From: Bacteroidales bacterium
GTDB lineage: Bacteria > Bacteroidota > Bacteroidia > Bacteroidales > JAADJA01
Reading direction: 5' to 3'
Length of the DNA stretch: 55,467 nucleotides
Assembly (NCBI GenBank): GCA_020052415.1
Contig: JAGVPB010000019.1
Location: forward strand, 1-55,467
Shown: one piece after another, positions 1-55,467 of the stretch
Layout: each line of letters begins with the position of its first letter
How positions within the stretch are numbered: the stretch's first letter is position 1
Position numbers and translations under genes: made by a program
The notes under the pieces: generated by a model
Told to the model about the DNA's origin: nothing
The model's database searches: none
The model's input: only the letters and a program-made list of their open reading frames with translations

Positions 1-94
1 AGTATTCATTAATAGTTACCTGTGCATAGAGCACATAAAAATTAGTCAGGAATAATCCAATCAAAAGTACTCTTAATCTTTTGAAATATTTCAT
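1..94 (-). CDS. 5' end of a secreted protein gene (partial, runs off the left edge)
   Basis: Reading leftward from an ATG at 94-92 gives 31 uninterrupted codons to the window edge. The peptide starts MKYFKRLR, followed by a hydrophobic stretch (VLLIGLFL) and a YA|Q signal-peptidase-like junction near residue 24, then VTINEY. This is a typical Sec signal peptide. The residues after it resemble the start of lamin-tail-type domains in Bacteroidota exported proteins (VxINE), but six residues are too few to name a family. The gene is divergent from the small gene starting near 269. Confidence 0.6.
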   Translation of the reverse strand, partial: MKYFKRLRVLLIGLFLTNFYVLYAQVTINEY

Positions 95-268
95 ATACTC
101 CACTTTTTAAACGACCGATTTTGAAAACAAGTTCATAGACAAGTATCAGACAACAATGAATTTTCATTGGTTGTATTAGCCTGCTAAATTACATATTTTA
201 ATATTTTTTTTTAATTACAGCAATACATGAAGTTTTTTTTTTATAAAATTGCACCACAATTTAAGTTC

Positions 269-574
269 ATGGATAAGGTTAGGAAATTAATTAGATTTGA
301 AGAGCTTCCTGCTGATGCATTGCAGGCACTTTCAAAAAAATATCCGGATGGTTGGAAGGACTTTGTTCGAAAAATAACCAAGCCAAACGGTGAGTTTTTC
401 TTTGCTATTGATATTGACACTGATAATGCCTCCTATCTTGTTAAAGTCAATGTTAAAGTAGATTCAAAAAGTGACGTTGAAAAAATACATGATAGTTTTA
501 TTGACAAAGATGCTGAAAAAGAAGCTGAAACTGATGCACAGGAAGAACCCGCGGCAAATGAGAGCGAAGAATGA
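269..574 (+). CDS. small conserved-looking hypothetical protein
   Basis: A 101-residue soluble, acidic protein of unknown function. The first part (about residues 1-70, from MDKVRKLIRFEELP) looks like a compact folded domain with a KYPDGWKDFV segment followed by alternating strands. The last 20 or so residues are rich in Glu, Ala and Asp and are probably disordered. No signal peptide or membrane segment is visible. An in-frame ATG at 227 would add 14 residues (MKFFFYKIAPQFKF); I prefer 269 because those residues look like translated AT-rich leader. No recognisable ribosome-binding site decides between them. It is convergent with the ABC-F gene, 36 bases away, with no clear hairpin between. 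Confidence 0.6.
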   Translation: MDKVRKLIRFEELPADALQALSKKYPDGWKDFVRKITKPNGEFFFAIDIDTDNASYLVKVNVKVDSKSDVEKIHDSFIDKDAEKEAETDAQEEPAANESEE

Positions 575-610
575 CAAATTGTTCTTTATTGGATAAAACA
601 AAAAATTAGT

Positions 611-2506
611 TTATTCAGAGCTCCCGGCAAGATCAATCCACCTTAAGGTTTTCTGCTCAATTTCATCAATAAGTATTGCAATCCGCCTCGACATCCGTTC
701 CATTTCATCATAACTATTGAACCCGGATGATAATGCTTCCTCAATAGTTTTTTTCTCATTCTCCTTTTCTGTGATTTCTTTTTCAAGTTGTTGAAATTCA
801 ATTCTTTCTTTATAGGTCAGTTTGTTTTTTTTATTAGGTTTAGCTGGTTGTCCGGCATTTACGGCGATTTTTTTTTGATCTGACTTTGTTTTTATTTGTT
901 GTTTTTCACTTTCATCTTTTATATCCCGGTAATCAGTGTAAGAACCATAGAAATTCTCCACAACTCCATTCCCCTCAAAAATGAAAAGATGGTCGGTAAG
1001 CTTGTCTAATAAATACCTGTCATGGGAAACTAAAATGAGACAACCACTAAATTCAGAAAGGAATTCCTCAAGTTTGTTTAATGTAAAAATATCCAGGTCA
1101 TTGGTGGGTTCATCGAGGATAAGAAAATTCGGATTTTTAACGAGGACAGTCAACAGGTTCAGCCTTCGTTTTTCCCCACCGCTTAATTTTGAAACCATCG
1201 TATATTGCATGTCTGCAGTAAACATAAATTGAAAAAGAAATTGTGAAGCAGTCAGGGATGAACCATTTCCCATGACAATAACTTCAGCAATATCTTTAAT
1301 AACATCAATTACCTTTTTATCTTCTTTTACCTGAATGCCATCCTGGGTATAATATCCGAATATTATAGTTTCTCCTGTAATAACTTTACCCGAATCAGCA
1401 TTCTCCTTACCTGCAAGGACATTTAAAAAGCTTGTTTTACCGACCCCGTTTTTCCCAATGATCCCAATCCTTTCTCCTTTGATAAAACTATAGCTAAATT
1501 CATCCAGAATTTTAATATCATCATAATGCTTGCTGACTTTTTGGAATTCAAGAATCTTCCCTCCCATCCTTGACATTTTAATGTGAAAGTTCAGATCACG
1601 TGCTTTTGTCTTTGGTACTGCTTTTTCACTGATGTCTTTAAAGGCCTCTATCCTTGCTTTGGATTTGGTTGTCCGCGCCTTTGGCATCCGCCGAATCCAT
1701 TCCAGTTCCTTTTTCATGAGTTGCCGGGCTTTATCGTTTTCTGCTTGGGAAACTTCTTCCCTTAAGCTCTTTTTTTCAAGGTAGAATGAAAAATTTCCTT
1801 TATAAGTATATAGTTTTCCTGCCTCAAGTTCAATAATTTTAGTGCATATCCGGTCGAGAAAGTAACGATCATGTGTCACCATTAGGAGTGTTACCGGCGA
1901 CTGAATCAAATACTGTTCGAGCCATTCGACCATTTCAATATCAAGATGATTGGTCGGTTCATCCAACAGAAGTAAGTCAGGTTTATCAAGCAATGCAAGA
2001 GCCAGAGCGAGTCGTTTTTTTTGTCCGCCAGATAAGGAAAATATTTTTTGATCAAGATTGGTAATATTGAATTTAGTGAGAAGTTCCGTCATTTTTCGTT
2101 CATAGTCCCAGGCATCTGAATGCTCCATGGCTTCAGAGGCTTTTTCAAATGCTTTCTGTGTTTCCTCAGAGTGGTTGACCAATTGGTCGCTTAAAGCTTT
2201 ATTATAAGCTTTGATTGCAGAAATGGCCTGATTTTTCTCACTTTCAAAAAGCATCTTAATGGTACGGGATTCATCAAATAACGGTTCCTGTTCGAGAAAT
2301 CCTAATTTTAATCCTTGCCGTCTTATCACGTCACCGCTGTCCTGAGTACCGGGGACAGCAAGTATCCTTAACAGGCTTGTTTTACCGGCTCCGTTATTCG
2401 CAATTAATGCGACTTTCTCCCCTTTGTTTAGACCAAAGCTAAGTTCCTTGAACAGAATTTTTTCTCCAAAGCTTTTAGAAATATTATTAACTGATAAATA
2501 ATTCAT
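611..2506 (-). CDS. uup: ABC-F family ATPase, Uup-like
   Basis: A 631-residue soluble protein with two ABC ATPase domains in tandem and no membrane segments, the ABC-F architecture. These proteins act on ribosomes or nucleic acids rather than in transport. Domain 1 has Walker A NNGAGKT, signature LSGGQKKR and Walker B LLLLDEPTNHLD. Domain 2 has KNGVGKT, LSGGEKRR and FLILDEPTNDLD. Between them lies the arginine/lysine-rich linker typical of ABC-F proteins (RRMPKARTTKSKARIE). The C-terminal 90 residues are charged and predicted coiled coil, as in the DNA-binding tail of Uup. A longer frame reaches 2575, but that start lies beyond the terminator hairpin of the upstream cold-shock gene, and the family consensus begins at MNYLSVNNISKSFG, so 2506 is chosen. 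Confidence 0.9.
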   Translation of the reverse strand: MNYLSVNNISKSFGEKILFKELSFGLNKGEKVALIANNGAGKTSLLRILAVPGTQDSGDVIRRQGLKLGFLEQEPLFDESRTIKMLFESEKNQAISAIKAYNKALSDQLVNHSEETQKAFEKASEAMEHSDAWDYERKMTELLTKFNITNLDQKIFSLSGGQKKRLALALALLDKPDLLLLDEPTNHLDIEMVEWLEQYLIQSPVTLLMVTHDRYFLDRICTKIIELEAGKLYTYKGNFSFYLEKKSLREEVSQAENDKARQLMKKELEWIRRMPKARTTKSKARIEAFKDISEKAVPKTKARDLNFHIKMSRMGGKILEFQKVSKHYDDIKILDEFSYSFIKGERIGIIGKNGVGKTSFLNVLAGKENADSGKVITGETIIFGYYTQDGIQVKEDKKVIDVIKDIAEVIVMGNGSSLTASQFLFQFMFTADMQYTMVSKLSGGEKRRLNLLTVLVKNPNFLILDEPTNDLDIFTLNKLEEFLSEFSGCLILVSHDRYLLDKLTDHLFIFEGNGVVENFYGSYTDYRDIKDESEKQQIKTKSDQKKIAVNAGQPAKPNKKNKLTYKERIEFQQLEKEITEKENEKKTIEEALSSGFNSYDEMERMSRRIAILIDEIEQKTLRWIDLAGSSE

Positions 2507-2540
2507 TTTTACGGCAGGAATTGTATGCAATTTGAATAAA

Positions 2541-2564
2541 AAAACCCGGTATTCACCGGGTTTT
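2541..2564 (-). terminator. intrinsic terminator of the cold-shock gene
   Basis: A perfect 10-bp inverted repeat (AAAACCCGGT / ACCGGGTTTT, 4-base loop) followed, on the minus strand, by a run of T. It lies just downstream of the csp gene and upstream of the chosen ABC-F start. Confidence 0.8.
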
Positions 2565-2596
2565 AATAAAATCATTTAATTCATTGAATAACTATG

Positions 2597-2788
2597 TTAA
2601 GCCAATTTAACGTTTACCGCGTTTAATCCCTTTTTTCCCTCTTTAAGCTCAAATGTTACTTCATCTTCATCTTTGATTTCGTCAATTAATCCTGAAACAT
2701 GAACAAAATAATCTTTGCCGGTTTCATCATCAATAATAAATCCAAAACCTTTGGACTGATTAAAGAATTTTACTTTTCCTGTTTTCAT
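2597..2788 (-). CDS. cold-shock domain protein (CspA family)
   Basis: A 63-residue single OB-fold protein. It contains the two RNA-binding motifs of the family: RNP1 as KGFGFI (about residues 13-18) and RNP2 as YFVHVSGL (about 27-34). It starts with the usual MKTGKVKFFN. Proteins of this family bind single-stranded RNA and act as RNA chaperones; which stress induces this copy cannot be told. It is a single-gene unit with its own -7 element at 2833-2840 and a terminator at 2541-2564. Confidence 0.93.
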   Translation of the reverse strand: MKTGKVKFFNQSKGFGFIIDDETGKDYFVHVSGLIDEIKDEDEVTFELKEGKKGLNAVNVKLA

Positions 2789-2832
2789 TTTTTTGTGTTG
2801 TAATTTAATAAAATTAAAAATAAAATAGGGCG

Positions 2833-2840
2833 CAAATGTA
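2833..2840 (-). promoter_or_regulatory. Bacteroidota -7 box for the cold-shock gene
   Basis: Minus-strand TACATTTG followed by CGCCC matches the TAnnTTTG box with the TTTGC extension. It sits about 45 bases before the csp start. The -33 element is not clear: TTTG occurs at short spacing. Confidence 0.45.
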
Positions 2841-2937
2841 ATATAAATTACTTTGCAAATTACAACAAATCATTTTTTTACACATTTTAACACAAATATA
2901 ACACATAAAATGCTGTAAGTTTTGATTGGTTATACGA

Positions 2938-3573
2938 TTAATTACCTGGTTTGAATGCCTGAAGTGAATCGGTAAGGGTATCTTTGACATCCTTAATCTC
3001 TATTGTCCAGTCATGATCAAGTGTAAAAACTCCACCAATAAATGGATTCAGCATGTAACCCCAGGTTGGATTTTCACCCGAATCGCATTCCCAGTATTTG
3101 TCTTCAAAATAAAATTTGAATTTGTGGTCTTCGTGCTTAATTATACAATGGTATATTTTGCCAGGATATATTGTATCAAGAGTGGCCTGTTGATCTGTAC
3201 CGTCATTAGGATGAACGCCATTCACATAACAGTAACTTCCGGCCAATAACATTGTATCGTTAACACATTTATATACCAATCTTGCTGAGCCATGATCGTG
3301 ATGCATTCCTTTTGAAAATCCGCGCAGTTTACTCCAGCCGTTTCGTTTTGGTTCCGGGTAATACCAGGTGCTGTCAGGTTTGAAATAAAACTCTATACCA
3401 TCAAGATTATACACAAACTGAACCGAAGGATAATAGGAATGATTTCCTTTTTTTATTTCTACTTCATACCATTCATTCGAAAGATCAATAAAAGTTGAAT
3501 AGCAAACCAGAAATATTTCTGTTAGAGGAAGCAGAATTATTACTATGGTAAGTATCCGGATCGTTATTTTCAT
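2938..3573 (-). CDS. secreted or membrane-anchored protein of unknown function
   Basis: A 211-residue protein with an N-terminal hydrophobic segment (residues 4-28) that could be an uncleaved signal anchor. The rest is rich in aromatic residues and beta-prone: repeated Trp/Tyr, GMHHDHGSARLVYK near the middle, and a GGVFTLDHDWTIEI ending. The last part resembles the closing strands of jelly-roll, lectin-like exported proteins of Bacteroidota ('...P(Y/F)xGG...(D/H)DxxIxI'). This is a fold-level impression only. Four Cys are present in the mature part. It is transcribed in the same direction as the M28 peptidase gene upstream, 60 bases away, so the two may be co-transcribed. Confidence 0.6.
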   Translation of the reverse strand: MKITIRILTIVIILLPLTEIFLVCYSTFIDLSNEWYEVEIKKGNHSYYPSVQFVYNLDGIEFYFKPDSTWYYPEPKRNGWSKLRGFSKGMHHDHGSARLVYKCVNDTMLLAGSYCYVNGVHPNDGTDQQATLDTIYPGKIYHCIIKHEDHKFKFYFEDKYWECDSGENPTWGYMLNPFIGGVFTLDHDWTIEIKDVKDTLTDSLQAFKPGN

Positions 3574-3633
3574 TCGAATTTTTAAACGTCAAAAACCGCG
3601 TACAGGTTTAGATTTTTCTCAAAAAATTCAAAC

Positions 3634-4815
3634 TTAATACCTTATTTTAACAAGTTTGCCTTGTTTAATTGGATATCCAAGCCGATCAGTAATCTTGTAT
3701 GAATAAAATCCCGGTGCAAAAGATTTCGCCGGAATTTTATACTCCCCGGAGGTCACGTTTTGACTGTAATTAATTATATTGCCTGTTTCATCACACAAAA
3801 CCAAACTGAATCCCGAAAATTCAAAAGGTGCCCTCACAAATAGAAAATCCGAAAAGGGATTTGGATAAATTTCCACGGTTTTGTCAGTTTCAGATTTTTG
3901 AGTTGTCCCTGTGGTTGTATCAAAAGCGTATGAAAAATAAAGCGTGGCTGCAACCGAAAGTTTAGCAATTTCATAAACGTAATTCATATCGAGGTTTGCA
4001 AGGCTATCGTGGATGGTGTGCGGGTAGGGTGAGTTATTGAATTCATAAAGGCCGGTGATGATCTCACCATTGTTTTGAAATGGAACATAATCCGAACCAT
4101 AGGCATAACTAATTGTACTTTCCAGCCCTGAATATATTCCGGTGAGTGCAGCAAGTGTGTCTGTAAAAGCCCAGGATTCGGCATTATTGGCGGTAGGAGA
4201 TGATTCATCTCTTTCGCAGATGATGGTATCATTCGGCAAGCCGGCCACTCCTCCTACTTCGTCAATATTGAAAACAAGCCGTATATTCATATCCTGCGGA
4301 ATTACTACCTCCTGCACATAATGATAACTCCCCACCAATCCATATTCTTCAGCAGTGAAATTTATAAATCTTAAGGAATATCTGGTCGGGATATTTTGAA
4401 CAAGCCGTGCAATCTCAAGGATAATAGCTACTCCTGAGCCATTGTCGTTTACGCCGGGACCATTTTGCGTATCATAATGACCATCAATAATCAAATATTG
4501 GTCTGGAAATTCAGTGCCTGGTTTGGTTACTACAACATTAAATATTTGCTGGCCGGAAAATTCAAAATAATCGGTTTGAATGTCGTTATAACCCATATTC
4601 TGGTATGATTGAATAAGCCATTCACCGGTATAAGCAAGAGCAGTATCAAATATTTCTTTTCTGCCAAAATTTTCCAATTCCTGCAAATCACTTTGCAAGG
4701 AATCATAAGATACCAGATCAACTACCGATTGGATAAATGGATCCGGTGATTGTGACCTGGCTAATTTTGTCAGGCATATTGAACTTAAAATTGACAGAAG
4801 CAGTAATTTCATCAT
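3634..4815 (-). CDS. secreted M28 family zinc aminopeptidase with type IX sorting domain
   Basis: A 393-residue exported metallopeptidase. A signal peptide covers about residues 1-21 (hydrophobic core, then ARS). The M28 catalytic domain (about 50-295) shows the expected zinc ligands: His113 in DGHYDT, Asp124 in VNDNGSG, Glu156/Glu157 in TAEEYG (general base and ligand), Asp185 in NIDEVGG and His266 in YPHTIHDS. Such enzymes remove N-terminal residues from peptides. The C-terminal 75 residues begin with VEIYPNPFSD and end in KQGKLVKIRY, a type A sorting domain of the type IX secretion system, so the protein is probably placed on the cell surface or released. It is divergent from the other type IX substrate gene at 5012. 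Confidence 0.9.
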   Translation of the reverse strand: MMKLLLLSILSSICLTKLARSQSPDPFIQSVVDLVSYDSLQSDLQELENFGRKEIFDTALAYTGEWLIQSYQNMGYNDIQTDYFEFSGQQIFNVVVTKPGTEFPDQYLIIDGHYDTQNGPGVNDNGSGVAIILEIARLVQNIPTRYSLRFINFTAEEYGLVGSYHYVQEVVIPQDMNIRLVFNIDEVGGVAGLPNDTIICERDESSPTANNAESWAFTDTLAALTGIYSGLESTISYAYGSDYVPFQNNGEIITGLYEFNNSPYPHTIHDSLANLDMNYVYEIAKLSVAATLYFSYAFDTTTGTTQKSETDKTVEIYPNPFSDFLFVRAPFEFSGFSLVLCDETGNIINYSQNVTSGEYKIPAKSFAPGFYSYKITDRLGYPIKQGKLVKIRY

Positions 4816-5011
4816 AATTGATATTCCAATTTTTTACAAATTAACTAAATAAATCCTGTTCTGTTTATTGAAGGTTGGACTTTAATTCAATTTTTGGTTC
4901 AAAACAGATACTTAAGATCTGACTAACATTAGCTTTCTTTAGTCGTTAATCTTATAGGTTAATTTGATAATTTAGCGGAATAAAAAAATTTGCAAACAAA
5001 AAAATATAACC

Positions 5012-7435
5012 ATGAAAAAAATAATTTATGCATTGATTGTAATATTCTATTTTTCTGATCTTTTTGGTCAGGATGGAAATATAAAGACTGACGAAAACGG
5101 ACTGACTCCAAACCAGGTATTCAAAGAGATCTCCGGACAGTTAATTAATGGGGGTAAAGCAGGAAATGCCTGGACTTCCATCGGACCCTTTGGTGGCGAT
5201 GTGTTTGATATGGCAGTCAGTACTGTGGATCCACAAATCGTTTTTGCTGCTGCGGGTGTCCCATATAAAAGTACTGATGGTGGTCAAAACTGGCTTGTGA
5301 TGGATAACCTGATGAATCTTTCGCCGACCGGTATTGGTACGATCGAGGCTGCTTCAAACGGTTCTGTTTATGCCTCTGGTCCTTACACTTATTATAAAAT
5401 TTTTAAGTCTGACGATAACGGATTAACCTGGGTTCAAAAAGCCATTCCGGTAAATGGTGCAGGGCTCGACATTGCGATTGATCCCGTGGATCCTAATATT
5501 ATTTATGCCGGACTCACTTCGGTCATTGGATCGTCAACCAATAATGTAATAATCAAATCGGTTGATGGCGGTGACAACTGGAGCTGGTTTAACATGATAA
5601 ATATTTTACCGGTCGGTTATTCGGTTGTAAATCTTGCTATTGATCCTTCCGACAGCCAGATTATTTTTGCCATTGGCAATGAAGGGTTCAGCAATTCAAT
5701 TGTGGCAGCTACTTTCGATGGCGGAGCGACATGGGAAAACCGAACGGGCAACCTTCCTGTTGGAAAACCACTGAATTACCTTGCTATTTCTGATCAAAAT
5801 GTTTTTATTGCAGGTGGTCAATTATTCGGTGGTCAGGTTGTAGGGGTTTATAAAACCGTTAATTATGGACAATCCTGGCAAAATATTTCGACAGGTTTTC
5901 CGAATAAAGTTTCTAACGCCATTCTGATTGATCCGGTTAATAGCGATAAAATGTATGTAGCCTCGGAAGGTGACGGTATTTATTTCACGACTGACGGAGG
6001 ATCAAACTGGACTTATTCGACCAGTGGAGCAGGAAATACTGGTGCAGCGCGTTGCCTGGTGTTTGAACCGGGAAATACAAACGTTATCTATGCGGGATTC
6101 CTGAGCCTTGGAGTTTGTAAATCACCTGATGCTTCACAATCATGGGAGCTTGCAAACCATGGCATAGCTACTCTTCTCACCAACGATATTGAAGTTGATC
6201 CGAACGATCCTTTGAAAATTCTGGTTGGTTTCGAAGCGGAAAATTCGGGTGGTTGCTATTTGAGCAATGATGGAGGTGATTCGTGGCAACTTGTTGAAGG
6301 TTTGCCCGGTACACGTTTTTCAAAAGTTTGTATCGGAATTGATGGCGCTCTTTTTGCCTGGTCAAATGGACCTTCGAGTGTTGCCCAGGAAGGATTGTAT
6401 AAATCGGTTGATGGTGGTACCAACTGGGACAATATGGGTCCGAATATTGGCGGACTTTTCGAAACAGAAATTTTTGCTTTGGACGTTTCTGAATCGGATC
6501 CAAACTTAATATTCATAGGTGGAAATAATTTTGGCGTGAATGGTTGGGAATCGGTTGTTCATCGGTCTGTGGATGGAGGTGAAATTTGGGAGAATGTTTA
6601 TGTGGGTCCTGAATTCGATAGCTTCAAATATTTATTTGTTGACCCAAACTCAGGAAACCAGGTCGTTTATGGGGCTTTCGCTACTCAGAACGATCATGCC
6701 GGGTTTATAAAAAGCAATGATAGCGGCAGCAATTGGATTGATATAAATACCGGCATACCAGGAACAAACAAATGGTCAGGCTCTATCGTCTGCGATCCTT
6801 TGAACTCAGATATATTGTATGGCGGAATCGGGGGCTATGGTGATTTGAATGGTACTGTTTACAAATCCGTTGATGGCGGTTCTTCATGGTTACCTACTCC
6901 ATTAAGCCTTGATTTTTATTCGAAAATATCGGACATTCTGATAAGTCCTTTGAACAGCGAGGTCGTTTATGCCGCCTCGACACAAAATGGAGTTTATATC
7001 AGTACTGATGCCGGACTTTCCTGGGAATCCTCAAATGATAGTCTTGTTGCCGGTAATATTACGGCATTTTCTGATCCTTTTATGGAGCCGGATAATTCCT
7101 GGCATTTTTGTGCATCAAGTTTTTCAAACAGCGCATTTAAAACAACAGTCTTTGACCCGGTCACGGAGGTTCCGCACATTTCACCGAATGAAAATGATCC
7201 ATGGATAATTTCTAATCCGTCTATTGGTAGTGCTAAGATTACCTTACGATTGGTATCCGGATCAAAAGTCAAAATTATTTTATACAATTCATTGGGACAG
7301 CACTTAAAAACTTTAGTAAATTCCGCCTTGGGAGGTGGTGATTTTTCCTGGGAATTTTCACAACATCCCGGAATATATTATTTGATGGTATCACTTGATA
7401 GTATGGTCAGAACTGAAACAATTATTATCTATTAA
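5012..7435 (+). CDS. secreted Asp-box (BNR/sortilin-like) repeat protein with type IX sorting domain
   Basis: An 807-residue exported beta-propeller protein. An 18- to 20-residue signal peptide (to LFG|Q) is followed by at least 13 Asp boxes of the S-x-D-x-G-x-x-W type, for example STDGGQNW, SVDGGDNW, TTDGGSNW, SNDGGDSW, SVDGGTNW, SNDSGSNW, STDAGLSW, alternating with 'DPxNxxxxYA' strands. This pattern is that of sortilin/VPS10-like or xyloglucanase-like propellers. No glycosidase catalytic residues can be assigned from this alone, so an enzymatic role is not claimed. The last 75 residues (from NPSIGSAKI to RTETIIIY, with ILYNSLGQ) form a type IX sorting domain. It is a single-gene unit. Confidence 0.85.
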   Translation: MKKIIYALIVIFYFSDLFGQDGNIKTDENGLTPNQVFKEISGQLINGGKAGNAWTSIGPFGGDVFDMAVSTVDPQIVFAAAGVPYKSTDGGQNWLVMDNLMNLSPTGIGTIEAASNGSVYASGPYTYYKIFKSDDNGLTWVQKAIPVNGAGLDIAIDPVDPNIIYAGLTSVIGSSTNNVIIKSVDGGDNWSWFNMINILPVGYSVVNLAIDPSDSQIIFAIGNEGFSNSIVAATFDGGATWENRTGNLPVGKPLNYLAISDQNVFIAGGQLFGGQVVGVYKTVNYGQSWQNISTGFPNKVSNAILIDPVNSDKMYVASEGDGIYFTTDGGSNWTYSTSGAGNTGAARCLVFEPGNTNVIYAGFLSLGVCKSPDASQSWELANHGIATLLTNDIEVDPNDPLKILVGFEAENSGGCYLSNDGGDSWQLVEGLPGTRFSKVCIGIDGALFAWSNGPSSVAQEGLYKSVDGGTNWDNMGPNIGGLFETEIFALDVSESDPNLIFIGGNNFGVNGWESVVHRSVDGGEIWENVYVGPEFDSFKYLFVDPNSGNQVVYGAFATQNDHAGFIKSNDSGSNWIDINTGIPGTNKWSGSIVCDPLNSDILYGGIGGYGDLNGTVYKSVDGGSSWLPTPLSLDFYSKISDILISPLNSEVVYAASTQNGVYISTDAGLSWESSNDSLVAGNITAFSDPFMEPDNSWHFCASSFSNSAFKTTVFDPVTEVPHISPNENDPWIISNPSIGSAKITLRLVSGSKVKIILYNSLGQHLKTLVNSALGGGDFSWEFSQHPGIYYLMVSLDSMVRTETIIIY

Positions 7436-7519
7436 CAGGCTGAATAAGAAATGTTTATCTTTTGGAGAGGAACAACTTCATTGCTTGTTTTTTATTGATA
7501 TAATTGCTTTTTACTCTAT

Positions 7520-8011
7520 TTAAACTTCGATATTATTTGCTTTTGAAAGTGTTTGAAATACAATGCAATATCTTTCTGTTAGCCTTATTAGAGTCTTTAT
7601 CCTTTCTTCAGGTTCATCTGTTTGAATATCATATTTAAGGCGGATATTCTTAAACCCGACAGGAGCTTGTCTGTCAACGGCAAGCGTTCCTCTAAAATCA
7701 ATATCCCCTTCAGCATAAATCGCGACATCCTTTAAATTAAAATCAAGGGCAGTTGCAATGGCTTTTAGTGTTACTCCGGCACATCCGACAAGGGCTTCAA
7801 GTAGCATGTCACTTGGACAGACCATCAGTCCATCGCCACCTGAAGCGGGATGAAGTCCGGCTTCAATCAGAGCTTTGCCCGTTTCAATTTTACATGAAAT
7901 TCCGTCGCTCATTGTTGATTTTGCTTTCAAAGTAATGAGCGCAGTTTCGGGATCAGACTTGTATTTGTTTTTCAGTGGTTCCTGTAAGTTCCTCAGTTCT
8001 GTTGAATTCAT
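7520..8011 (-). CDS. OsmC family protein
   Basis: A 163-residue cytosolic protein of the OsmC/Ohr superfamily, thiol-dependent peroxidases that reduce organic hydroperoxides. The two redox cysteines expected for the family are present, in LVGCAGVTLKAIA (about residue 96) and in RYCIVFQTL (about 149). The GGDGLMVCPSDMLLEAL segment matches the conserved 'G.G..P.E.LL.AL' region. Its closeness to OsmC rather than Ohr cannot be settled by eye. It is convergent with the Asp-box protein gene and divergent from the complex I operon. Confidence 0.85.
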   Translation of the reverse strand: MNSTELRNLQEPLKNKYKSDPETALITLKAKSTMSDGISCKIETGKALIEAGLHPASGGDGLMVCPSDMLLEALVGCAGVTLKAIATALDFNLKDVAIYAEGDIDFRGTLAVDRQAPVGFKNIRLKYDIQTDEPEERIKTLIRLTERYCIVFQTLSKANNIEV

Positions 8012-8207
8012 TTTTGTATTTTATTAATTTAATTTCCCTTGCCTGCTAATTTAACAAGCGAATTAAAGAATCGTTCATCATTTAATCCCCGCACAAAGGA
8101 AAAATGTCTTTTAAAGTCGCAAAAGAAAATGGCAGTTCTTGAACTTTTAACGGCTGAGATGTATCACTACCTGATTTAATTTTTAACCGGTTTAAACATT
8201 TTACTTT

Positions 8208-8215
8208 TAATTTTG
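8208..8215 (+). promoter_or_regulatory. possible -7 box of the nuo operon
   Basis: TAATTTTG matches TAnnTTTG exactly, 61 bases before nuoA and inside the only long gap (265 bases) in front of the operon. No convincing TTTG -33 element stands at the usual spacing. The rest of the 8012-8276 gap shows nothing recognisable. Confidence 0.35.
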
Positions 8216-8276
8216 TAGATATACCTGTTTAATAAGTGCCAACAGGCGATTAAAAATCTTTAATTAATTAAAGATA

Positions 8277-8684
8277 ATGCTTACTCTGAGTATCGGATTC
8301 TGGCCTTTTCTGGTGTATGCAATTGCTGTAATAGCAATAGCAGGAATTATGATAGGACTCTCTCATGTTCTGGGTGAAAGGCACTACGAAAAAACCACCG
8401 GCGAACCTTACGAATCCGGAATCCCACCAACGGGTAATGCACGATTGCGTTTTTCTTCCCATTTTTACCTCATAGCCATGTTTTTTGTCATTTTCGATCT
8501 GGACGCAGCATTCATCATTGCATGGGCGGTATCATTCCGTGAGGTTGGAGTCGCGGGCTATGTCGGAATGGTTGTATTTATTTTTATACTTATTGCCGTT
8601 TTGTTATATGAATTAAAAATCGGGGCATTGAATTTTGGACCTCAGGGTAAAAAAATCCTCAGGAATAAAAATAAATTGAAATGA
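8277..8684 (+). CDS. nuoA: NADH:quinone oxidoreductase subunit A
   Basis: A 135-residue membrane protein with three hydrophobic helices (about residues 8-30, 62-85, 92-115), the smallest core subunit at the foot of the quinone channel of complex I. The family loop [18 protein letters not shown] lies between helices 1 and 2, and [12 protein letters not shown] carries the conserved acidic residues of helix 2. It is the first gene of a 13-gene operon. Its stop overlaps the start of nuoB by four bases (ATGA), so the two are probably translationally coupled. Confidence 0.97.
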
Positions 8685-9319
8685 ATGTCAAAATACTAAA
8701 AACTGACCAGATGGGCAATCCGTTAAATCATGAAATTACTGAAGAAGCGGTGAATAAAACAGTCATGCTTACCCGTTTGGAAGATTTGTTAGCCTGGGGA
8801 AGGAAGAATTCTATCTGGCCTTTTGCTTTCGGACTTTCCTGCTGTTTCGTGGAAATGGCTACTTCCATTACAAGCAGGTACGATATCGCACGGTTTGGAG
8901 GCGAAGTCATCCGGGGAACTCCCCGTGAAGCAGATATGATGGTGATTGCGGGTACTGTTTTTATTAAAATGGCACCGATCATCAAGAGGCTTCATGAACA
9001 GATGATGGCTCCCCGGTGGGTGATCTCTATGGGTTCATGTGCCAATTCAGGCGGAATGTACGACATCTACAGCGTTGTGCAGGGAGTGGATAAATTTTTA
9101 CCGGTGGATGTATATGTTTCTGGTTGCCCTCCAAGACCGGATGCCTTTCTGGAAGGATTGCTGCTGTTGCGTGAATCCATCGGAAAAGAGAAGCGTCCAC
9201 TCAGCTGGGTTATTGGACCCCAGGGAATCCAAACGCGGCAATATCAACCAAGTCAGCGTGATTTAAAAATGGTCGAACGCAGAAAAATGAATAATATAAG
9301 ACCCATGAACGAAATGTGA
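8681..9319 (+). CDS. nuoB: NADH:quinone oxidoreductase subunit B (cluster N2)
   Basis: A 212-residue peripheral-arm subunit that holds the terminal [4Fe-4S] cluster N2, the electron donor to quinone. All four ligands are visible: Cys54-Cys55 in GLSCCFVEM, Cys120 in [10 protein letters not shown] and Cys149 in VSGCPPRPD. The N-terminus is about 30 residues longer than the minimal family core and the C-terminus ends in a basic Met/Asn tail. It lies between nuoA (4-base overlap) and nuoCD (21-base gap). It is a useful internal control for the degenerate homologue at 37835-38593. Confidence 0.97.
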
Positions 9320-9340
9320 TAAAACCCTTTTATTGAATTT

Positions 9341-11092
9341 ATGAACGAAACATTATCAGTAATTTCCCTGTTGAGAAGTAAATTCGGAGAATCCATAATA
9401 ACGGCAGAGCAGAAAACCTCTGACGGTACGGCTACAATATGGGTGAATCCTGACGACATAAGGAAAGCTTTAAGCTATTTAAAAGATGAAATTACCTCTC
9501 CGTTTAAATTTCTGTATGACCTCACTGCTGTTGATGAACGAAAAAGACTCAAACGAAATGGCCAGCCTGAATCCGAATTCACTGTCATTTATCATTTAAC
9601 TTCTTTTGAGCGGAATGAGGATATTCGGATTAAAACTGCACTCAACGGTGAATTTCCGGCAACTAAAAGCATAACCGAAATCTGGACCTGCGCCGACTGG
9701 TATGAAAGGGAAGTATATGATATGTTTGGGATCACATTTAAAGATCATCCAAACCTGCGCCGGATACTTATGCCCCGTTCCTGGAAAGGACATCCCTTAC
9801 GAAAGGAGCATATTGCAAGGGCTACAGAACTCGAACCTTATGTCCAGGAAGAATACATGCGGACCGAGGAAGATGCCGAACTCCGGTTTCGCCCGGAAGA
9901 ATGGGGATTAGAGAAACAAAGTGAAGATACCGATTTCATGTTCCTGAATATCGGGCCGCAGCATCCCGGCACACATGGACTACTAAGGCTGGTTTTACAA
10001 CTTGATGGGGAAGATATTGTGGATATCGTTCCGGATATCGGATTCCATCACAGGGGTGCTGAAAAGATGGGCGAACGGCAATCATGGCATACCTTTATTC
10101 CCTATACTGACCGGATTGATTATCTGAGTGGTGTAATGAACAACCTGGCATATATACTCTCTGTCGAAAAACTTGCTGGGATTGAAGTACCTGATCGTGT
10201 TAACGTGATTCGGATCATGATGAGCGAACTGTTCCGGATTGCCAGCCACCTTGTATGGTTAGGGACATTCGCACAGGATATGGGACAATTATCGCCGGTT
10301 TTCTTCACTTTCAACGACAGGGAAAGAATTTTCGACATTGTTTCGGCCATTACCGGAGGACGGATGCATCCCTCCTGGTTCAGAATTGGCGGTGTAGCCC
10401 ACGATTTACCGAATGGATGGGAAAAGAAATTAAAAGAATTCGTCAGCTATTTTCCAAAGAGGATCAAAGAATATGAGCAGGTAATGATAAAGAACAGCAT
10501 CTTCAAGGCAAGAACCATCGGAATAGGCGTTTACACAGCAGAAGAAGCGATCGAATGGGGTGTCACCGGAGCAGGTTTAAGGGCAACAGGTTTTGATTGG
10601 GATTATCGTAAAAAAAGGCCCTACTCAGGCATTGACCAATTTGAGTTCGATATTCCGTTGGGTAAAAACGGAGATTGCTATGACCGTACGCTTGTCCGTA
10701 TCGAAGAAATGCGCCAAAGTCTCAGGATCATAAATCAATGTATTGATAATATGCCTGCAGGCCTTTATAAATCGGATCATCCGCTTGCCACGCCGCCGCG
10801 TAAGGAAAGAACTATGGAAGATATTGAAACACTTATCACCCATTTTCTTGGTGTTACCTGGGGACTGGTCATCCCGGAAGGTGAAGCAATGATTCCCATT
10901 GAAGGTGCAAAGGGAAGTAACGGATATTACCTGATCAGCGACGGAGGAACTTCCTCTTACAGGACAAGGATCAGGGCGCCATCTTTCCCTCACATGCAGA
11001 TGGTTCCTTATATCAGTAAAGGGTACACAGTCCCTGATCTGCTGGCTATACTGGGAGCAATGGATTTTGTGCTTGCTGATCTTGACAGATAA
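9341..11092 (+). CDS. nuoC: NADH:quinone oxidoreductase fused subunit C/D
   Basis: A 583-residue fusion of NuoC and NuoD, as in E. coli. The C domain (about residues 1-165) contains [17 protein letters not shown] and RRILMP. After a linker, the D domain (about 195-583) contains GPQHPGTHG with the quinone-site histidines His208 and His212, [15 protein letters not shown], and [14 protein letters not shown] in the place where hydrogenases carry their first CxxC. It ends FVLADLDR, the usual 'DR' terminus. It forms the quinone-reduction chamber with NuoB and NuoH. The fused form is found in a minority of bacterial complexes and marks this operon as the E. coli-like type. Confidence 0.97.
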
Positions 11093-11124
11093 AAGAATGA
11101 GAATAGAATTATAATATTAGTGAT

Positions 11125-11589
11125 ATGCTGACTGAGTTGGAAATACATGAAATAAAGGAAGAAATCAAACTCTATCCTTATGCCCATGCGGCCTGCATTG
11201 AAGCACTAAAGATCGTGCAGCATTACAGGGGTTGGGTTTCGGATGAGTCGGTTAAAGATATTGCTGAAGTTCTCAGCATCTCTGCATCAGAAGTGGACAG
11301 TATTGCTACCTTTTACAGCAGAATTTACCGGAAACCTGTGGCACGTAATGTAATCCTTGTATGCGACGGTATGAGTTGTATGGTAATGGGTTATCAATCC
11401 GTTTATGAATACCTGGCAAAAAAACTTGGAATCCAATGGGGTGAAAGCACAACGGATGGGCGTTTTACTCTGTTGCCCATTTCGTGCCTCGGGGATTGTG
11501 ACCATGCACCATCCATGATGATCAATAATGATTTGTTTCATAACCTGAGTATCACACAACTTGAAGACATACTAGAAAAATATATTTAG
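11125..11589 (+). CDS. nuoE: NADH:quinone oxidoreductase subunit E (cluster N1a)
   Basis: A 154-residue thioredoxin-fold ferredoxin that carries the off-path [2Fe-2S] cluster N1a of the NADH module. The ligands are in the spacing of the family: Cx4C in VCDGMSC and Cx3C in ISCLGDC. The N-terminal helical part includes IEALKIVQHYRGWVSD and IATFYSRIY, both typical. It sits 32 bases after nuoCD and 6 bases before nuoF, which encodes its binding partner. Confidence 0.96.
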   Translation: MLTELEIHEIKEEIKLYPYAHAACIEALKIVQHYRGWVSDESVKDIAEVLSISASEVDSIATFYSRIYRKPVARNVILVCDGMSCMVMGYQSVYEYLAKKLGIQWGESTTDGRFTLLPISCLGDCDHAPSMMINNDLFHNLSITQLEDILEKYI

Positions 11590-11595
11590 CATCCG

Positions 11596-12879
11596 ATGGA
11601 AAAGCCGTTGACCGGACATATAAAAGCTGAAGGAATTCCTTTGAATATAAGGGAATACGAAGTCGCAGGCGGTTATACAGGTGTTCAAACTGTATTGAAA
11701 AAAATGCAACCAATGGATGTCATAAATCTGATTAAAGATGCAGGCTTGCTTGGAAGAGGCGGCGCCGGTTTTCCAACAGGTTTAAAATGGAGTTTTGTCC
11801 CAACAGGTTCCGATGTCCCACGCCCGGTATATCTGCTTTGTAATGCAGATGAAATGGAGCCGGGTTCATTCAAAGACCGGTTTCTACTCGAAGGCAATCC
11901 CCACCAACTGATTGCCGGAATGATCTGCGCAGCTTACGCAATTCAGGCTGAGAAAGCTTACATCTTTTTACGATGGGCATACAAAAAAGCAGAAACCATT
12001 CTCAGAAAAGCTATTGCCGAAGCTTATGCGGAAGGTTATCTTGGGAAAAATATTCTTGGATCAGACTTCAGCCTGGATATTTATGTTCACACAAGCGCAG
12101 GCCGCTATATCTGCGGTGAGGAAACCGCACTTATCAATTCACTGGAAGGCAAGAGGGCAATACCCAGAGCCAAGCCGCCTTTCCCTACCACCAGCGGATT
12201 GTTCGGCAAACCTACAGTAATCAATAATGTTGAAACCCTCTGCTGGATTTCGCACATCATCGAAAACGGTGCTGACTGGTTCAAAAACCTTGGCCTTAAT
12301 GGTGAGGGTGGAACAAAACTATATGGCGTAAGCGGCAGAGTAAAAAAACCCGGCATATATGAATTGCCTATGGGAACCGTTATGCGCGAAATCCTCGAAA
12401 AACACGCCGGTGGAATGACTGACGGATACAATTTGCGGGCAGTTATTCCCGGCGGAGCGTCCACCGAATTTGTAATGGAAAAACAGTTGGATGTAAAAAT
12501 GGATTTCGTTTCTCTCAAAGCGGTCGGAAGCCGTATGGGAACTGCAACCATGACCGTTCTTGATGACAAAACCTGCCCTGTCGCCTTTCTTCACAACATC
12601 GAGAGGTTTTTTGCACAGGAAAGTTGTGGGTGGTGCACACCCTGCCGCGAAGGATTGCCGAGGGTTGAAAAAATGCTTTTGGCTATCGAAGAAGGAAATG
12701 GCAAGGAAGAATATCTTGAAAGTCTGAAATTTCATACCACATACTGCGGTCCCGGAAATACTTTTTGTGCTCATGCACCCGGCGCTATGGAGCCTCTGCA
12801 AAGTGGTCTTGAATATTTTCATGATGATTTTATGCGGCACATTAATGAAAAACATTGTCCCTGGAGGTCGAATGATTAA
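11596..12879 (+). CDS. nuoF: NADH:quinone oxidoreductase subunit F (NADH, FMN, cluster N3)
   Basis: A 427-residue subunit that oxidises NADH with FMN and passes electrons to [4Fe-4S] cluster N3. The glycine-rich NADH/FMN loop GRGGAGFPTGLKW is near residue 52, YICGEETALINSLEG near 170, the N3 motif ESCGWCTPCREG near 345 and the fourth Cys in GNTFCAHAPGA. Length is normal. The stop codon overlaps the first codons of nuoG by eight bases. Confidence 0.97.
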   Translation: MEKPLTGHIKAEGIPLNIREYEVAGGYTGVQTVLKKMQPMDVINLIKDAGLLGRGGAGFPTGLKWSFVPTGSDVPRPVYLLCNADEMEPGSFKDRFLLEGNPHQLIAGMICAAYAIQAEKAYIFLRWAYKKAETILRKAIAEAYAEGYLGKNILGSDFSLDIYVHTSAGRYICGEETALINSLEGKRAIPRAKPPFPTTSGLFGKPTVINNVETLCWISHIIENGADWFKNLGLNGEGGTKLYGVSGRVKKPGIYELPMGTVMREILEKHAGGMTDGYNLRAVIPGGASTEFVMEKQLDVKMDFVSLKAVGSRMGTATMTVLDDKTCPVAFLHNIERFFAQESCGWCTPCREGLPRVEKMLLAIEEGNGKEEYLESLKFHTTYCGPGNTFCAHAPGAMEPLQSGLEYFHDDFMRHINEKHCPWRSND

Positions 12880-15619
12880 AATAGAGATCAACGGTAAATA
12901 TTATGAGGTGAAAGCAGAAAAAAACCTTCTGGAAGTTTCTCTTTCATTGGGCATTAATATACCCCATTTTTGTTATCATGCTGCATTGGGATCCGTTGGT
13001 GCGTGCAGGTTGTGTGCAGTAAAAAAATATCGTAACGCTTCTGACACTAAAGGCAGGTTAATCATGTCGTGTATGGAACCTGTTACAGAAGGCCTGATCC
13101 TACGGACTGAAGAATCCGACGTCATAAAATTCAGGGCTGCTGTTCTCGAAAGTCTGATGATCAACCATCCGCACGACTGTCCGGTGTGCGATGAAGGAGG
13201 CGAATGCCATCTGCAGGATATGACGGTTATGACGGGTCATAATTACAGATCTTATAATTTTAAAAAAAGAACTTACACAAATCAGAATCTCGGCCCCTTC
13301 ATTCATCACGAAATGAACCGCTGCATACAATGTTACCGTTGTGTGAGGTTTTACAAGGAATATGCCGGTGGAAAGGACTTTGACGTTTTTGCTTCGCATG
13401 ATCATGTTTATTTTGGCCGTCACGAAGATGGTATTTTGGATAGCGAATTCAGCGGCAATCTTGTTGAGGTTTGTCCGACAGGTGTGTTTACCGATAAAAC
13501 CCTGAAAAGCCATTTTACCCGAAAGTGGGACCTTACAAATGCACCTTCGGTTTGTGTTCATTGCAGTGTGGGATGCAATACGATTGCAGGTGAAAGATAT
13601 GGAATCCTGAGGCGGATCATGAGCCGTTATAATGGTTCAGTGAACGGATATTTTCTTTGTGACCGGGGACGGTTCGGTTATGAATTTGTGAACCACGAAA
13701 ACCGGTTAAAAAAGGTAAAAATCAGGCTTTCAAAAAATGAAAATCCGGTGGTCGCTGAAAATGATCAGCTACAGGTTTCATTAAATTCAGCCCTTTCAGA
13801 TAACAAACGAATCATCGGAATCGGTTCGCCACGAGCTTCTCTTGAAGCTAATTATGCATTAATGAACCTAGTAGGCACTGAGAATTTTTACCACGGTATT
13901 TCAAAAAGTGATTATGAACTGACTAAAACTGCACTTCATATTTTACAAAACGGACCAGCTCATTCACCATCCTTAAAAGAAATTGAAAATGCAGATGTCG
14001 TTTTTATTTTAGGAGAGGATTTGACACAAACAGCTCCGATGATTGCTCTGGCTGTAAGGCAGGCAGCCCGGAATATTCCATTACAGGCTGGAGAAAAAAC
14101 CGGAATTCCACGCTGGCATGATGCGGCTCAGCGCGACAGAACCCAGGATATTAAGAGTCCGATATTTGTTGCCAATCCTTACCAGACTAAACTCGATGAA
14201 TTATCCCGGGAACCTTATCATGCTTCTATCAATGAAATAGCAAAACTTGGGTTTGCGGTAGCCGCCCAAATAAATGATAATGCCACTTCTGTGAAAGATG
14301 TGGATACCAGGCAATATATGCTGGCTTCAGAAATTGCTGTGGCTTTAAAGAATGCAAAAAATCCTGTGATCATTTCCGGGATTCATTGTGGCAATAAAGA
14401 AATGCTTCATGCTGCAGCAAACATAGCTTTTGCACTCGAAGCCCTTCAAATAAAATCATCCTTGTGTTTAGTTGTTCCCGAATCCAATTCAATGGGACTT
14501 GGAATGATCGGGGGAAAATCGCTGGAGGATGCTTATAGAAGGATTGAGCAGGGAGAAGCGGACACCCTGGTTATCCTTGAAAATGACCTATACCGCAGAG
14601 CCGAAAAGGAAATTGTGGATGAAGTTTTTCAAAAATGCAAACATGTGATTGTCCTTGATCATCTGATGAACGATACAGCATCAAAGGCAGATATTCTAAT
14701 TCCGGTCGGATCATTTGCCGAATCCGAGGGAACAATCGTCAGTAATGAAGGCCGGGCCCAGCGCTATTACAAGGTTTTCCCTTCAGAGAAATCGGTTCCC
14801 GAAAGCTGGCGAATGATTGGTGAAATGATTAAAATTGTCCGGGATCAAATAGATCATCCATGGAAAAACTTTGATCAGGTTGCAAAAGAAATGGGTGATG
14901 ATATACCTGAGTTTTCTGTGATCCATCAGAAAATGCCAGGTAACGGGTTCAGGATTCTGAATGAGAAAATCACAAGGCAACCCTTGCGTTTCAGCGGTAG
15001 GACAGCCAATAGTGCGCACATTGCTGTGAACGAACCAAAACTGCCTCAGGACCATGATTCACCCCTTGCATTCAGTATGGAGGGTTCGAATGAGGTTCCG
15101 CCCTCATCGCTTGTTCCGTTTTACTGGACTCCCGGATGGAATTCTGCACAATCCATTAATTTTTATCTGGATGAACCGAACGGTTCGATGAAAGGAGGCG
15201 ATCCGGGAATAAGGCTGATAGAAGCCAATAAAAATGCCAAGGTATCATTTTTCGAACCGGATATCACCGACATCGAACAAAAGCCGGGAGAATTTTGGAT
15301 TATCCCTGTTTACCGGATTTTCGGTTCGGAGGAACTGAGTTCGAAAGCCAAAGCAGTAGCCGAAAGAATTCCCGAGCCTTATGTACTGATGAACGAAAAG
15401 GATATTGCAGGTTCAGATAAGAATGAAAATGGATCGGCAAACATTAATATATCAGGGAAAGAAATTTTTGTAAAAATAAAAATTGATCCTGATATTCCGC
15501 TTGGGATTGCAGGATTAACAGTGAATTTACCTGGAATGCCGTTTCTGAATTTACCCTGTTCGGGAAAAATTAAGTTTGCATCAGGAAACAGTAATAATCA
15601 AAAGCCGGGAAGACCATGA
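12872..15619 (+). CDS. nuoG: NADH:quinone oxidoreductase subunit G
   Basis: A 915-residue subunit with the electron wire of the NADH module. With this start the ligands are: [2Fe-2S] N1b Cys34, Cys45, Cys48, Cys67; His-ligated N5 at His99, Cys103, Cys106, Cys112; N4 at Cys151, Cys154, Cys157, Cys201; and the extra off-path cluster N7 at Cys228, Cys231, Cys235, Cys263 (CxxCxxxCx27C). The rest is a molybdopterin-oxidoreductase-like domain with an inactive site and a divergent C-terminal part. The frame stays open upstream to 12767, but ATG 12872 follows CTGGAGG by four bases, gives the conserved N-terminus MIKIEINGK, and overlaps nuoF by eight bases, so it is chosen. Confidence 0.95.
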
Positions 15620-16557
15620 ATTATGCCTTCATTATAGCAGGTGTTTTACTTGTTGTGCTTAATATAGCTGCCTTACTGATCTGGCTTGAACGCAGGTTGC
15701 TTGCGTTATGGCAGGATCGTTACGGCCCGAACCGTGTGGGGCCATTCGGCATTTTGCAGGTTCTGGCAGATGTGATCAAGATATTTTTCAAGGAAGACTG
15801 GATACCTCCATTTTCAGATAAACCGGTCTTTGTGATGGCTCCGGGCATTCTCATGGCTACGATACTCCTTACCTTTGCAGTAATTCCTTTTGCTCCGGGA
15901 TTTCTGGTTTTTGATTCAAACATCGCCATCTTGTTTTTTCTTGGCAATTCATCTCTTGGGGTTTACAGCATTGTTTTAGGTGGCTGGGCTTCCAACAATA
16001 AATATTCTTTGCTTGGAGCCATGAGAGCTTCGGCACAGATGCTGACCTATGAGGTTTTTATGGGCATCTCGATCATGGGTGTAGTGATGATGGCCGATTC
16101 ATTCAGTTTGAAAGAAATTGTGGAAGCTCAGGAAAAGACCTGGTTTATTTTTCCGCAATTTGCCGGATTTCTGGTTTTTCTTGTTGCCGGAATAGCTGAA
16201 ACGCACAGACTTCCGTTCGATATTCCTGAAGCCGAGGGAGAGCTTGTTGCCGGTTTTCACTCCGAATATTCCGGGATGAAATTCGGATTGTTCTTTGTCG
16301 GTGAATACCTTGGTGTCACGCTTATCTCGGCCATTATCGTCGTCATGTTTTTTGGCGGATGGATGGGCCCGGCATTTCTACCACCGGTGTTTTGGTTTTT
16401 TTTCAAGACATTTATTTTCATCTGTTTCTTTATATTGCTCAGAGCCTCATTACCGCGTCCGCGTTACGACCAGTTGATGGAAGTTGGATGGAAAATTTTG
16501 CTTCCCCTGGCATTGATCAATATTCTGGCTACAGGTGCGATAATATTATTTTTATAA
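15616..16557 (+). CDS. nuoH: NADH:quinone oxidoreductase subunit H
   Basis: A 313-residue, eight-helix membrane subunit that connects the quinone chamber to the proton-pumping arm. Conserved segments are visible: [19 protein letters not shown] and [13 protein letters not shown] in the first loop, [14 protein letters not shown], and [20 protein letters not shown] with the acidic cluster at the channel entrance. It overlaps nuoG by four bases (ATGA). Confidence 0.97.
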
Positions 16558-16594
16558 CAAGCGACTTATTTGAAATCAGGAAGAATAAAATAAC

Positions 16595-17110
16595 ATGTAC
16601 AGTATAATCAGAAGCATTTGGCTGACTTTCCTGCATGCTTTTCACAAGCGCGAAACAGTGCTGTATCCTGAAGAAAAGCCTTATCTGCCGCCGAGGTACA
16701 GAGGCAGAATCATCCTCAGCCGTGATCCGGATGGAAAGGAAAGATGTGTAGCCTGCAATCTCTGCGCTGCCGCCTGTCCGGTGGATTGCATCTCTCTTCA
16801 AAGCGCCGAGGATGATGATGGAAGACGATATCCGGAATTTTTCAGGATCAATTTTTCACGGTGTATCTTCTGCGGATTTTGCGAGGAAGCATGCCCTACT
16901 TATGCCATACAACTCATCCCCGATTTTGAAATGGGTGAATACAACCGGCAGAATATGGTTTATGAAAAGGAACATTTGCTTATTGATGGCCAGGGAAAAT
17001 ATCATGGTTACAATTACTACCGGCAGGCCGGTGTGGATATGGGTGTAAAAGGCAAAGGGGAAGGGGAAAATGAAGAACCTCCGGTGGATATAAAAAGTTT
17101 ATTAACTTAA
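16595..17110 (+). CDS. nuoI: NADH:quinone oxidoreductase subunit I (clusters N6a/N6b)
   Basis: A 171-residue ferredoxin-like subunit with two complete [4Fe-4S] motifs: Cys51, 54, 57, 61 in [12 protein letters not shown] and Cys90, 93, 96, 100 in [12 protein letters not shown]. It carries electrons from NuoG to cluster N2 in NuoB. The amphipathic N-terminus lies on the membrane in the family. Both sites are intact, in contrast to the half-lost ferredoxin domain of the gene at 37835. Confidence 0.97.
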
Positions 17111-17126
17111 TTCCATAGATGAGACT

Positions 17127-17645
17127 ATGAATATGATATTTTACATTGCGGCATTCGTTTCCATTATCTCTACCGGCCTGGCAATCACAGGCAAAAATGC
17201 CATTCATGCCCTCCTTTTTCTGATACTGTCCCTACTTTCCATTTCGATCATATTTTACATACTTGGAGCTCCTTTCATTGCGGCTCTTGAGGTGATTATT
17301 TATGCAGGCGCTATCATGGTGCTCTTCATTTTTGTGATCATGATGCTGAATGTGGGTCTTGAAAAGGAAATGGAAAAAAAATGGCTTCGACCGCGAATGT
17401 GGATATTACCAACAATACTGGCTGCAATTCTGCTGATCAATTTTCTGATCATGCTCAAAACGGTTCATTTTGAAAAAACAAAAGAAGTGGTTGTTCTTCC
17501 CAAACAAGTTGGAATTTCACTATTTACCACTTATCTAATAGGAGTAGAAATTGCAGCAATTCTTCTGCTGGCGGGTATTATAGGGGCGTACCACTTAGGC
17601 AGCCAAAAGAAGAAAGTCATCCACAGGTTCATGGAAAAAAATTAA
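17127..17645 (+). CDS. nuoJ: NADH:quinone oxidoreductase subunit J
   Basis: A 172-residue membrane subunit with five hydrophobic helices. The third contains LEVIIYAGAIMVLFIFVIMML, with the conserved glycine/tyrosine region that rotates during turnover in characterised complexes. It ends in a short basic cytoplasmic tail. It lies 16 bases after nuoI and 20 before nuoK. Confidence 0.95.
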   Translation: MNMIFYIAAFVSIISTGLAITGKNAIHALLFLILSLLSISIIFYILGAPFIAALEVIIYAGAIMVLFIFVIMMLNVGLEKEMEKKWLRPRMWILPTILAAILLINFLIMLKTVHFEKTKEVVVLPKQVGISLFTTYLIGVEIAAILLLAGIIGAYHLGSQKKKVIHRFMEKN

Positions 17646-17665
17646 TAATCTATCATTTTAAAGAA

Positions 17666-17989
17666 ATGGTCACACTTTCAATCGAAACTCAATTGTTATT
17701 TGCAGGAATTCTTTTCGTGATAGGGCTTGCAGGACTTCTGGTAAGAAGGAACATCATCTTTATGCTGATGTCGGTTGAAATCATGCTGAACAGTGCAGGA
17801 TTGGTCTTCATTATCGCAGGCGCACACTGGCTGCAACCCGACGGACAGGTGATGTTTATTTTCATTCTGGCGGTTGCCGCTGCAGAAGTGTCTGTCGGAC
17901 TGGCTCTCATCCTCCAGATGTACCATCATTACAAGACACTCGACGCAGATACCCTTAACAAATTGAAAGATACACAAGATGAACTTTAA
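17666..17989 (+). CDS. nuoK: NADH:quinone oxidoreductase subunit K
   Basis: A 107-residue three-helix subunit, homologous to MrpC. The two buried glutamates needed for proton transfer are present, in MLMSVEIMLNSAGLVF (helix 2) and AAAEVSVGLALIL (helix 3). The C-terminal tail is short and charged. It is placed 11 bases before nuoL, in standard order. Confidence 0.96.
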   Translation: MVTLSIETQLLFAGILFVIGLAGLLVRRNIIFMLMSVEIMLNSAGLVFIIAGAHWLQPDGQVMFIFILAVAAAEVSVGLALILQMYHHYKTLDADTLNKLKDTQDEL

Positions 17990-18000
17990 CGAATCATAAA

Positions 18001-19878
18001 ATGGAAATTTACCTGGCACTCATACCTATATTCCCTTTACTTGGATTCCTGATCTTATCACTGACAGGATTCCGGCTGTCGCAAAAAGCCAATGCCATTG
18101 TTGGAGCCGGTTCCGTTGGTATTTCAGCCCTGCTGACCATTATTCAGGGTATTGCTTTTCTTTCCTCTCCTACCGAAGATGGAGCAATCAGCGTTCGCCT
18201 TTGGGAATGGATGAATGCAGGCGGTTTCAGCGCTGAAATTTCTTTAAAGATGGACGCATTGTCTCTCATTTTCTGCTTTGTCATTACATTCGTCGGATTC
18301 CTGATCCATATTTACTCCATTGAATTCATGAAGAACGACGATGGTTTTGCCCGTTTTTTCGCTTATATGAATTTGTTCGTAAGTTCAATGCTGATCCTTG
18401 TTCTGGCTGACAACCTGGTTCTTTTATATCTTGGTTGGGAGGGTGTTGGACTCTGCAGCTATCTTCTCATCGGGTTCTGGTATAAGGAACCTGCCAATGG
18501 AGACGCTGCTAGGAAGGCTTTCATAATTACAAGGATTGGAGATACTGCAATGCTTCTGGGATTATTCCTTCTGTTTATCAGTTTCGGAACCCTTAATATT
18601 GATCAGTTAATGACACAGGCACCCCTGATTTGGGAAAAGGGTTCAATGATGCCGGTTCTGGCCGCAGCACTTCTTCTCGGAGGTGCGCTCGGAAAATCAG
18701 CACAGCTACCTTTGCAGACATGGCTGCCGGATGCAATGGCAGGTCCCTCGCCGGTGAGTGCACTGATCCATGCGGCTACTATGGTTACCGCCGGAGTTTA
18801 CCTGATCGCACGATCTCATGTTCTTTTTATGCTTGCACCTGTCGTGCAGACAGCGGTTGCAATTATCGGAGCACTCACACTGCTTATAGCCGGATTCAGC
18901 GCTCTTGCTCAGCACGATCTGAAACGAATACTGGCTTATTCAACCATCAGCCAGATCGGATATATGTTCCTTGCACTTGGTATTGGCGCCTGGTCGGCGG
19001 GAATTTTTCACTTTATGATCCATGCTTTCTTCAAAGCCTTGTTATTCCTCGCTGCCGGCGCTGTAATTGCAGTGCTCGATGAAGAGCATGATATAATTAA
19101 GATGGGGGGCCTCAGAAGAAAACTCCCGGCTATATTCATAACATTCCTTATCGGTTCGGCTTCCCTTTCTGCTTTGCCCCTCATTACGGCAGGATTTTAC
19201 AGCAAAGATCAGATTTTGTGGTTTGCCTGGTCATCCGAAAATGGCAGTTTGTGGTTATGGCTCGCTGGCATAGTCGGCGCGTTCTTAACTTCATTATACA
19301 CATTCCGGATGGTTTTTATCACTTTTTTTGGTGAAACCGGAACAGAACCAACTCATAAACCCGGCAAATTTATGATGATCCCGATAACGATACTTGCTGT
19401 ACTTTCGATTCTTGGCGGATTTATTGAACTGCCTGAATCCTGGGCTCATCTTCAGTTGTTTTCTCATTCATTGAATAAAGTGTTTCCAACCATTTCGCTT
19501 TCACACAAAGGTATTCCTGAAATCTTTTTCCAGATACTTTCGGCTGTTGTTGCGATGTCAGGTATTTATATTGCGTGGCTTATATATCTTAAAAAATTGA
19601 AACCCGCGGAGTCTCCATCTTTTGATCGTATCGGACATTTCTTTTATAAAGGATGGGGATTCGACAAACTTTATGATTTTGTCATTGTAAAGCCTGTGGT
19701 ATGGTTTTCTGAAATTGATAAAAAAGATTTTATTGATTCATTTTTTACCGGCATCACTTCAGTCACTTTTATGTTTAATCGCATTTTAAGCCTCTTACAA
19801 AACGGTAAATTAAGATGGTACGTGACGGCAGTAGCGATTGGAATCGCTTTCATTTTAACCGTAATGATTAACCTATGA
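18001..19878 (+). CDS. nuoL: NADH:quinone oxidoreductase subunit L
   Basis: A 625-residue antiporter-like subunit at the distal end of the pump arm. Key ion-path residues are visible: Glu in YLGWEGVGLCSYLLIGFW (helix 5), Lys in GALGKSAQLPLQTWLPDAM (helix 7) with HAATMVTAGVYL, and the C-terminal extension that forms the lateral helix (from about residue 500). Length is normal. It overlaps nuoM by four bases. Confidence 0.97.
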   Translation: MEIYLALIPIFPLLGFLILSLTGFRLSQKANAIVGAGSVGISALLTIIQGIAFLSSPTEDGAISVRLWEWMNAGGFSAEISLKMDALSLIFCFVITFVGFLIHIYSIEFMKNDDGFARFFAYMNLFVSSMLILVLADNLVLLYLGWEGVGLCSYLLIGFWYKEPANGDAARKAFIITRIGDTAMLLGLFLLFISFGTLNIDQLMTQAPLIWEKGSMMPVLAAALLLGGALGKSAQLPLQTWLPDAMAGPSPVSALIHAATMVTAGVYLIARSHVLFMLAPVVQTAVAIIGALTLLIAGFSALAQHDLKRILAYSTISQIGYMFLALGIGAWSAGIFHFMIHAFFKALLFLAAGAVIAVLDEEHDIIKMGGLRRKLPAIFITFLIGSASLSALPLITAGFYSKDQILWFAWSSENGSLWLWLAGIVGAFLTSLYTFRMVFITFFGETGTEPTHKPGKFMMIPITILAVLSILGGFIELPESWAHLQLFSHSLNKVFPTISLSHKGIPEIFFQILSAVVAMSGIYIAWLIYLKKLKPAESPSFDRIGHFFYKGWGFDKLYDFVIVKPVVWFSEIDKKDFIDSFFTGITSVTFMFNRILSLLQNGKLRWYVTAVAIGIAFILTVMINL

Positions 19879-21416
19879 TTCTTGCATATCTGATATTGAT
19901 TTTAATTGCCGGAGGATTGATTGCCTGGCTGGCCGGTAAATGGAACAAAGAGCTTCCACGGTTCATCGCTTTATTTGCACTTTTCACAGATTTGTTCCTG
20001 ACTGTCATGATTTATTTGCAATACAGTAACTCAGATACAAATGACTGGATGCTCGTTTATTCTGCAAGCTGGATACCTCATTTTGGCATAAGCCTGTATC
20101 TGGCGCTGGATGGACTGAGCATTCTTATGCTGCTTCTAACTTTTATTCTCGGCATTATATCGGTTTTGATTTCCTGGAAAGAAATCGATGAACATACCGG
20201 ATTCTTTCACTTTAACATTTTATGGATTCTTTCAGGAATAACAGGTGTTTTCCTTTCCCTGGACCTATTTCTGTTTTACTTTTTCTGGGAGCTGATGCTC
20301 ATACCCATGTATTTTCTGATCAGTATCTGGGGTCACACAAACAGGATTTATGCTTCTTATAAATTTTTTATTTATACGCAGGCAAGCGGATTGATCATGT
20401 TTCTGGCTATTCTGGTTCTGTATTTTATTCATGGGAAAAATACCGGGGTTTATACTTTCAGTTATCCGGAACTTATCGGAACCACCATGTCTCCTGCGAC
20501 GGCAATTCTGCTTATGCTTGGATTTCTGGTCGCATTCCTGGTTAAATTACCTGTTGTTCCGCTGCACAACTGGCTGCCCGATGCCCACACCGAAGCGCCT
20601 ACAGCAGGCAGTCTTATCCTTGCAGGATTGTTACTGAAGACCGGTGCCTACGGCTTACTCCGTTTTGTAATACCTATATTTCCTGAAGCTTCCGTGACAT
20701 TTGCTCCCTTTGGGATGCTGCTGGGAGTGATAGGGATTTTATATGGAGCCAAACTGGCCTTCGCCCAGACCGACCTGAAGCGACTCGTTGCTTATACCAG
20801 TGTCAGTCACATGGGTTTTGTGATTTTAGGTGTTTATGCTTTTAACGAACTGGCCTATCAGGGAGTGGTGATGCAAATGATCGCTCATGCCATTAGTACC
20901 GGAGCATTGTTTATCCTTGTCGGGCAATTGCAGGAGCGTATTCATACCCGCGACATCAACAGAATGGGAGGTCTATGGAAACAGGTACCTGTGATGGGAG
21001 CCATCGGACTCATCTTTTCAATGGCATCACTTGGATTGCCGGGTCTTGGAAACTTCGTGGCTGAATTTCTAACCCTGATGGGAACGTTTAAAGCCAATGT
21101 TCTGATGACATGCCTGGCAAGCCTGGGACTCGTGGGAGCCACCCTGTATTCGTTACGGATCCTGCAAAAAGTATTTTATGGAAAGGAGAGAACAGTTCAC
21201 GTCATTAAAGATTTATCTTTACGGGAGCGGATGATTGCAGGAGTGCTCATTGTTGCAATAGTGTATCTCGGACTTTTGCCACAACAGATTTTCAATACGG
21301 CTAAACCTGCATTAGCAAAATCTTTAAACTCAATTAATAATCAGAGCTCAGGGGGAAAAAATGAGAAATCCGGTACATACAATTTCGTCCCGGAACCGGT
21401 CAGCACAAACCAGTAA
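19875..21416 (+). CDS. nuoM: NADH:quinone oxidoreductase subunit M
   Basis: A 513-residue, 14-helix antiporter-like subunit. Glu in FFWELMLIPMYFLIS (helix 5) and Lys in VAFLVKLPVVPLHNWLPDAH (helix 7), followed by LLLKTGAYGLLRF, are the usual proton-path residues. The last 30 residues after the final helix are polar and serine/asparagine-rich, a tail longer than in many homologues. It overlaps nuoL by four bases; 12 bases separate it from nuoN. Confidence 0.97.
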   Translation: MILAYLILILIAGGLIAWLAGKWNKELPRFIALFALFTDLFLTVMIYLQYSNSDTNDWMLVYSASWIPHFGISLYLALDGLSILMLLLTFILGIISVLISWKEIDEHTGFFHFNILWILSGITGVFLSLDLFLFYFFWELMLIPMYFLISIWGHTNRIYASYKFFIYTQASGLIMFLAILVLYFIHGKNTGVYTFSYPELIGTTMSPATAILLMLGFLVAFLVKLPVVPLHNWLPDAHTEAPTAGSLILAGLLLKTGAYGLLRFVIPIFPEASVTFAPFGMLLGVIGILYGAKLAFAQTDLKRLVAYTSVSHMGFVILGVYAFNELAYQGVVMQMIAHAISTGALFILVGQLQERIHTRDINRMGGLWKQVPVMGAIGLIFSMASLGLPGLGNFVAEFLTLMGTFKANVLMTCLASLGLVGATLYSLRILQKVFYGKERTVHVIKDLSLRERMIAGVLIVAIVYLGLLPQQIFNTAKPALAKSLNSINNQSSGGKNEKSGTYNFVPEPVSTNQ

Positions 21417-21428
21417 AAGACACAACTT

Positions 21429-22850
21429 ATGAATCAGGCAGATTTCAGCTATCTTGTTCCCTTTATCATTATTGCCGGAGCGCCAATCCTGATGATGCTC
21501 ATTATTACCCTAACCAAAAACTTCAGGATACTCTACGGCCTTTCGCTCGGAGCAATGATACTTGCTTTCATTTCTCTCTTTTTTACCGGCAATTCGATTC
21601 CGCATCATGTAAGCTCATTGCTGGTTCTTGACCAATTCAGCGTCGTATTCATGATGGTCATCATCCTCGCAAGCCTGTTGGTGACTTTGCTTTCGTATAA
21701 CTATCTTCAATATCAGGAAAGCGAAAAGGGCGAATATCTCATCGTGCTTTTCGTGGCTGTACTCGGATCAATAATACTGGTATCTGCAACTCATTTCATT
21801 TCCTTTTTTCTCGGGATCGAAACCCTGAGCATTGCACTTTTTATCTTAATTGCTTACCGTAAAATCCACAGCCATGCCATTGAGGCTGGAGTAAAATATT
21901 TTGTGCTGGCTTCGGTTTCATCGGCATTCCTGCTTTTCGGGATGGGTTTAATTTATGCCAATACCGGAGAAATGCAATTTGAAAAAATAGCTATAGCATT
22001 GCACTCTTCCGGATTTTCAACACCGGTTTTATTAGCGGGTTTCGGGATGATGCTGGTGGGTTTGGGCTTTAAACTGGCTCTGGTTCCGTTTCATACATGG
22101 ACACCGGATGTGTATCAGGGTGCTCCCGCACCTGTTACTGCCTTCATTGCGACCATCTCCAAAGGAGCAGTAATGGCATTTTTATTAAGGTTTTTATATG
22201 AACTCGATGCCATCGGAAATAAAAAAGTAATCCTCATTATCACAATCATTTCGGTTCTTTCCATGTTTACCGGAAACTTTTTGGCACTGCGCCAGCAAAA
22301 TATAAAACGCATCCTCGCTTATTCATCCATTGCTAACCTGGGTTATTTACTTGTCACTTTACTTACAGGCAGCGACCTGGGAATCCAGGCTGCAGCATTT
22401 TATCTCATTTCTTACATCATAACTACTCTGGCAGCCTTTGGTGTTATCGGCCTCCTTTCCGGAAAAGATTATGAGGCTGAAAACCTTACAGACTATAAGG
22501 GATTGTTCTGGAAACGCCCCTGGGTGGTCGTCGTATTTACCCTTGCATTGCTTTCCCTTGCCGGAATACCAATCACTTCCGGATTTATGGCTAAATTTTA
22601 TATTGTGTTTGCAGGTGTAAATGCGAATCTCTGGCTGCTCGTGGTAAGCCTGATCCTTAACAGCGTTATCGGTTTATATTACTACCTTCGGATTATTACT
22701 ACACTCTTTACACCGGCGAACGCATTGAAATTTCCTGTTATTTCAATTCCCGGCCAACTTGTATTGTTCATCACGGCGACCGGTATTCTTTGGCTGGGTA
22801 TTTTCCCACAGTGGTTCTTTGAACTTTTTTCCGGATTTAGTGGATTTTAA
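21429..22850 (+). CDS. nuoN: NADH:quinone oxidoreductase subunit N
   Basis: A 473-residue antiporter-like subunit and the last gene of the operon. FFLGIETLSIALFIL carries the helix-5 Glu and GLGFKLALVPFHTWTPDVYQ the helix-7 Lys. Then APAPVTAFIATISKGAV with a further Lys follows. A strong terminator begins 12 bases after the stop, so the operon ends here. Confidence 0.97.
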   Translation: MNQADFSYLVPFIIIAGAPILMMLIITLTKNFRILYGLSLGAMILAFISLFFTGNSIPHHVSSLLVLDQFSVVFMMVIILASLLVTLLSYNYLQYQESEKGEYLIVLFVAVLGSIILVSATHFISFFLGIETLSIALFILIAYRKIHSHAIEAGVKYFVLASVSSAFLLFGMGLIYANTGEMQFEKIAIALHSSGFSTPVLLAGFGMMLVGLGFKLALVPFHTWTPDVYQGAPAPVTAFIATISKGAVMAFLLRFLYELDAIGNKKVILIITIISVLSMFTGNFLALRQQNIKRILAYSSIANLGYLLVTLLTGSDLGIQAAAFYLISYIITTLAAFGVIGLLSGKDYEAENLTDYKGLFWKRPWVVVVFTLALLSLAGIPITSGFMAKFYIVFAGVNANLWLLVVSLILNSVIGLYYYLRIITTLFTPANALKFPVISIPGQLVLFITATGILWLGIFPQWFFELFSGFSGF

Positions 22851-22862
22851 AAAATTCTAACA

Positions 22863-22888
22863 AAAAACCCGGTACTACCCGGGTTTTT
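22863..22888. terminator. bidirectional terminator between nuoN and the SRPBCC gene
   Basis: A perfect 10-bp inverted repeat AAAAACCCGG / CCGGGTTTTT with a 6-base loop (TACTAC). A/T runs on both sides let it serve both convergent genes. Confidence 0.85.
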
Positions 22889-22906
22889 ATTAAATCGTAA
22901 ATGGTT

Positions 22907-23905
22907 TTATTTTATGGGATAATACAAGACGGTCAGCCATTTTTCCGGATTAGGCTCAGAACCCGGATCCGTAATATATACCTCCCAGGGATCGCCGTTT
23001 TGCTCGAACTTATTATCTCCAACGTACAGCATCAGTTTCTCCCATGAATATCCTGATGTGGAATAATCACCCCAGTGTTCTACAGATGCAGCTTTCCCTT
23101 TATAAGTATTCATAAACCGTATATCTCCGTCACCCGTAACTTTTGTCCCAACGGGGATTGCACAATCATAGACAAATTTTGAAGTGTCTTCCCACTGATA
23201 CCAAATGGCAAACGGTGTTCCCGACATCTGAGCACCTTTGGTACCCATATAATCAATTAGTTTTCCAAAACTTATGCCCATCATTTGTGACATATCCTGC
23301 ACGCCGGATTCAACCTTTACTGCAAGAGCCATCATGCTGTTTACTTCTGTAACAGTAATATCTCCGGTTTTATATTTTGGTTTTGGTACCATATCTTTTG
23401 TTAATTCATTCAGGGTAACCAATCCTTTTTCATAGCTCTTACCGACCTCCGGAACGATAATAATGCTCGAAATCCACCTTCCGACAGGATAAGAGGCATC
23501 GCCTTTAAATGTCCATGTTACCTTAGTGCCTTCATCGGTCGGCTCAAATGTCCATGTGCACAAAACAGTTTCGGTTCCCATAAATAAAAGTTCTGTTTTT
23601 ATAAATTCATTTTCAGTCGTTTCGACAATGGTTTGGCTCGATGTTCCACCTTCATCATCCCAAAGACTCTTTGCTCCGACACCACACTCCGGGCCTTCAA
23701 ATCGTTCGTTAACGGCGTATTCAACCCAGGGACTCCATGATCTCCAGTTTTTTAAACAGTTGACTTGTTCATAAATTACTTCGGGTTGGGCTTTCATTAC
23801 AAGTGATCGTTCAAGATTAGCTTCACTTGCCATAAATAATGGCGGAATCAAAATAACGCCAAGTATGATCACCAGGACAATAATGATAATTTTTAATGCT
23901 TTCAT
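22907..23905 (-). CDS. SRPBCC-type ligand-binding protein fused to a GyrI-like effector-binding domain
   Basis: A 332-residue protein with an N-terminal membrane helix (residues 4-26). A START/polyketide-cyclase-like SRPBCC domain follows (about 30-175), recognised by LVMKAQPEVIYEQV, WRSWSPW and TWTFEPTDEGTKVTWTFKG. The second domain is GyrI/AraC-effector-like (about 182-332), with MALAVKVESG and FAIWYQWED. Both domains are hydrophobic-ligand pockets in other proteins, so this is probably an anchored sensor or carrier; the ligand is unknown. It is convergent with nuoN and transcribed alone. A minus-strand TAATTTTG at 23932-23939 could be its -7 box. Confidence 0.8.
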   Translation of the reverse strand: MKALKIIIIVLVIILGVILIPPLFMASEANLERSLVMKAQPEVIYEQVNCLKNWRSWSPWVEYAVNERFEGPECGVGAKSLWDDEGGTSSQTIVETTENEFIKTELLFMGTETVLCTWTFEPTDEGTKVTWTFKGDASYPVGRWISSIIIVPEVGKSYEKGLVTLNELTKDMVPKPKYKTGDITVTEVNSMMALAVKVESGVQDMSQMMGISFGKLIDYMGTKGAQMSGTPFAIWYQWEDTSKFVYDCAIPVGTKVTGDGDIRFMNTYKGKAASVEHWGDYSTSGYSWEKLMLYVGDNKFEQNGDPWEVYITDPGSEPNPEKWLTVLYYPIK

Positions 23906-23931
23906 GTGTTATATTTTTAAAGTTAGTATTA

Positions 23932-23939
23932 CAAAATTA
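23932..23939 (-). promoter_or_regulatory. possible -7 box of the SRPBCC gene
   Basis: Minus-strand TAATTTTG matches TAnnTTTG, 27 bases before the start codon. No -33 match was found. Confidence 0.3.
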
Positions 23940-24071
23940 AATATTTAAATGACTTGCAGTTGTTAATATTTTGTTATCGTAAAACTCCCGTAAATCCCTG
24001 AAATCTTTTATAATTTAAAAAATGATGAGAAAGTGAAATTACGTATTATTAAACCATATTCTCACACAATA

Positions 24072-24098
24072 AGGGGCCATTCATTCGAAATGGTCCCT
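24072..24098 (-). terminator. hairpin downstream of the small barrel-protein gene
   Basis: A 10-bp stem (AGGGGCCATT / AATGGTCCCT, one G-T pair) with a 7-base loop, 33 bases past the stop of the gene at 24131. The T run after it on the minus strand is weak, so it may be a processing or stability hairpin. The remainder of the 23906-24130 gap shows nothing else. Confidence 0.5.
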
Positions 24099-24130
24099 CC
24101 GGATAAATTTAATACAAATTAACGCCGGGA

Positions 24131-24442
24131 TTACCCCCATTTTTTAACCGCTGCCTGTATAGAATCGCCGGCTGAGCCAAGGTCATGAGGGGTCATAACC
24201 GGAACAAAATCAATTTCGGCGTTCAGCCACATAAAAAATGGTTCGGCAATGGCTGGCATTTGGGATGCATCATTCATATTGATAACAACATAAGCTCCGC
24301 GGCAACCGTCAATTGTCGTAAAATATGCTGCTTCAGCTTTCACTTCTGCAAGTACCTGTTGCATTTTCACCCCAAACTGCGGATCCCTGATATTTTCATT
24401 TCCCCGTTCATTTGGCATTTTGATTTTCATAAGATATTTCAT
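24131..24442 (-). CDS. small dimeric alpha/beta-barrel-like protein, function unknown
   Basis: A 103-residue soluble protein. The layout strand-helix-strand (MKYLMKIKMP, then CRGAYVVINMND), followed by AIAEPFFMWLNAEIDFVPVMTP, resembles DUF3303-like or other ferredoxin-like dimeric barrel proteins. No catalytic residues can be assigned. It is divergent from the perR-like gene with 176 bases between, so the operator-like inverted repeat there might affect both. Confidence 0.6.
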   Translation of the reverse strand: MKYLMKIKMPNERGNENIRDPQFGVKMQQVLAEVKAEAAYFTTIDGCRGAYVVINMNDASQMPAIAEPFFMWLNAEIDFVPVMTPHDLGSAGDSIQAAVKKWG

Positions 24443-24566
24443 GATTACTTCATTTTATTTATAAATAAAAAATTAAACAACTCCTCAATATTAAAGTTTA
24501 GAATTTCACATTGTTTTAACAATATAATTTAACCTTTTTTTTTGAAAATCCAAAACAATCTATGCC

Positions 24567-24574
24567 TAATTTTG
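24567..24574 (+). promoter_or_regulatory. probable -7 box of the perR-katA-bfr unit
   Basis: TAATTTTG matches the -7 consensus; TTTG at 24541-24544 is a possible -33 box, spaced 22 bases. The predicted start of transcription would lie just upstream of the inverted repeat at 24591. Confidence 0.45.
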
Positions 24575-24590
24575 TTTTTTCTTATTTAAG

Positions 24591-24614
24591 AATTATTCTC
24601 AACTAAGAATAATT
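24591..24614. promoter_or_regulatory. perfect inverted repeat, candidate Fur/PerR operator
   Basis: AATTATTCT and AGAATAATT form a perfect 9-bp inverted repeat around a 6-base spacer (CAACTA). It ends four bases before the start codon of the perR-like gene and lies downstream of the -7 box. The AT-rich half sites resemble PerR/Fur boxes, which suggests autoregulation of the regulator and its downstream catalase gene. Confidence 0.5.
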
Positions 24615-24618
24615 AATT

Positions 24619-25035
24619 ATGGATATTGCTTATTTAAGAAAAATACTTATTGAAAAAGGTCTGAAAATTACACCCCAGCGACTCATTGTCCTTGAAGCTG
24701 TGAAGACTTTGAATAATCATCCGACTGCTGATAATGTGATGGTTTATATTAAAAACAATCATCCGAACATTGCTATCGGCACCATTTATAACATTCTCGA
24801 TACCTTTGTGGAATTTGGAATATTGCGGAAAGTCAATACCGAAAAAGATATTATGCGATATGACCCGATTCTTGAGAACCATCATCATCTGTACAGTGGC
24901 GACTCAAATCGTATAGAGGATTACTTTGACAACGATTTGGACCTGTTTCTGAAAAAATATTTTACTAAAAAAAATATTCCGGGTTTTGAGATTGAAAACA
25001 TTAAATTACAGATAAAAGGTAAATTCAAACCTTAA
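24619..25035 (+). CDS. perR: PerR-like peroxide-sensing repressor of the Fur family, without structural-zinc cysteines
   Basis: A 138-residue winged-helix regulator (KITPQRLIVLEAV, then IGTIYNILDTF in the recognition region). Aligned to B. subtilis PerR with a constant offset of three, the regulatory metal ligands His37, Asp85, His91, His93 and Asp104 are present as His34, Asp82, His88, His90 and Asp101. Asp at the last position is the residue linked to peroxide sensing rather than iron sensing. The structural zinc cysteines (96, 99, 136, 139) are missing: Ser93 and Ser96 replace the first pair, and the protein ends where the second pair would be. It contains no Cys at all. It is followed after 17 bases by catalase, which fits a peroxide regulon. 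Confidence 0.85.
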   Translation: MDIAYLRKILIEKGLKITPQRLIVLEAVKTLNNHPTADNVMVYIKNNHPNIAIGTIYNILDTFVEFGILRKVNTEKDIMRYDPILENHHHLYSGDSNRIEDYFDNDLDLFLKKYFTKKNIPGFEIENIKLQIKGKFKP

Positions 25036-25052
25036 CCGCTAAAACTTACAAT

Positions 25053-26519
25053 ATGGCAAAGAAAAAACTAACTACGGCATCCGGTATCCCTTATACTGAA
25101 AATGAGAACAGTATGACCGTCGGGCCACAGGGACCGATATTGCTTCAGGATTTTATTCTTCACGAAAAAATGGCACACTTTAACCGGGAACGGATTCCTG
25201 AACGGGTAGTCCACGCAAAGGGAACAGGCGCTTTCGGTAAATTTACAGTAACGCATGATATTACAAAATACACCAAGGCTAAACTTTTAAGTAAAATCGG
25301 AAACGAGTGTCGTGTTTTTGTAAGGTTTTCGACTGTGGGCGGCGAAAAAGGCAGCGCCGACACCGAACGCGATCCGCGAGGGTTCGCCATGAAATTCTAT
25401 ACTGAAGATGGAAACTGGGATTTAGTCGGAAATAATACCCCGGTTTTCTTTATAAAGGATCCGAAAAAATTCGGCGATTTTATTCACACTCAAAAAAGGG
25501 ATCCAAGAACAAATTTAAAGAGCCCGACAATGATGTGGGATTTCTGGAGCCTTAATCCTGAAAGCCTTCACCAGGTGATGATCCTTTTCAGCGACAGGGG
25601 AACACCATACAGCTACAGACATGTTAATGGTTACGGAAGTCACACCTTTTCGCTTATCAACGCCAAAAATGAACGGATATGGGTGAAGTTTCATGTAAAA
25701 ACCTTGCAGGGAATTAAAACATTTACAGGGCCGGAAGCTGAAGCGATGAAAGCGAAGGATATGGATTGGGCGCAGCGGGACCTGGTGGAAGCCATCGAAA
25801 GAAAAGAATTTCCTAAGTGGGTTATGAAAATCCAGACAATGACTAATGAGCAGGCTAAAAAGTTCCGGTGGAATCCGTTCGACCTGACTAAAATATGGCC
25901 GCACACGGAATTCCCTTTGATAGATGTGGGTATTATGGAACTGAATGAAATACCGTCGAATTATTTCAGGGACGTTGAACAATCGGCCTTTGAACCGGCT
26001 CATGTGGTGGACGGAATAGGCTATTCGTATGATAAGATGCTTCAGGGAAGACTCCTCTCCTACCCCGATACCCATCGTTATCGCCTGGGTGTGAACTATG
26101 AACAGATCCCTGTAAACCGGCCAATAAACCAGGTTAACAATTACGAAAGAGACGGCCACATGCGCGTTGACAGTAACGGAGATGATAAACCCAATTATTC
26201 TCCCAATAGCTTCGATGATATTGCTGCCGACGAAAGCTACAAAGCGCCGGCACAGAAACTGGATTCCGATATGGCTTACTGGTTCGACCGGAATGAAAAT
26301 GATGATGATCATTTTACGCAACCCGGCTGGCTTTTCAGAAAAGTGATGACGGACGATCAAAGACAAAATACAATTCATAACTTTGTAAGCTCGATGAGCA
26401 AGATAGGTACTCATAAAAGGGAAGAGATTATAAACAGGCAACTGGGTTATTTTTACAAGGCCGACATTGAATTGGCGCTGAAAGTTGCCGAAGGACTCGG
26501 TATTGATTTTAAACCGTAA
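25053..26519 (+). CDS. katA: monofunctional haem catalase
   Basis: A 488-residue small-subunit (clade 3-type) catalase that converts hydrogen peroxide to water and oxygen. The distal His lies in RVVHAKGTGAFG (about residue 54), the distal Asn in VGNNTPVFFIKDP, and the haem-binding Tyr in RLLSYPDTHRYRLG. No signal peptide is present, so it is cytosolic. It stands between the perR-like gene (17 bases) and bacterioferritin (17 bases), forming a three-gene unit that removes peroxide and stores iron. Confidence 0.97.
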   Translation: MAKKKLTTASGIPYTENENSMTVGPQGPILLQDFILHEKMAHFNRERIPERVVHAKGTGAFGKFTVTHDITKYTKAKLLSKIGNECRVFVRFSTVGGEKGSADTERDPRGFAMKFYTEDGNWDLVGNNTPVFFIKDPKKFGDFIHTQKRDPRTNLKSPTMMWDFWSLNPESLHQVMILFSDRGTPYSYRHVNGYGSHTFSLINAKNERIWVKFHVKTLQGIKTFTGPEAEAMKAKDMDWAQRDLVEAIERKEFPKWVMKIQTMTNEQAKKFRWNPFDLTKIWPHTEFPLIDVGIMELNEIPSNYFRDVEQSAFEPAHVVDGIGYSYDKMLQGRLLSYPDTHRYRLGVNYEQIPVNRPINQVNNYERDGHMRVDSNGDDKPNYSPNSFDDIAADESYKAPAQKLDSDMAYWFDRNENDDDHFTQPGWLFRKVMTDDQRQNTIHNFVSSMSKIGTHKREEIINRQLGYFYKADIELALKVAEGLGIDFKP

Positions 26520-26536
26520 TATTAAAAATAAACATT

Positions 26537-27037
26537 ATGAAAGAAAAAAGTATTGAACTATTAAACAAGGCCGTTGGTGACGAACTGGCGGCAGTACATC
26601 AGTATATGTACTTTCATTTTCGTTGCGATGATATGGGTTACGACCTGCTTGCAGGCCTTTTCAAAAGGACTGCCATCGAAGAGATGCTGCATATCGAAAA
26701 CCTTGCGGATCGTATTTTATTCCTGAAAGGAGAAGTTGAACTGAAAGCCAGCGTTGAGGTTAAGAAATTACACGAGGTTAAGGAAATGCTGATGATGGGT
26801 CGAAAAATGGAAGAAGAAAGCGCCAGGGATTACAACCTGTGGGCTAACGAGTGTGCCCAGAACGCGGATTCCGCATCTAAAAAAATCTTCGAAGCCCTCG
26901 TGGCTGACGAAGAACGACATTTCGACCAATACGACACTGAAATGGATAACCTCGAAAAGTTCGGAGATAAGTATCTTGCACTTCAATCTATTGAGAGGAG
27001 CAAAAACGTACAGGCACGGACGGCAGCATCCGCTTAA
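26537..27037 (+). CDS. bfr: bacterioferritin-like iron-storage protein
   Basis: A 166-residue four-helix ferritin-like protein. Di-iron ligands are visible: Glu in DELAAVHQYMY (helix A), ExxH in EEMLHIE (helix B), a Glu in helix C (KMEEESARDY) and ExxH in DEERHFDQY (helix D). The Met in EEMLHIE matches the haem-ligand Met of bacterioferritins. About eight residues longer at the C-terminus than E. coli Bfr, with an Ala/Ser/Arg tail. It probably oxidises and stores iron using peroxide. It is the last gene of the perR-katA unit, closed by a terminator. Confidence 0.88.
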   Translation: MKEKSIELLNKAVGDELAAVHQYMYFHFRCDDMGYDLLAGLFKRTAIEEMLHIENLADRILFLKGEVELKASVEVKKLHEVKEMLMMGRKMEEESARDYNLWANECAQNADSASKKIFEALVADEERHFDQYDTEMDNLEKFGDKYLALQSIERSKNVQARTAASA

Positions 27038-27069
27038 TACAAACGAGATGCTTATTACAAACTTAAACT

Positions 27070-27100
27070 AAAGCCGCTTGATTTTGACCGGGCGGTTTTT
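27070..27100 (+). terminator. terminator after bacterioferritin
   Basis: AAAGCCGC pairs with GCGGTTTT (one G-T pair) and is followed by T residues, about 33 bases past the stop. Confidence 0.65.
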
Positions 27101-27198
27101 CTGTTTCTTGTATATAATCCCTATTTGAAAAAATTAACTAATAGGGTCAAACAAAAACCAACCTGAAACATAAAACTTTAAACATTAAACCTATTTTC

Positions 27199-27206
27199 TA
27201 TATTTG
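27199..27206 (+). promoter_or_regulatory. -7 box of the pta gene
   Basis: TATATTTG followed by CAGCC is a consensus Bacteroidota -7 box with the TTTGC extension, 38 bases before the start codon. Confidence 0.55.
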
Positions 27207-27243
27207 CAGCCGTCAAAGATTAAAAATGAGAGGTTATTGATTC

Positions 27244-29337
27244 ATGTCTAAAAATCTTTATATAGCAGCAGCAGAAGCCGATTCGGGTAAATCACTGATC
27301 GTCCTTGGAATCATGAATATCCTGTTGAGGTATGTCAAAAGAGTCGGTTTTTTCAGGCCTATCGTTAGTCTCAAAAAGAATCAGGATCACGATATTGAAC
27401 TGGTTTCCAAACTCTATAACCTTCCTTTTGAACAGAATTCCATGTACGGAGTCACTTCCGAAGAGGCTCAGGCATTGATACAGGGCGGCTATATGGATGA
27501 CTTGTTTTCTGCAATCCTGAACAAATATAAAAAACTGGAACAACAGTGTGATTTTGTTTTGTGCGAAGGAACCGACTTTACAGGTTCCCTGAAACCTTTC
27601 GAATTCGACTTCAATGCACAGATAGCAAATAACCTTGGTGCGCCCATTATCGCAGTAGTGAATGGTCACGGAAAAATTGTAGGGGAAATAGCGGATACGA
27701 TCCAGATGTTTAAAAATGTTCTCACACGCGAAAAATGCTCTTATGTTGGGATGTTTGTTAACCGGGTAAATCCGGAAGACAGACTCTCAGTAACTGAGGT
27801 ACTAAAAAAGTCTAAAACCGACAGCGAAATTGATTTTGTAATCCCGGAACAGGCATTGCTTCAAAAAATTACTATTCGACATATTATAGATGCACTTCAT
27901 GCCGACTGGATTTATGGTGATGATGAGGTCCTCGATTATGATGTAAACGACTTAAAGATAGGTGCAATGAATGTGGAACACATCCTTAAGCTGACCAATA
28001 ACGGGACTCTTGTGATTACTCCCGGAGACAGGACCGATGTGCTGACAATACTGTTCATGACACTTTTATCTGACAATTACCCTAAAATTGCCGGCATCAT
28101 ACTGACAGGCGGATACCGCCCAAACGAAGAGCTGATGAAGCTGATCAGGGGAATAAAGAAACTACCGGTAGCTGTTTTCAAAGTAGAGACAGATACTTTT
28201 GATACAGCGATGAACGTAAGTAAAATCAGGCCATTGCTTACACATGATAATGAAAGACGTATGGCCATCGCTTTAGGACATTTCGATGCTCATGTGGATG
28301 CATCTATACTTAAACAAATCGTTTCGGTTGCGCCTTCAAGTGTGGTCACACCCATTATGTTTGAGTACCAGCTCTATGAAAGGGCTCGTGCTCATCGAAA
28401 ACATATTGTATTGCCGGAAGGCACTGAAGAGCGTATGCTCAGGGCTACTGAAATTCTTCTGAGGAGAAATGTGGTTGATATAACTTTGCTTGGCAATGAA
28501 GCAGAAATCCTTAAAAAAGCCGATTCACTCCACCTGAAGCTTACCGGTGCCAACATTATTGATCCGTTCGATAATGATTTGATCAATGATTATGCTTTGA
28601 CTTATTTTAAGCTCAGGAAAGAGAAAGGAATAACCAGGGAAGCAGCTTTTGATATCATGCGCGATGTGAGCTATCTTGGTACCATGATGGTGTACAAAGG
28701 TCATGCTGACGGTATGGTTTCCGGTTCTGTTCATACTACGCAGCACACCATCAGGCCGGCATTTGAATTCATAAAAACAAAGCCCGGTTTTTCGATTGTT
28801 TCGAGCTGCTTCTTCATGTGTTTCGAAGACAAAGTACTGGTTTACGCTGACTGTGCGGTGAACCCCAATCCCAATTCAGAGCAACTGGCCGATATTGCAA
28901 TAAGTTCCGCCGATACCGCCAAAGCTTTTGGAATAGAACCACTGATTGCAATGCTTTCTTATTCTACCGGCGAATCCGGAAAAGGTGAAGATGTTGAAAA
29001 AGTAAGGAAAGCCACAGATATTGCCCGAAAACGCCGTCCTGAATTGAAAATAGAAGGACCTATACAATACGATGCCGCTATTGATGCCACTGTTGCAAAA
29101 CAAAAGATGCCTGATAGCAAGGTTGCAGGAAAAGCCACCGTTTATATTTTCCCCGACCTGAATACAGGTAACAATACATACAAAGCAGTGCAACGGGCAT
29201 CAGGTGCACTGGCTGTGGGACCCGTTTCACAAGGACTCAACAAACCTGTAAATGACCTGAGCCGGGGTTGCACTGTGAAGGATATAGTAAACACTGTTTT
29301 GATCACTGCCATTCAGTCGCAGATGAACGGGAAATAA
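27244..29337 (+). CDS. pta: phosphate acetyltransferase, long form
   Basis: A 697-residue enzyme that interconverts acetyl-CoA and acetyl phosphate. The N-terminal domain (about 1-210) is a P-loop dethiobiotin-synthetase-like domain (AAAEADSGKS). A DRTGG domain follows (about 215-330). The catalytic phosphotransacetylase domain (about 370-697) has RKHIVLPEGTEERMLRA, SYSTGESGKG and GPIQYDAAID near the active site. The three-domain form is the regulated type seen in E. coli. Acetate kinase, its usual neighbour, is not in the window. It is a single-gene unit and convergent with the methyltransferase gene. Confidence 0.95.
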   Translation: MSKNLYIAAAEADSGKSLIVLGIMNILLRYVKRVGFFRPIVSLKKNQDHDIELVSKLYNLPFEQNSMYGVTSEEAQALIQGGYMDDLFSAILNKYKKLEQQCDFVLCEGTDFTGSLKPFEFDFNAQIANNLGAPIIAVVNGHGKIVGEIADTIQMFKNVLTREKCSYVGMFVNRVNPEDRLSVTEVLKKSKTDSEIDFVIPEQALLQKITIRHIIDALHADWIYGDDEVLDYDVNDLKIGAMNVEHILKLTNNGTLVITPGDRTDVLTILFMTLLSDNYPKIAGIILTGGYRPNEELMKLIRGIKKLPVAVFKVETDTFDTAMNVSKIRPLLTHDNERRMAIALGHFDAHVDASILKQIVSVAPSSVVTPIMFEYQLYERARAHRKHIVLPEGTEERMLRATEILLRRNVVDITLLGNEAEILKKADSLHLKLTGANIIDPFDNDLINDYALTYFKLRKEKGITREAAFDIMRDVSYLGTMMVYKGHADGMVSGSVHTTQHTIRPAFEFIKTKPGFSIVSSCFFMCFEDKVLVYADCAVNPNPNSEQLADIAISSADTAKAFGIEPLIAMLSYSTGESGKGEDVEKVRKATDIARKRRPELKIEGPIQYDAAIDATVAKQKMPDSKVAGKATVYIFPDLNTGNNTYKAVQRASGALAVGPVSQGLNKPVNDLSRGCTVKDIVNTVLITAIQSQMNGK

Positions 29338-29429
29338 TGGATTCCAGTCCGACATGACCTGATACCAATGTGATCTATTTTTGAACTAATAGATTTCAAC
29401 TGTAATAAGCTGGAATACAATAGATGAAA

Positions 29430-30155
29430 TTATTCGGCTGTATGCAAAAACCTTCCGTTCAGAACCAGCATTTCTATATAAGGTTTGGCAGTCCCAAGAA
29501 TTTTAAAAGGAGCATGAAGCTCTGACGCCCATTTTCTTGCAATTGCAAGCTCCTCCTTCCTGCCTGCATCATCAAGGAGTATCACACAGCCTGGCTTAAT
29601 CTTGTTTCCCACTACAGGAACAAGCCCATACCTCCCGCCTTTTGTTGTACCCGGTGGTCCGTCACAGATTACAAGGGTAAAACGATCAGGCATTGTCCTC
29701 AGGTTTGGTTCGTACCAGCAATATTCGCCATAGTCCTTCAGTGGTTTTGTATTCAGTGTTACTGAATCAATCTTATATTTTTTCAAATACGTTGTTAATT
29801 TTAATGCCCATTCGGCTCTGTGTTCAAGTGTCCATAGCTTTTTGCCGTATTTTTGAGCGATAGCTCCAACCACAATTGTAGATAATCCTGAGCCACATTC
29901 CAAAATAGGTCCTGGTGATGAAAGTGCATGCTTTACACAACCTGCCAGATATTCATCCAGTGCGCTCCAGGTTTCATTGCCCCAGCCGTAAACCAAATCA
30001 TTTAGGACAGGATTTCCAGGCTGAGTGCATGTTCCTGGTGCTCTAATGAACTTTTTCATCGCCCTGTGGAAAATAAATTGACGGTGAATCGCCCTTAAGA
30101 ATTGCCGGGTCGAAGGAGGTAATATTAACTTGAGAAAACGCAATAACAGTTTCAT
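29430..30155 (-). CDS. class I SAM-dependent methyltransferase-like protein
   Basis: A 241-residue protein with a Rossmann-type methyltransferase core: motif I PILECGSGLSTIVVG (about residues 83-97), the acidic end of strand 2 in LWTLEH, and VICDGPPG at strand 4. The N-terminal 45 residues are basic and partly hydrophobic and may lie on the membrane. The layout resembles small-molecule or sugar methyltransferases (Methyltransf_24 type); the acceptor is unknown. It lies 32 bases downstream of the transaldolase gene on the same strand and may share its transcript. Confidence 0.75.
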   Translation of the reverse strand: MKLLLRFLKLILPPSTRQFLRAIHRQFIFHRAMKKFIRAPGTCTQPGNPVLNDLVYGWGNETWSALDEYLAGCVKHALSSPGPILECGSGLSTIVVGAIAQKYGKKLWTLEHRAEWALKLTTYLKKYKIDSVTLNTKPLKDYGEYCWYEPNLRTMPDRFTLVICDGPPGTTKGGRYGLVPVVGNKIKPGCVILLDDAGRKEELAIARKWASELHAPFKILGTAKPYIEMLVLNGRFLHTAE

Positions 30156-30187
30156 AGTCTTTTTCTTAAGAAGAATGCAAATGATGT

Positions 30188-31144
30188 CTATAATTTCTTC
30201 CTGATCAAATTTTCAAGTTTCACAATATCCTCTGTAAACTTTCTGATACCCTCAGCAAGCTTCTCGGTTGCCATTGCATCTTCGTTCATCAACCAGCGAA
30301 ATTTCTTTTCATCCATCTCAATCTTTTCGATGTTGGATGCTATTGCTTTTTCAGGTTGTAATTTTCTTTCAAGATGACCTTCTGCCTTTTCCAGTTCCTT
30401 TAGCAATTCAGGAGAAATTGTTAACAGGTCACAGCCTGCCAGTTCTGTTATTTCACCCATATTTCTAAAGCTGGCTCCCATAATTTCAGTTTTGTAACCG
30501 AACTTTTTATAATAATTGTAAATATTCCGAACCAGTAAAACACCTGGCTCCTCCCCTGCCTGAATTTGCTGAACACCCAGGTTTTTCTTATGCCAGTCCA
30601 ATATCCGTCCTACAAATGGTGAGATAAGCTGTATGCCGGCTTCAGCACAAGCAACGGATTGCGGCAATGAAAAAAGCAGGGTCATATTGCAATGAATACC
30701 TTCTTTTGTAAGTTGTTCTCCGGCTTTTATTCCTTCCCATGTAGAAGCTATTTTTATTAATATTCTTTTACGGTCAATTCCTGCTTGTTCGTACATTGAA
30801 ATAAGATCCTGTGCTTTGCTGACAGTACCCTTAGTGTCAAATGACAGCCGGGCATCGGTTTCTGTCGAAACCCTGCCTGGTACTATCTTCAAAATCTCCA
30901 GTCCGAAGCCTGTGATAAGCCTGTCCATAGCCAACTTTAACCTGACTTGTTCATTACCGGACTGATGTTTTGCAAACCCGATGGCGTCATCAATCAAACC
31001 TGAATATTTTGGATCCTGTGCAGCGATTAATATAAGTGATGGATTGGTAGTCGCATCAACAGGTTTGAACTTTTTTACGGATTCAAAGTCCCCTGAATCG
31101 GCTACGACTTTGGTTTGAGTCTTCAGTTGCTCTAATAGGTTCAT
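30188..31144 (-). CDS. tal: transaldolase
   Basis: A 318-residue TalB-type transaldolase of the non-oxidative pentose phosphate pathway, which transfers a three-carbon unit from sedoheptulose 7-phosphate to glyceraldehyde 3-phosphate. Conserved parts are VVADSGDF (catalytic Asp), [10 protein letters not shown], the Schiff-base Lys in [13 protein letters not shown] (about 135), and [10 protein letters not shown] followed by [11 protein letters not shown]. Length matches E. coli TalB. It is divergent from the Hyf-like operon. Confidence 0.96.
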
Positions 31145-31193
31145 ATTTCAAATGTTTGATGTAGGCTGCTTACACATATAATTTCTAATTCTA

Positions 31194-31201
31194 CAAATTT
31201 A
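31194..31201 (-). promoter_or_regulatory. possible -7 box of the transaldolase gene
   Basis: Minus-strand TAAATTTG matches TAnnTTTG, 50 bases before the start. No -33 element is evident. Confidence 0.35.
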
Positions 31202-31257
31202 CTTTCTTTTTGTTTTGTACGATGATCACAAATTTTTTTATCTCGTCCTAAAAATTT

Positions 31258-31265
31258 TACTTTTG
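31258..31265 (+). promoter_or_regulatory. -7 box of the Hyf-like operon
   Basis: TACTTTTG followed by CACC is a consensus -7 box with the TTTGC extension, 26 bases before hyfB. The -33 region is only a T run. Confidence 0.5.
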
Positions 31266-31290
31266 CACCTTCATAATTATCAACTTTTAA

Positions 31291-33282
31291 ATGGACGCAC
31301 CGGTATTTATTGTTTTTCTCTTTTCTTCTTTTCTCCTTTTTATCCTGCCTCGCGCCGTCAAGTATAACTTCACTTTGCTCCTCATTTCCTCAAGTACCGT
31401 CCTAACCTCCATTTGGTGTTTCGAAATCTTCAACACCGCTGAGGAAGTTCTTAATATCCGGTACAGCATAGCTGGCTTGTTTGATTTTCCCTTACTTACC
31501 ATTGATCGTCTTTCCGCTTTTTTTATTGTTGTGATCAACATTACTGTATTTACGGGTATCCTTTTTGCAAAAGGCTACCTGGAGCCTTACCAGAATACAA
31601 AGCGGCAATTGTCATTTACTATCCATTATTTTGCCTATCTATGGCTATATTTTTCGATGCTGCTTGTTGTTATGCTTCGCGATGGATTTGCCTTCCTTAT
31701 CAATTGGGAATTAATGTCGCTGTCATCCTTTTTACTCGTCATATTCGATGCCGAAGACCGTTCAACGCTTAAAACAGGAATCAACTATCTTATTCAAATG
31801 CATGTTGGATTCGCAATGCTCCTTATCGCTTTTCTTATCACTGAAAAAGCGACCGGCACAATGAGCTTCGATGCGCTTACCCAATACTTTTCAGGCCGTC
31901 CGAATATATTGTTGTTCCTGTTATTTTTCATCGGTTTCGGCATTAAGGCCGGGTTCATACCAATGCACACCTGGCTTCCCGAAGCGCATCCCGCTGCCCC
32001 ATCGCATGTTTCGGGAGTGATGTCAGGAGTTATGATTAAAATGGGTATTTATGGTTTATTAAGGGTTTTATTATCTGTTCAATCTGATCTTTTATGGATA
32101 GGAACCATCATCCTTGCAGTGTCACTGATCTCAGGCATCTTAGGTGTTATGACAGCCATAATTCAGCACGACCTGAAAAGACTCCTTGCTTACCACAGCA
32201 TCGAAAACATCGGCATCATCGGCATCGGTATCGGGCTCGGGATCATCGGAAAAGCTACCGGTAATAACGGGCTTGCTTTGCTTGGGCTCAGCGGTGGTTT
32301 ACTTCACGTATTGAACCACTCTCTTTTTAAGTCACTGCTGTTTTATGGAGCAGGATCGGTTTATCGGGCTGCCCATACCCGCACTATTGACCATCTGGGT
32401 GGGCTGATAAAGAAAATGCCATATACCGCTGTGTTCTTCCTTATCGGTTCGCTAGCAATCTGCGGACTGCCACCATTCAACGGATTTATATCTGAGTACC
32501 TGATCTACTTAGGAATGTTTAAAAGTCTTTCAGGAGCCAACCTGTACCAAATCATTACAATACTATTCAGCATAATCGGCCTTACATTGATAGGCGGACT
32601 CGCGGTCTTTTGCTTTACCAAAGCTTTCGGAATGGTATTCCTTGGACAACACAGGAGTGCAAATGCTCAAAATGCTGTCGAATCTGGTAAAGGCATGTTG
32701 GTCCCGCAGGTCATTATTATTGTTTTAATTCTAATGATAGGACTGGGATCGTCCCTTTTTGTAAAACCAATCTTTAAGCTGATCACAGAGGTTTTTCATC
32801 TCAAGGGTGATATTCCGGTAACTTTAACCTCAATCAACAGCCTTCAGCAGATAAGCATACTGGGCGGGATGTTCATCCTGCTGATTGTTGCAATTTTGAT
32901 TTACAGAAGGATTCATCTAAGGACAAAGGTCATAAGCTACGGGCCTACATGGGGCTGCGGTTACACTGCCGGGTCGCACAAGCAACAGTACACCGCCACT
33001 TCGTATGCAGACAATTTCGGTTATCTTGCCAATCCTGTAATGGGGAACAGAAAGGTTTTCCGCAATATAGAAGCCAACGATATTTTTCCTGGAAAGAGGA
33101 AATTTCTTACGCACAACTTTGATGTTTTTAAGCGGTATATGATTGACAATCCAATTACCGTCATGCAGGAGCTGCTGAAAAAGATCGCCATAATGCAGAC
33201 CGGGCAAATCCAGCATTATATTTTATATGCTTTTGTTTTCATGCTGATCGTGTTCATATTAACCTTTTTTAAAGCGATATGA
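31291..33282 (+). CDS. hyfB: HyfB-like (NuoL/MrpA-type) antiporter subunit of a hydrogenase-4-related complex
   Basis: A 663-residue membrane protein of the complex I antiporter family. Ion-path residues are kept: Glu in FLINWELMSLSSFLL, Lys in FGIKAGFIPMHTWLPEAHPA, and Lys in GVMIKMGIYGLLRV. The C-terminal 150 residues include YGPTWGCGYTAGSHKQ, typical of HyfB/HycC-like rather than NuoL proteins. In hydrogenase-4 and formate hydrogenlyase this subunit forms part of the pump arm. It is the first of six packed genes and overlaps hyfC by four bases. What the complex oxidises or reduces is unclear because its large subunit lacks the nickel ligands. Confidence 0.88.
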   Translation: MDAPVFIVFLFSSFLLFILPRAVKYNFTLLLISSSTVLTSIWCFEIFNTAEEVLNIRYSIAGLFDFPLLTIDRLSAFFIVVINITVFTGILFAKGYLEPYQNTKRQLSFTIHYFAYLWLYFSMLLVVMLRDGFAFLINWELMSLSSFLLVIFDAEDRSTLKTGINYLIQMHVGFAMLLIAFLITEKATGTMSFDALTQYFSGRPNILLFLLFFIGFGIKAGFIPMHTWLPEAHPAAPSHVSGVMSGVMIKMGIYGLLRVLLSVQSDLLWIGTIILAVSLISGILGVMTAIIQHDLKRLLAYHSIENIGIIGIGIGLGIIGKATGNNGLALLGLSGGLLHVLNHSLFKSLLFYGAGSVYRAAHTRTIDHLGGLIKKMPYTAVFFLIGSLAICGLPPFNGFISEYLIYLGMFKSLSGANLYQIITILFSIIGLTLIGGLAVFCFTKAFGMVFLGQHRSANAQNAVESGKGMLVPQVIIIVLILMIGLGSSLFVKPIFKLITEVFHLKGDIPVTLTSINSLQQISILGGMFILLIVAILIYRRIHLRTKVISYGPTWGCGYTAGSHKQQYTATSYADNFGYLANPVMGNRKVFRNIEANDIFPGKRKFLTHNFDVFKRYMIDNPITVMQELLKKIAIMQTGQIQHYILYAFVFMLIVFILTFFKAI

Positions 33283-34193
33283 AGTTTGCGGGTATCTTTT
33301 TGATTATTATGGCAGCAGCTATTTTCCCGGGGATAATCCTGAGGGTCAAAAGCATTGCAGGCGGACGGAAAGGCCCCGGTATTTTTCAGCCCCTAAAGGA
33401 CATCAGGGTATTACTGATGAAAGGAAGTGTCTTCAGCCAAACAACAAGTTTTATTTTCCAGATAGCACCAACTATTGCATTGGCGACAGTAGTCATTGCA
33501 ATACTTTTGGTTCCTGTTGCAAACCAGGATGCCGTGTTTGCATTTGAGGGCGATTTTGTTTTCTTTGCTTACCTTCTTGCATTGGGCAAATTTTTTACAA
33601 TTATTTCTGCGCTCGACACCGGTAGCGCATTCGAAGGGATGGGCGCCAACCGTGAAGCATTATTTTCAATGTTAATTGAGCCTGCTTTTTTTATTTTACT
33701 GGCAACCTTCGCGATGTTTACTGGATATACTTCCTTTTCAGACATCATGACACATTTTCACATCACGGATAATCATTATGTGATGATATTCAGCATCCTC
33801 GGATTTTATGTACTTATTCAGATCGCGATGATAGAGAACAGCCGGGTTCCTGTTGACGATCCGAAAACCCACCTCGAACTGACAATGATCCATGAAGTGA
33901 TCATCCTCGACAACAGCGGATTTGATAAAGCTTTAATTCATATTGGTACCTTTTTGAAGTTTTCCATCTACGGAGCTTTGATCAGTAGTTACCTGGTTCC
34001 TGCCGGATGGAATATTGGAGCGCAGGTCGCACTTTTTATTGGCATACAGGTTTTCTTTGCCACGATTATTGGCTATCTTGAGTCATTCAGAGCAAGGAAT
34101 AAAATGGTTAAGAACTCTCAGTATATACTTACGGTTTCTGCTATTGCGATAATAGCTTTTGTGATTGTGCTGATTTTGACAAATAAATTATAA
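33279..34193 (+). CDS. hyfC: HyfC-like (NuoH-type) membrane subunit
   Basis: A 304-residue, eight-helix homologue of NuoH, HycD and HyfC, which joins the peripheral arm to the membrane arm. Diagnostic parts are GGRKGPGIFQPLKDIRVLL, TGSAFEGMGANREALFSML with conserved acidic residues, and ENSRVPVDDPKTHLELTMIH, the counterpart of the NuoH 'THRxPFDxPEAExEL' loop. The acidic and basic residues of the connecting channel are therefore conserved. It overlaps hyfB by four bases. Confidence 0.88.
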   Translation: MKFAGIFLIIMAAAIFPGIILRVKSIAGGRKGPGIFQPLKDIRVLLMKGSVFSQTTSFIFQIAPTIALATVVIAILLVPVANQDAVFAFEGDFVFFAYLLALGKFFTIISALDTGSAFEGMGANREALFSMLIEPAFFILLATFAMFTGYTSFSDIMTHFHITDNHYVMIFSILGFYVLIQIAMIENSRVPVDDPKTHLELTMIHEVIILDNSGFDKALIHIGTFLKFSIYGALISSYLVPAGWNIGAQVALFIGIQVFFATIIGYLESFRARNKMVKNSQYILTVSAIAIIAFVIVLILTNKL

Positions 34194-34240
34194 ATCGTTT
34201 AAATTAAATCTTTGGATAAATAAATAAGTCTTTATTAAAG

Positions 34241-34870
34241 ATGTTAAGCTTTCTCACCATACTTTTCGCCCTTACGCTAATTTATCTGAGCATTACAGAG
34301 AGGTTCAGGTCGTTTTCAAAGCTCATTGCCATACAGGGATTCCTGCTTTTCGGGATTGCCTTCCTTGAACTCACAGAGGTGAATACGGCTAACCTGATCT
34401 TCATTGTCACTGAAACTGTGGTCTTTAAAGCGATAGTCGTTCCAATGATACTTTACAGGATCATCAACCGGATCAGAATTTATAAAGTACACTCCAAGGC
34501 GTTGCCAGGATTTTATTCCCTGCTTTTCACAATCATGGGTTTATTTCTAAGCATAATTTTAGCAAATACCCTCATGGATAAATTCATTGATACGGTTTAC
34601 CTGACCATTGCCCTTTTCACCCTCTTTACAGGATTGCTGATCATTGTTACACATAAACTTCTTTTCTCCCACATGATCGGATTTCTTGTCATAGAAAATG
34701 CAGTGTTCATGTTTTCACTTGCAGCCGGAAAAGAAATGCCCATGCTCATCAACATCGGTATTTTACTCGATATCTTTGCCAGCGTATTGATCCTTGGCAT
34801 TTTCATTAACAAGATCGGAAGTCAGCACAGGGACCTCATGGCTGATACATTAACAAGCCTAAAGCATTAG
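34241..34870 (+). CDS. hyfE: HyfE-like (NuoK/MrpC-related) membrane subunit
   Basis: A 209-residue membrane protein with six to seven hydrophobic helices. The C-terminal part contains HMIGFLVIENAVFMFSLA with a buried Glu, like helix 2 of NuoK; the N-terminal part has IVTETVVFKAIVVPMIL. This matches HyfE of hydrogenase-4. It follows hyfC after 47 bases and precedes hyfF by four. Confidence 0.85.
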   Translation: MLSFLTILFALTLIYLSITERFRSFSKLIAIQGFLLFGIAFLELTEVNTANLIFIVTETVVFKAIVVPMILYRIINRIRIYKVHSKALPGFYSLLFTIMGLFLSIILANTLMDKFIDTVYLTIALFTLFTGLLIIVTHKLLFSHMIGFLVIENAVFMFSLAAGKEMPMLINIGILLDIFASVLILGIFINKIGSQHRDLMADTLTSLKH

Positions 34871-34874
34871 CACG

Positions 34875-36296
34875 ATGGTACTTTATTACTATATAGCAGC
34901 ATTGATCCTGAGTATGGCTGCTTTGTTCATTAAAAAGCAAAGCGTCACAAAAATCATTATGACTGTGTTTTTATTGGTACAGCTACTGTTTACCCTGCAC
35001 ATCATGCAAAATTCCGGAAAGACGGAACTTACCTATTTCACATTTGATGCGCTTGGAACAATTTTTCTGATCGTGCTGACAATGATCAGCATTGCAGTTG
35101 TTTATCACGGATTCCGGTATTTCAGCGACCGTAGTCCTGAACGTTTCTTTTATTATCATTCAGCCCTTATCGGTTTGATTGCGTCCATAACCGGAGCTTA
35201 TTTCGCCAATGATGTTACCGCCGTCTGGGTGCTGGTCGAGGCAACGACACTCACAGGCTCTGTACTGATCTATCATAAGAAGACAACCACAGCGCTTGAA
35301 GCTGCCTGGAAATATATTTTCCTTTGTTCGACAGGAATTGCAATAGCTTACCTCGGTATTTTATTTTTAAGCATGACCATGACGGGATTGGGAATACAGG
35401 ATCTTTCGTTCGAAAGTATTAGTAAAGTAGCTGCCCATGCCAATCCGCTTTATTTAAAAATAGCTTTTCTGTTCGTATTGGTTGGCTACAGTACAAAAAT
35501 GGAATTGTTCCCAATGCACACGGTCGGGATTGATGCCAATACCGAGGCCCCCTCTCCTATTGGCGGCCTGATTTCTACAGGATTGGTAAACCTGGGTTTT
35601 ATTTCCATTTTCAGGGTTTATATTTCACTTTCTGGAACAACGATTTTTGATTGGATGAATCACATTTTTATCATCGTCGGAGTGTTTTCGCTGGTTGTTG
35701 CAGCCGGTTATGAATTAAAGGTAAGGTATAGCGCCCGTATGCTTGCTTATTCGAGCCTGGAAAATACAGGTCTCGTTGCAATTGCCATCGGTGTAGGCGG
35801 AATCGGATATTATGCTGCGATCCTGTTACTGGTTTTACACACACTGGTCAAATCAAGCCTGTTTTTCCAGACAGGACAGATGTATCGCATCCTGAACACC
35901 CACATGGTTGATGAAAGCGGTAATTATATGAAGATATATCCGGCCGGGGGACTGGTTTTTCTTATCGGATTGATTTGCATTGCTGCCATTCCACCTTCCG
36001 GACTGTTTGTCGCTGAATTTTTAATCTTTAAATCGCTTGTGAGCAGCGGCCATTGGTTCGTACTGATACTTTCGTTGTTCTTATTAGCCTTCATCATTTT
36101 TGCTATGAGTACCCGTATCCTGAAAATGGTATTTTCAAGACCGCAAAGATTCGGTGATGAGGATTTTATAAAGCTTCATCCCGTGGAAACACTTAGCCAG
36201 TTCATTTTTTTAAGCATTGTAATTTTTATTTGTTTTTATCAACCCCAGTTTTTAGTTGACCTGATCAACCAAAGCATTGCAGGTCTTCCAAAATAA
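34875..36296 (+). CDS. hyfF: HyfF-like (NuoN/NuoM-type) antiporter subunit
   Basis: A 473-residue, 14-helix antiporter-like protein. Glu in VWVLVEATTLTGSVLIYH (helix 5), Lys and Glu in GYSTKMELFPMHTVGIDAN (helix 7), EAPSPIGGLISTG, and Lys in VAAGYELKVRY lie where ion-translocation residues are found. HyfF is the second antiporter module of hydrogenase-4, so this complex would have two (with HyfB). There is no HyfD-like third antiporter gene. Confidence 0.86.
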   Translation: MVLYYYIAALILSMAALFIKKQSVTKIIMTVFLLVQLLFTLHIMQNSGKTELTYFTFDALGTIFLIVLTMISIAVVYHGFRYFSDRSPERFFYYHSALIGLIASITGAYFANDVTAVWVLVEATTLTGSVLIYHKKTTTALEAAWKYIFLCSTGIAIAYLGILFLSMTMTGLGIQDLSFESISKVAAHANPLYLKIAFLFVLVGYSTKMELFPMHTVGIDANTEAPSPIGGLISTGLVNLGFISIFRVYISLSGTTIFDWMNHIFIIVGVFSLVVAAGYELKVRYSARMLAYSSLENTGLVAIAIGVGGIGYYAAILLLVLHTLVKSSLFFQTGQMYRILNTHMVDESGNYMKIYPAGGLVFLIGLICIAAIPPSGLFVAEFLIFKSLVSSGHWFVLILSLFLLAFIIFAMSTRILKMVFSRPQRFGDEDFIKLHPVETLSQFIFLSIVIFICFYQPQFLVDLINQSIAGLPK

Positions 36297-36302
36297 TTTG
36301 CC

Positions 36303-37823
36303 ATGAACGAAAAGAACTATATAGAAATATTAAACAATGGCTCACCGGTCCTGCTGAAAAATATCCCGGTTCTCAACTACCCGGATTTTTACAATCTTCT
36401 GAAAGAAATGCTGTCCGATCCCGATTCTCATTGCGTAGCATATTATGCATTTCCGGTGGAAAATATGTTGAAATTCATTTGTTGTATTGCCAACGATAAA
36501 ACGTCAGGTATAGCTGTTTTGTCGCATGAACAGAAGAATCATGAAATTGCTTTACTATCACTGACCTCCGAAATTTTTGCAATGCATGTTTACGAAAGAG
36601 AGATTCATGAAAACTTCGGAGTTCAATTCAGGAATCATCCCTGGTTGAAACCCATCCGCTACCCTTCCGACCGTTTCTACAAGGGCAATGTAATGAATAA
36701 TTATCCTTTCTATCAGATTGAAAGTGAAGAGTTGCATGAGGTTGGTGTTGGCCCTGTTCATGCGGGAGTGATCGAGCCGGGGCATTTCAGGTTTATCTGC
36801 AATGGTGAAAAGGTTCTTCATCTCGAAATTCAACTTGGATATCAGCATCGTGGTATCGAAAAGCTGATGATTCAAAAGAATGATCCGTTTCAGCGAATGA
36901 TCCTCTCGGAAAGTATTGCAGGTGACTCCGTCATTGCGCATGGCTTGGCTCACACAGGACTCATTGAATCCCTTGCAGAGCATAATGTTTCCGAAAGACT
37001 TCAGATCGAACGGAATATCGCACTTGAACTTGAAAGAATTGCAATCCACATTGGTGACACGGCTGCATTGTGCATGGATGTAGCTTACCAGTTAGGGCAG
37101 GTGGTGAACGAGGCGCTTCGGACAACAATTATAAATACAACTCAGCTATGGTGCGGCAACCGTTTCGGAAAAGGACTGATAAGGCCCGGAGGAAGTAATT
37201 ACCCTTCAACAGACGATTTTATCAAATCTATGCTAAGTACCCTTGAAGAAACATTAAGGAGGTATGAAGATATTACTGACAGGATCTATTCGCTACCCAG
37301 CGTGCTCTCTAGGTTCGATGGGATCGGTATCCTCACACAGGGACAGGCAAAATTGACTGGTGCAGTCGGCATGGCAGCACGGATCACAGGAATTGCGAGA
37401 GATATAAGAAAAAGCCATCCGTTCCAGTATTTTCGACAACATCCGGTTGAACCGGTAACTCAGATAAGCGGTGATGTACTCGCAAGGGGGATGCTCCGCA
37501 ACCTTGAAGCAAGGCAGTCCATTGGATTGATCAAACAATGGACTAAGAAATTAAATGAGGCGGAAGAAAGTAATAAAAAGCCCGATTACAATTATAAACT
37601 GCAACCTGAATCTTTTGCTATTTCGTTAACAGAAGGCTGGCGTGGAGAAGTTTGCCATTCAGCCGTTACGGGCAAAAACGGAAATATAATTCATTATAAG
37701 ATTAAAGATCCCTCGTTTCACAACTGGATGGCGCTCGCATTGGCAGTTAGGAACCAGGAAATTTCAGATTTCCCGGTTTGCAATAAAAGCTTTAACCTGT
37801 CTTATTGCGGAAATGATTTATAA
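36303..37823 (+). CDS. HyfG/HycE-like large subunit (NuoC+NuoD fusion) lacking all [NiFe] cysteines
   Basis: A 506-residue homologue of group 4 hydrogenase large subunits. The N-terminal NuoC-like domain has VYEREIHENFGVQFRNHPW and KPIRYP. The large-subunit domain begins at GVGPVHAGVIEPGHFRF, with QLGYQHRGIEKL. In active enzymes the next motif is ER-I-C-G-I-C-x3-H; here it reads ESIAGDSVIAH, so the two Cys are Ala206 and Ser209 while His213 is kept. The C-terminal DPCxxC motif is replaced by NKSFNLSYCGNDL, with Ser500 and Gly503 at the Cys positions (Cys502 is one residue off). It ends there with no maturation peptide. It cannot hold a [NiFe] centre and is best placed with Ehr-type complexes. 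Confidence 0.85.
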   Translation: MNEKNYIEILNNGSPVLLKNIPVLNYPDFYNLLKEMLSDPDSHCVAYYAFPVENMLKFICCIANDKTSGIAVLSHEQKNHEIALLSLTSEIFAMHVYEREIHENFGVQFRNHPWLKPIRYPSDRFYKGNVMNNYPFYQIESEELHEVGVGPVHAGVIEPGHFRFICNGEKVLHLEIQLGYQHRGIEKLMIQKNDPFQRMILSESIAGDSVIAHGLAHTGLIESLAEHNVSERLQIERNIALELERIAIHIGDTAALCMDVAYQLGQVVNEALRTTIINTTQLWCGNRFGKGLIRPGGSNYPSTDDFIKSMLSTLEETLRRYEDITDRIYSLPSVLSRFDGIGILTQGQAKLTGAVGMAARITGIARDIRKSHPFQYFRQHPVEPVTQISGDVLARGMLRNLEARQSIGLIKQWTKKLNEAEESNKKPDYNYKLQPESFAISLTEGWRGEVCHSAVTGKNGNIIHYKIKDPSFHNWMALALAVRNQEISDFPVCNKSFNLSYCGNDL

Positions 37824-37834
37824 AAACAGTCGCA

Positions 37835-38593
37835 ATGTTCAAAGAACTTAAAATAATAAAACAGCATGGGAAGCAGTTCGTCCCCGACCTGACGGCGGTG
37901 GAACTTACACCGCTTTTCAGGGGAAGGCCGGTTATCAGCAGCCTGCCGGATAACAAGGAAATTGAAAGGGTGGTCAGGTTTTGTCCAACAAGAGCAATTC
38001 TACCAGAGCCATTCGGAATTGATTTGGGAAAATGTGTTTTTTGCAAGGAATGTCAGTTTATGCTTCCTGACAAGATTGTTTTTACAAACGATTATAAGAT
38101 TGCAACCAATGACAGAAAAAGGCTGGTTGTACAAGGTGGTGTGGATAAAACCATTGAATTGAATCCTGATCTTGTAAGGAGGGAAATCAGGAAATATTTT
38201 AAGAATTCTTTGAAGCTCCGACAAATTTCAGCAGCGGGCGACAATAGCTGCGAAATGGAATTAAATGCCTCGGGGAATGTTAACTTCGACATGGGAAGAT
38301 ATGGAATCGAGTTCGTTGCTTCACCCCGGCATGCCGATGGAATTGTGATTACGGGTCCCATTTCGGAAAACATGGCTGAAGCAACCCAAATTTGTTATGA
38401 TGCAACTCCGGATCCAAAAATCATTATTCTTGTTGGAACAGATGCAATCAGTGGAGGAATTTTTGAAGGAAGTCAGGCTGTAAACCGCAGTTTCCTTGAC
38501 AAATACCCGGTTGACCTTTATGTCCCCGGAAATCCTGCACATCCGCTTACTTTTATTAACGGAATATTATCAATGCTCGGAAAAAAGAAGTGA
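37835..38593 (+). CDS. half-ferredoxin fused to a HyfI/NuoB-like small subunit that has lost its N2 cluster ligands
   Basis: A 252-residue fusion. Residues about 40-90 are a ferredoxin domain. Cys67, Cys70, Cys73 (KCVFCKEC) and Cys50 (RFCPTRA) make one complete [4Fe-4S] site. The three Cys that should precede Cys50 are absent, and Leu77 replaces the last Cys of motif two, so the other site is gone. Residues about 125-252 match HyfI, HycG and NuoB (CEMEL, FVASPRHADGIVITGP, AISGG, YVPG), but the four cluster ligands read Asp136, Cys139, Asp203 (VGTDAISGG) and Asn233 (YVPGNPAHP). Only one Cys of four survives. The same organism's NuoB keeps all four. It is the last gene of the operon, convergent with folA. 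Confidence 0.85.
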   Translation: MFKELKIIKQHGKQFVPDLTAVELTPLFRGRPVISSLPDNKEIERVVRFCPTRAILPEPFGIDLGKCVFCKECQFMLPDKIVFTNDYKIATNDRKRLVVQGGVDKTIELNPDLVRREIRKYFKNSLKLRQISAAGDNSCEMELNASGNVNFDMGRYGIEFVASPRHADGIVITGPISENMAEATQICYDATPDPKIIILVGTDAISGGIFEGSQAVNRSFLDKYPVDLYVPGNPAHPLTFINGILSMLGKKK

Positions 38594-38603
38594 TTGCACC
38601 GGA

Positions 38604-39098
38604 TTACTTTCGTTTATAAATAACATAGGAATAGGGAAATGGATTTTTTTCATCGGTATCATTGAAATCTTCCTTTGAAATAACCGTCCAATCTTTCTCA
38701 CCCACATGGGGGAAAAAAGTATCTGCTTCAAATTCATGATGAATCCAGGTGATGTAGAGCTTATTGGCATAATGCAAAAATTGCCTGTATATGGAAGCCC
38801 CTCCGATGACGAAGTTTTCCTGTTCAGGATCACATTTGGCAATGGCATCTTCGATTGAATAAGCCATCACGCAATTATCAATCTGTTCATCCTTTACATC
38901 CGTAATCACAATACTTCTGCGATTTGGCAAAGGCCTGTTGGGTAATGAGTAATAAGTTGTTTTACCCATAATAATTGTATGACCTGTAGTGAGTTTTTTA
39001 AAACGCTTCAGATCCTCCGATAAGTGGCAAAGCAGCTTATTGTCTTTACCAATGGCGTTGTTTATTGCGACTGCAACAATAATTGATATTTGCTTCAT
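38604..39098 (-). CDS. folA: dihydrofolate reductase
   Basis: A 164-residue enzyme that reduces dihydrofolate with NADPH. Recognised by IIVAVAINNAIGKDNKLLCHLSEDLKR with the active-site acid in SEDLK, IIMGKTTYYSLPNRPLPNR and NFVIGGASIYRQFL. The Trp usual in 'LPWHLPEDLK' is a Cys here. It lies 96 bases downstream of thyA on the same strand; the two act in sequence because thymidylate synthase makes the dihydrofolate. Confidence 0.95.
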   Translation of the reverse strand: MKQISIIVAVAINNAIGKDNKLLCHLSEDLKRFKKLTTGHTIIMGKTTYYSLPNRPLPNRRSIVITDVKDEQIDNCVMAYSIEDAIAKCDPEQENFVIGGASIYRQFLHYANKLYITWIHHEFEADTFFPHVGEKDWTVISKEDFNDTDEKNPFPYSYVIYKRK

Positions 39099-39194
39099 AT
39101 AATTTTAGTCAATTTAGGCACTCCTAACTTTAGTCACTTAAATTGAAATATTTTTTATCAAGTAAATCTAATTTCTAAAATTTAATATCTCAAA

Positions 39195-40019
39195 TCAAAC
39201 AGATATCTCCCCCTTAATATGCGGATGCGACTGGTAACCTGCCAACTCAAAATCTTCAAATTTGAAATCAAAAATATTTTTTATTGCAGGATTGATTTTC
39301 ATTACTGGCAAGGGATATGGCATTCGCGATAATTGCAATTTGCATTGCCCGATATGGTTCAGATAAATATGCGCATCTCCCAATGTATGGACGAAATCGC
39401 CCGGTTCAAATCCTGTCACCTGTGCCACCATCATGGTGAGCAGTGCGTAAGAGGCAATGTTAAATGGCACTCCAAGAAAAATATCACAACTTCGCTGATA
39501 CATCTGGCAGGATAGCTTTCCTTCGGCAATATAAAACTGGAAAAAAGCATGGCATGGAGGCAAGGCAGCGCGGCCGGCAGCTACATTTTCAGCAAACGTT
39601 TTACCGGCATACGGCAAAACACCCGGATTCCAGGCGGCGACCATCATTCTCCGGCTGTCGGGATTGGTTTTGATCAACTGTATCACTTCGGAAATCTGGT
39701 CAATGCCGTCATTGTTCCAGTTGCGCCACTGAGCCCCGTAAATTGGTCCAAGATCGCCATTTTCATCCGCCCATTCATTCCAGATCGTTACATTATTTTC
39801 ATTCAGATATTTGACATTTGTCTCACCATTTAGAAACCAGAGAAGTTCATGAATGATCGAGCGTAAATGCAGTTTTTTTGTTGTCATTACCGGAAATCCT
39901 TCCGACAGGTCAAATCGCATTTGATAACCAAAAACACTCCTTGTGCCTGTTCCTGTTCTGTCTTTTTTAAGGACACCTTTGTCAATGACATGATTTAATA
40001 ATTCAAGATATTGTCGCAT
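39195..40019 (-). CDS. thyA: thymidylate synthase
   Basis: A 274-residue folate-dependent enzyme that makes dTMP from dUMP. The catalytic Cys lies in [12 protein letters not shown], with [31 protein letters not shown] and the N-terminal [19 protein letters not shown]. About ten residues longer than E. coli ThyA. It probably heads a thyA-folA transcript; a minus-strand TAATTTTG box is 23 bases upstream. Confidence 0.97.
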
Positions 40020-40041
40020 ACTTTACATTTTCAAAATTGGA

Positions 40042-40049
40042 CAAAATTA
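40042..40049 (-). promoter_or_regulatory. possible -7 box of thyA
   Basis: Minus-strand TAATTTTG followed by TCC matches TAnnTTTG, 23 bases before thyA. No -33 match was found. Confidence 0.35.
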
Positions 40050-40080
40050 AAGATTTGGTGAAAAGTATAATGGTGAGTTG

Positions 40081-40120
40081 AAAAAAAGCCGGGAAACGTA
40101 TAACAAGTATAATCTCCCGG
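40081..40120 (-). terminator. terminator of the bifunctional-nuclease-domain gene
   Basis: CCGGGA / TCCCGG arms (40089-40094, 40115-40120) with a 20-base loop that can pair further (ATA/TAT). On the minus strand the hairpin is followed by a seven-T run. Confidence 0.7.
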
Positions 40121-40140
40121 AAATTTTGCTTTATTTGGAA

Positions 40141-40731
40141 TTATTTCTTCAGCCCTTCGCGCCGTTTGATTTCATCCCGTATTTTTGAAGCTTTTTCATA
40201 TTCTTCGTTAGTTACTGACTTCTGAAGCAAATCTTTAAGTTCCTCCAGTGAATACTGTTCATAAAGGCTTGAGGTTGCCTTTTTTGACCCGGGCTTTTCC
40301 TTTTCTTCCTGATCCTTTTGATCGTCAACAATGATCCCGGCCGTGGAAAGTATCTTTTCATAAGTATAGATGGGACATTGAAACCTCAGGGCTATTGCAA
40401 CTGCATCCGAGGTTCGGGCATCAATTTGAAATTCACGGTTACCGTCAGTACAAATCAGTTCGGCATGGAAAACACCTTCAATAAATTTATTTATAATAAC
40501 CTCCTGAATTTTAATATTGAAAGTATCCGAAAAACTTTTAAAAAGATCGTGAGTCAGTGGCCGGGAAGGTTTCATCTTTTCAAGCTCGATGGCTATGGCC
40601 TGAGCTTCAAATCCTCCAATAATGATCGGTAATCGTCTTTTGCCGCCGGCTTCTCCAAGGATCAGGGCGTAAGCCCCGCTTTGCGACTGACTGTAAGACA
40701 TTCCGATGATTTCAAGCTTTATTTTCTCCAT
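40141..40731 (-). CDS. bifunctional nuclease (DUF151) domain protein with UvrB/UvrC motif
   Basis: A 196-residue protein. The DUF151/BFN domain (about residues 5-135) shows LILGEAGGKRRLPIIIGGFE, AIAIELE, RPLTHDLF and DARTSDAVAIALRF. After a charged linker, a UVR motif (SLEELKDLLQKSVTNEEYEK then ASKIRDEIKRRE) occupies about 155-192. The family is common in Bacteroidota and Thermotogae; nuclease activity has been reported for plant homologues, but the bacterial role is uncertain. It is a single-gene unit with a terminator, divergent from the pyrophosphatase gene. Confidence 0.88.
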   Translation of the reverse strand: MEKIKLEIIGMSYSQSQSGAYALILGEAGGKRRLPIIIGGFEAQAIAIELEKMKPSRPLTHDLFKSFSDTFNIKIQEVIINKFIEGVFHAELICTDGNREFQIDARTSDAVAIALRFQCPIYTYEKILSTAGIIVDDQKDQEEKEKPGSKKATSSLYEQYSLEELKDLLQKSVTNEEYEKASKIRDEIKRREGLKK

Positions 40732-40848
40732 CAGGTAATTAATCGTATCAATTTTAAAAACTGACAGGTAAAAGTATTAATTATTTCTAACTGTCATTTT
40801 CTTTTTACTAAGAAATTTCATAAATTATCAACAAACGTTTATTTAAAA

Positions 40849-40878
40849 TTGATCTTAAAAAAATACTTTCTATTTTTG
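40849..40878 (+). promoter_or_regulatory. complete Bacteroidota promoter of the pyrophosphatase gene
   Basis: TTG (40849-40851), 19 bases, then TATTTTTG (40871-40878) followed by CGCC. This is one of the best matches in the window to the -33/-7 consensus, 31 bases before the start codon. Confidence 0.65.
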
Positions 40879-40909
40879 CGCCTTAATTTTTAAAACTAAA
40901 TATTTATAT

Positions 40910-43333
40910 ATGAAACGATTACTAACTCTTTTAGGTTTATTTTCTTTTCCTGTCCTTTCATTTGCAAGTGAGGCCAGCCTGATCATTCCGGATGGAGTAA
41001 AATCACAGAATATCCTGTATTGGGGATTCCTCATCACTTTTGCAGGTTTCATGTTTGGTTTGTTCCAGTTCATGAAAGTAAAAAAAATCAGGGCACATCA
41101 GTCAATGCTCGACGTAGCCCATGTCATTTATGAAACTGGAAAAATCTATCTTATCCAGCAGGGAAAATTTTTGGCAATACTGTTTATTTTCATTGGTACC
41201 GCAGTTGCCTTTTATTTCGGTTACCTTTCTGAAGCGAATTTTGGCTTTTTCGGTGTTGTGATGATCCTTTGCTGGACAGTCATCGGTATTTTAGGCTCAT
41301 ACAGTGTGGCCTGGTTTGGAATCAGGATGAATACCCTTGCAAATTCCAGGATGGCTTTTGCCTCACTGGAAAGAAAACCTATCAAACTGCTCAATATCCC
41401 CCTGACAGCAGGAATGAGCATCGGAGTCGTTTTAATTTCCCTTGAGTTGATAATGATGCTGATCATATTGATGTTTGTTCCCGGAAATTATGCAGGAGCC
41501 AGTTTTATCGGCTTTGCCATTGGTGAGTCTCTTGGCGCATCTGCGTTAAGGATAGCAGGTGGGATTTTCACAAAGATTGCGGATATTGGTTCCGACCTGA
41601 TGAAAGTGATCTTTAAAATAGGCGAAGACGATCCCCGAAACCCGGGAACCATTGCCGACTGTGTAGGCGATAATGCAGGTGACAGCGTAGGCCCTACTGC
41701 GGATGGATTCGAAACTTATGGTGTGACCGGTGTTGCTTTGATATCCTTTATTCTTTTAGCTGTAACAACAGCCGAATACCAGGTTCAGTTGTTAACATGG
41801 ATTTTTCTTATGCGTATTTTAATGATTGTGACTTCGATCGTTTCATATTGGATCAATGGTGCAATCACACAAGCCAAATACGGCAAAGCTGATGATATTG
41901 ATTTTGAAAAACCCCTTACATCACTGGTTTGGACAACCTCCATTTTATCTATCCTTGTTACCTTTGCAATCAGTTATCTTACCATTGGTTCTTTACCTAA
42001 TAATTTATGGTTTACACTTTCTGTCATCATCAGTGCCGGAACTCTTGGAGCCGCATTGATTCCGGAGTTTACCAAACTTTTTACAAGTCCTAAATCCACT
42101 CATGTTAAAGAGGTTGTCGAAGCTTCAAAAAAAGGCGGCGCTTCTTTGAATATTTTGTCGGGTCTTGTGGCTGGAAATTTCAGTGCATTCTGGCAAGGCA
42201 TGGTATTTTTCCTTTTGATGTTTATTGCTTATTATGCCAGTACTTTCGGATTGGATAACTTTATGATGTATCCCTCTATTTTTGCTTTTGGCCTTGTCGC
42301 TTTCGGTATGCTTGGCATGGGACCAGTTACGATAGCTGTTGATAGTTATGGTCCTGTAACTGACAACGCACAATCCATCTATGAACTTTCGCTTATTGAA
42401 GAAAACAGGGAAGTCGTAACTGCTGAGATTGAAAGAGATTTCGGGTTCACACCAGATTTCGAAAAATCCAAGCATTACCTTGAGGCCAATGATGGGGCAG
42501 GCAATACATTTAAAGCCACAGCCAAACCGGTTTTGATAGGAACGGCTGTTGTCGGTGCAACCACAATGATCTTCTCTCTGATCCTGTTGATCAAAAGCAC
42601 GCTTGGTGTTCAGCCAGAAGAAATTCTGAATTTATTGAATCCATATTCTATACTGGGATTCTTACTTGGTGGTGCTGTGATTTATTGGTTCACAGGCGCT
42701 TCCATCCAGGCGGTTTCAACCGGCGCAGCAAGAGCTGTTGAATTCATCAAGAAAAATATTAACCTTGATCCGAATGCTCCAAAAAAAGCCGATGTTGAAA
42801 AATCCAAGCAGGTAGTTCAGATTTGTACTCTTTATGCTCAAAAAGGCATGTGGAATATTTTTATAGCTATTTTTTCCTTTGCTCTTGCATTTGCATTTCT
42901 TTCATCACCTACCGGATTTGAAGATGGCATGACAGGAGCCGAAGCAATAGGATTTACCATGCCGGTTTCACTCTTTGTCAGCTATTTGATATCCATTGCA
43001 TTTTTCGGACTATTCCAGGCAATTTTTATGGCGAACGCAGGTGGTTCATGGGATAATGCCAAAAAAGTAATCGAAGTGGATATGAAAGAAAAAGGAACGG
43101 AATTGCATGCAGCTTCAGTTGTTGGCGATACAGTTGGTGATCCGTTCAAGGATACCTCATCCGTAGCTTTGAACCCAATCATCAAGTTTACCACCCTTTT
43201 TGGTTTGCTTGCGATGGAGATTGCCATGGCTGAAAATTTCAGGCCGGCCGCTCATTATGTTGGAATCGCATTCCTGCTGGTTGCCCTGTATTTTGTGTAC
43301 CGATCATTCTATAAAATGAGGATCAACCAATAG
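40910..43333 (+). CDS. hppA: membrane-bound ion-pumping pyrophosphatase, divergent H+-type
   Basis: An 807-residue, roughly 16-helix enzyme that couples PPi hydrolysis to ion transport. Substrate-site motifs are kept: DIGSD, EDDPRNPGTIADCVGDNAGD, DSYGPVTDNAQSIYEL, GDTVGDPFKDTSSVALN. The potassium-switch position reads GNTFKATAK with Lys535, which in characterised enzymes means K+ independence and proton transport. The segment between DIGSD and EDDPRN is one residue shorter than canonical and TADGFETYG differs from the usual ADLFE; the protein is also longer than the usual 670-750. It resembles the divergent Na+-regulated H+-PPase group known from Chlorobium limicola. A signal-like N-terminus (to SFAS) is present. 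It has its own promoter and terminator. Confidence 0.92.
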   Translation: MKRLLTLLGLFSFPVLSFASEASLIIPDGVKSQNILYWGFLITFAGFMFGLFQFMKVKKIRAHQSMLDVAHVIYETGKIYLIQQGKFLAILFIFIGTAVAFYFGYLSEANFGFFGVVMILCWTVIGILGSYSVAWFGIRMNTLANSRMAFASLERKPIKLLNIPLTAGMSIGVVLISLELIMMLIILMFVPGNYAGASFIGFAIGESLGASALRIAGGIFTKIADIGSDLMKVIFKIGEDDPRNPGTIADCVGDNAGDSVGPTADGFETYGVTGVALISFILLAVTTAEYQVQLLTWIFLMRILMIVTSIVSYWINGAITQAKYGKADDIDFEKPLTSLVWTTSILSILVTFAISYLTIGSLPNNLWFTLSVIISAGTLGAALIPEFTKLFTSPKSTHVKEVVEASKKGGASLNILSGLVAGNFSAFWQGMVFFLLMFIAYYASTFGLDNFMMYPSIFAFGLVAFGMLGMGPVTIAVDSYGPVTDNAQSIYELSLIEENREVVTAEIERDFGFTPDFEKSKHYLEANDGAGNTFKATAKPVLIGTAVVGATTMIFSLILLIKSTLGVQPEEILNLLNPYSILGFLLGGAVIYWFTGASIQAVSTGAARAVEFIKKNINLDPNAPKKADVEKSKQVVQICTLYAQKGMWNIFIAIFSFALAFAFLSSPTGFEDGMTGAEAIGFTMPVSLFVSYLISIAFFGLFQAIFMANAGGSWDNAKKVIEVDMKEKGTELHAASVVGDTVGDPFKDTSSVALNPIIKFTTLFGLLAMEIAMAENFRPAAHYVGIAFLLVALYFVYRSFYKMRINQ

Positions 43334-43351
43334 GAGGCGGAATAAATTAAG

Positions 43352-43384
43352 AAAAGCCCTGTACTTATTTATTGCAGGGCTTTT
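43352..43384 (+). terminator. terminator of the pyrophosphatase gene
   Basis: AAAAGCCCTG / CAGGGCTTTT, perfect 10-bp stem, 13-base loop, followed by a T run, 18 bases past the stop. Confidence 0.85.
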
Positions 43385-43455
43385 TATTTGATTGGAGCAG
43401 CCATAATATTTGCATGAAAATTCGGAAATTAAGCGGAATAGTTTATTCTGCCAAG

Positions 43456-43486
43456 TTGTCAAGTTTATCCAATGGCAATATATTTG
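43456..43486 (+). promoter_or_regulatory. promoter of the grpE-dnaJ unit
   Basis: TTG (43456-43458), 20 bases, then TATATTTG (43479-43486), 77 bases before grpE. No CIRCE repeat was seen in the leader. Confidence 0.5.
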
Positions 43487-43562
43487 ATATCCGACCTGGT
43501 TCTGTGTTCAAAATTTTATAGTAAAACAGCGTTAAATAAAGAGAGGCAAAAGCGATTTCAAA

Positions 43563-44150
43563 ATGAATATTAGAAGAAAGAAAGATAAGGAAAATCAGCC
43601 TGAAGCAGGGAAAAAGCTTGAGCATCCGGAACAGGAAATAAGTGAAAATAATAAATCTGAGGAAGGAACTGCTGAAGAAAAATCAGAACAGGTTGAGAAA
43701 TCAAAGGAACTGGAATTAAAGGAAAAACTTGATGAACTGAACGACAAGTATCTCCGGCTGTATTCGGAATTTGATAATTACAGGAAACGTAACATAAAGG
43801 AACGGATCGAACTTTCCAGAACGGCCTCATCTGATGTAATCCTTGATCTGCTGCCGGTTTTAGACGATTTTGAAAGAGCTGTCAGGTCTTCGGATGAAAC
43901 TGAAGATTGTATGGTCCTACGGGAAGGAATCAACCTGATCTATAATAAATTCAAAGGCATTCTGGAGAAGAAGGGATTGAAACCAATAGATGCCATAGGT
44001 TCGGAATTCAATACTGATTTTCATGAGGCAATAACATATACGCCTGCTCCTGCTGATGAATTGAAAAATAAAATAGTTGACGAACTTGAAAAAGGCTATT
44101 TATTGAACGACAAGGTTCTCAGGTACACAAAAGTTGTGATAGGTCAATAA
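43563..44150 (+). CDS. grpE: GrpE, nucleotide exchange factor of DnaK
   Basis: A 195-residue cochaperone. A disordered Glu/Lys-rich N-terminus (about 1-55) leads into the long dimerisation coiled coil (KLDELNDKYLRLYSEFDNYR, then KR) and the C-terminal beta domain (PIDAIGSEFNTDFHEAI, then GYLLNDKVLRYTKVVI). It releases ADP from DnaK. dnaJ follows after 57 bases; dnaK is not in the window. Confidence 0.95.
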   Translation: MNIRRKKDKENQPEAGKKLEHPEQEISENNKSEEGTAEEKSEQVEKSKELELKEKLDELNDKYLRLYSEFDNYRKRNIKERIELSRTASSDVILDLLPVLDDFERAVRSSDETEDCMVLREGINLIYNKFKGILEKKGLKPIDAIGSEFNTDFHEAITYTPAPADELKNKIVDELEKGYLLNDKVLRYTKVVIGQ

Positions 44151-44207
44151 TCCAGACAGAAAAAATCCTGTAACCCCGGACAAACGTTATTTGATACATA
44201 ATTATTA

Positions 44208-45368
44208 ATGTCAAAAAGAGATTACTACGAAATACTTGGTATATCGAAAAATGCCTCTGACAGTGAGATAAAAAAGGCTTATCGTCAGATGGCACTTAAA
44301 TACCATCCTGACAAAAATCCCGATAACAAAGAGGCTGAGGAAAAGTTTAAAGAAGCCGCCGAAGCTTATGAAGTTCTTAGCAATGCTGACAAACGAAAAC
44401 GTTACGATCAGTTCGGGCATGCAGGTTTGGGCGCAGGAGCCGGCGCCAATGGATTCCATATGTCTATGGACGACATATTCAGTCAGTTCGGAGATATTTT
44501 CGGTGATGCGTTTGGTGGGGCTTTCAGTGGTTTTGGAGGATTTGGTGGTGGCAGACAAAGAGGAAGAAATGTAAACAGGGGAACGAATCTTAGAGTCAAA
44601 GTAAGGCTTTCTATTGAAGAAATCGCCAAAGGGGCAGAAAAGAAAATCAAGGTCAATAAATACGTCAGTTGTACTTCCTGTCACGGTACCGGCTCAAAAG
44701 GAGGCTCATCTTATAATACCTGCCCGACCTGCCGTGGTACAGGCCATGTAACCCGCATTACAAATACTTTTCTGGGTCAGATGCAAACTTCATCCAGTTG
44801 TCCGGCCTGCGGAGGTGAAGGACAGACTATCGTTAACAAATGTCCCGCATGTATAGGCGATGGAATTGTGAAGGGAGAAGAAGTTATCAATATTAAAATT
44901 CCGGCCGGCGTTGAAGATAATATGCAGCTTTCAATGAGCGGTAAAGGAAATGCCGGCGCAAGAGGAGGAATACCGGGAGACCTGATAATCGTTATCGAGG
45001 AAATAGAAAATGAAAATTTCGAGAGGGATGGCAAAAACCTGCTCAGTAATATTTTTATCAGCATTTCTGAGGCTGCCCTGGGTACTTCAATTGATATTCC
45101 GACAGTGGATGGAAAGGCAAGAATCAAAATCGCTCCGGGGACACAGGCCGGAAAAGTATTACGGCTTAAAGGAAAAGGACTGCCTTCATTAAATTCTTAT
45201 GAACATGGTGATATGCTGGTCAATATCAATGTTTGGACCCCTAAAAATTTATCGAGAGAGGAACGTGAAATTCTTGAAAAATTGAGAAAATCACCTAATT
45301 TTATACCTGATCCGGGTGACAATGAAAGAAGCTTTTTCTCAAGAATGAAAGAGTACTTTGCGCATTAA
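44208..45368 (+). CDS. dnaJ: DnaJ chaperone
   Basis: A 386-residue type I J-protein. The J domain (1-70) contains the HPD triad in [11 protein letters not shown], needed to stimulate DnaK. A Gly/Phe-rich region (about 75-125) follows, then four zinc-binding CxxCxGxG-type repeats ([32 protein letters not shown]) and the C-terminal substrate-binding domains. All zinc cysteines are present. Co-transcription with grpE is likely; 21 bases separate it from the ABC transporter pair. Confidence 0.96.
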
Positions 45369-45389
45369 TGATAGATTTGGAAGGATAAA

Positions 45390-46310
45390 ATGAATACTTT
45401 ATTCGAGGCCAGGAATATAACCAAACAATTTGCTGATCACAGGGCGCTGAGCCAGGTGAGTATTAGTGTTCCCGAACAAAGCATTTATGGTTTACTTGGG
45501 CCAAACGGTGCTGGGAAAACCACCCTGATCAGGATCATAAATCAAATAACTGCCCCTGATTCCGGCGAACTGTATTTTCATTCCAGGAAACTTAAACCTG
45601 AAGATATATACAAAATTGGCTATTTACCCGAAGAAAGGGGATTGTATAAGAAAATGCAGGTCGGCGAACAGGCAATCTATCTTGCCCGGCTGAAAGGCTT
45701 GTCGAAGTCAGATTCCCAGAAAAAACTGAAATACTGGTTTGGGAAATTCGAAATTGAAGCCTGGTGGAATAAAAAAGTAGAGGAACTTTCGAAAGGAATG
45801 CAACAGAAAGTGCAATTTATTATTACCGTTATTCATGAACCGGAGCTGCTGATTTTTGATGAACCTTTCAGTGGATTCGATCCCATTAATGTGAACCTTA
45901 TAAAGGATGAGATATTCGAAGTTAAAAAGCGTGGCGGAACAATAATTTTTTCGACACATAACATGGCCTCAGTTGAAGAATTATGCGATACCATTGCTTT
46001 GATAGATAAATCAAAGAAAATTTTGGAAGGGACTGTAAAAGACATTAAGTCTGAATACAAGGCAAACACCTTTGAAATTGTATATACCGGGAATCAGGCC
46101 AGGCTAAACAGCTTTGCAGGCAGTACCTTCAGTTTGATCAATCACAGTACATCCGACGGCAGGAATAAGGCTAGTATCAGGATAATAAACGGAAGAAGCC
46201 CGAACGATCTTTTGTCGGAGTTGCTGCCAAATTTCACAATTCTGTCATTCAATGAAATCCTGCCGACAATGAACGACATTTTTATCAAGAAGGTCAAAGA
46301 AAATAAATAA
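45390..46310 (+). CDS. ABC exporter ATPase (NatA-like)
   Basis: A 306-residue ATPase. Walker A GPNGAGKTTLIR, signature LSKGMQQKVQF, Walker B LLIFDEPFSGFDP and the switch His in FSTHNMAS are intact. The C-terminal 80 residues form the extension common in ABC-2-type exporters. It pairs with the permease gene that follows after 15 bases. The resemblance to NatA (sodium export in Bacillus) is general; the substrate is unknown. Confidence 0.88.
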   Translation: MNTLFEARNITKQFADHRALSQVSISVPEQSIYGLLGPNGAGKTTLIRIINQITAPDSGELYFHSRKLKPEDIYKIGYLPEERGLYKKMQVGEQAIYLARLKGLSKSDSQKKLKYWFGKFEIEAWWNKKVEELSKGMQQKVQFIITVIHEPELLIFDEPFSGFDPINVNLIKDEIFEVKKRGGTIIFSTHNMASVEELCDTIALIDKSKKILEGTVKDIKSEYKANTFEIVYTGNQARLNSFAGSTFSLINHSTSDGRNKASIRIINGRSPNDLLSELLPNFTILSFNEILPTMNDIFIKKVKENK

Positions 46311-46325
46311 TCTGAATTTTCCCTG

Positions 46326-47657
46326 ATGGACAAAATCATTCTGATAATAAAAAGGGAGTACCTCACGCGGGTCAAAAAAAGATCCTTTATCGTTATGACG
46401 ATACTCGGGCCAGTCATGCTTGCTGCTTTGTTTATAGTCCCGGTGTATTTTGCCCAAATGGAAGGAGAAATAAAAAAAATCGGGATCGCTGATGAAACCG
46501 GACTATTTACCCATGAATTTAGCAGCACTGAAAATCTTAATTTTATCATACTCGATTCAGATATTGAGGCTGCCAAACAAAGAATTGTTCCTGATGAATT
46601 ATATGCTCTGCTTTATATTCCGAAAACCGAATTAAGCCTGCCACAATCAGCGGTACTGTATTCGCCGAAACAGCCCAATATTATTGTTAAGGGGTTTATC
46701 AGCAATATCATGAAGAAAAAGGTCGAGTCGCTTAAACTTGAGGCTTCGGGTATTGATCCTGCGATTTTAACCTCTATAAAAACCGATATAAACCTGGTGA
46801 CTGTTAAAATGAATGAGGGTGGCGAGGAGGAAAATAGCTCCACGGAACTGAGCATGGCTGTTGGTTTTATTGGAGGCATCCTGATCTATATTTTTATTTT
46901 TATGTACGGTGCCCAGGTGATGAGAGGAGTAATCGAGGAAAAAACAAATCGTATAGTTGAAGTTATAGTTTCATCGGTAAAGCCGTTCCAACTAATGATT
47001 GGAAAGATCACCGGTGTAGCAATGGTGGGACTTACTCAGTTTGCGCTATGGATCATATTGACCCTGATCATAGTATCAGTATTTTTTTCTGTTTATTCCC
47101 ATGAATTCAGTACTTATAAATCCAGTAATTTGAAATTACAGGAAAATACAATTGTACCGCCAACCGGAACCCAAACATCAATACCTGCAGACGAAATAAA
47201 TGAATCCCTTACTGCTGTTTTTGATTCGATACAATCCATACACTTCGTTGTTCTCATCGGGGCATTTTTATTTTACTTTGTAGGTGGCTATTTGCTTTAT
47301 GGGGCATTGTTTGCTGCCATCGGTTCTGCTGTTGACAGTGAAACCGATACGCAACAATTTATGTTGCCGCTCACTGTTCCACTCATTTTATCCATTGCGA
47401 TTTCACAGTTTATCATGGTCAATCCTGATGGACCGGCTGCATTCTGGCTTTCCATTTTTCCTTTGACCTCTCCTGTTATTATGATGATCAGGATACCTTT
47501 CGGAGTACCTTATACCGATCTTTTAATTTCGATTACCTTATTAATACTTGGATTTTTAGGAGCAACCTGGCTGGCAGCAAAAATTTACCGAACAGGGATT
47601 CTAATGTATGGAAAGAAAATCAGCTATAAAGAGTTGTGGAAGTGGATAAGGTATTGA
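46326..47657 (+). CDS. ABC-2 type exporter permease (NatB-like)
   Basis: A 443-residue membrane protein. One N-terminal helix (about residues 20-42) is followed by a large extracytoplasmic domain, then six helices in the C-terminal half, as in NatB-type ABC-2 permeases. The sequence GVIEEKTNRIVEVIVSSVKP is the diagnostic cytoplasmic coupling segment. A second extracytoplasmic loop follows near residues 255-300. It forms a transporter with the preceding ATPase. Its stop codon abuts a heptamer tandem repeat. Confidence 0.88.
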   Translation: MDKIILIIKREYLTRVKKRSFIVMTILGPVMLAALFIVPVYFAQMEGEIKKIGIADETGLFTHEFSSTENLNFIILDSDIEAAKQRIVPDELYALLYIPKTELSLPQSAVLYSPKQPNIIVKGFISNIMKKKVESLKLEASGIDPAILTSIKTDINLVTVKMNEGGEEENSSTELSMAVGFIGGILIYIFIFMYGAQVMRGVIEEKTNRIVEVIVSSVKPFQLMIGKITGVAMVGLTQFALWIILTLIIVSVFFSVYSHEFSTYKSSNLKLQENTIVPPTGTQTSIPADEINESLTAVFDSIQSIHFVVLIGAFLFYFVGGYLLYGALFAAIGSAVDSETDTQQFMLPLTVPLILSIAISQFIMVNPDGPAAFWLSIFPLTSPVIMMIRIPFGVPYTDLLISITLLILGFLGATWLAAKIYRTGILMYGKKISYKELWKWIRY

Positions 47658-47713
47658 TGAGTTTGGAGTTTGGAGTTCGAAGTTCGAAGTTCGGAGTTCA
47701 GAGTTTTGAGTTC
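47658..47713. repeat. tandem 7-bp repeat, eight units
   Basis: Eight consecutive heptamers of the form (T/G/A)(G/A)AGTT(C/T): TGAGTTT, GGAGTTT, GGAGTTC, GAAGTTC twice, GGAGTTC, AGAGTTT, TGAGTTC. It begins immediately after the stop of the permease gene. Confidence 0.85.
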
Positions 47714-48028
47714 GGAACTGTCAACCATGAGTTCTGTGCTTTGTGTCACAATCGTTGCCTCATAATTCGCTATTCTTATATCAATTGTTCTTCATTCGTT
47801 ATTCAGTAAGCATGGAACTTGGGGCAAGCAGTGATGATGGGTTTGGGAATGGGTAAATGGAAAAGGATATTAAGCATTAGACTGAATCTGCAATCTCTGT
47901 TACTGCCACTGCCGCAAGTTCACCAATACCATTGTACCCTACGATCAATTTCAATTAATATCTGCCAATTTCAACTTATTTCAAAAGAGTAACCATTTTA
48001 AAGCTGTTTCAATCCTTGTCCAGAACGA
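47714..48028. other. non-coding stretch without recognised features
   Basis: About 315 bases between the heptamer repeat and the end of the DedA gene. No supported open reading frame, RNA gene or strong terminator was recognised. The part just after the repeat looks like degenerate low-complexity intergenic DNA. Confidence 0.5.
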
Positions 48029-48679
48029 TCACCTGGATTTATTACTTAACTTTTTAATACCCATAATAAGAATAGTCATTATTATAATTGTGATCCCGGC
48101 AATGATGTATTCCAGGTTTTGAGCCGCTTCCGGTAATTGCCTGCCCAGTAAATATCCTAGTGAAATTAATGAACCAACCCAAATGCCTGCTCCTATAAGG
48201 TTGTAATAATTAAATTTCCAGAAATTCATGTCAATGGCTCCTGCAAGAATTGGGACAAATGTCCTTACGATCCAGATAAATCTTCCGGCAATGAGCGAGA
48301 TACCGCCATATTTCTTGTAAAACAGCCGTGTAGTTTCCAAATGTTTTTGCTTGAAGAAAAAAGTATCTCTCTTAAGAAAGAGTCTTTTTCCTAAATACTT
48401 TCCAGTGGCAAATCCAACCGCATTACCTAAAACTGCGGCGATAAAAACAAGAATCAGCAATAAAAAAATATTGATGGATAAATCCTTTGTTCCGCACAGG
48501 ATTCCAGCGGTAAACAACAAGGCATCTCCCGGAAAAATGAAACCAATGAAAATGCCGGTCTCTGCAAAAACAACAATCAGCAGAAGAACCAATCCACCTG
48601 TCTGGATCAGCTTTTCAGAGTTTAACAGGACTTCAAAAAAATCACTTATACTTTGCATTAATAAAAAATCGGGGTCCAT
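48029..48679 (-). CDS. DedA/VTT family membrane protein
   Basis: A 216-residue membrane protein. FIGFIFPGDALLFTAGIL and the downstream GRFIWIVRTFVPILAGAIDM match the two signature regions of DedA proteins, some of which act as lipid scramblases or flippases. About five helices. An internal Met eight residues in is an alternative start. It is a single gene, convergent with the ABC pair and divergent from the permease gene at 48870. Confidence 0.9.
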   Translation of the reverse strand: MDPDFLLMQSISDFFEVLLNSEKLIQTGGLVLLLIVVFAETGIFIGFIFPGDALLFTAGILCGTKDLSINIFLLLILVFIAAVLGNAVGFATGKYLGKRLFLKRDTFFFKQKHLETTRLFYKKYGGISLIAGRFIWIVRTFVPILAGAIDMNFWKFNYYNLIGAGIWVGSLISLGYLLGRQLPEAAQNLEYIIAGITIIIMTILIMGIKKLSNKSR

Positions 48680-48869
48680 TATCCGGGGTAATTGTTTTTA
48701 AAATATTCCGCTGGTAATTTCGGCCAAAGATACAAATGAATTGATAAAGCTAAATTAGTGGTGTCTTATAATTGTTGCTGAATGGTTACTATTTTAAACA
48801 TTTAAAATAAATTTCGATTATTTTATTAATATTGCGTCGCAATTTAATCTATCATTAAATTATTTAACG

Positions 48870-50378
48870 ATGTTTAAACGCTTATTTATTACCAAGTCTA
48901 TTCCCGGGTTAATGGCAGAAACAGTTGACGATAGTCATGGATTAAAACGGACACTGACAGCTTTTGGTCTGGTAGGGCTCGGAATCGGGGCGATCATTGG
49001 TGCGGGATTATTTGTTCGGACCGCCGCCGCAGCAGCTAACAATGCCGGCCCTGCAGTCACAATCGGATTTGTAATTGCCGGAATAGGATGTGCTCTCGCC
49101 GGTTTATGCTATGCAGAATTTGCTTCCATGATCCCTGTTTCCGGTAGCGCTTACACTTATTCTTATGCGACCATGGGCGAAATGGTAGCCTGGATCATCG
49201 GGTGGGACCTGGTCCTGGAATATGCCCTTGGCGCTGCTACTGTGAGTATTGCCTGGAGCGAATACCTGAATAAATTGCTTGGATATTTCGATATGAAAGT
49301 TCCGTACGAATTGTGCCATTCGCCTTTTGAAGTCTTACGAAACGGCGGCGGAGAGGTGATTGCTCACGGCATTATAAATATCCCCGCCCTGTTTATCGTT
49401 TTTCTTCTTTCACTTTTATTAATAAGAGGAGCGAGGGAATCTTCACTGGTCAATGCAATTATCGTGATTACAAAAGTTTCGATTGTAATTTTATTTATTG
49501 TCTTCGGATGGTCGTTTATCAGGCCTGAAAATCATACTCCATTTATACCTGAACCCAGTATTTTTGTGGATGACCAGGGTGTATCCCATAATTTTGGCGG
49601 GATACTGGGAATATTAGGAGCCGCAGGCGTCGTCTTCTTTGCCTTCATTGGGTTCGATGCAGTTTCAACGGCAGCTCAGGAAACAAAAAATCCAAAAAAA
49701 GCAATGCCTATTGGCATACTTGGCTCCCTAGCGATATGCACGATTCTGTATATTTTATTTTCTTATGTATTAACCGGAGTTGCTACTTTAGAAGATTTCA
49801 GAACCGCAGGGAAAGAAGCTTCGGTAACCTTTGCCATACAAACTTATATGACAGGATACGGATGGCTCGCAAAACTTGTAACGGTGGCTATCCTCGCCGG
49901 ATTTTCATCGGTTATCCTGGTCATGCTTTTTGGACAGTCACGCGTATTTTATTCCATGAGCAGGGATGGACTTGTGCCAGGGATATTTTCAGATGTGCAT
50001 CCGAAATTCCGTACTCCCTATAAATCAAATTTGTTGTTTTTCCTTTTTGTGGGATTATTTGCCTGTTTCGTACCGCAGGATATCGTAGGTGATATGACAA
50101 GTATCGGAACACTGTTTGCCTTTTTACTGGTAAGCGCCGGAGTCTGGATCATGAGGGTTAAATCTCCCGAACTGCCCCGGCAATTTAAAACACCGTTTGT
50201 ACCCCTGGTGCCCATTCTTGGGATTATTATTTGTGGCGCCATGATCTTTGGCCTGGGCTGGGCCAACTGGATGAGATTGCTGATATGGATGGCAATTGGA
50301 TTTGTACTGTATTTTACTTATGGAATCCGGAAAAGCAAGCTGAACAACGAAATCAAAAATAAAAGTAATAACCAATAA
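48870..50378 (+). CDS. APC superfamily amino acid permease (CAT/YfnA-like)
   Basis: A 502-residue, 12-helix permease. GLGIGAIIGAGLFVRTAAAA is the substrate-binding helix 1 signature of the APC fold, and CYAEFASMIPVSGSAYTYSY together with FFAFIGFDAVSTAAQETKNP are typical of cationic amino acid transporter-like members. The substrate is not predictable. It is a single-gene unit; a near-consensus -7 box (TAATATTG, 48827-48834) precedes it. Confidence 0.9.
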   Translation: MFKRLFITKSIPGLMAETVDDSHGLKRTLTAFGLVGLGIGAIIGAGLFVRTAAAAANNAGPAVTIGFVIAGIGCALAGLCYAEFASMIPVSGSAYTYSYATMGEMVAWIIGWDLVLEYALGAATVSIAWSEYLNKLLGYFDMKVPYELCHSPFEVLRNGGGEVIAHGIINIPALFIVFLLSLLLIRGARESSLVNAIIVITKVSIVILFIVFGWSFIRPENHTPFIPEPSIFVDDQGVSHNFGGILGILGAAGVVFFAFIGFDAVSTAAQETKNPKKAMPIGILGSLAICTILYILFSYVLTGVATLEDFRTAGKEASVTFAIQTYMTGYGWLAKLVTVAILAGFSSVILVMLFGQSRVFYSMSRDGLVPGIFSDVHPKFRTPYKSNLLFFLFVGLFACFVPQDIVGDMTSIGTLFAFLLVSAGVWIMRVKSPELPRQFKTPFVPLVPILGIIICGAMIFGLGWANWMRLLIWMAIGFVLYFTYGIRKSKLNNEIKNKSNNQ

Positions 50379-50640
50379 CCTGCCCATCACTTCACTTTCT
50401 GATCCAACATGTAAGGTTGGGATTGCTGGTTAGTGGTAACTGGTTCCGGGTTCTGAGTTTGACCAGATTCCTTTTGCCGATTGCCGACTGTCTCGCTTGT
50501 GGCGAGACCGACTTTTTGCAGGTTATTTGTTTTCATTCGATTATAGTTTGTATAGAGAGGTACTGATTCGATAACTCTTTAATCGCAATTCCACATACTG
50601 CAAGCCTGTTAAAAAATTATTGATAACAAAATTTTAATAA
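50379..50640. other. intergenic region with a small hairpin
   Basis: The gap before secDF has no supported gene. It contains GTCTCGC-TTGTG-GCGAGAC (50490-50508), a perfect 7-bp hairpin with a 5-base loop, flanked by CCGACT on the left and CCGACTTTTTG on the right. It lies about 110 bases past the permease stop, so it could be a late terminator or part of a dispersed intergenic repeat. Confidence 0.5.
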
Positions 50641-50671
50641 TTGGTTATTTAATATTGTTGTTCTATATTTG
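50641..50671 (+). promoter_or_regulatory. secDF promoter
   Basis: TTG (50641-50643), 20 bases, then TATATTTG (50664-50671) followed by CACCC. A good match to the Bacteroidota consensus. The predicted leader is about 115 bases. Confidence 0.6.
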
Positions 50672-50795
50672 CACCCTCAAAAAATCAGGGTAAAAATATT
50701 GTTTTTCACCCGTGAATTAAGGGATTTAAAGAACTTCAGACTTAAAACCTGTTGAGGGAAAATTTTAAAAGATAAAAATTATAAATCAGTAAGAA

Positions 50796-53700
50796 ATGCA
50801 GAACAAAGGAGCTATTAAATTCTTTGCTATTTTATTCGCGATCGTATGTTTATTTCAACTCTCATTTACATTTTTCACATCCAGGGTTGAATCGAAAGCA
50901 GAGAGTTATGCCAACAGCACTGCCACAACGAGCATGGCAATTGAACTTTCAAAAGGAAATGAATTGATGAAATCGTACCTGGTAGATTCGATCAGCAGGG
51001 CAAGGGAAAACTATTACCTCGATTCGATGTCGAATGAAGTGGTTTATAACATCCTTCTGAGAAAATATACCTATAAGGAATGTAAAGAACGTGAACTCAA
51101 CCTGGGACTTGACCTTAAAGGCGGTATGAACGTGACCATGGAAGTTTCGATAGGTGATATTGTAAGAGGTTTATCCGGCAACAGCCAGAATCCCACCTTC
51201 CTGAAAGCAATGGAAAAGACCTATCAAAAGCAGAAGGACAGCCAGAAAGATTTCGTGACACTGTTTGGCGAATCCATTGAAGAAATAGATCCAAATTTCA
51301 ACCTTGCTTCCATCTTTTTATTCGAGTTTAAGGATAAGGGAATCTCGGCAAATTCAAGCAATGATGAAGTTCTCGAAGTCGTTAGAACAGAAACGAACGG
51401 AGCTTTTGACCGCACCTTTAACATTCTCCGTACACGTATAGATAAATTCGGGGTTACCCAGCCGAATGTTCAGAAAATTGTTGCATCCAACAGGATACTT
51501 GTTGAGTTACCCGGTGTAAAAGATCCTGAAAGGGTAAGAAAACTTTTACAGGGTACTGCACAACTTGAATTCTGGGAAACATACAGGTTTAACGAAGTTT
51601 ATCAATATTTCAGCGAAGCCAATAACAGGATCGCTACACTTCAGGGTGTTCTGACTGAAAGTGACAGCACCAAAGCTGCTGACAAAGAAACTGATGCTGC
51701 TGCCGATAAAGATCAAAAAGAGATCACTGGCACTGAAACTGATTCTGCCACTACATTGCTCGACCAACTGGAAAAGGATACAACCCAATTAACGGATAAG
51801 GATCAGGACTTTGAAGAATATGCGAAGAAAAATCCATTATATGCAGTATTGAATCCTAATTATGAACAAAAACAGGGTCAGTATTATCCGGGACAATCGG
51901 CAACCGTTGGATATTCCCAGATCAAAGATACGGCGAAGGTCAATCATTACTTAAGGCTTACAAAGAATGTTTTTCCGCGTGATATGAAGCTTGCCTGGAC
52001 CAACGAGCCGCGTGTGGAGGGTTCAGGAGTTCTGGAACTTCTTGCACTTAAAACCACGAATCGTGACCTGAAAGCGGCGTTGGGCGGTGAAGTGATCACA
52101 GAAGCCAGACAGGATTACGACCAGAATGGAAGGGTTGAAGTCAGCATGTCAATGAATTCAGATGGTGCAAAAACATGGAAAAGGCTGACCGGCGAAAACA
52201 TCGGAAGGCAGGTTGCCATTGTTCTCGACGACTACGTTTATTCTGCACCCAATGTAAATTCAGAAATTCCTAACGGCCAGTCATCCATCTCCGGTGGAAA
52301 CACCACTGTTGAAGAAGCACAGGACCTTGCCAATATTTTAAAAGCTGGAAAACTTCCGGCTAGGGCTAAAATTGTTGAAGAAGCCGTTGTAGGTCCATCA
52401 CTCGGTAAAGAAGCCATTAGTGCAGGATTGTGGTCATTTATCATCGCTTTTATCCTCGTTTTAATGTACATGTACTTATATTACAACCGTTCGGGATTTG
52501 TTGCCGATCTGGCACTAATGGCCAACGTATTTTTCCTGTTCGGAGTACTGGCTTCGTTTGGCGCAGTACTCACTATGCCGGGCATTGCAGGTATTGTACT
52601 TACACTTGGTATGGCTGTGGATGCGAACGTTATCATTTATGAGCGTATCAAGGAAGAAGTAAGGGCAGGTAAAGGAATGAACCTTGCAATTACGGACGGG
52701 TATAAACATGCCTATTCCGCAATTATTGACGGTAACGTAACGACACTGCTTACTGCTGTTATTCTGTATATTTTTGGTTCGGGCCCGGTTCAGGGTTTTG
52801 CAACTACGCTTACCATCGGTATCATCACTTCATTGTTTACTGCAATCTTTATTTCACGAATGATTTTTATGTGGCAACTCAAGCGGAATATTGCAGTCAA
52901 ATTTTCAAACAGGATCACGGAAAACATGATGAGCAAAGTGAACTTTGATTTTGTCGGTTTGAGAAAATATGGATATGCGTTTTCGATCGCGGTGTTTGTG
53001 ATAAGCTTAGCGTCACTTGCTATCCGGGGTCTTAACACAGGGATTGACTTTACCGGAGGCAGAACTTATGTTGTCAGGTTCGATCAGGATATAAAGACTG
53101 CTGAAGTGAGGAGTGCTCTTACAGCTAACTTTGTGGATGAAAAAGGACAAAACATCGCCCCTGAGGTAAAAACCTTTGGCCCAAACAACCAGGTGAAGAT
53201 CACAACAAAGTTTATGATTGAGAGTGAATTGCCGGAAGCTGATTCCATTATCCAGTCAAAACTTTATGCAGGATTAAAATCATTTTACAAGGACCAGACA
53301 ATAGGATATGAAGACTTCAGTACTTCATCAAAAGAAGAAAGCAAATTGCTTGGTATCCTAAGTTCCACCAAGGTCGGGCCAACCATTGCCGACGACATAC
53401 GAAATGCAGCGTTTTTAGCCGTTGTGTTCGCCCTCATCGGTATATTTATTTACATAGCCATCCGGTTCAAGCGCTGGCAGTTTGGCCTTGCAGGGGTTAT
53501 ATCGCTCTTCCATGATACGATCATCACCATGGGTGCATTCTCCTTGTTTTACAGCATCCTGCCGTTCAATATGGAAGCCGACCAGGCATTTATCGCTGCC
53601 ATTTTAACGATCATCGGGTATTCCATCAACGATACTGTGATCATTTTCGACAGGATCAGGGAATGGCGTATTGTTCACCCGAAAAGAGATCTGAGAACCA

Positions 53701-53951
53701 ATATCAACGGTGCTTTGAACAGTACCCTTAGCCGCACATTGAACACAGCCGGTACAACTCTTGTAACCGTTTTTGTCATGTTTATTTTCGGAGGTGAGAT
53801 CATCAGGGGTTTCATGTTTGCATTGCTGGTGGGTATAACTATGGGAACCTATTCATCTTTGTTCAATGCAACACCCCTAGTTTATGACTTCCTTGTAGGC
53901 AGAGAAAGAAGGAAGGAAGCTGAACTTGAAAAATTAAAGAAAAAGAGCTAA
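50796..53951 (+). CDS. secDF: SecDF fusion protein of the Sec translocon
   Basis: A 1051-residue fusion of SecD and SecF, which uses the proton gradient to pull proteins across the membrane. The SecD part has LNLGLDLKGGMNVTMEV, a periplasmic P1 domain and helix-4 GMAVDANVIIYERIKEE with the proton-path Asp. The SecF part starts with GLNTGIDFTGGRTYVVRF and has YSINDTVIIFDRIREWR. About 12 helices. An acidic low-complexity insert (about residues 285-345, many Asp, Lys, Thr) interrupts the periplasmic domain. The fused form is usual in Bacteroidota. Confidence 0.96.
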   Translation: MQNKGAIKFFAILFAIVCLFQLSFTFFTSRVESKAESYANSTATTSMAIELSKGNELMKSYLVDSISRARENYYLDSMSNEVVYNILLRKYTYKECKERELNLGLDLKGGMNVTMEVSIGDIVRGLSGNSQNPTFLKAMEKTYQKQKDSQKDFVTLFGESIEEIDPNFNLASIFLFEFKDKGISANSSNDEVLEVVRTETNGAFDRTFNILRTRIDKFGVTQPNVQKIVASNRILVELPGVKDPERVRKLLQGTAQLEFWETYRFNEVYQYFSEANNRIATLQGVLTESDSTKAADKETDAAADKDQKEITGTETDSATTLLDQLEKDTTQLTDKDQDFEEYAKKNPLYAVLNPNYEQKQGQYYPGQSATVGYSQIKDTAKVNHYLRLTKNVFPRDMKLAWTNEPRVEGSGVLELLALKTTNRDLKAALGGEVITEARQDYDQNGRVEVSMSMNSDGAKTWKRLTGENIGRQVAIVLDDYVYSAPNVNSEIPNGQSSISGGNTTVEEAQDLANILKAGKLPARAKIVEEAVVGPSLGKEAISAGLWSFIIAFILVLMYMYLYYNRSGFVADLALMANVFFLFGVLASFGAVLTMPGIAGIVLTLGMAVDANVIIYERIKEEVRAGKGMNLAITDGYKHAYSAIIDGNVTTLLTAVILYIFGSGPVQGFATTLTIGIITSLFTAIFISRMIFMWQLKRNIAVKFSNRITENMMSKVNFDFVGLRKYGYAFSIAVFVISLASLAIRGLNTGIDFTGGRTYVVRFDQDIKTAEVRSALTANFVDEKGQNIAPEVKTFGPNNQVKITTKFMIESELPEADSIIQSKLYAGLKSFYKDQTIGYEDFSTSSKEESKLLGILSSTKVGPTIADDIRNAAFLAVVFALIGIFIYIAIRFKRWQFGLAGVISLFHDTIITMGAFSLFYSILPFNMEADQAFIAAILTIIGYSINDTVIIFDRIREWRIVHPKRDLRTNINGALNSTLSRTLNTAGTTLVTVFVMFIFGGEIIRGFMFALLVGITMGTYSSLFNATPLVYDFLVGRERRKEAELEKLKKKS

Positions 53952-53967
53952 AAGCAAAACACTTTAG

Positions 53968-53998
53968 AAAGTCTTCCTCCGGGGGGACTTTTTTTTTG
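53968..53998 (+). terminator. terminator of secDF
   Basis: AAAGTC / GACTTT arms extended by T-G pairs (TTCC with GGGG), followed by a nine-T run, 17 bases past the stop. Confidence 0.75.
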
Positions 53999-54004
53999 TT
54001 CTAT

Positions 54005-54139
54005 TGTTAAACTGGTTAAATCTGTTGAATTGGTTAAATTGGTTGAATTGGTTAAATCGGTAAATTCGTGACATTAGTGTAATTCGTGGACTGAAGTGGT
54101 TAAATTGGTTGAAATTGTTGAATCGGTTGAACTCGTTAT
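54005..54139. repeat. degenerate tandem repeat of TGGTTRAAT
   Basis: A 9-bp unit TGG(T)T(A/G)AAT recurs in tandem and near-tandem copies, first at 54013-54060 and again at 54096-54135. Between them lies TTCGTGACATTAGTGTAATTC. The apparent frame through this and the next repeat is an artefact of low complexity. Confidence 0.75.
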
Positions 54140-54148
54140 AACGCCCAA

Positions 54149-54196
54149 CATTCCATCATTCCATCATTCCATCATTCCATCATTCCAACATTCCAT
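54149..54196. repeat. tandem 8-bp repeat CATTCCAT, six units
   Basis: Six consecutive CATTCCAT units; the fifth has A in the last position. Further degenerate TTCCAT/TTCTTCC copies continue to about 54215, immediately upstream of the tatA promoter box. Confidence 0.85.
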
Positions 54197-54238
54197 TTTT
54201 CCATTCTTCCATTCTACTCTCCTGTGCGGTAAATTTTC

Positions 54239-54246
54239 TATCTTTG
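54239..54246 (+). promoter_or_regulatory. -7 box of the tatA-like gene
   Basis: TATCTTTG followed by C matches the -7 consensus, 16 bases before the start codon. The -33 region falls in the degenerate end of the repeat tract. Confidence 0.45.
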
Positions 54247-54262
54247 CTTTTTCGTTTAAAAA

Positions 54263-54589
54263 ATGGAAAGCTTTTTTTTGTTTTTGAATATGAGTGGAGG
54301 TGAGATACTGCTGATCATTATAGTAGCTTACCTTGTCCTTGGGCCTAAGAAAATCCCCGAAGTCGCACGGATGATCGGCAAGGGCATCAATGACCTTCGC
54401 CGGGCCACTGATGATATCAAAAGCGAGTTTACCAAAGAGATGAATAATTTTAAGAAGGATGTCAATGTTAACCTGAAAGATCCCTTTATACCGGATGCTT
54501 ATAAACGAGGCTCCTCCCCTTCCCAGGAAGCTTCTCCTATCCGGGAGGAGAAAAAAGAAAATCCGGGCACTGAACCGGAGTTGAAATAA
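54263..54589 (+). CDS. tatA: TatA/TatB-like twin-arginine translocase component
   Basis: A 108-residue protein with one N-terminal membrane helix (SGGEILLIIIVAYLVLGPKK) followed by the Gly-Pro hinge, then an amphipathic helix (KIPEVARMIGKGINDLRRAT) and a charged, Pro-rich disordered tail. This is the TatA/B/E layout; TatA and TatB cannot be told apart reliably here. An alternative start at 54290 (MSGGEIL) removes nine hydrophobic residues; homologues often begin with a few such residues, so 54263 is kept. No tatC is in the window. Confidence 0.85.
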   Translation: MESFFLFLNMSGGEILLIIIVAYLVLGPKKIPEVARMIGKGINDLRRATDDIKSEFTKEMNNFKKDVNVNLKDPFIPDAYKRGSSPSQEASPIREEKKENPGTEPELK

Positions 54590-54656
54590 AAATTATTGAC
54601 CGGAATAATGGAAAAGGATTTATAAGTACCGGGAAGTTTTTATTGATGAAAAAATT

Positions 54657-54664
54657 TACTTTTG
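54657..54664 (+). promoter_or_regulatory. -7 box just before the small secreted protein gene
   Basis: TACTTTTG followed by CAG fits the -7 consensus. It ends only four bases before the ATG at 54669, which would make the message leaderless or nearly so. Confidence 0.4.
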
Positions 54665-54668
54665 CAGT

Positions 54669-55043
54669 ATGATTACCGGGTCAAAAATATCCGCCTTTGT
54701 GCTATCAGCAATATTGCTTTACCTCAGCGTTAGTGCAAACTATGGGTATTTTTTACCGGATAATGAATTGCTGGCCGGTGAATCCAAAAACCTTCCGGCA
54801 TGTTGGTATGCTGAAGCGCCTGATCTTTTTATTATAACAGGGCAGGTTAAAAAACATCTGAAATCCTTAAAAAATCTTACCGTCTCCGGTTTAATGACCA
54901 TTATTAACGATTTCAGCTCTTCATGGCAGCATTCAGAATTATCTATTGCCAATATAGGTTCCGGATACATTAGCATTTCAAAAAACATTTTCTATAGCCT
55001 CGAAACAAGAGTGATCATCTTTCCCTTCCATTTTTTCGGGTAA
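54669..55043 (+). CDS. small secreted protein, function unknown
   Basis: A 124-residue protein with an N-terminal signal sequence (residues 1-23, ending VSA|N). The remainder has no recognisable domain: a short helix (about 60-68), a hydrophobic GSGYISISKNIF segment and an aromatic C-terminus (FPFHFFG). No homology can be named. It starts 79 bases after the tatA-like gene, with its own -7 box. Confidence 0.5.
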   Translation: MITGSKISAFVLSAILLYLSVSANYGYFLPDNELLAGESKNLPACWYAEAPDLFIITGQVKKHLKSLKNLTVSGLMTIINDFSSSWQHSELSIANIGSGYISISKNIFYSLETRVIIFPFHFFG

Positions 55044-55188
55044 ACTCATTTCTGATTTATTAATTGGTTCATAGAATCAAACCATGAACTATTGGGTTTT
55101 ATCCATCTGTGCCCGTTTTCCGGTTATTCATTTTATTGTTTTACCCAAACAGGCGGGATGTATTTATTAACAAAAAAACAGAAAAAAA

Positions 55189-55284
55189 ATGAATTTATCA
55201 GTAGCAATTGTTGCATTAGTGCTATTAGCATTGTTTGCAATACCCGTTATTTTGATCATAAAATTTGGGAAAAAGAAAGAATAA
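55189..55284 (+). CDS. 31-residue single-pass membrane microprotein
   Basis: ATG at 55189, stop TAA at 55282-55284. The peptide begins MNLSVAIVALVLLALF, continues hydrophobic to about residue 24, and ends in a basic tail (KFGKKKE), which predicts a positive-inside N-out membrane helix. It is preceded by an A-rich tract, the usual start context here, and is followed 47 bases later by a terminator. Small size, clean topology and its own terminator suggest a real gene, but no family is recognised. Confidence 0.55.
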   Translation: MNLSVAIVALVLLALFAIPVILIIKFGKKKE

Positions 55285-55331
55285 TTTGAACTTATTATTT
55301 ATTTTCCGCTGATTAAACATAACTTTATATT

Positions 55332-55366
55332 AAAGCCGGTAAAAGGTAAACTTTCACCGGCTTTTT
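55332..55366 (+). terminator. terminator after the microprotein
   Basis: AAAGCCGGT / ACCGGCTTT with an inner AAAG/CTTT stem, followed by a T run. Confidence 0.8.
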
Positions 55367-55436
55367 TATTTATTAATAGAGTTCATAAATGTCATAATTA
55401 TCAATCAATGATGAACGATAAAAATATAAATACCTT

Positions 55437-55467
55437 GTTAAGATTCCTCGCTTCACTCGGAATGACA
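55437..55467. repeat. probable dispersed intergenic repeat, cut by the window edge
   Basis: The minus strand reads TGTCATTCCGAGTGAAGCGA and then GGAATCTTAACAAG. This string (GTCATTCCGAG...GAGGAATCT) is familiar as a dispersed intergenic sequence of Bacteroidota and some other genomes. Only one copy is visible here, so the repeat status rests on recall. Confidence 0.4.

Follow-up and report, generated by a model that had tools for sequence, protein, structure and literature searches.

Six intact open reading frames lie on the forward strand between positions 31,291 and 38,593 of the window, by which we mean the whole stretch of 55,467 nucleotides that was analyzed. They encode proteins of 663, 304, 209, 473, 506 and 252 amino acids, and neighboring frames overlap or adjoin with short gaps, confirming the complete, tightly packed six-gene operon that an earlier interpretation of the bare DNA letters (the sequence-only reading) had placed at exactly these positions. 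Pfam and NCBIfam assigned the products to HyfB, NuoH/HyfC, HyfE, HyfF, NuoC plus NuoD, and a NuoI-like ferredoxin plus NuoB, with the matches of HyfE and of the ferredoxin part of the small subunit being weak and under the curated cut-offs. The features are as follows:

31291..33282, forward strand: hyfB, antiporter-like large subunit of 663 aa with an ND3-like part at its C-terminus
32956-32958, forward strand: loop cysteine C556 of HyfB
33279..34193, forward strand: hyfC, NuoH/HycD-like anchor of 304 aa with a conserved acidic loop (E186, D193, E200, E206, D211)
34241..34870, forward strand: hyfE, 209 aa, E152 and D177 common to E. coli HyfE, NCBIfam match under cut-off
34875..36296, forward strand: hyfF, second antiporter-like subunit, 473 aa
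36303..37823, forward strand: large subunit L of 506 aa, NuoC+NuoD/HycE-like and devoid of [NiFe] ligands
36918..36929, forward strand: old N-terminal CxxC of the [NiFe] site in L, now A206-G207-D208-S209
37800..37820, forward strand: old C-terminal CxxC in L, now S500-Y-C-G503, followed by N-D-L and the stop codon
37835..38593, forward strand: small subunit S of 252 aa, a fusion of an N-terminal ferredoxin domain with a NuoB/HycG-like domain (115-252)
37982..38053, forward strand: remaining [4Fe-4S] ligands in S (C50, C67, C70, C73), N6b type
38240..38533, forward strand: old N2 site in S, D136 (38240-38242), C139 (38249-38251), D203 (38441-38443), N233 (38531-38533)

By ORF, Pfam and NCBIfam assignment, none of the six genes belongs to an NADH module or encodes HyfD or a hyp product. 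The sequence-only reading had extended this to the adjoining DNA, which for the NADH module needs qualification, as a complete complex I operon (nuoA, B, CD and E-N, NADH module included) lies at 8277-22850, 8.4 kb upstream.

The membrane subunits retain the Glu/Lys ion path and the HyfC acidic loop, as had been proposed. Alignment located the ion-path residues at E140, K219, K250, K347 and E402 of HyfB and at E122, K208, K326 and E381 of HyfF, the position of HyfB K250 being occupied by Asn in HyfF, likewise in E. coli HyfF. Furthermore, C556 is kept in all 49 aligned HyfB proteins, and both HyfB and HyfF match MrpA/MrpD-type families, among other families.

The peripheral arm is strongly altered, and the losses at the [NiFe] site, N2 and one ferredoxin cluster that the sequence-only reading had reported were confirmed. 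Alignment of L to HycE, MbhL and Nqo4 revealed that the four [NiFe] cysteine positions are now A206, S209, S500 and G503, and that G207 stands where Nqo4 has its quinone tyrosine. Because L has a glycine at the quinone tyrosine and no remaining [NiFe] cysteine, neither known acceptor fits. The fold itself is preserved, the best match of L being HycE (7z0s_E; Z 42.4, 478 aligned residues, rmsd 2.8). H153, H249, E402 and R447 are invariant in 33/33 classic Ehr (energy-converting hydrogenase-related) proteins and in 68/68 L proteins of the window's clade (13 loci with too short an L were omitted), and R360 is either R or K. These five residues align respectively with H188, H284, E437, R478 and R395 of HycE, described in the accessible part of the published work as belonging to the beta1-beta2 loop and the proton path. 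New invariant polar residues (D208, D469, N494 and K495) have appeared in L; together with a strictly kept C-terminal tail motif, they are found in 32 or 33 of the 33 classic Ehr proteins. D208 is invariant within the clade and new to Ehr, and C166 is a cysteine conserved throughout the clade (68/68). The end of L at residue 506 aligns with the end of mature HycE; we rejected it as an Ehr-specific trait since two complex I NuoD rows end alike, and it thus marks the missing hydrogenase tail only.

In S, the N2 ligands are now D136, C139, D203 and N233, three of the four cysteines having been lost as judged by alignment to MbhJ and HycG; HycG (7z0t_G) is also the best fold match of residues 115-252 (Z 15.2, 137 aligned, rmsd 1.7). 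The ferredoxin motif can hold a single [4Fe-4S] cluster, the ligands for a second one being gone, and its four cysteines (C50, C67, C70, C73) are kept in 81/81 aligned S proteins. At the old N2 positions, the same 81 proteins have D136 in 79, C139 in 74, D203 in 77 (plus three with E) and N233 in 80. These positions are highly conserved, yet with ranks of 46, 68, 60 and 33 among the 137 of the domain they do not stand out from it, and special conservation of the site was rejected. As, in addition, the nearest relative (L006) carries a Gly at position 139, a metal bound at the old N2 site is to be regarded as a possibility only. Each of the three lineages that lack N2 has either D or E at position 203, a pattern noticed only post hoc.

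Judged by motif loss and synteny, the six-gene complex is of the Ehr type, a match that the sequence-only reading had not made. According to the accessible parts of the literature, Ehr complexes of Geobacter, Sulfobacillus, Nitrospira and others are encoded by a syntenic set of six genes akin to those for hyfB, nuoH, hyfE, nuoL and hydrogenase subunits, their large subunit is already known to be devoid of [NiFe] motifs, and their function has been left open. Here, both CxxC motifs are missing from L, and the hyfB, nuoH-like, hyfE, nuoL/hyfF-like and small-subunit genes are syntenic. What is unusual in the window's clade is limited to the further absence of N2 and a ferredoxin cluster. No Ehr small subunit without N2 is described in the portions of the literature that were searched, a set that does not include the defining papers of Marreiros 2013 and Coppi 2005.

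The complex was also compared with better-known relatives. The L and S folds resemble those of group 4 [NiFe] hydrogenases (formate hydrogenlyase, Hyf, MBH) and the proton-path residues are kept; in contrast, the [NiFe] ligands (0/4 cysteines), the cleavable tail and the proximal [4Fe-4S] cluster (1/4 ligands remaining in S) are missing. No HypD match was found in the window's genome (G000, 97.4% complete), whereas the same search was positive in 4/14 control genomes, and the NiFeSe large-subunit family gave no match there either. With complex I (NDH-1), the complex shares a homologous Q-module fold and membrane arm, the canopy Arg, the loop His and E-channel type acids, but it lacks an NADH module in the operon, the quinone-site tyrosine and N2. 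MBS, the sulfane sulfur reductase of Pyrococcus, is likewise related to complex I and has no [NiFe] site; the available part of its description gives it three clusters, with the chemistry occurring at a proximal cluster held by three cysteines. This cluster is missing here, a single one of its cysteines remaining, and MBS-like sulfur reduction was therefore rejected. Finally, HyfB and HyfF resemble subunits of Mrp-type multisubunit Na+/H+ antiporters, whereas the peripheral arm and the NuoH-like anchor set the complex apart from them. The six operon proteins include none of the small Mrp subunits (B, C, E, F and G), a counterpoint to the antiporter-like reading preferred below.

Cluster content varies widely between Ehr heads. 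In forty S sequences, the Ehr heads combine N6a, N6b and N2, N6b and N2, N6a and N6b, N6b alone, or N2 alone; the ferredoxin columns carry no meaning for the hydrogenases Rhodovastum_Hyf, Azosp_Hyf and Rhodococcus, whose frames were extended beyond their annotated start codons and whose ferredoxin domain sits in a separate gene. Heads with N2 alone have no ferredoxin domain. A Caballeronia row was left out of a different alignment, and its gene order was checked on its own. On the L tree, in which plasmid-borne relatives only take the place of named Ehr references, two fluoride-clade rows are placed via long branches that meet, and Variovorax and G078 are weakly placed (a second, cut Variovorax L was dropped), the minimum number of changes is three for N2, two for N6b and five for N6a.

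With S as query, 105 relatives were found and 80 of them fetched (58-81% identity). In 50/80 loci the genes follow one another without a break as A-C-E-A-L-S (A, antiporter-like), which shows the arrangement to be no chance find; the other 30 are cut at contig ends, interrupted or rearranged. The HyfB gene is duplicated in 12/80 loci, and in some genomes S is encoded away from the other genes. Across five relatives, pN was 0.10-0.32 against a saturated pS of 0.74-0.87, the L006 HyfB in this comparison being a fragment, and dS was saturated in 29/30 gene pairs with a single finite ratio of 0.041. No internal stop was found in full-length L among the L matches of 37 genomes. The conserved pump arm and nearly redox-free head that the sequence-only reading had described are thus under strong purifying selection and conserved across the clade. 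Such a combination, kept by selection, must do a job other than that of a hydrogenase or of complex I.

Around the six genes, the 80 loci share no conserved partner. The most frequent neighboring family, an M49 peptidase, occurs in 15/80 loci at most, and it and the other frequent neighbors (Peptidase M20, gamma-glutamyltransferase, glycosyltransferases, phosphate transporter) look like local synteny rather than functional partners. Within one order, an Ehr L match was found in 37/148 genomes, the second genome of the same genus having none. In the co-occurrence analysis that the sequence-only reading had proposed, a haem-copper oxidase is present in 24/37 genomes with Ehr versus 39/111 without (p 0.002), a modest association in one order that ignores kinship and concerns a single family out of the four tested. 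Of the Ehr genomes, 13/37 have no COX1 match at E 1e-40. The window's genome has both a complete complex I and haem-copper oxidases. HypD showed no association in this order (11/37 versus 40/111).

A sister clade supplies regulatory context. A fluoride riboswitch lies just upstream of all four six-gene operons examined there (L105, L108, L131, L132; members H92 and H95 are not in this count), as called by Rfam in the first two and by a home-made model (R1, built from the nine Rfam hits in L105 and L108) in the other two. R1 also hit L134, where L is present and the other five genes are missing. At gathering scores, the window gave no Rfam match of any kind, fluoride riboswitches included, and seven plasmid loci gave no fluoride match; an R1 scan of 69 sources, including 47 of the 80 clade loci, matched L105 and L108 only. 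A fluoride link for the window itself was therefore rejected. The fluoride clade is distant, on long branches, and lacks H153 and D208 in L; together with the absence of riboswitches at the clade loci scanned, this distance is a counterpoint to carrying its context over to the window's clade. In the accessible part of a review, Na+/H+ antiporters rank second among genes behind fluoride riboswitches. Fluoride riboswitches mark an ion/pH stress regulon, and the context of the sister clade speaks in favor of an ion machine.

Our preferred reading, to which we assign a probability of roughly 0.4 from sequence comparison, is that the complex may be an Ehr-type antiporter-like ion machine (exchanging H+ for Na+ or K+, or moving only H+) that would be coupled without electrons passing through the head. 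Its membrane arm is conserved in all its parts, which are a pair of antiporter-like subunits, an ND1-like anchor and the coupling loops. The rebuilt L pocket could serve as a proton relay or bind a small ion or ligand, and the isolated [4Fe-4S] cluster may be structural, or may sense redox state or oxygen, and gate the pump. It would serve to keep ion levels and pH steady, for the most part in cells that respire as well. Among the three speculations of the sequence-only reading, an antiporter or conformational ion machine fits best because the clusters of Ehr heads vary while the coupling residues are constant; a ferredoxin input is less likely, and a regulatory role found no specific support. 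The lack of either known acceptor, the strong constraint and the association with haem-copper oxidase but not HypD are further points in favor of the ion machine. Conversely, the absolute conservation of the four cluster cysteines points to a continuing part for redox chemistry in the clade, which counts against the preferred reading.

A ferredoxin-driven redox pump, in which the N6b-type cluster would pass electrons to an unrecognised acceptor or cofactor in the rebuilt N2/[NiFe] pocket and so drive the arm like complex I, seems unlikely to us. It would explain why all 81 S proteins keep the N6b cysteines and L keeps conserved cysteines such as C166, and the old N2 positions are ordered and could hold a cofactor or metal. 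Ferredoxin metabolism is also indicated by [FeFe] hydrogenase, which is found in 29/37 Ehr genomes; however, with 71/111 in genomes without Ehr the enrichment is not significant, and none was found in the window's genome. Without N2, moreover, the cluster is probably too distant from the pocket for tunneling, relay distances in formate hydrogenlyase being given as under 14 Å in the part of that report available to us, and Ehr of rhizobia and others keep the same pocket residues with no ferredoxin domain.

The rebuilt L pocket could instead serve a non-redox step, such as small-molecule binding, hydration or hydrolysis, coupled to ion flow. A similar coupling is the proposed mechanism of DAB-type CO2 uptake, which uses a NuoL-like subunit. 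D208, D469, N494, K495 and the tail motif would suit this quite unlikely alternative, but the neighboring genes hint at no substrate. It is improbable that the complex senses redox state to regulate another respiratory complex, or assists in its assembly, a candidate being the complex I whose complete operon lies in the same window: separately encoded S genes indicate that parts can be expressed apart, yet two antiporter subunits with intact ion paths and the duplications of HyfB would be hard to explain. A hydrogenase relic being lost, as assumed for Geobacter Ehr in the part of a 2026 paper available to us, would suit the patchy distribution and is rejected as barely credible, since the frames are intact and under purifying selection, and invariant residues and gene order are conserved across a wide clade.

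A broader proposal, which we hold as tentative and somewhat doubtful, is that Ehr could be a redox-free branch of the complex I superfamily, its members having retained all of the coupling apparatus while being driven by a non-redox input. In the window's clade the N2 site would have become Asp-Cys-Asp-Asn, which may bind a divalent cation or protons, and the riboswitch clade, long filed as formate hydrogenlyase, would reveal a role in ion/pH stress. How the head of complex I is coupled to its arm is still debated, and a natural complex kept by selection, which retains the coupling loops and ion path with one cluster and without N2, quinone or [NiFe] site, provides a test of which parts are sufficient for moving ions. 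The diverse Ehr heads are natural variants ready for such comparison. Our findings bear on the role of Ehr complexes that the accessible literature leaves open, and argue against viewing them as dead hydrogenases.

Six open reading frames follow one another in the window, downstream of a complete complex I operon and a short row of other genes:

31291-38593, forward strand: six successive ORFs, the Ehr operon
8277-22850: complex I operon, complete and including the NADH module, lying 8.4 kb upstream of the Ehr operon
24619-27037: adjacent genes for a Fur-type regulator, a catalase and ferritin-like proteins, an oxidative-stress set
27244-29337: phosphate acetyltransferase, with the oxidative-stress set lying between it and complex I

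Family searches identified the six products as HyfB, a NuoH-type HyfC, HyfE, HyfF, a large subunit (L) that fuses NuoC- and NuoD-type parts, and a small subunit (S) that fuses a ferredoxin part to a NuoB-type part. The predicted structures of L and S agree with these assignments. For L (pLDDT 84.9, with low confidence in loop 131-159 and the final five residues), the best match was HycE of E. coli (7z0s_E, Z 42.4, 478 aligned, rmsd 2.8 Å); the C-terminal portion of S (pLDDT of the whole model 87.8) matched HycG (7z0t_G, Z 15.2, 137 aligned, rmsd 1.7 Å). Judged by the published description of energy-converting hydrogenase-related (Ehr) complexes, this is one of them.

In a profile alignment to solved chains, A206, S209, S500 and G503 of L occupy the positions of the HycE [NiFe] cysteines, while D136, C139, D203 and N233 of S stand where MbhJ/HycG have the N2 cysteines. 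The quinone tyrosine of Nqo4 aligned with G207 of L. The ferredoxin part of S retains a single N6b-type [4Fe-4S] site (C50, C67, C70, C73); at the cysteine positions of the other ferredoxin cluster, the commonest residue reaches 37-54% of 81 sequences. The C-terminal end of L aligns with R537 of HycE, the residue at which HycE is cleaved. The three hydrogenases compared have an extra C-terminal tail, whereas the Ehr L rows and two complex I rows have none. An excerpt of the FHL structure paper gives the HycE hydrogenase domain as 182-537, ending at R537.

A scan with S revealed 105 relatives in genome contigs, 80 of which were fetched (by record title mostly Bacteroidota, one Delongbacteria and one Marinimicrobia). 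The four cluster cysteines were invariant (81/81), and the former N2 positions were also strongly conserved (D136 in 79, C139 in 74, D203 in 77 with E in 3, N233 in 80), as they were among 37 sequences thinned to <75% identity (36, 33, 35 with E in 1, and 37, respectively). Against five relatives, the operon showed pN of 0.10-0.32 and pS of 0.74-0.87. L was present in 37/148 genomes of one order (E 1e-60 or better), full length in 36, shorter and weaker in one, and free of internal stops in all 37.

Gene arrangement varies. L was still present in 9/10 tested genomes with S apart from the operon; S is encoded away from L, which lies elsewhere in each genome, at L009, L047, L051, L075, L080, L081 and L085, several being Prevotellaceae bins. 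In 12/80 loci (L025, L030, L036, L037, L043, L049, L050, L052, L056, L059, L064, L068), two consecutive HyfB-size antiporter genes start the operon, and the membrane arm may there contain three antiporter-like subunits. L082 carries tandem clusters A-C-E-A-L and A-C-E-A-S (A, antiporter-like) and L084 carries A-C-E-A-S, so that L and S are divided between two membrane-arm sets; both genomes hold an intact L. The six-gene operon occurs twice in tandem at L008:3512-18000.

The window also encodes a membrane pyrophosphatase, and its genome (97.4% complete) has a further NuoB/NuoD-type locus (G000:C79, about 160-163 kb) and two haem-copper oxidase subunits. In this genome, HypD and the large subunit of NiFeSe hydrogenase gave zero matches, as did [FeFe] hydrogenase at E 1e-20. 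Across 148 genomes of the order (37 with Ehr, 111 without, kinship uncorrected), haem-copper oxidase was commoner with Ehr (24/37 vs 39/111, p 0.002). HypD was not (11/37 vs 40/111), and neither [FeFe] hydrogenase (29/37 vs 71/111) nor membrane pyrophosphatase (36/37 vs 97/111) was significantly enriched.

Comparison with plasmid-borne relatives and other Bacteroidota-phylum genomes revealed a series of heads differing in cluster content:

Three clusters: Variovorax, G101, G011, G016, G082, G035, G014, B. cenocepacia
N6b+N2: G078, G097
Both ferredoxin clusters, without N2: L070
N6b alone: window's clade, G009, Allomeiothermus, M. branderi
N2 alone, S without ferredoxin domain: Rhizobium, Azospirillum thermophilum, Methylocalor, Cupriavidus, Paraburkholderia, Rhodococcus

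Every Ehr head compared lacks the full [NiFe] set: M. branderi has one Cys at the four positions and the others zero. On an L tree of 40 rows, with good support for 21/37 inner branches, the N2-less clade forms a single group with L070 basal (92/89) and three-cluster G101 adjoining (100/100), and the minimum number of changes is 3 for N2, 2 for N6b and 5 for N6a.

H153, H249, E402 and R447 of L are invariant in 33 classic Ehr and 68 clade sequences, in which position 360 is R or K. These five positions align with HycE H188, H284, E437, R478 and R395, assigned in the FHL structure paper to the proton path and the beta1-beta2 loop. At the position of the canopy aspartate (HycE D529), the residue here is N, D or S. 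Residues that are new and near-invariant in Ehr include D208, D469, N494, K495, S500 and G503; the comparison set of three hydrogenases and two NuoD lacks them. HyfB and HyfF retain the Glu/Lys series, and HyfB C556 (49/49) aligns with the W-x-C-G loop of its E. coli counterpart. Clade-conserved cysteines also occur in L (36303-37823) at residues 44, 60, 61, 166, 257, 284, 451 and 493, with C166 in 68/68.

Because clusters can be lost in varying combinations while proton path, coupling loops and pocket are kept, the shared Ehr function is unlikely to depend on electrons flowing through the head, which favors an antiporter-like ion machine. The chief alternative, a ferredoxin-driven pump passing electrons to an unrecognised acceptor, is favored by the invariant cluster cysteines of S. 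In an antiporter-like machine, the L/S pocket could act as a protonation or ligand-binding switch, and the sole invariant cluster of the window's clade might sense redox state or oxygen, or support the fold.

In a divergent sister clade, fluoride riboswitches immediately precede Ehr-like genes that lack a full [NiFe] set; the riboswitches at L131, L132 and L134 were identified by a home-made model built from nine Rfam hits in L105 and L108:

L105:4127-4200: M. branderi plasmid operon, NUDIX gene in between
L108:4482-4552: B. cenocepacia plasmid operon
L131:4630-4700: B. multivorans plasmid operon
L132:4584-4654: Caballeronia plasmid operon
L134:7732-7792: Alicyclobacillus, lone L

The plasmid operons share the order C-E-F-L-S-B, and genes for crcB, DUF190, inorganic diphosphatase or enolase lie in the neighborhoods. 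No fluoride riboswitch was found in the window or in the 47/80 loci of its clade that were scanned. Weinberg et al. (2010) count formate hydrogen lyase genes among the targets of the crcB motif, and a review ranks Na+/H+ antiporters as the second commonest class behind fluoride riboswitches. In each case examined here, the gene in question is Ehr-like and lacks the [NiFe] set. The "formate hydrogenlyase" of fluoride regulons may often be Ehr.

What is unusual here is the joint loss of N2 and one ferredoxin cluster, fixed across a wide clade, together with the series of head types.
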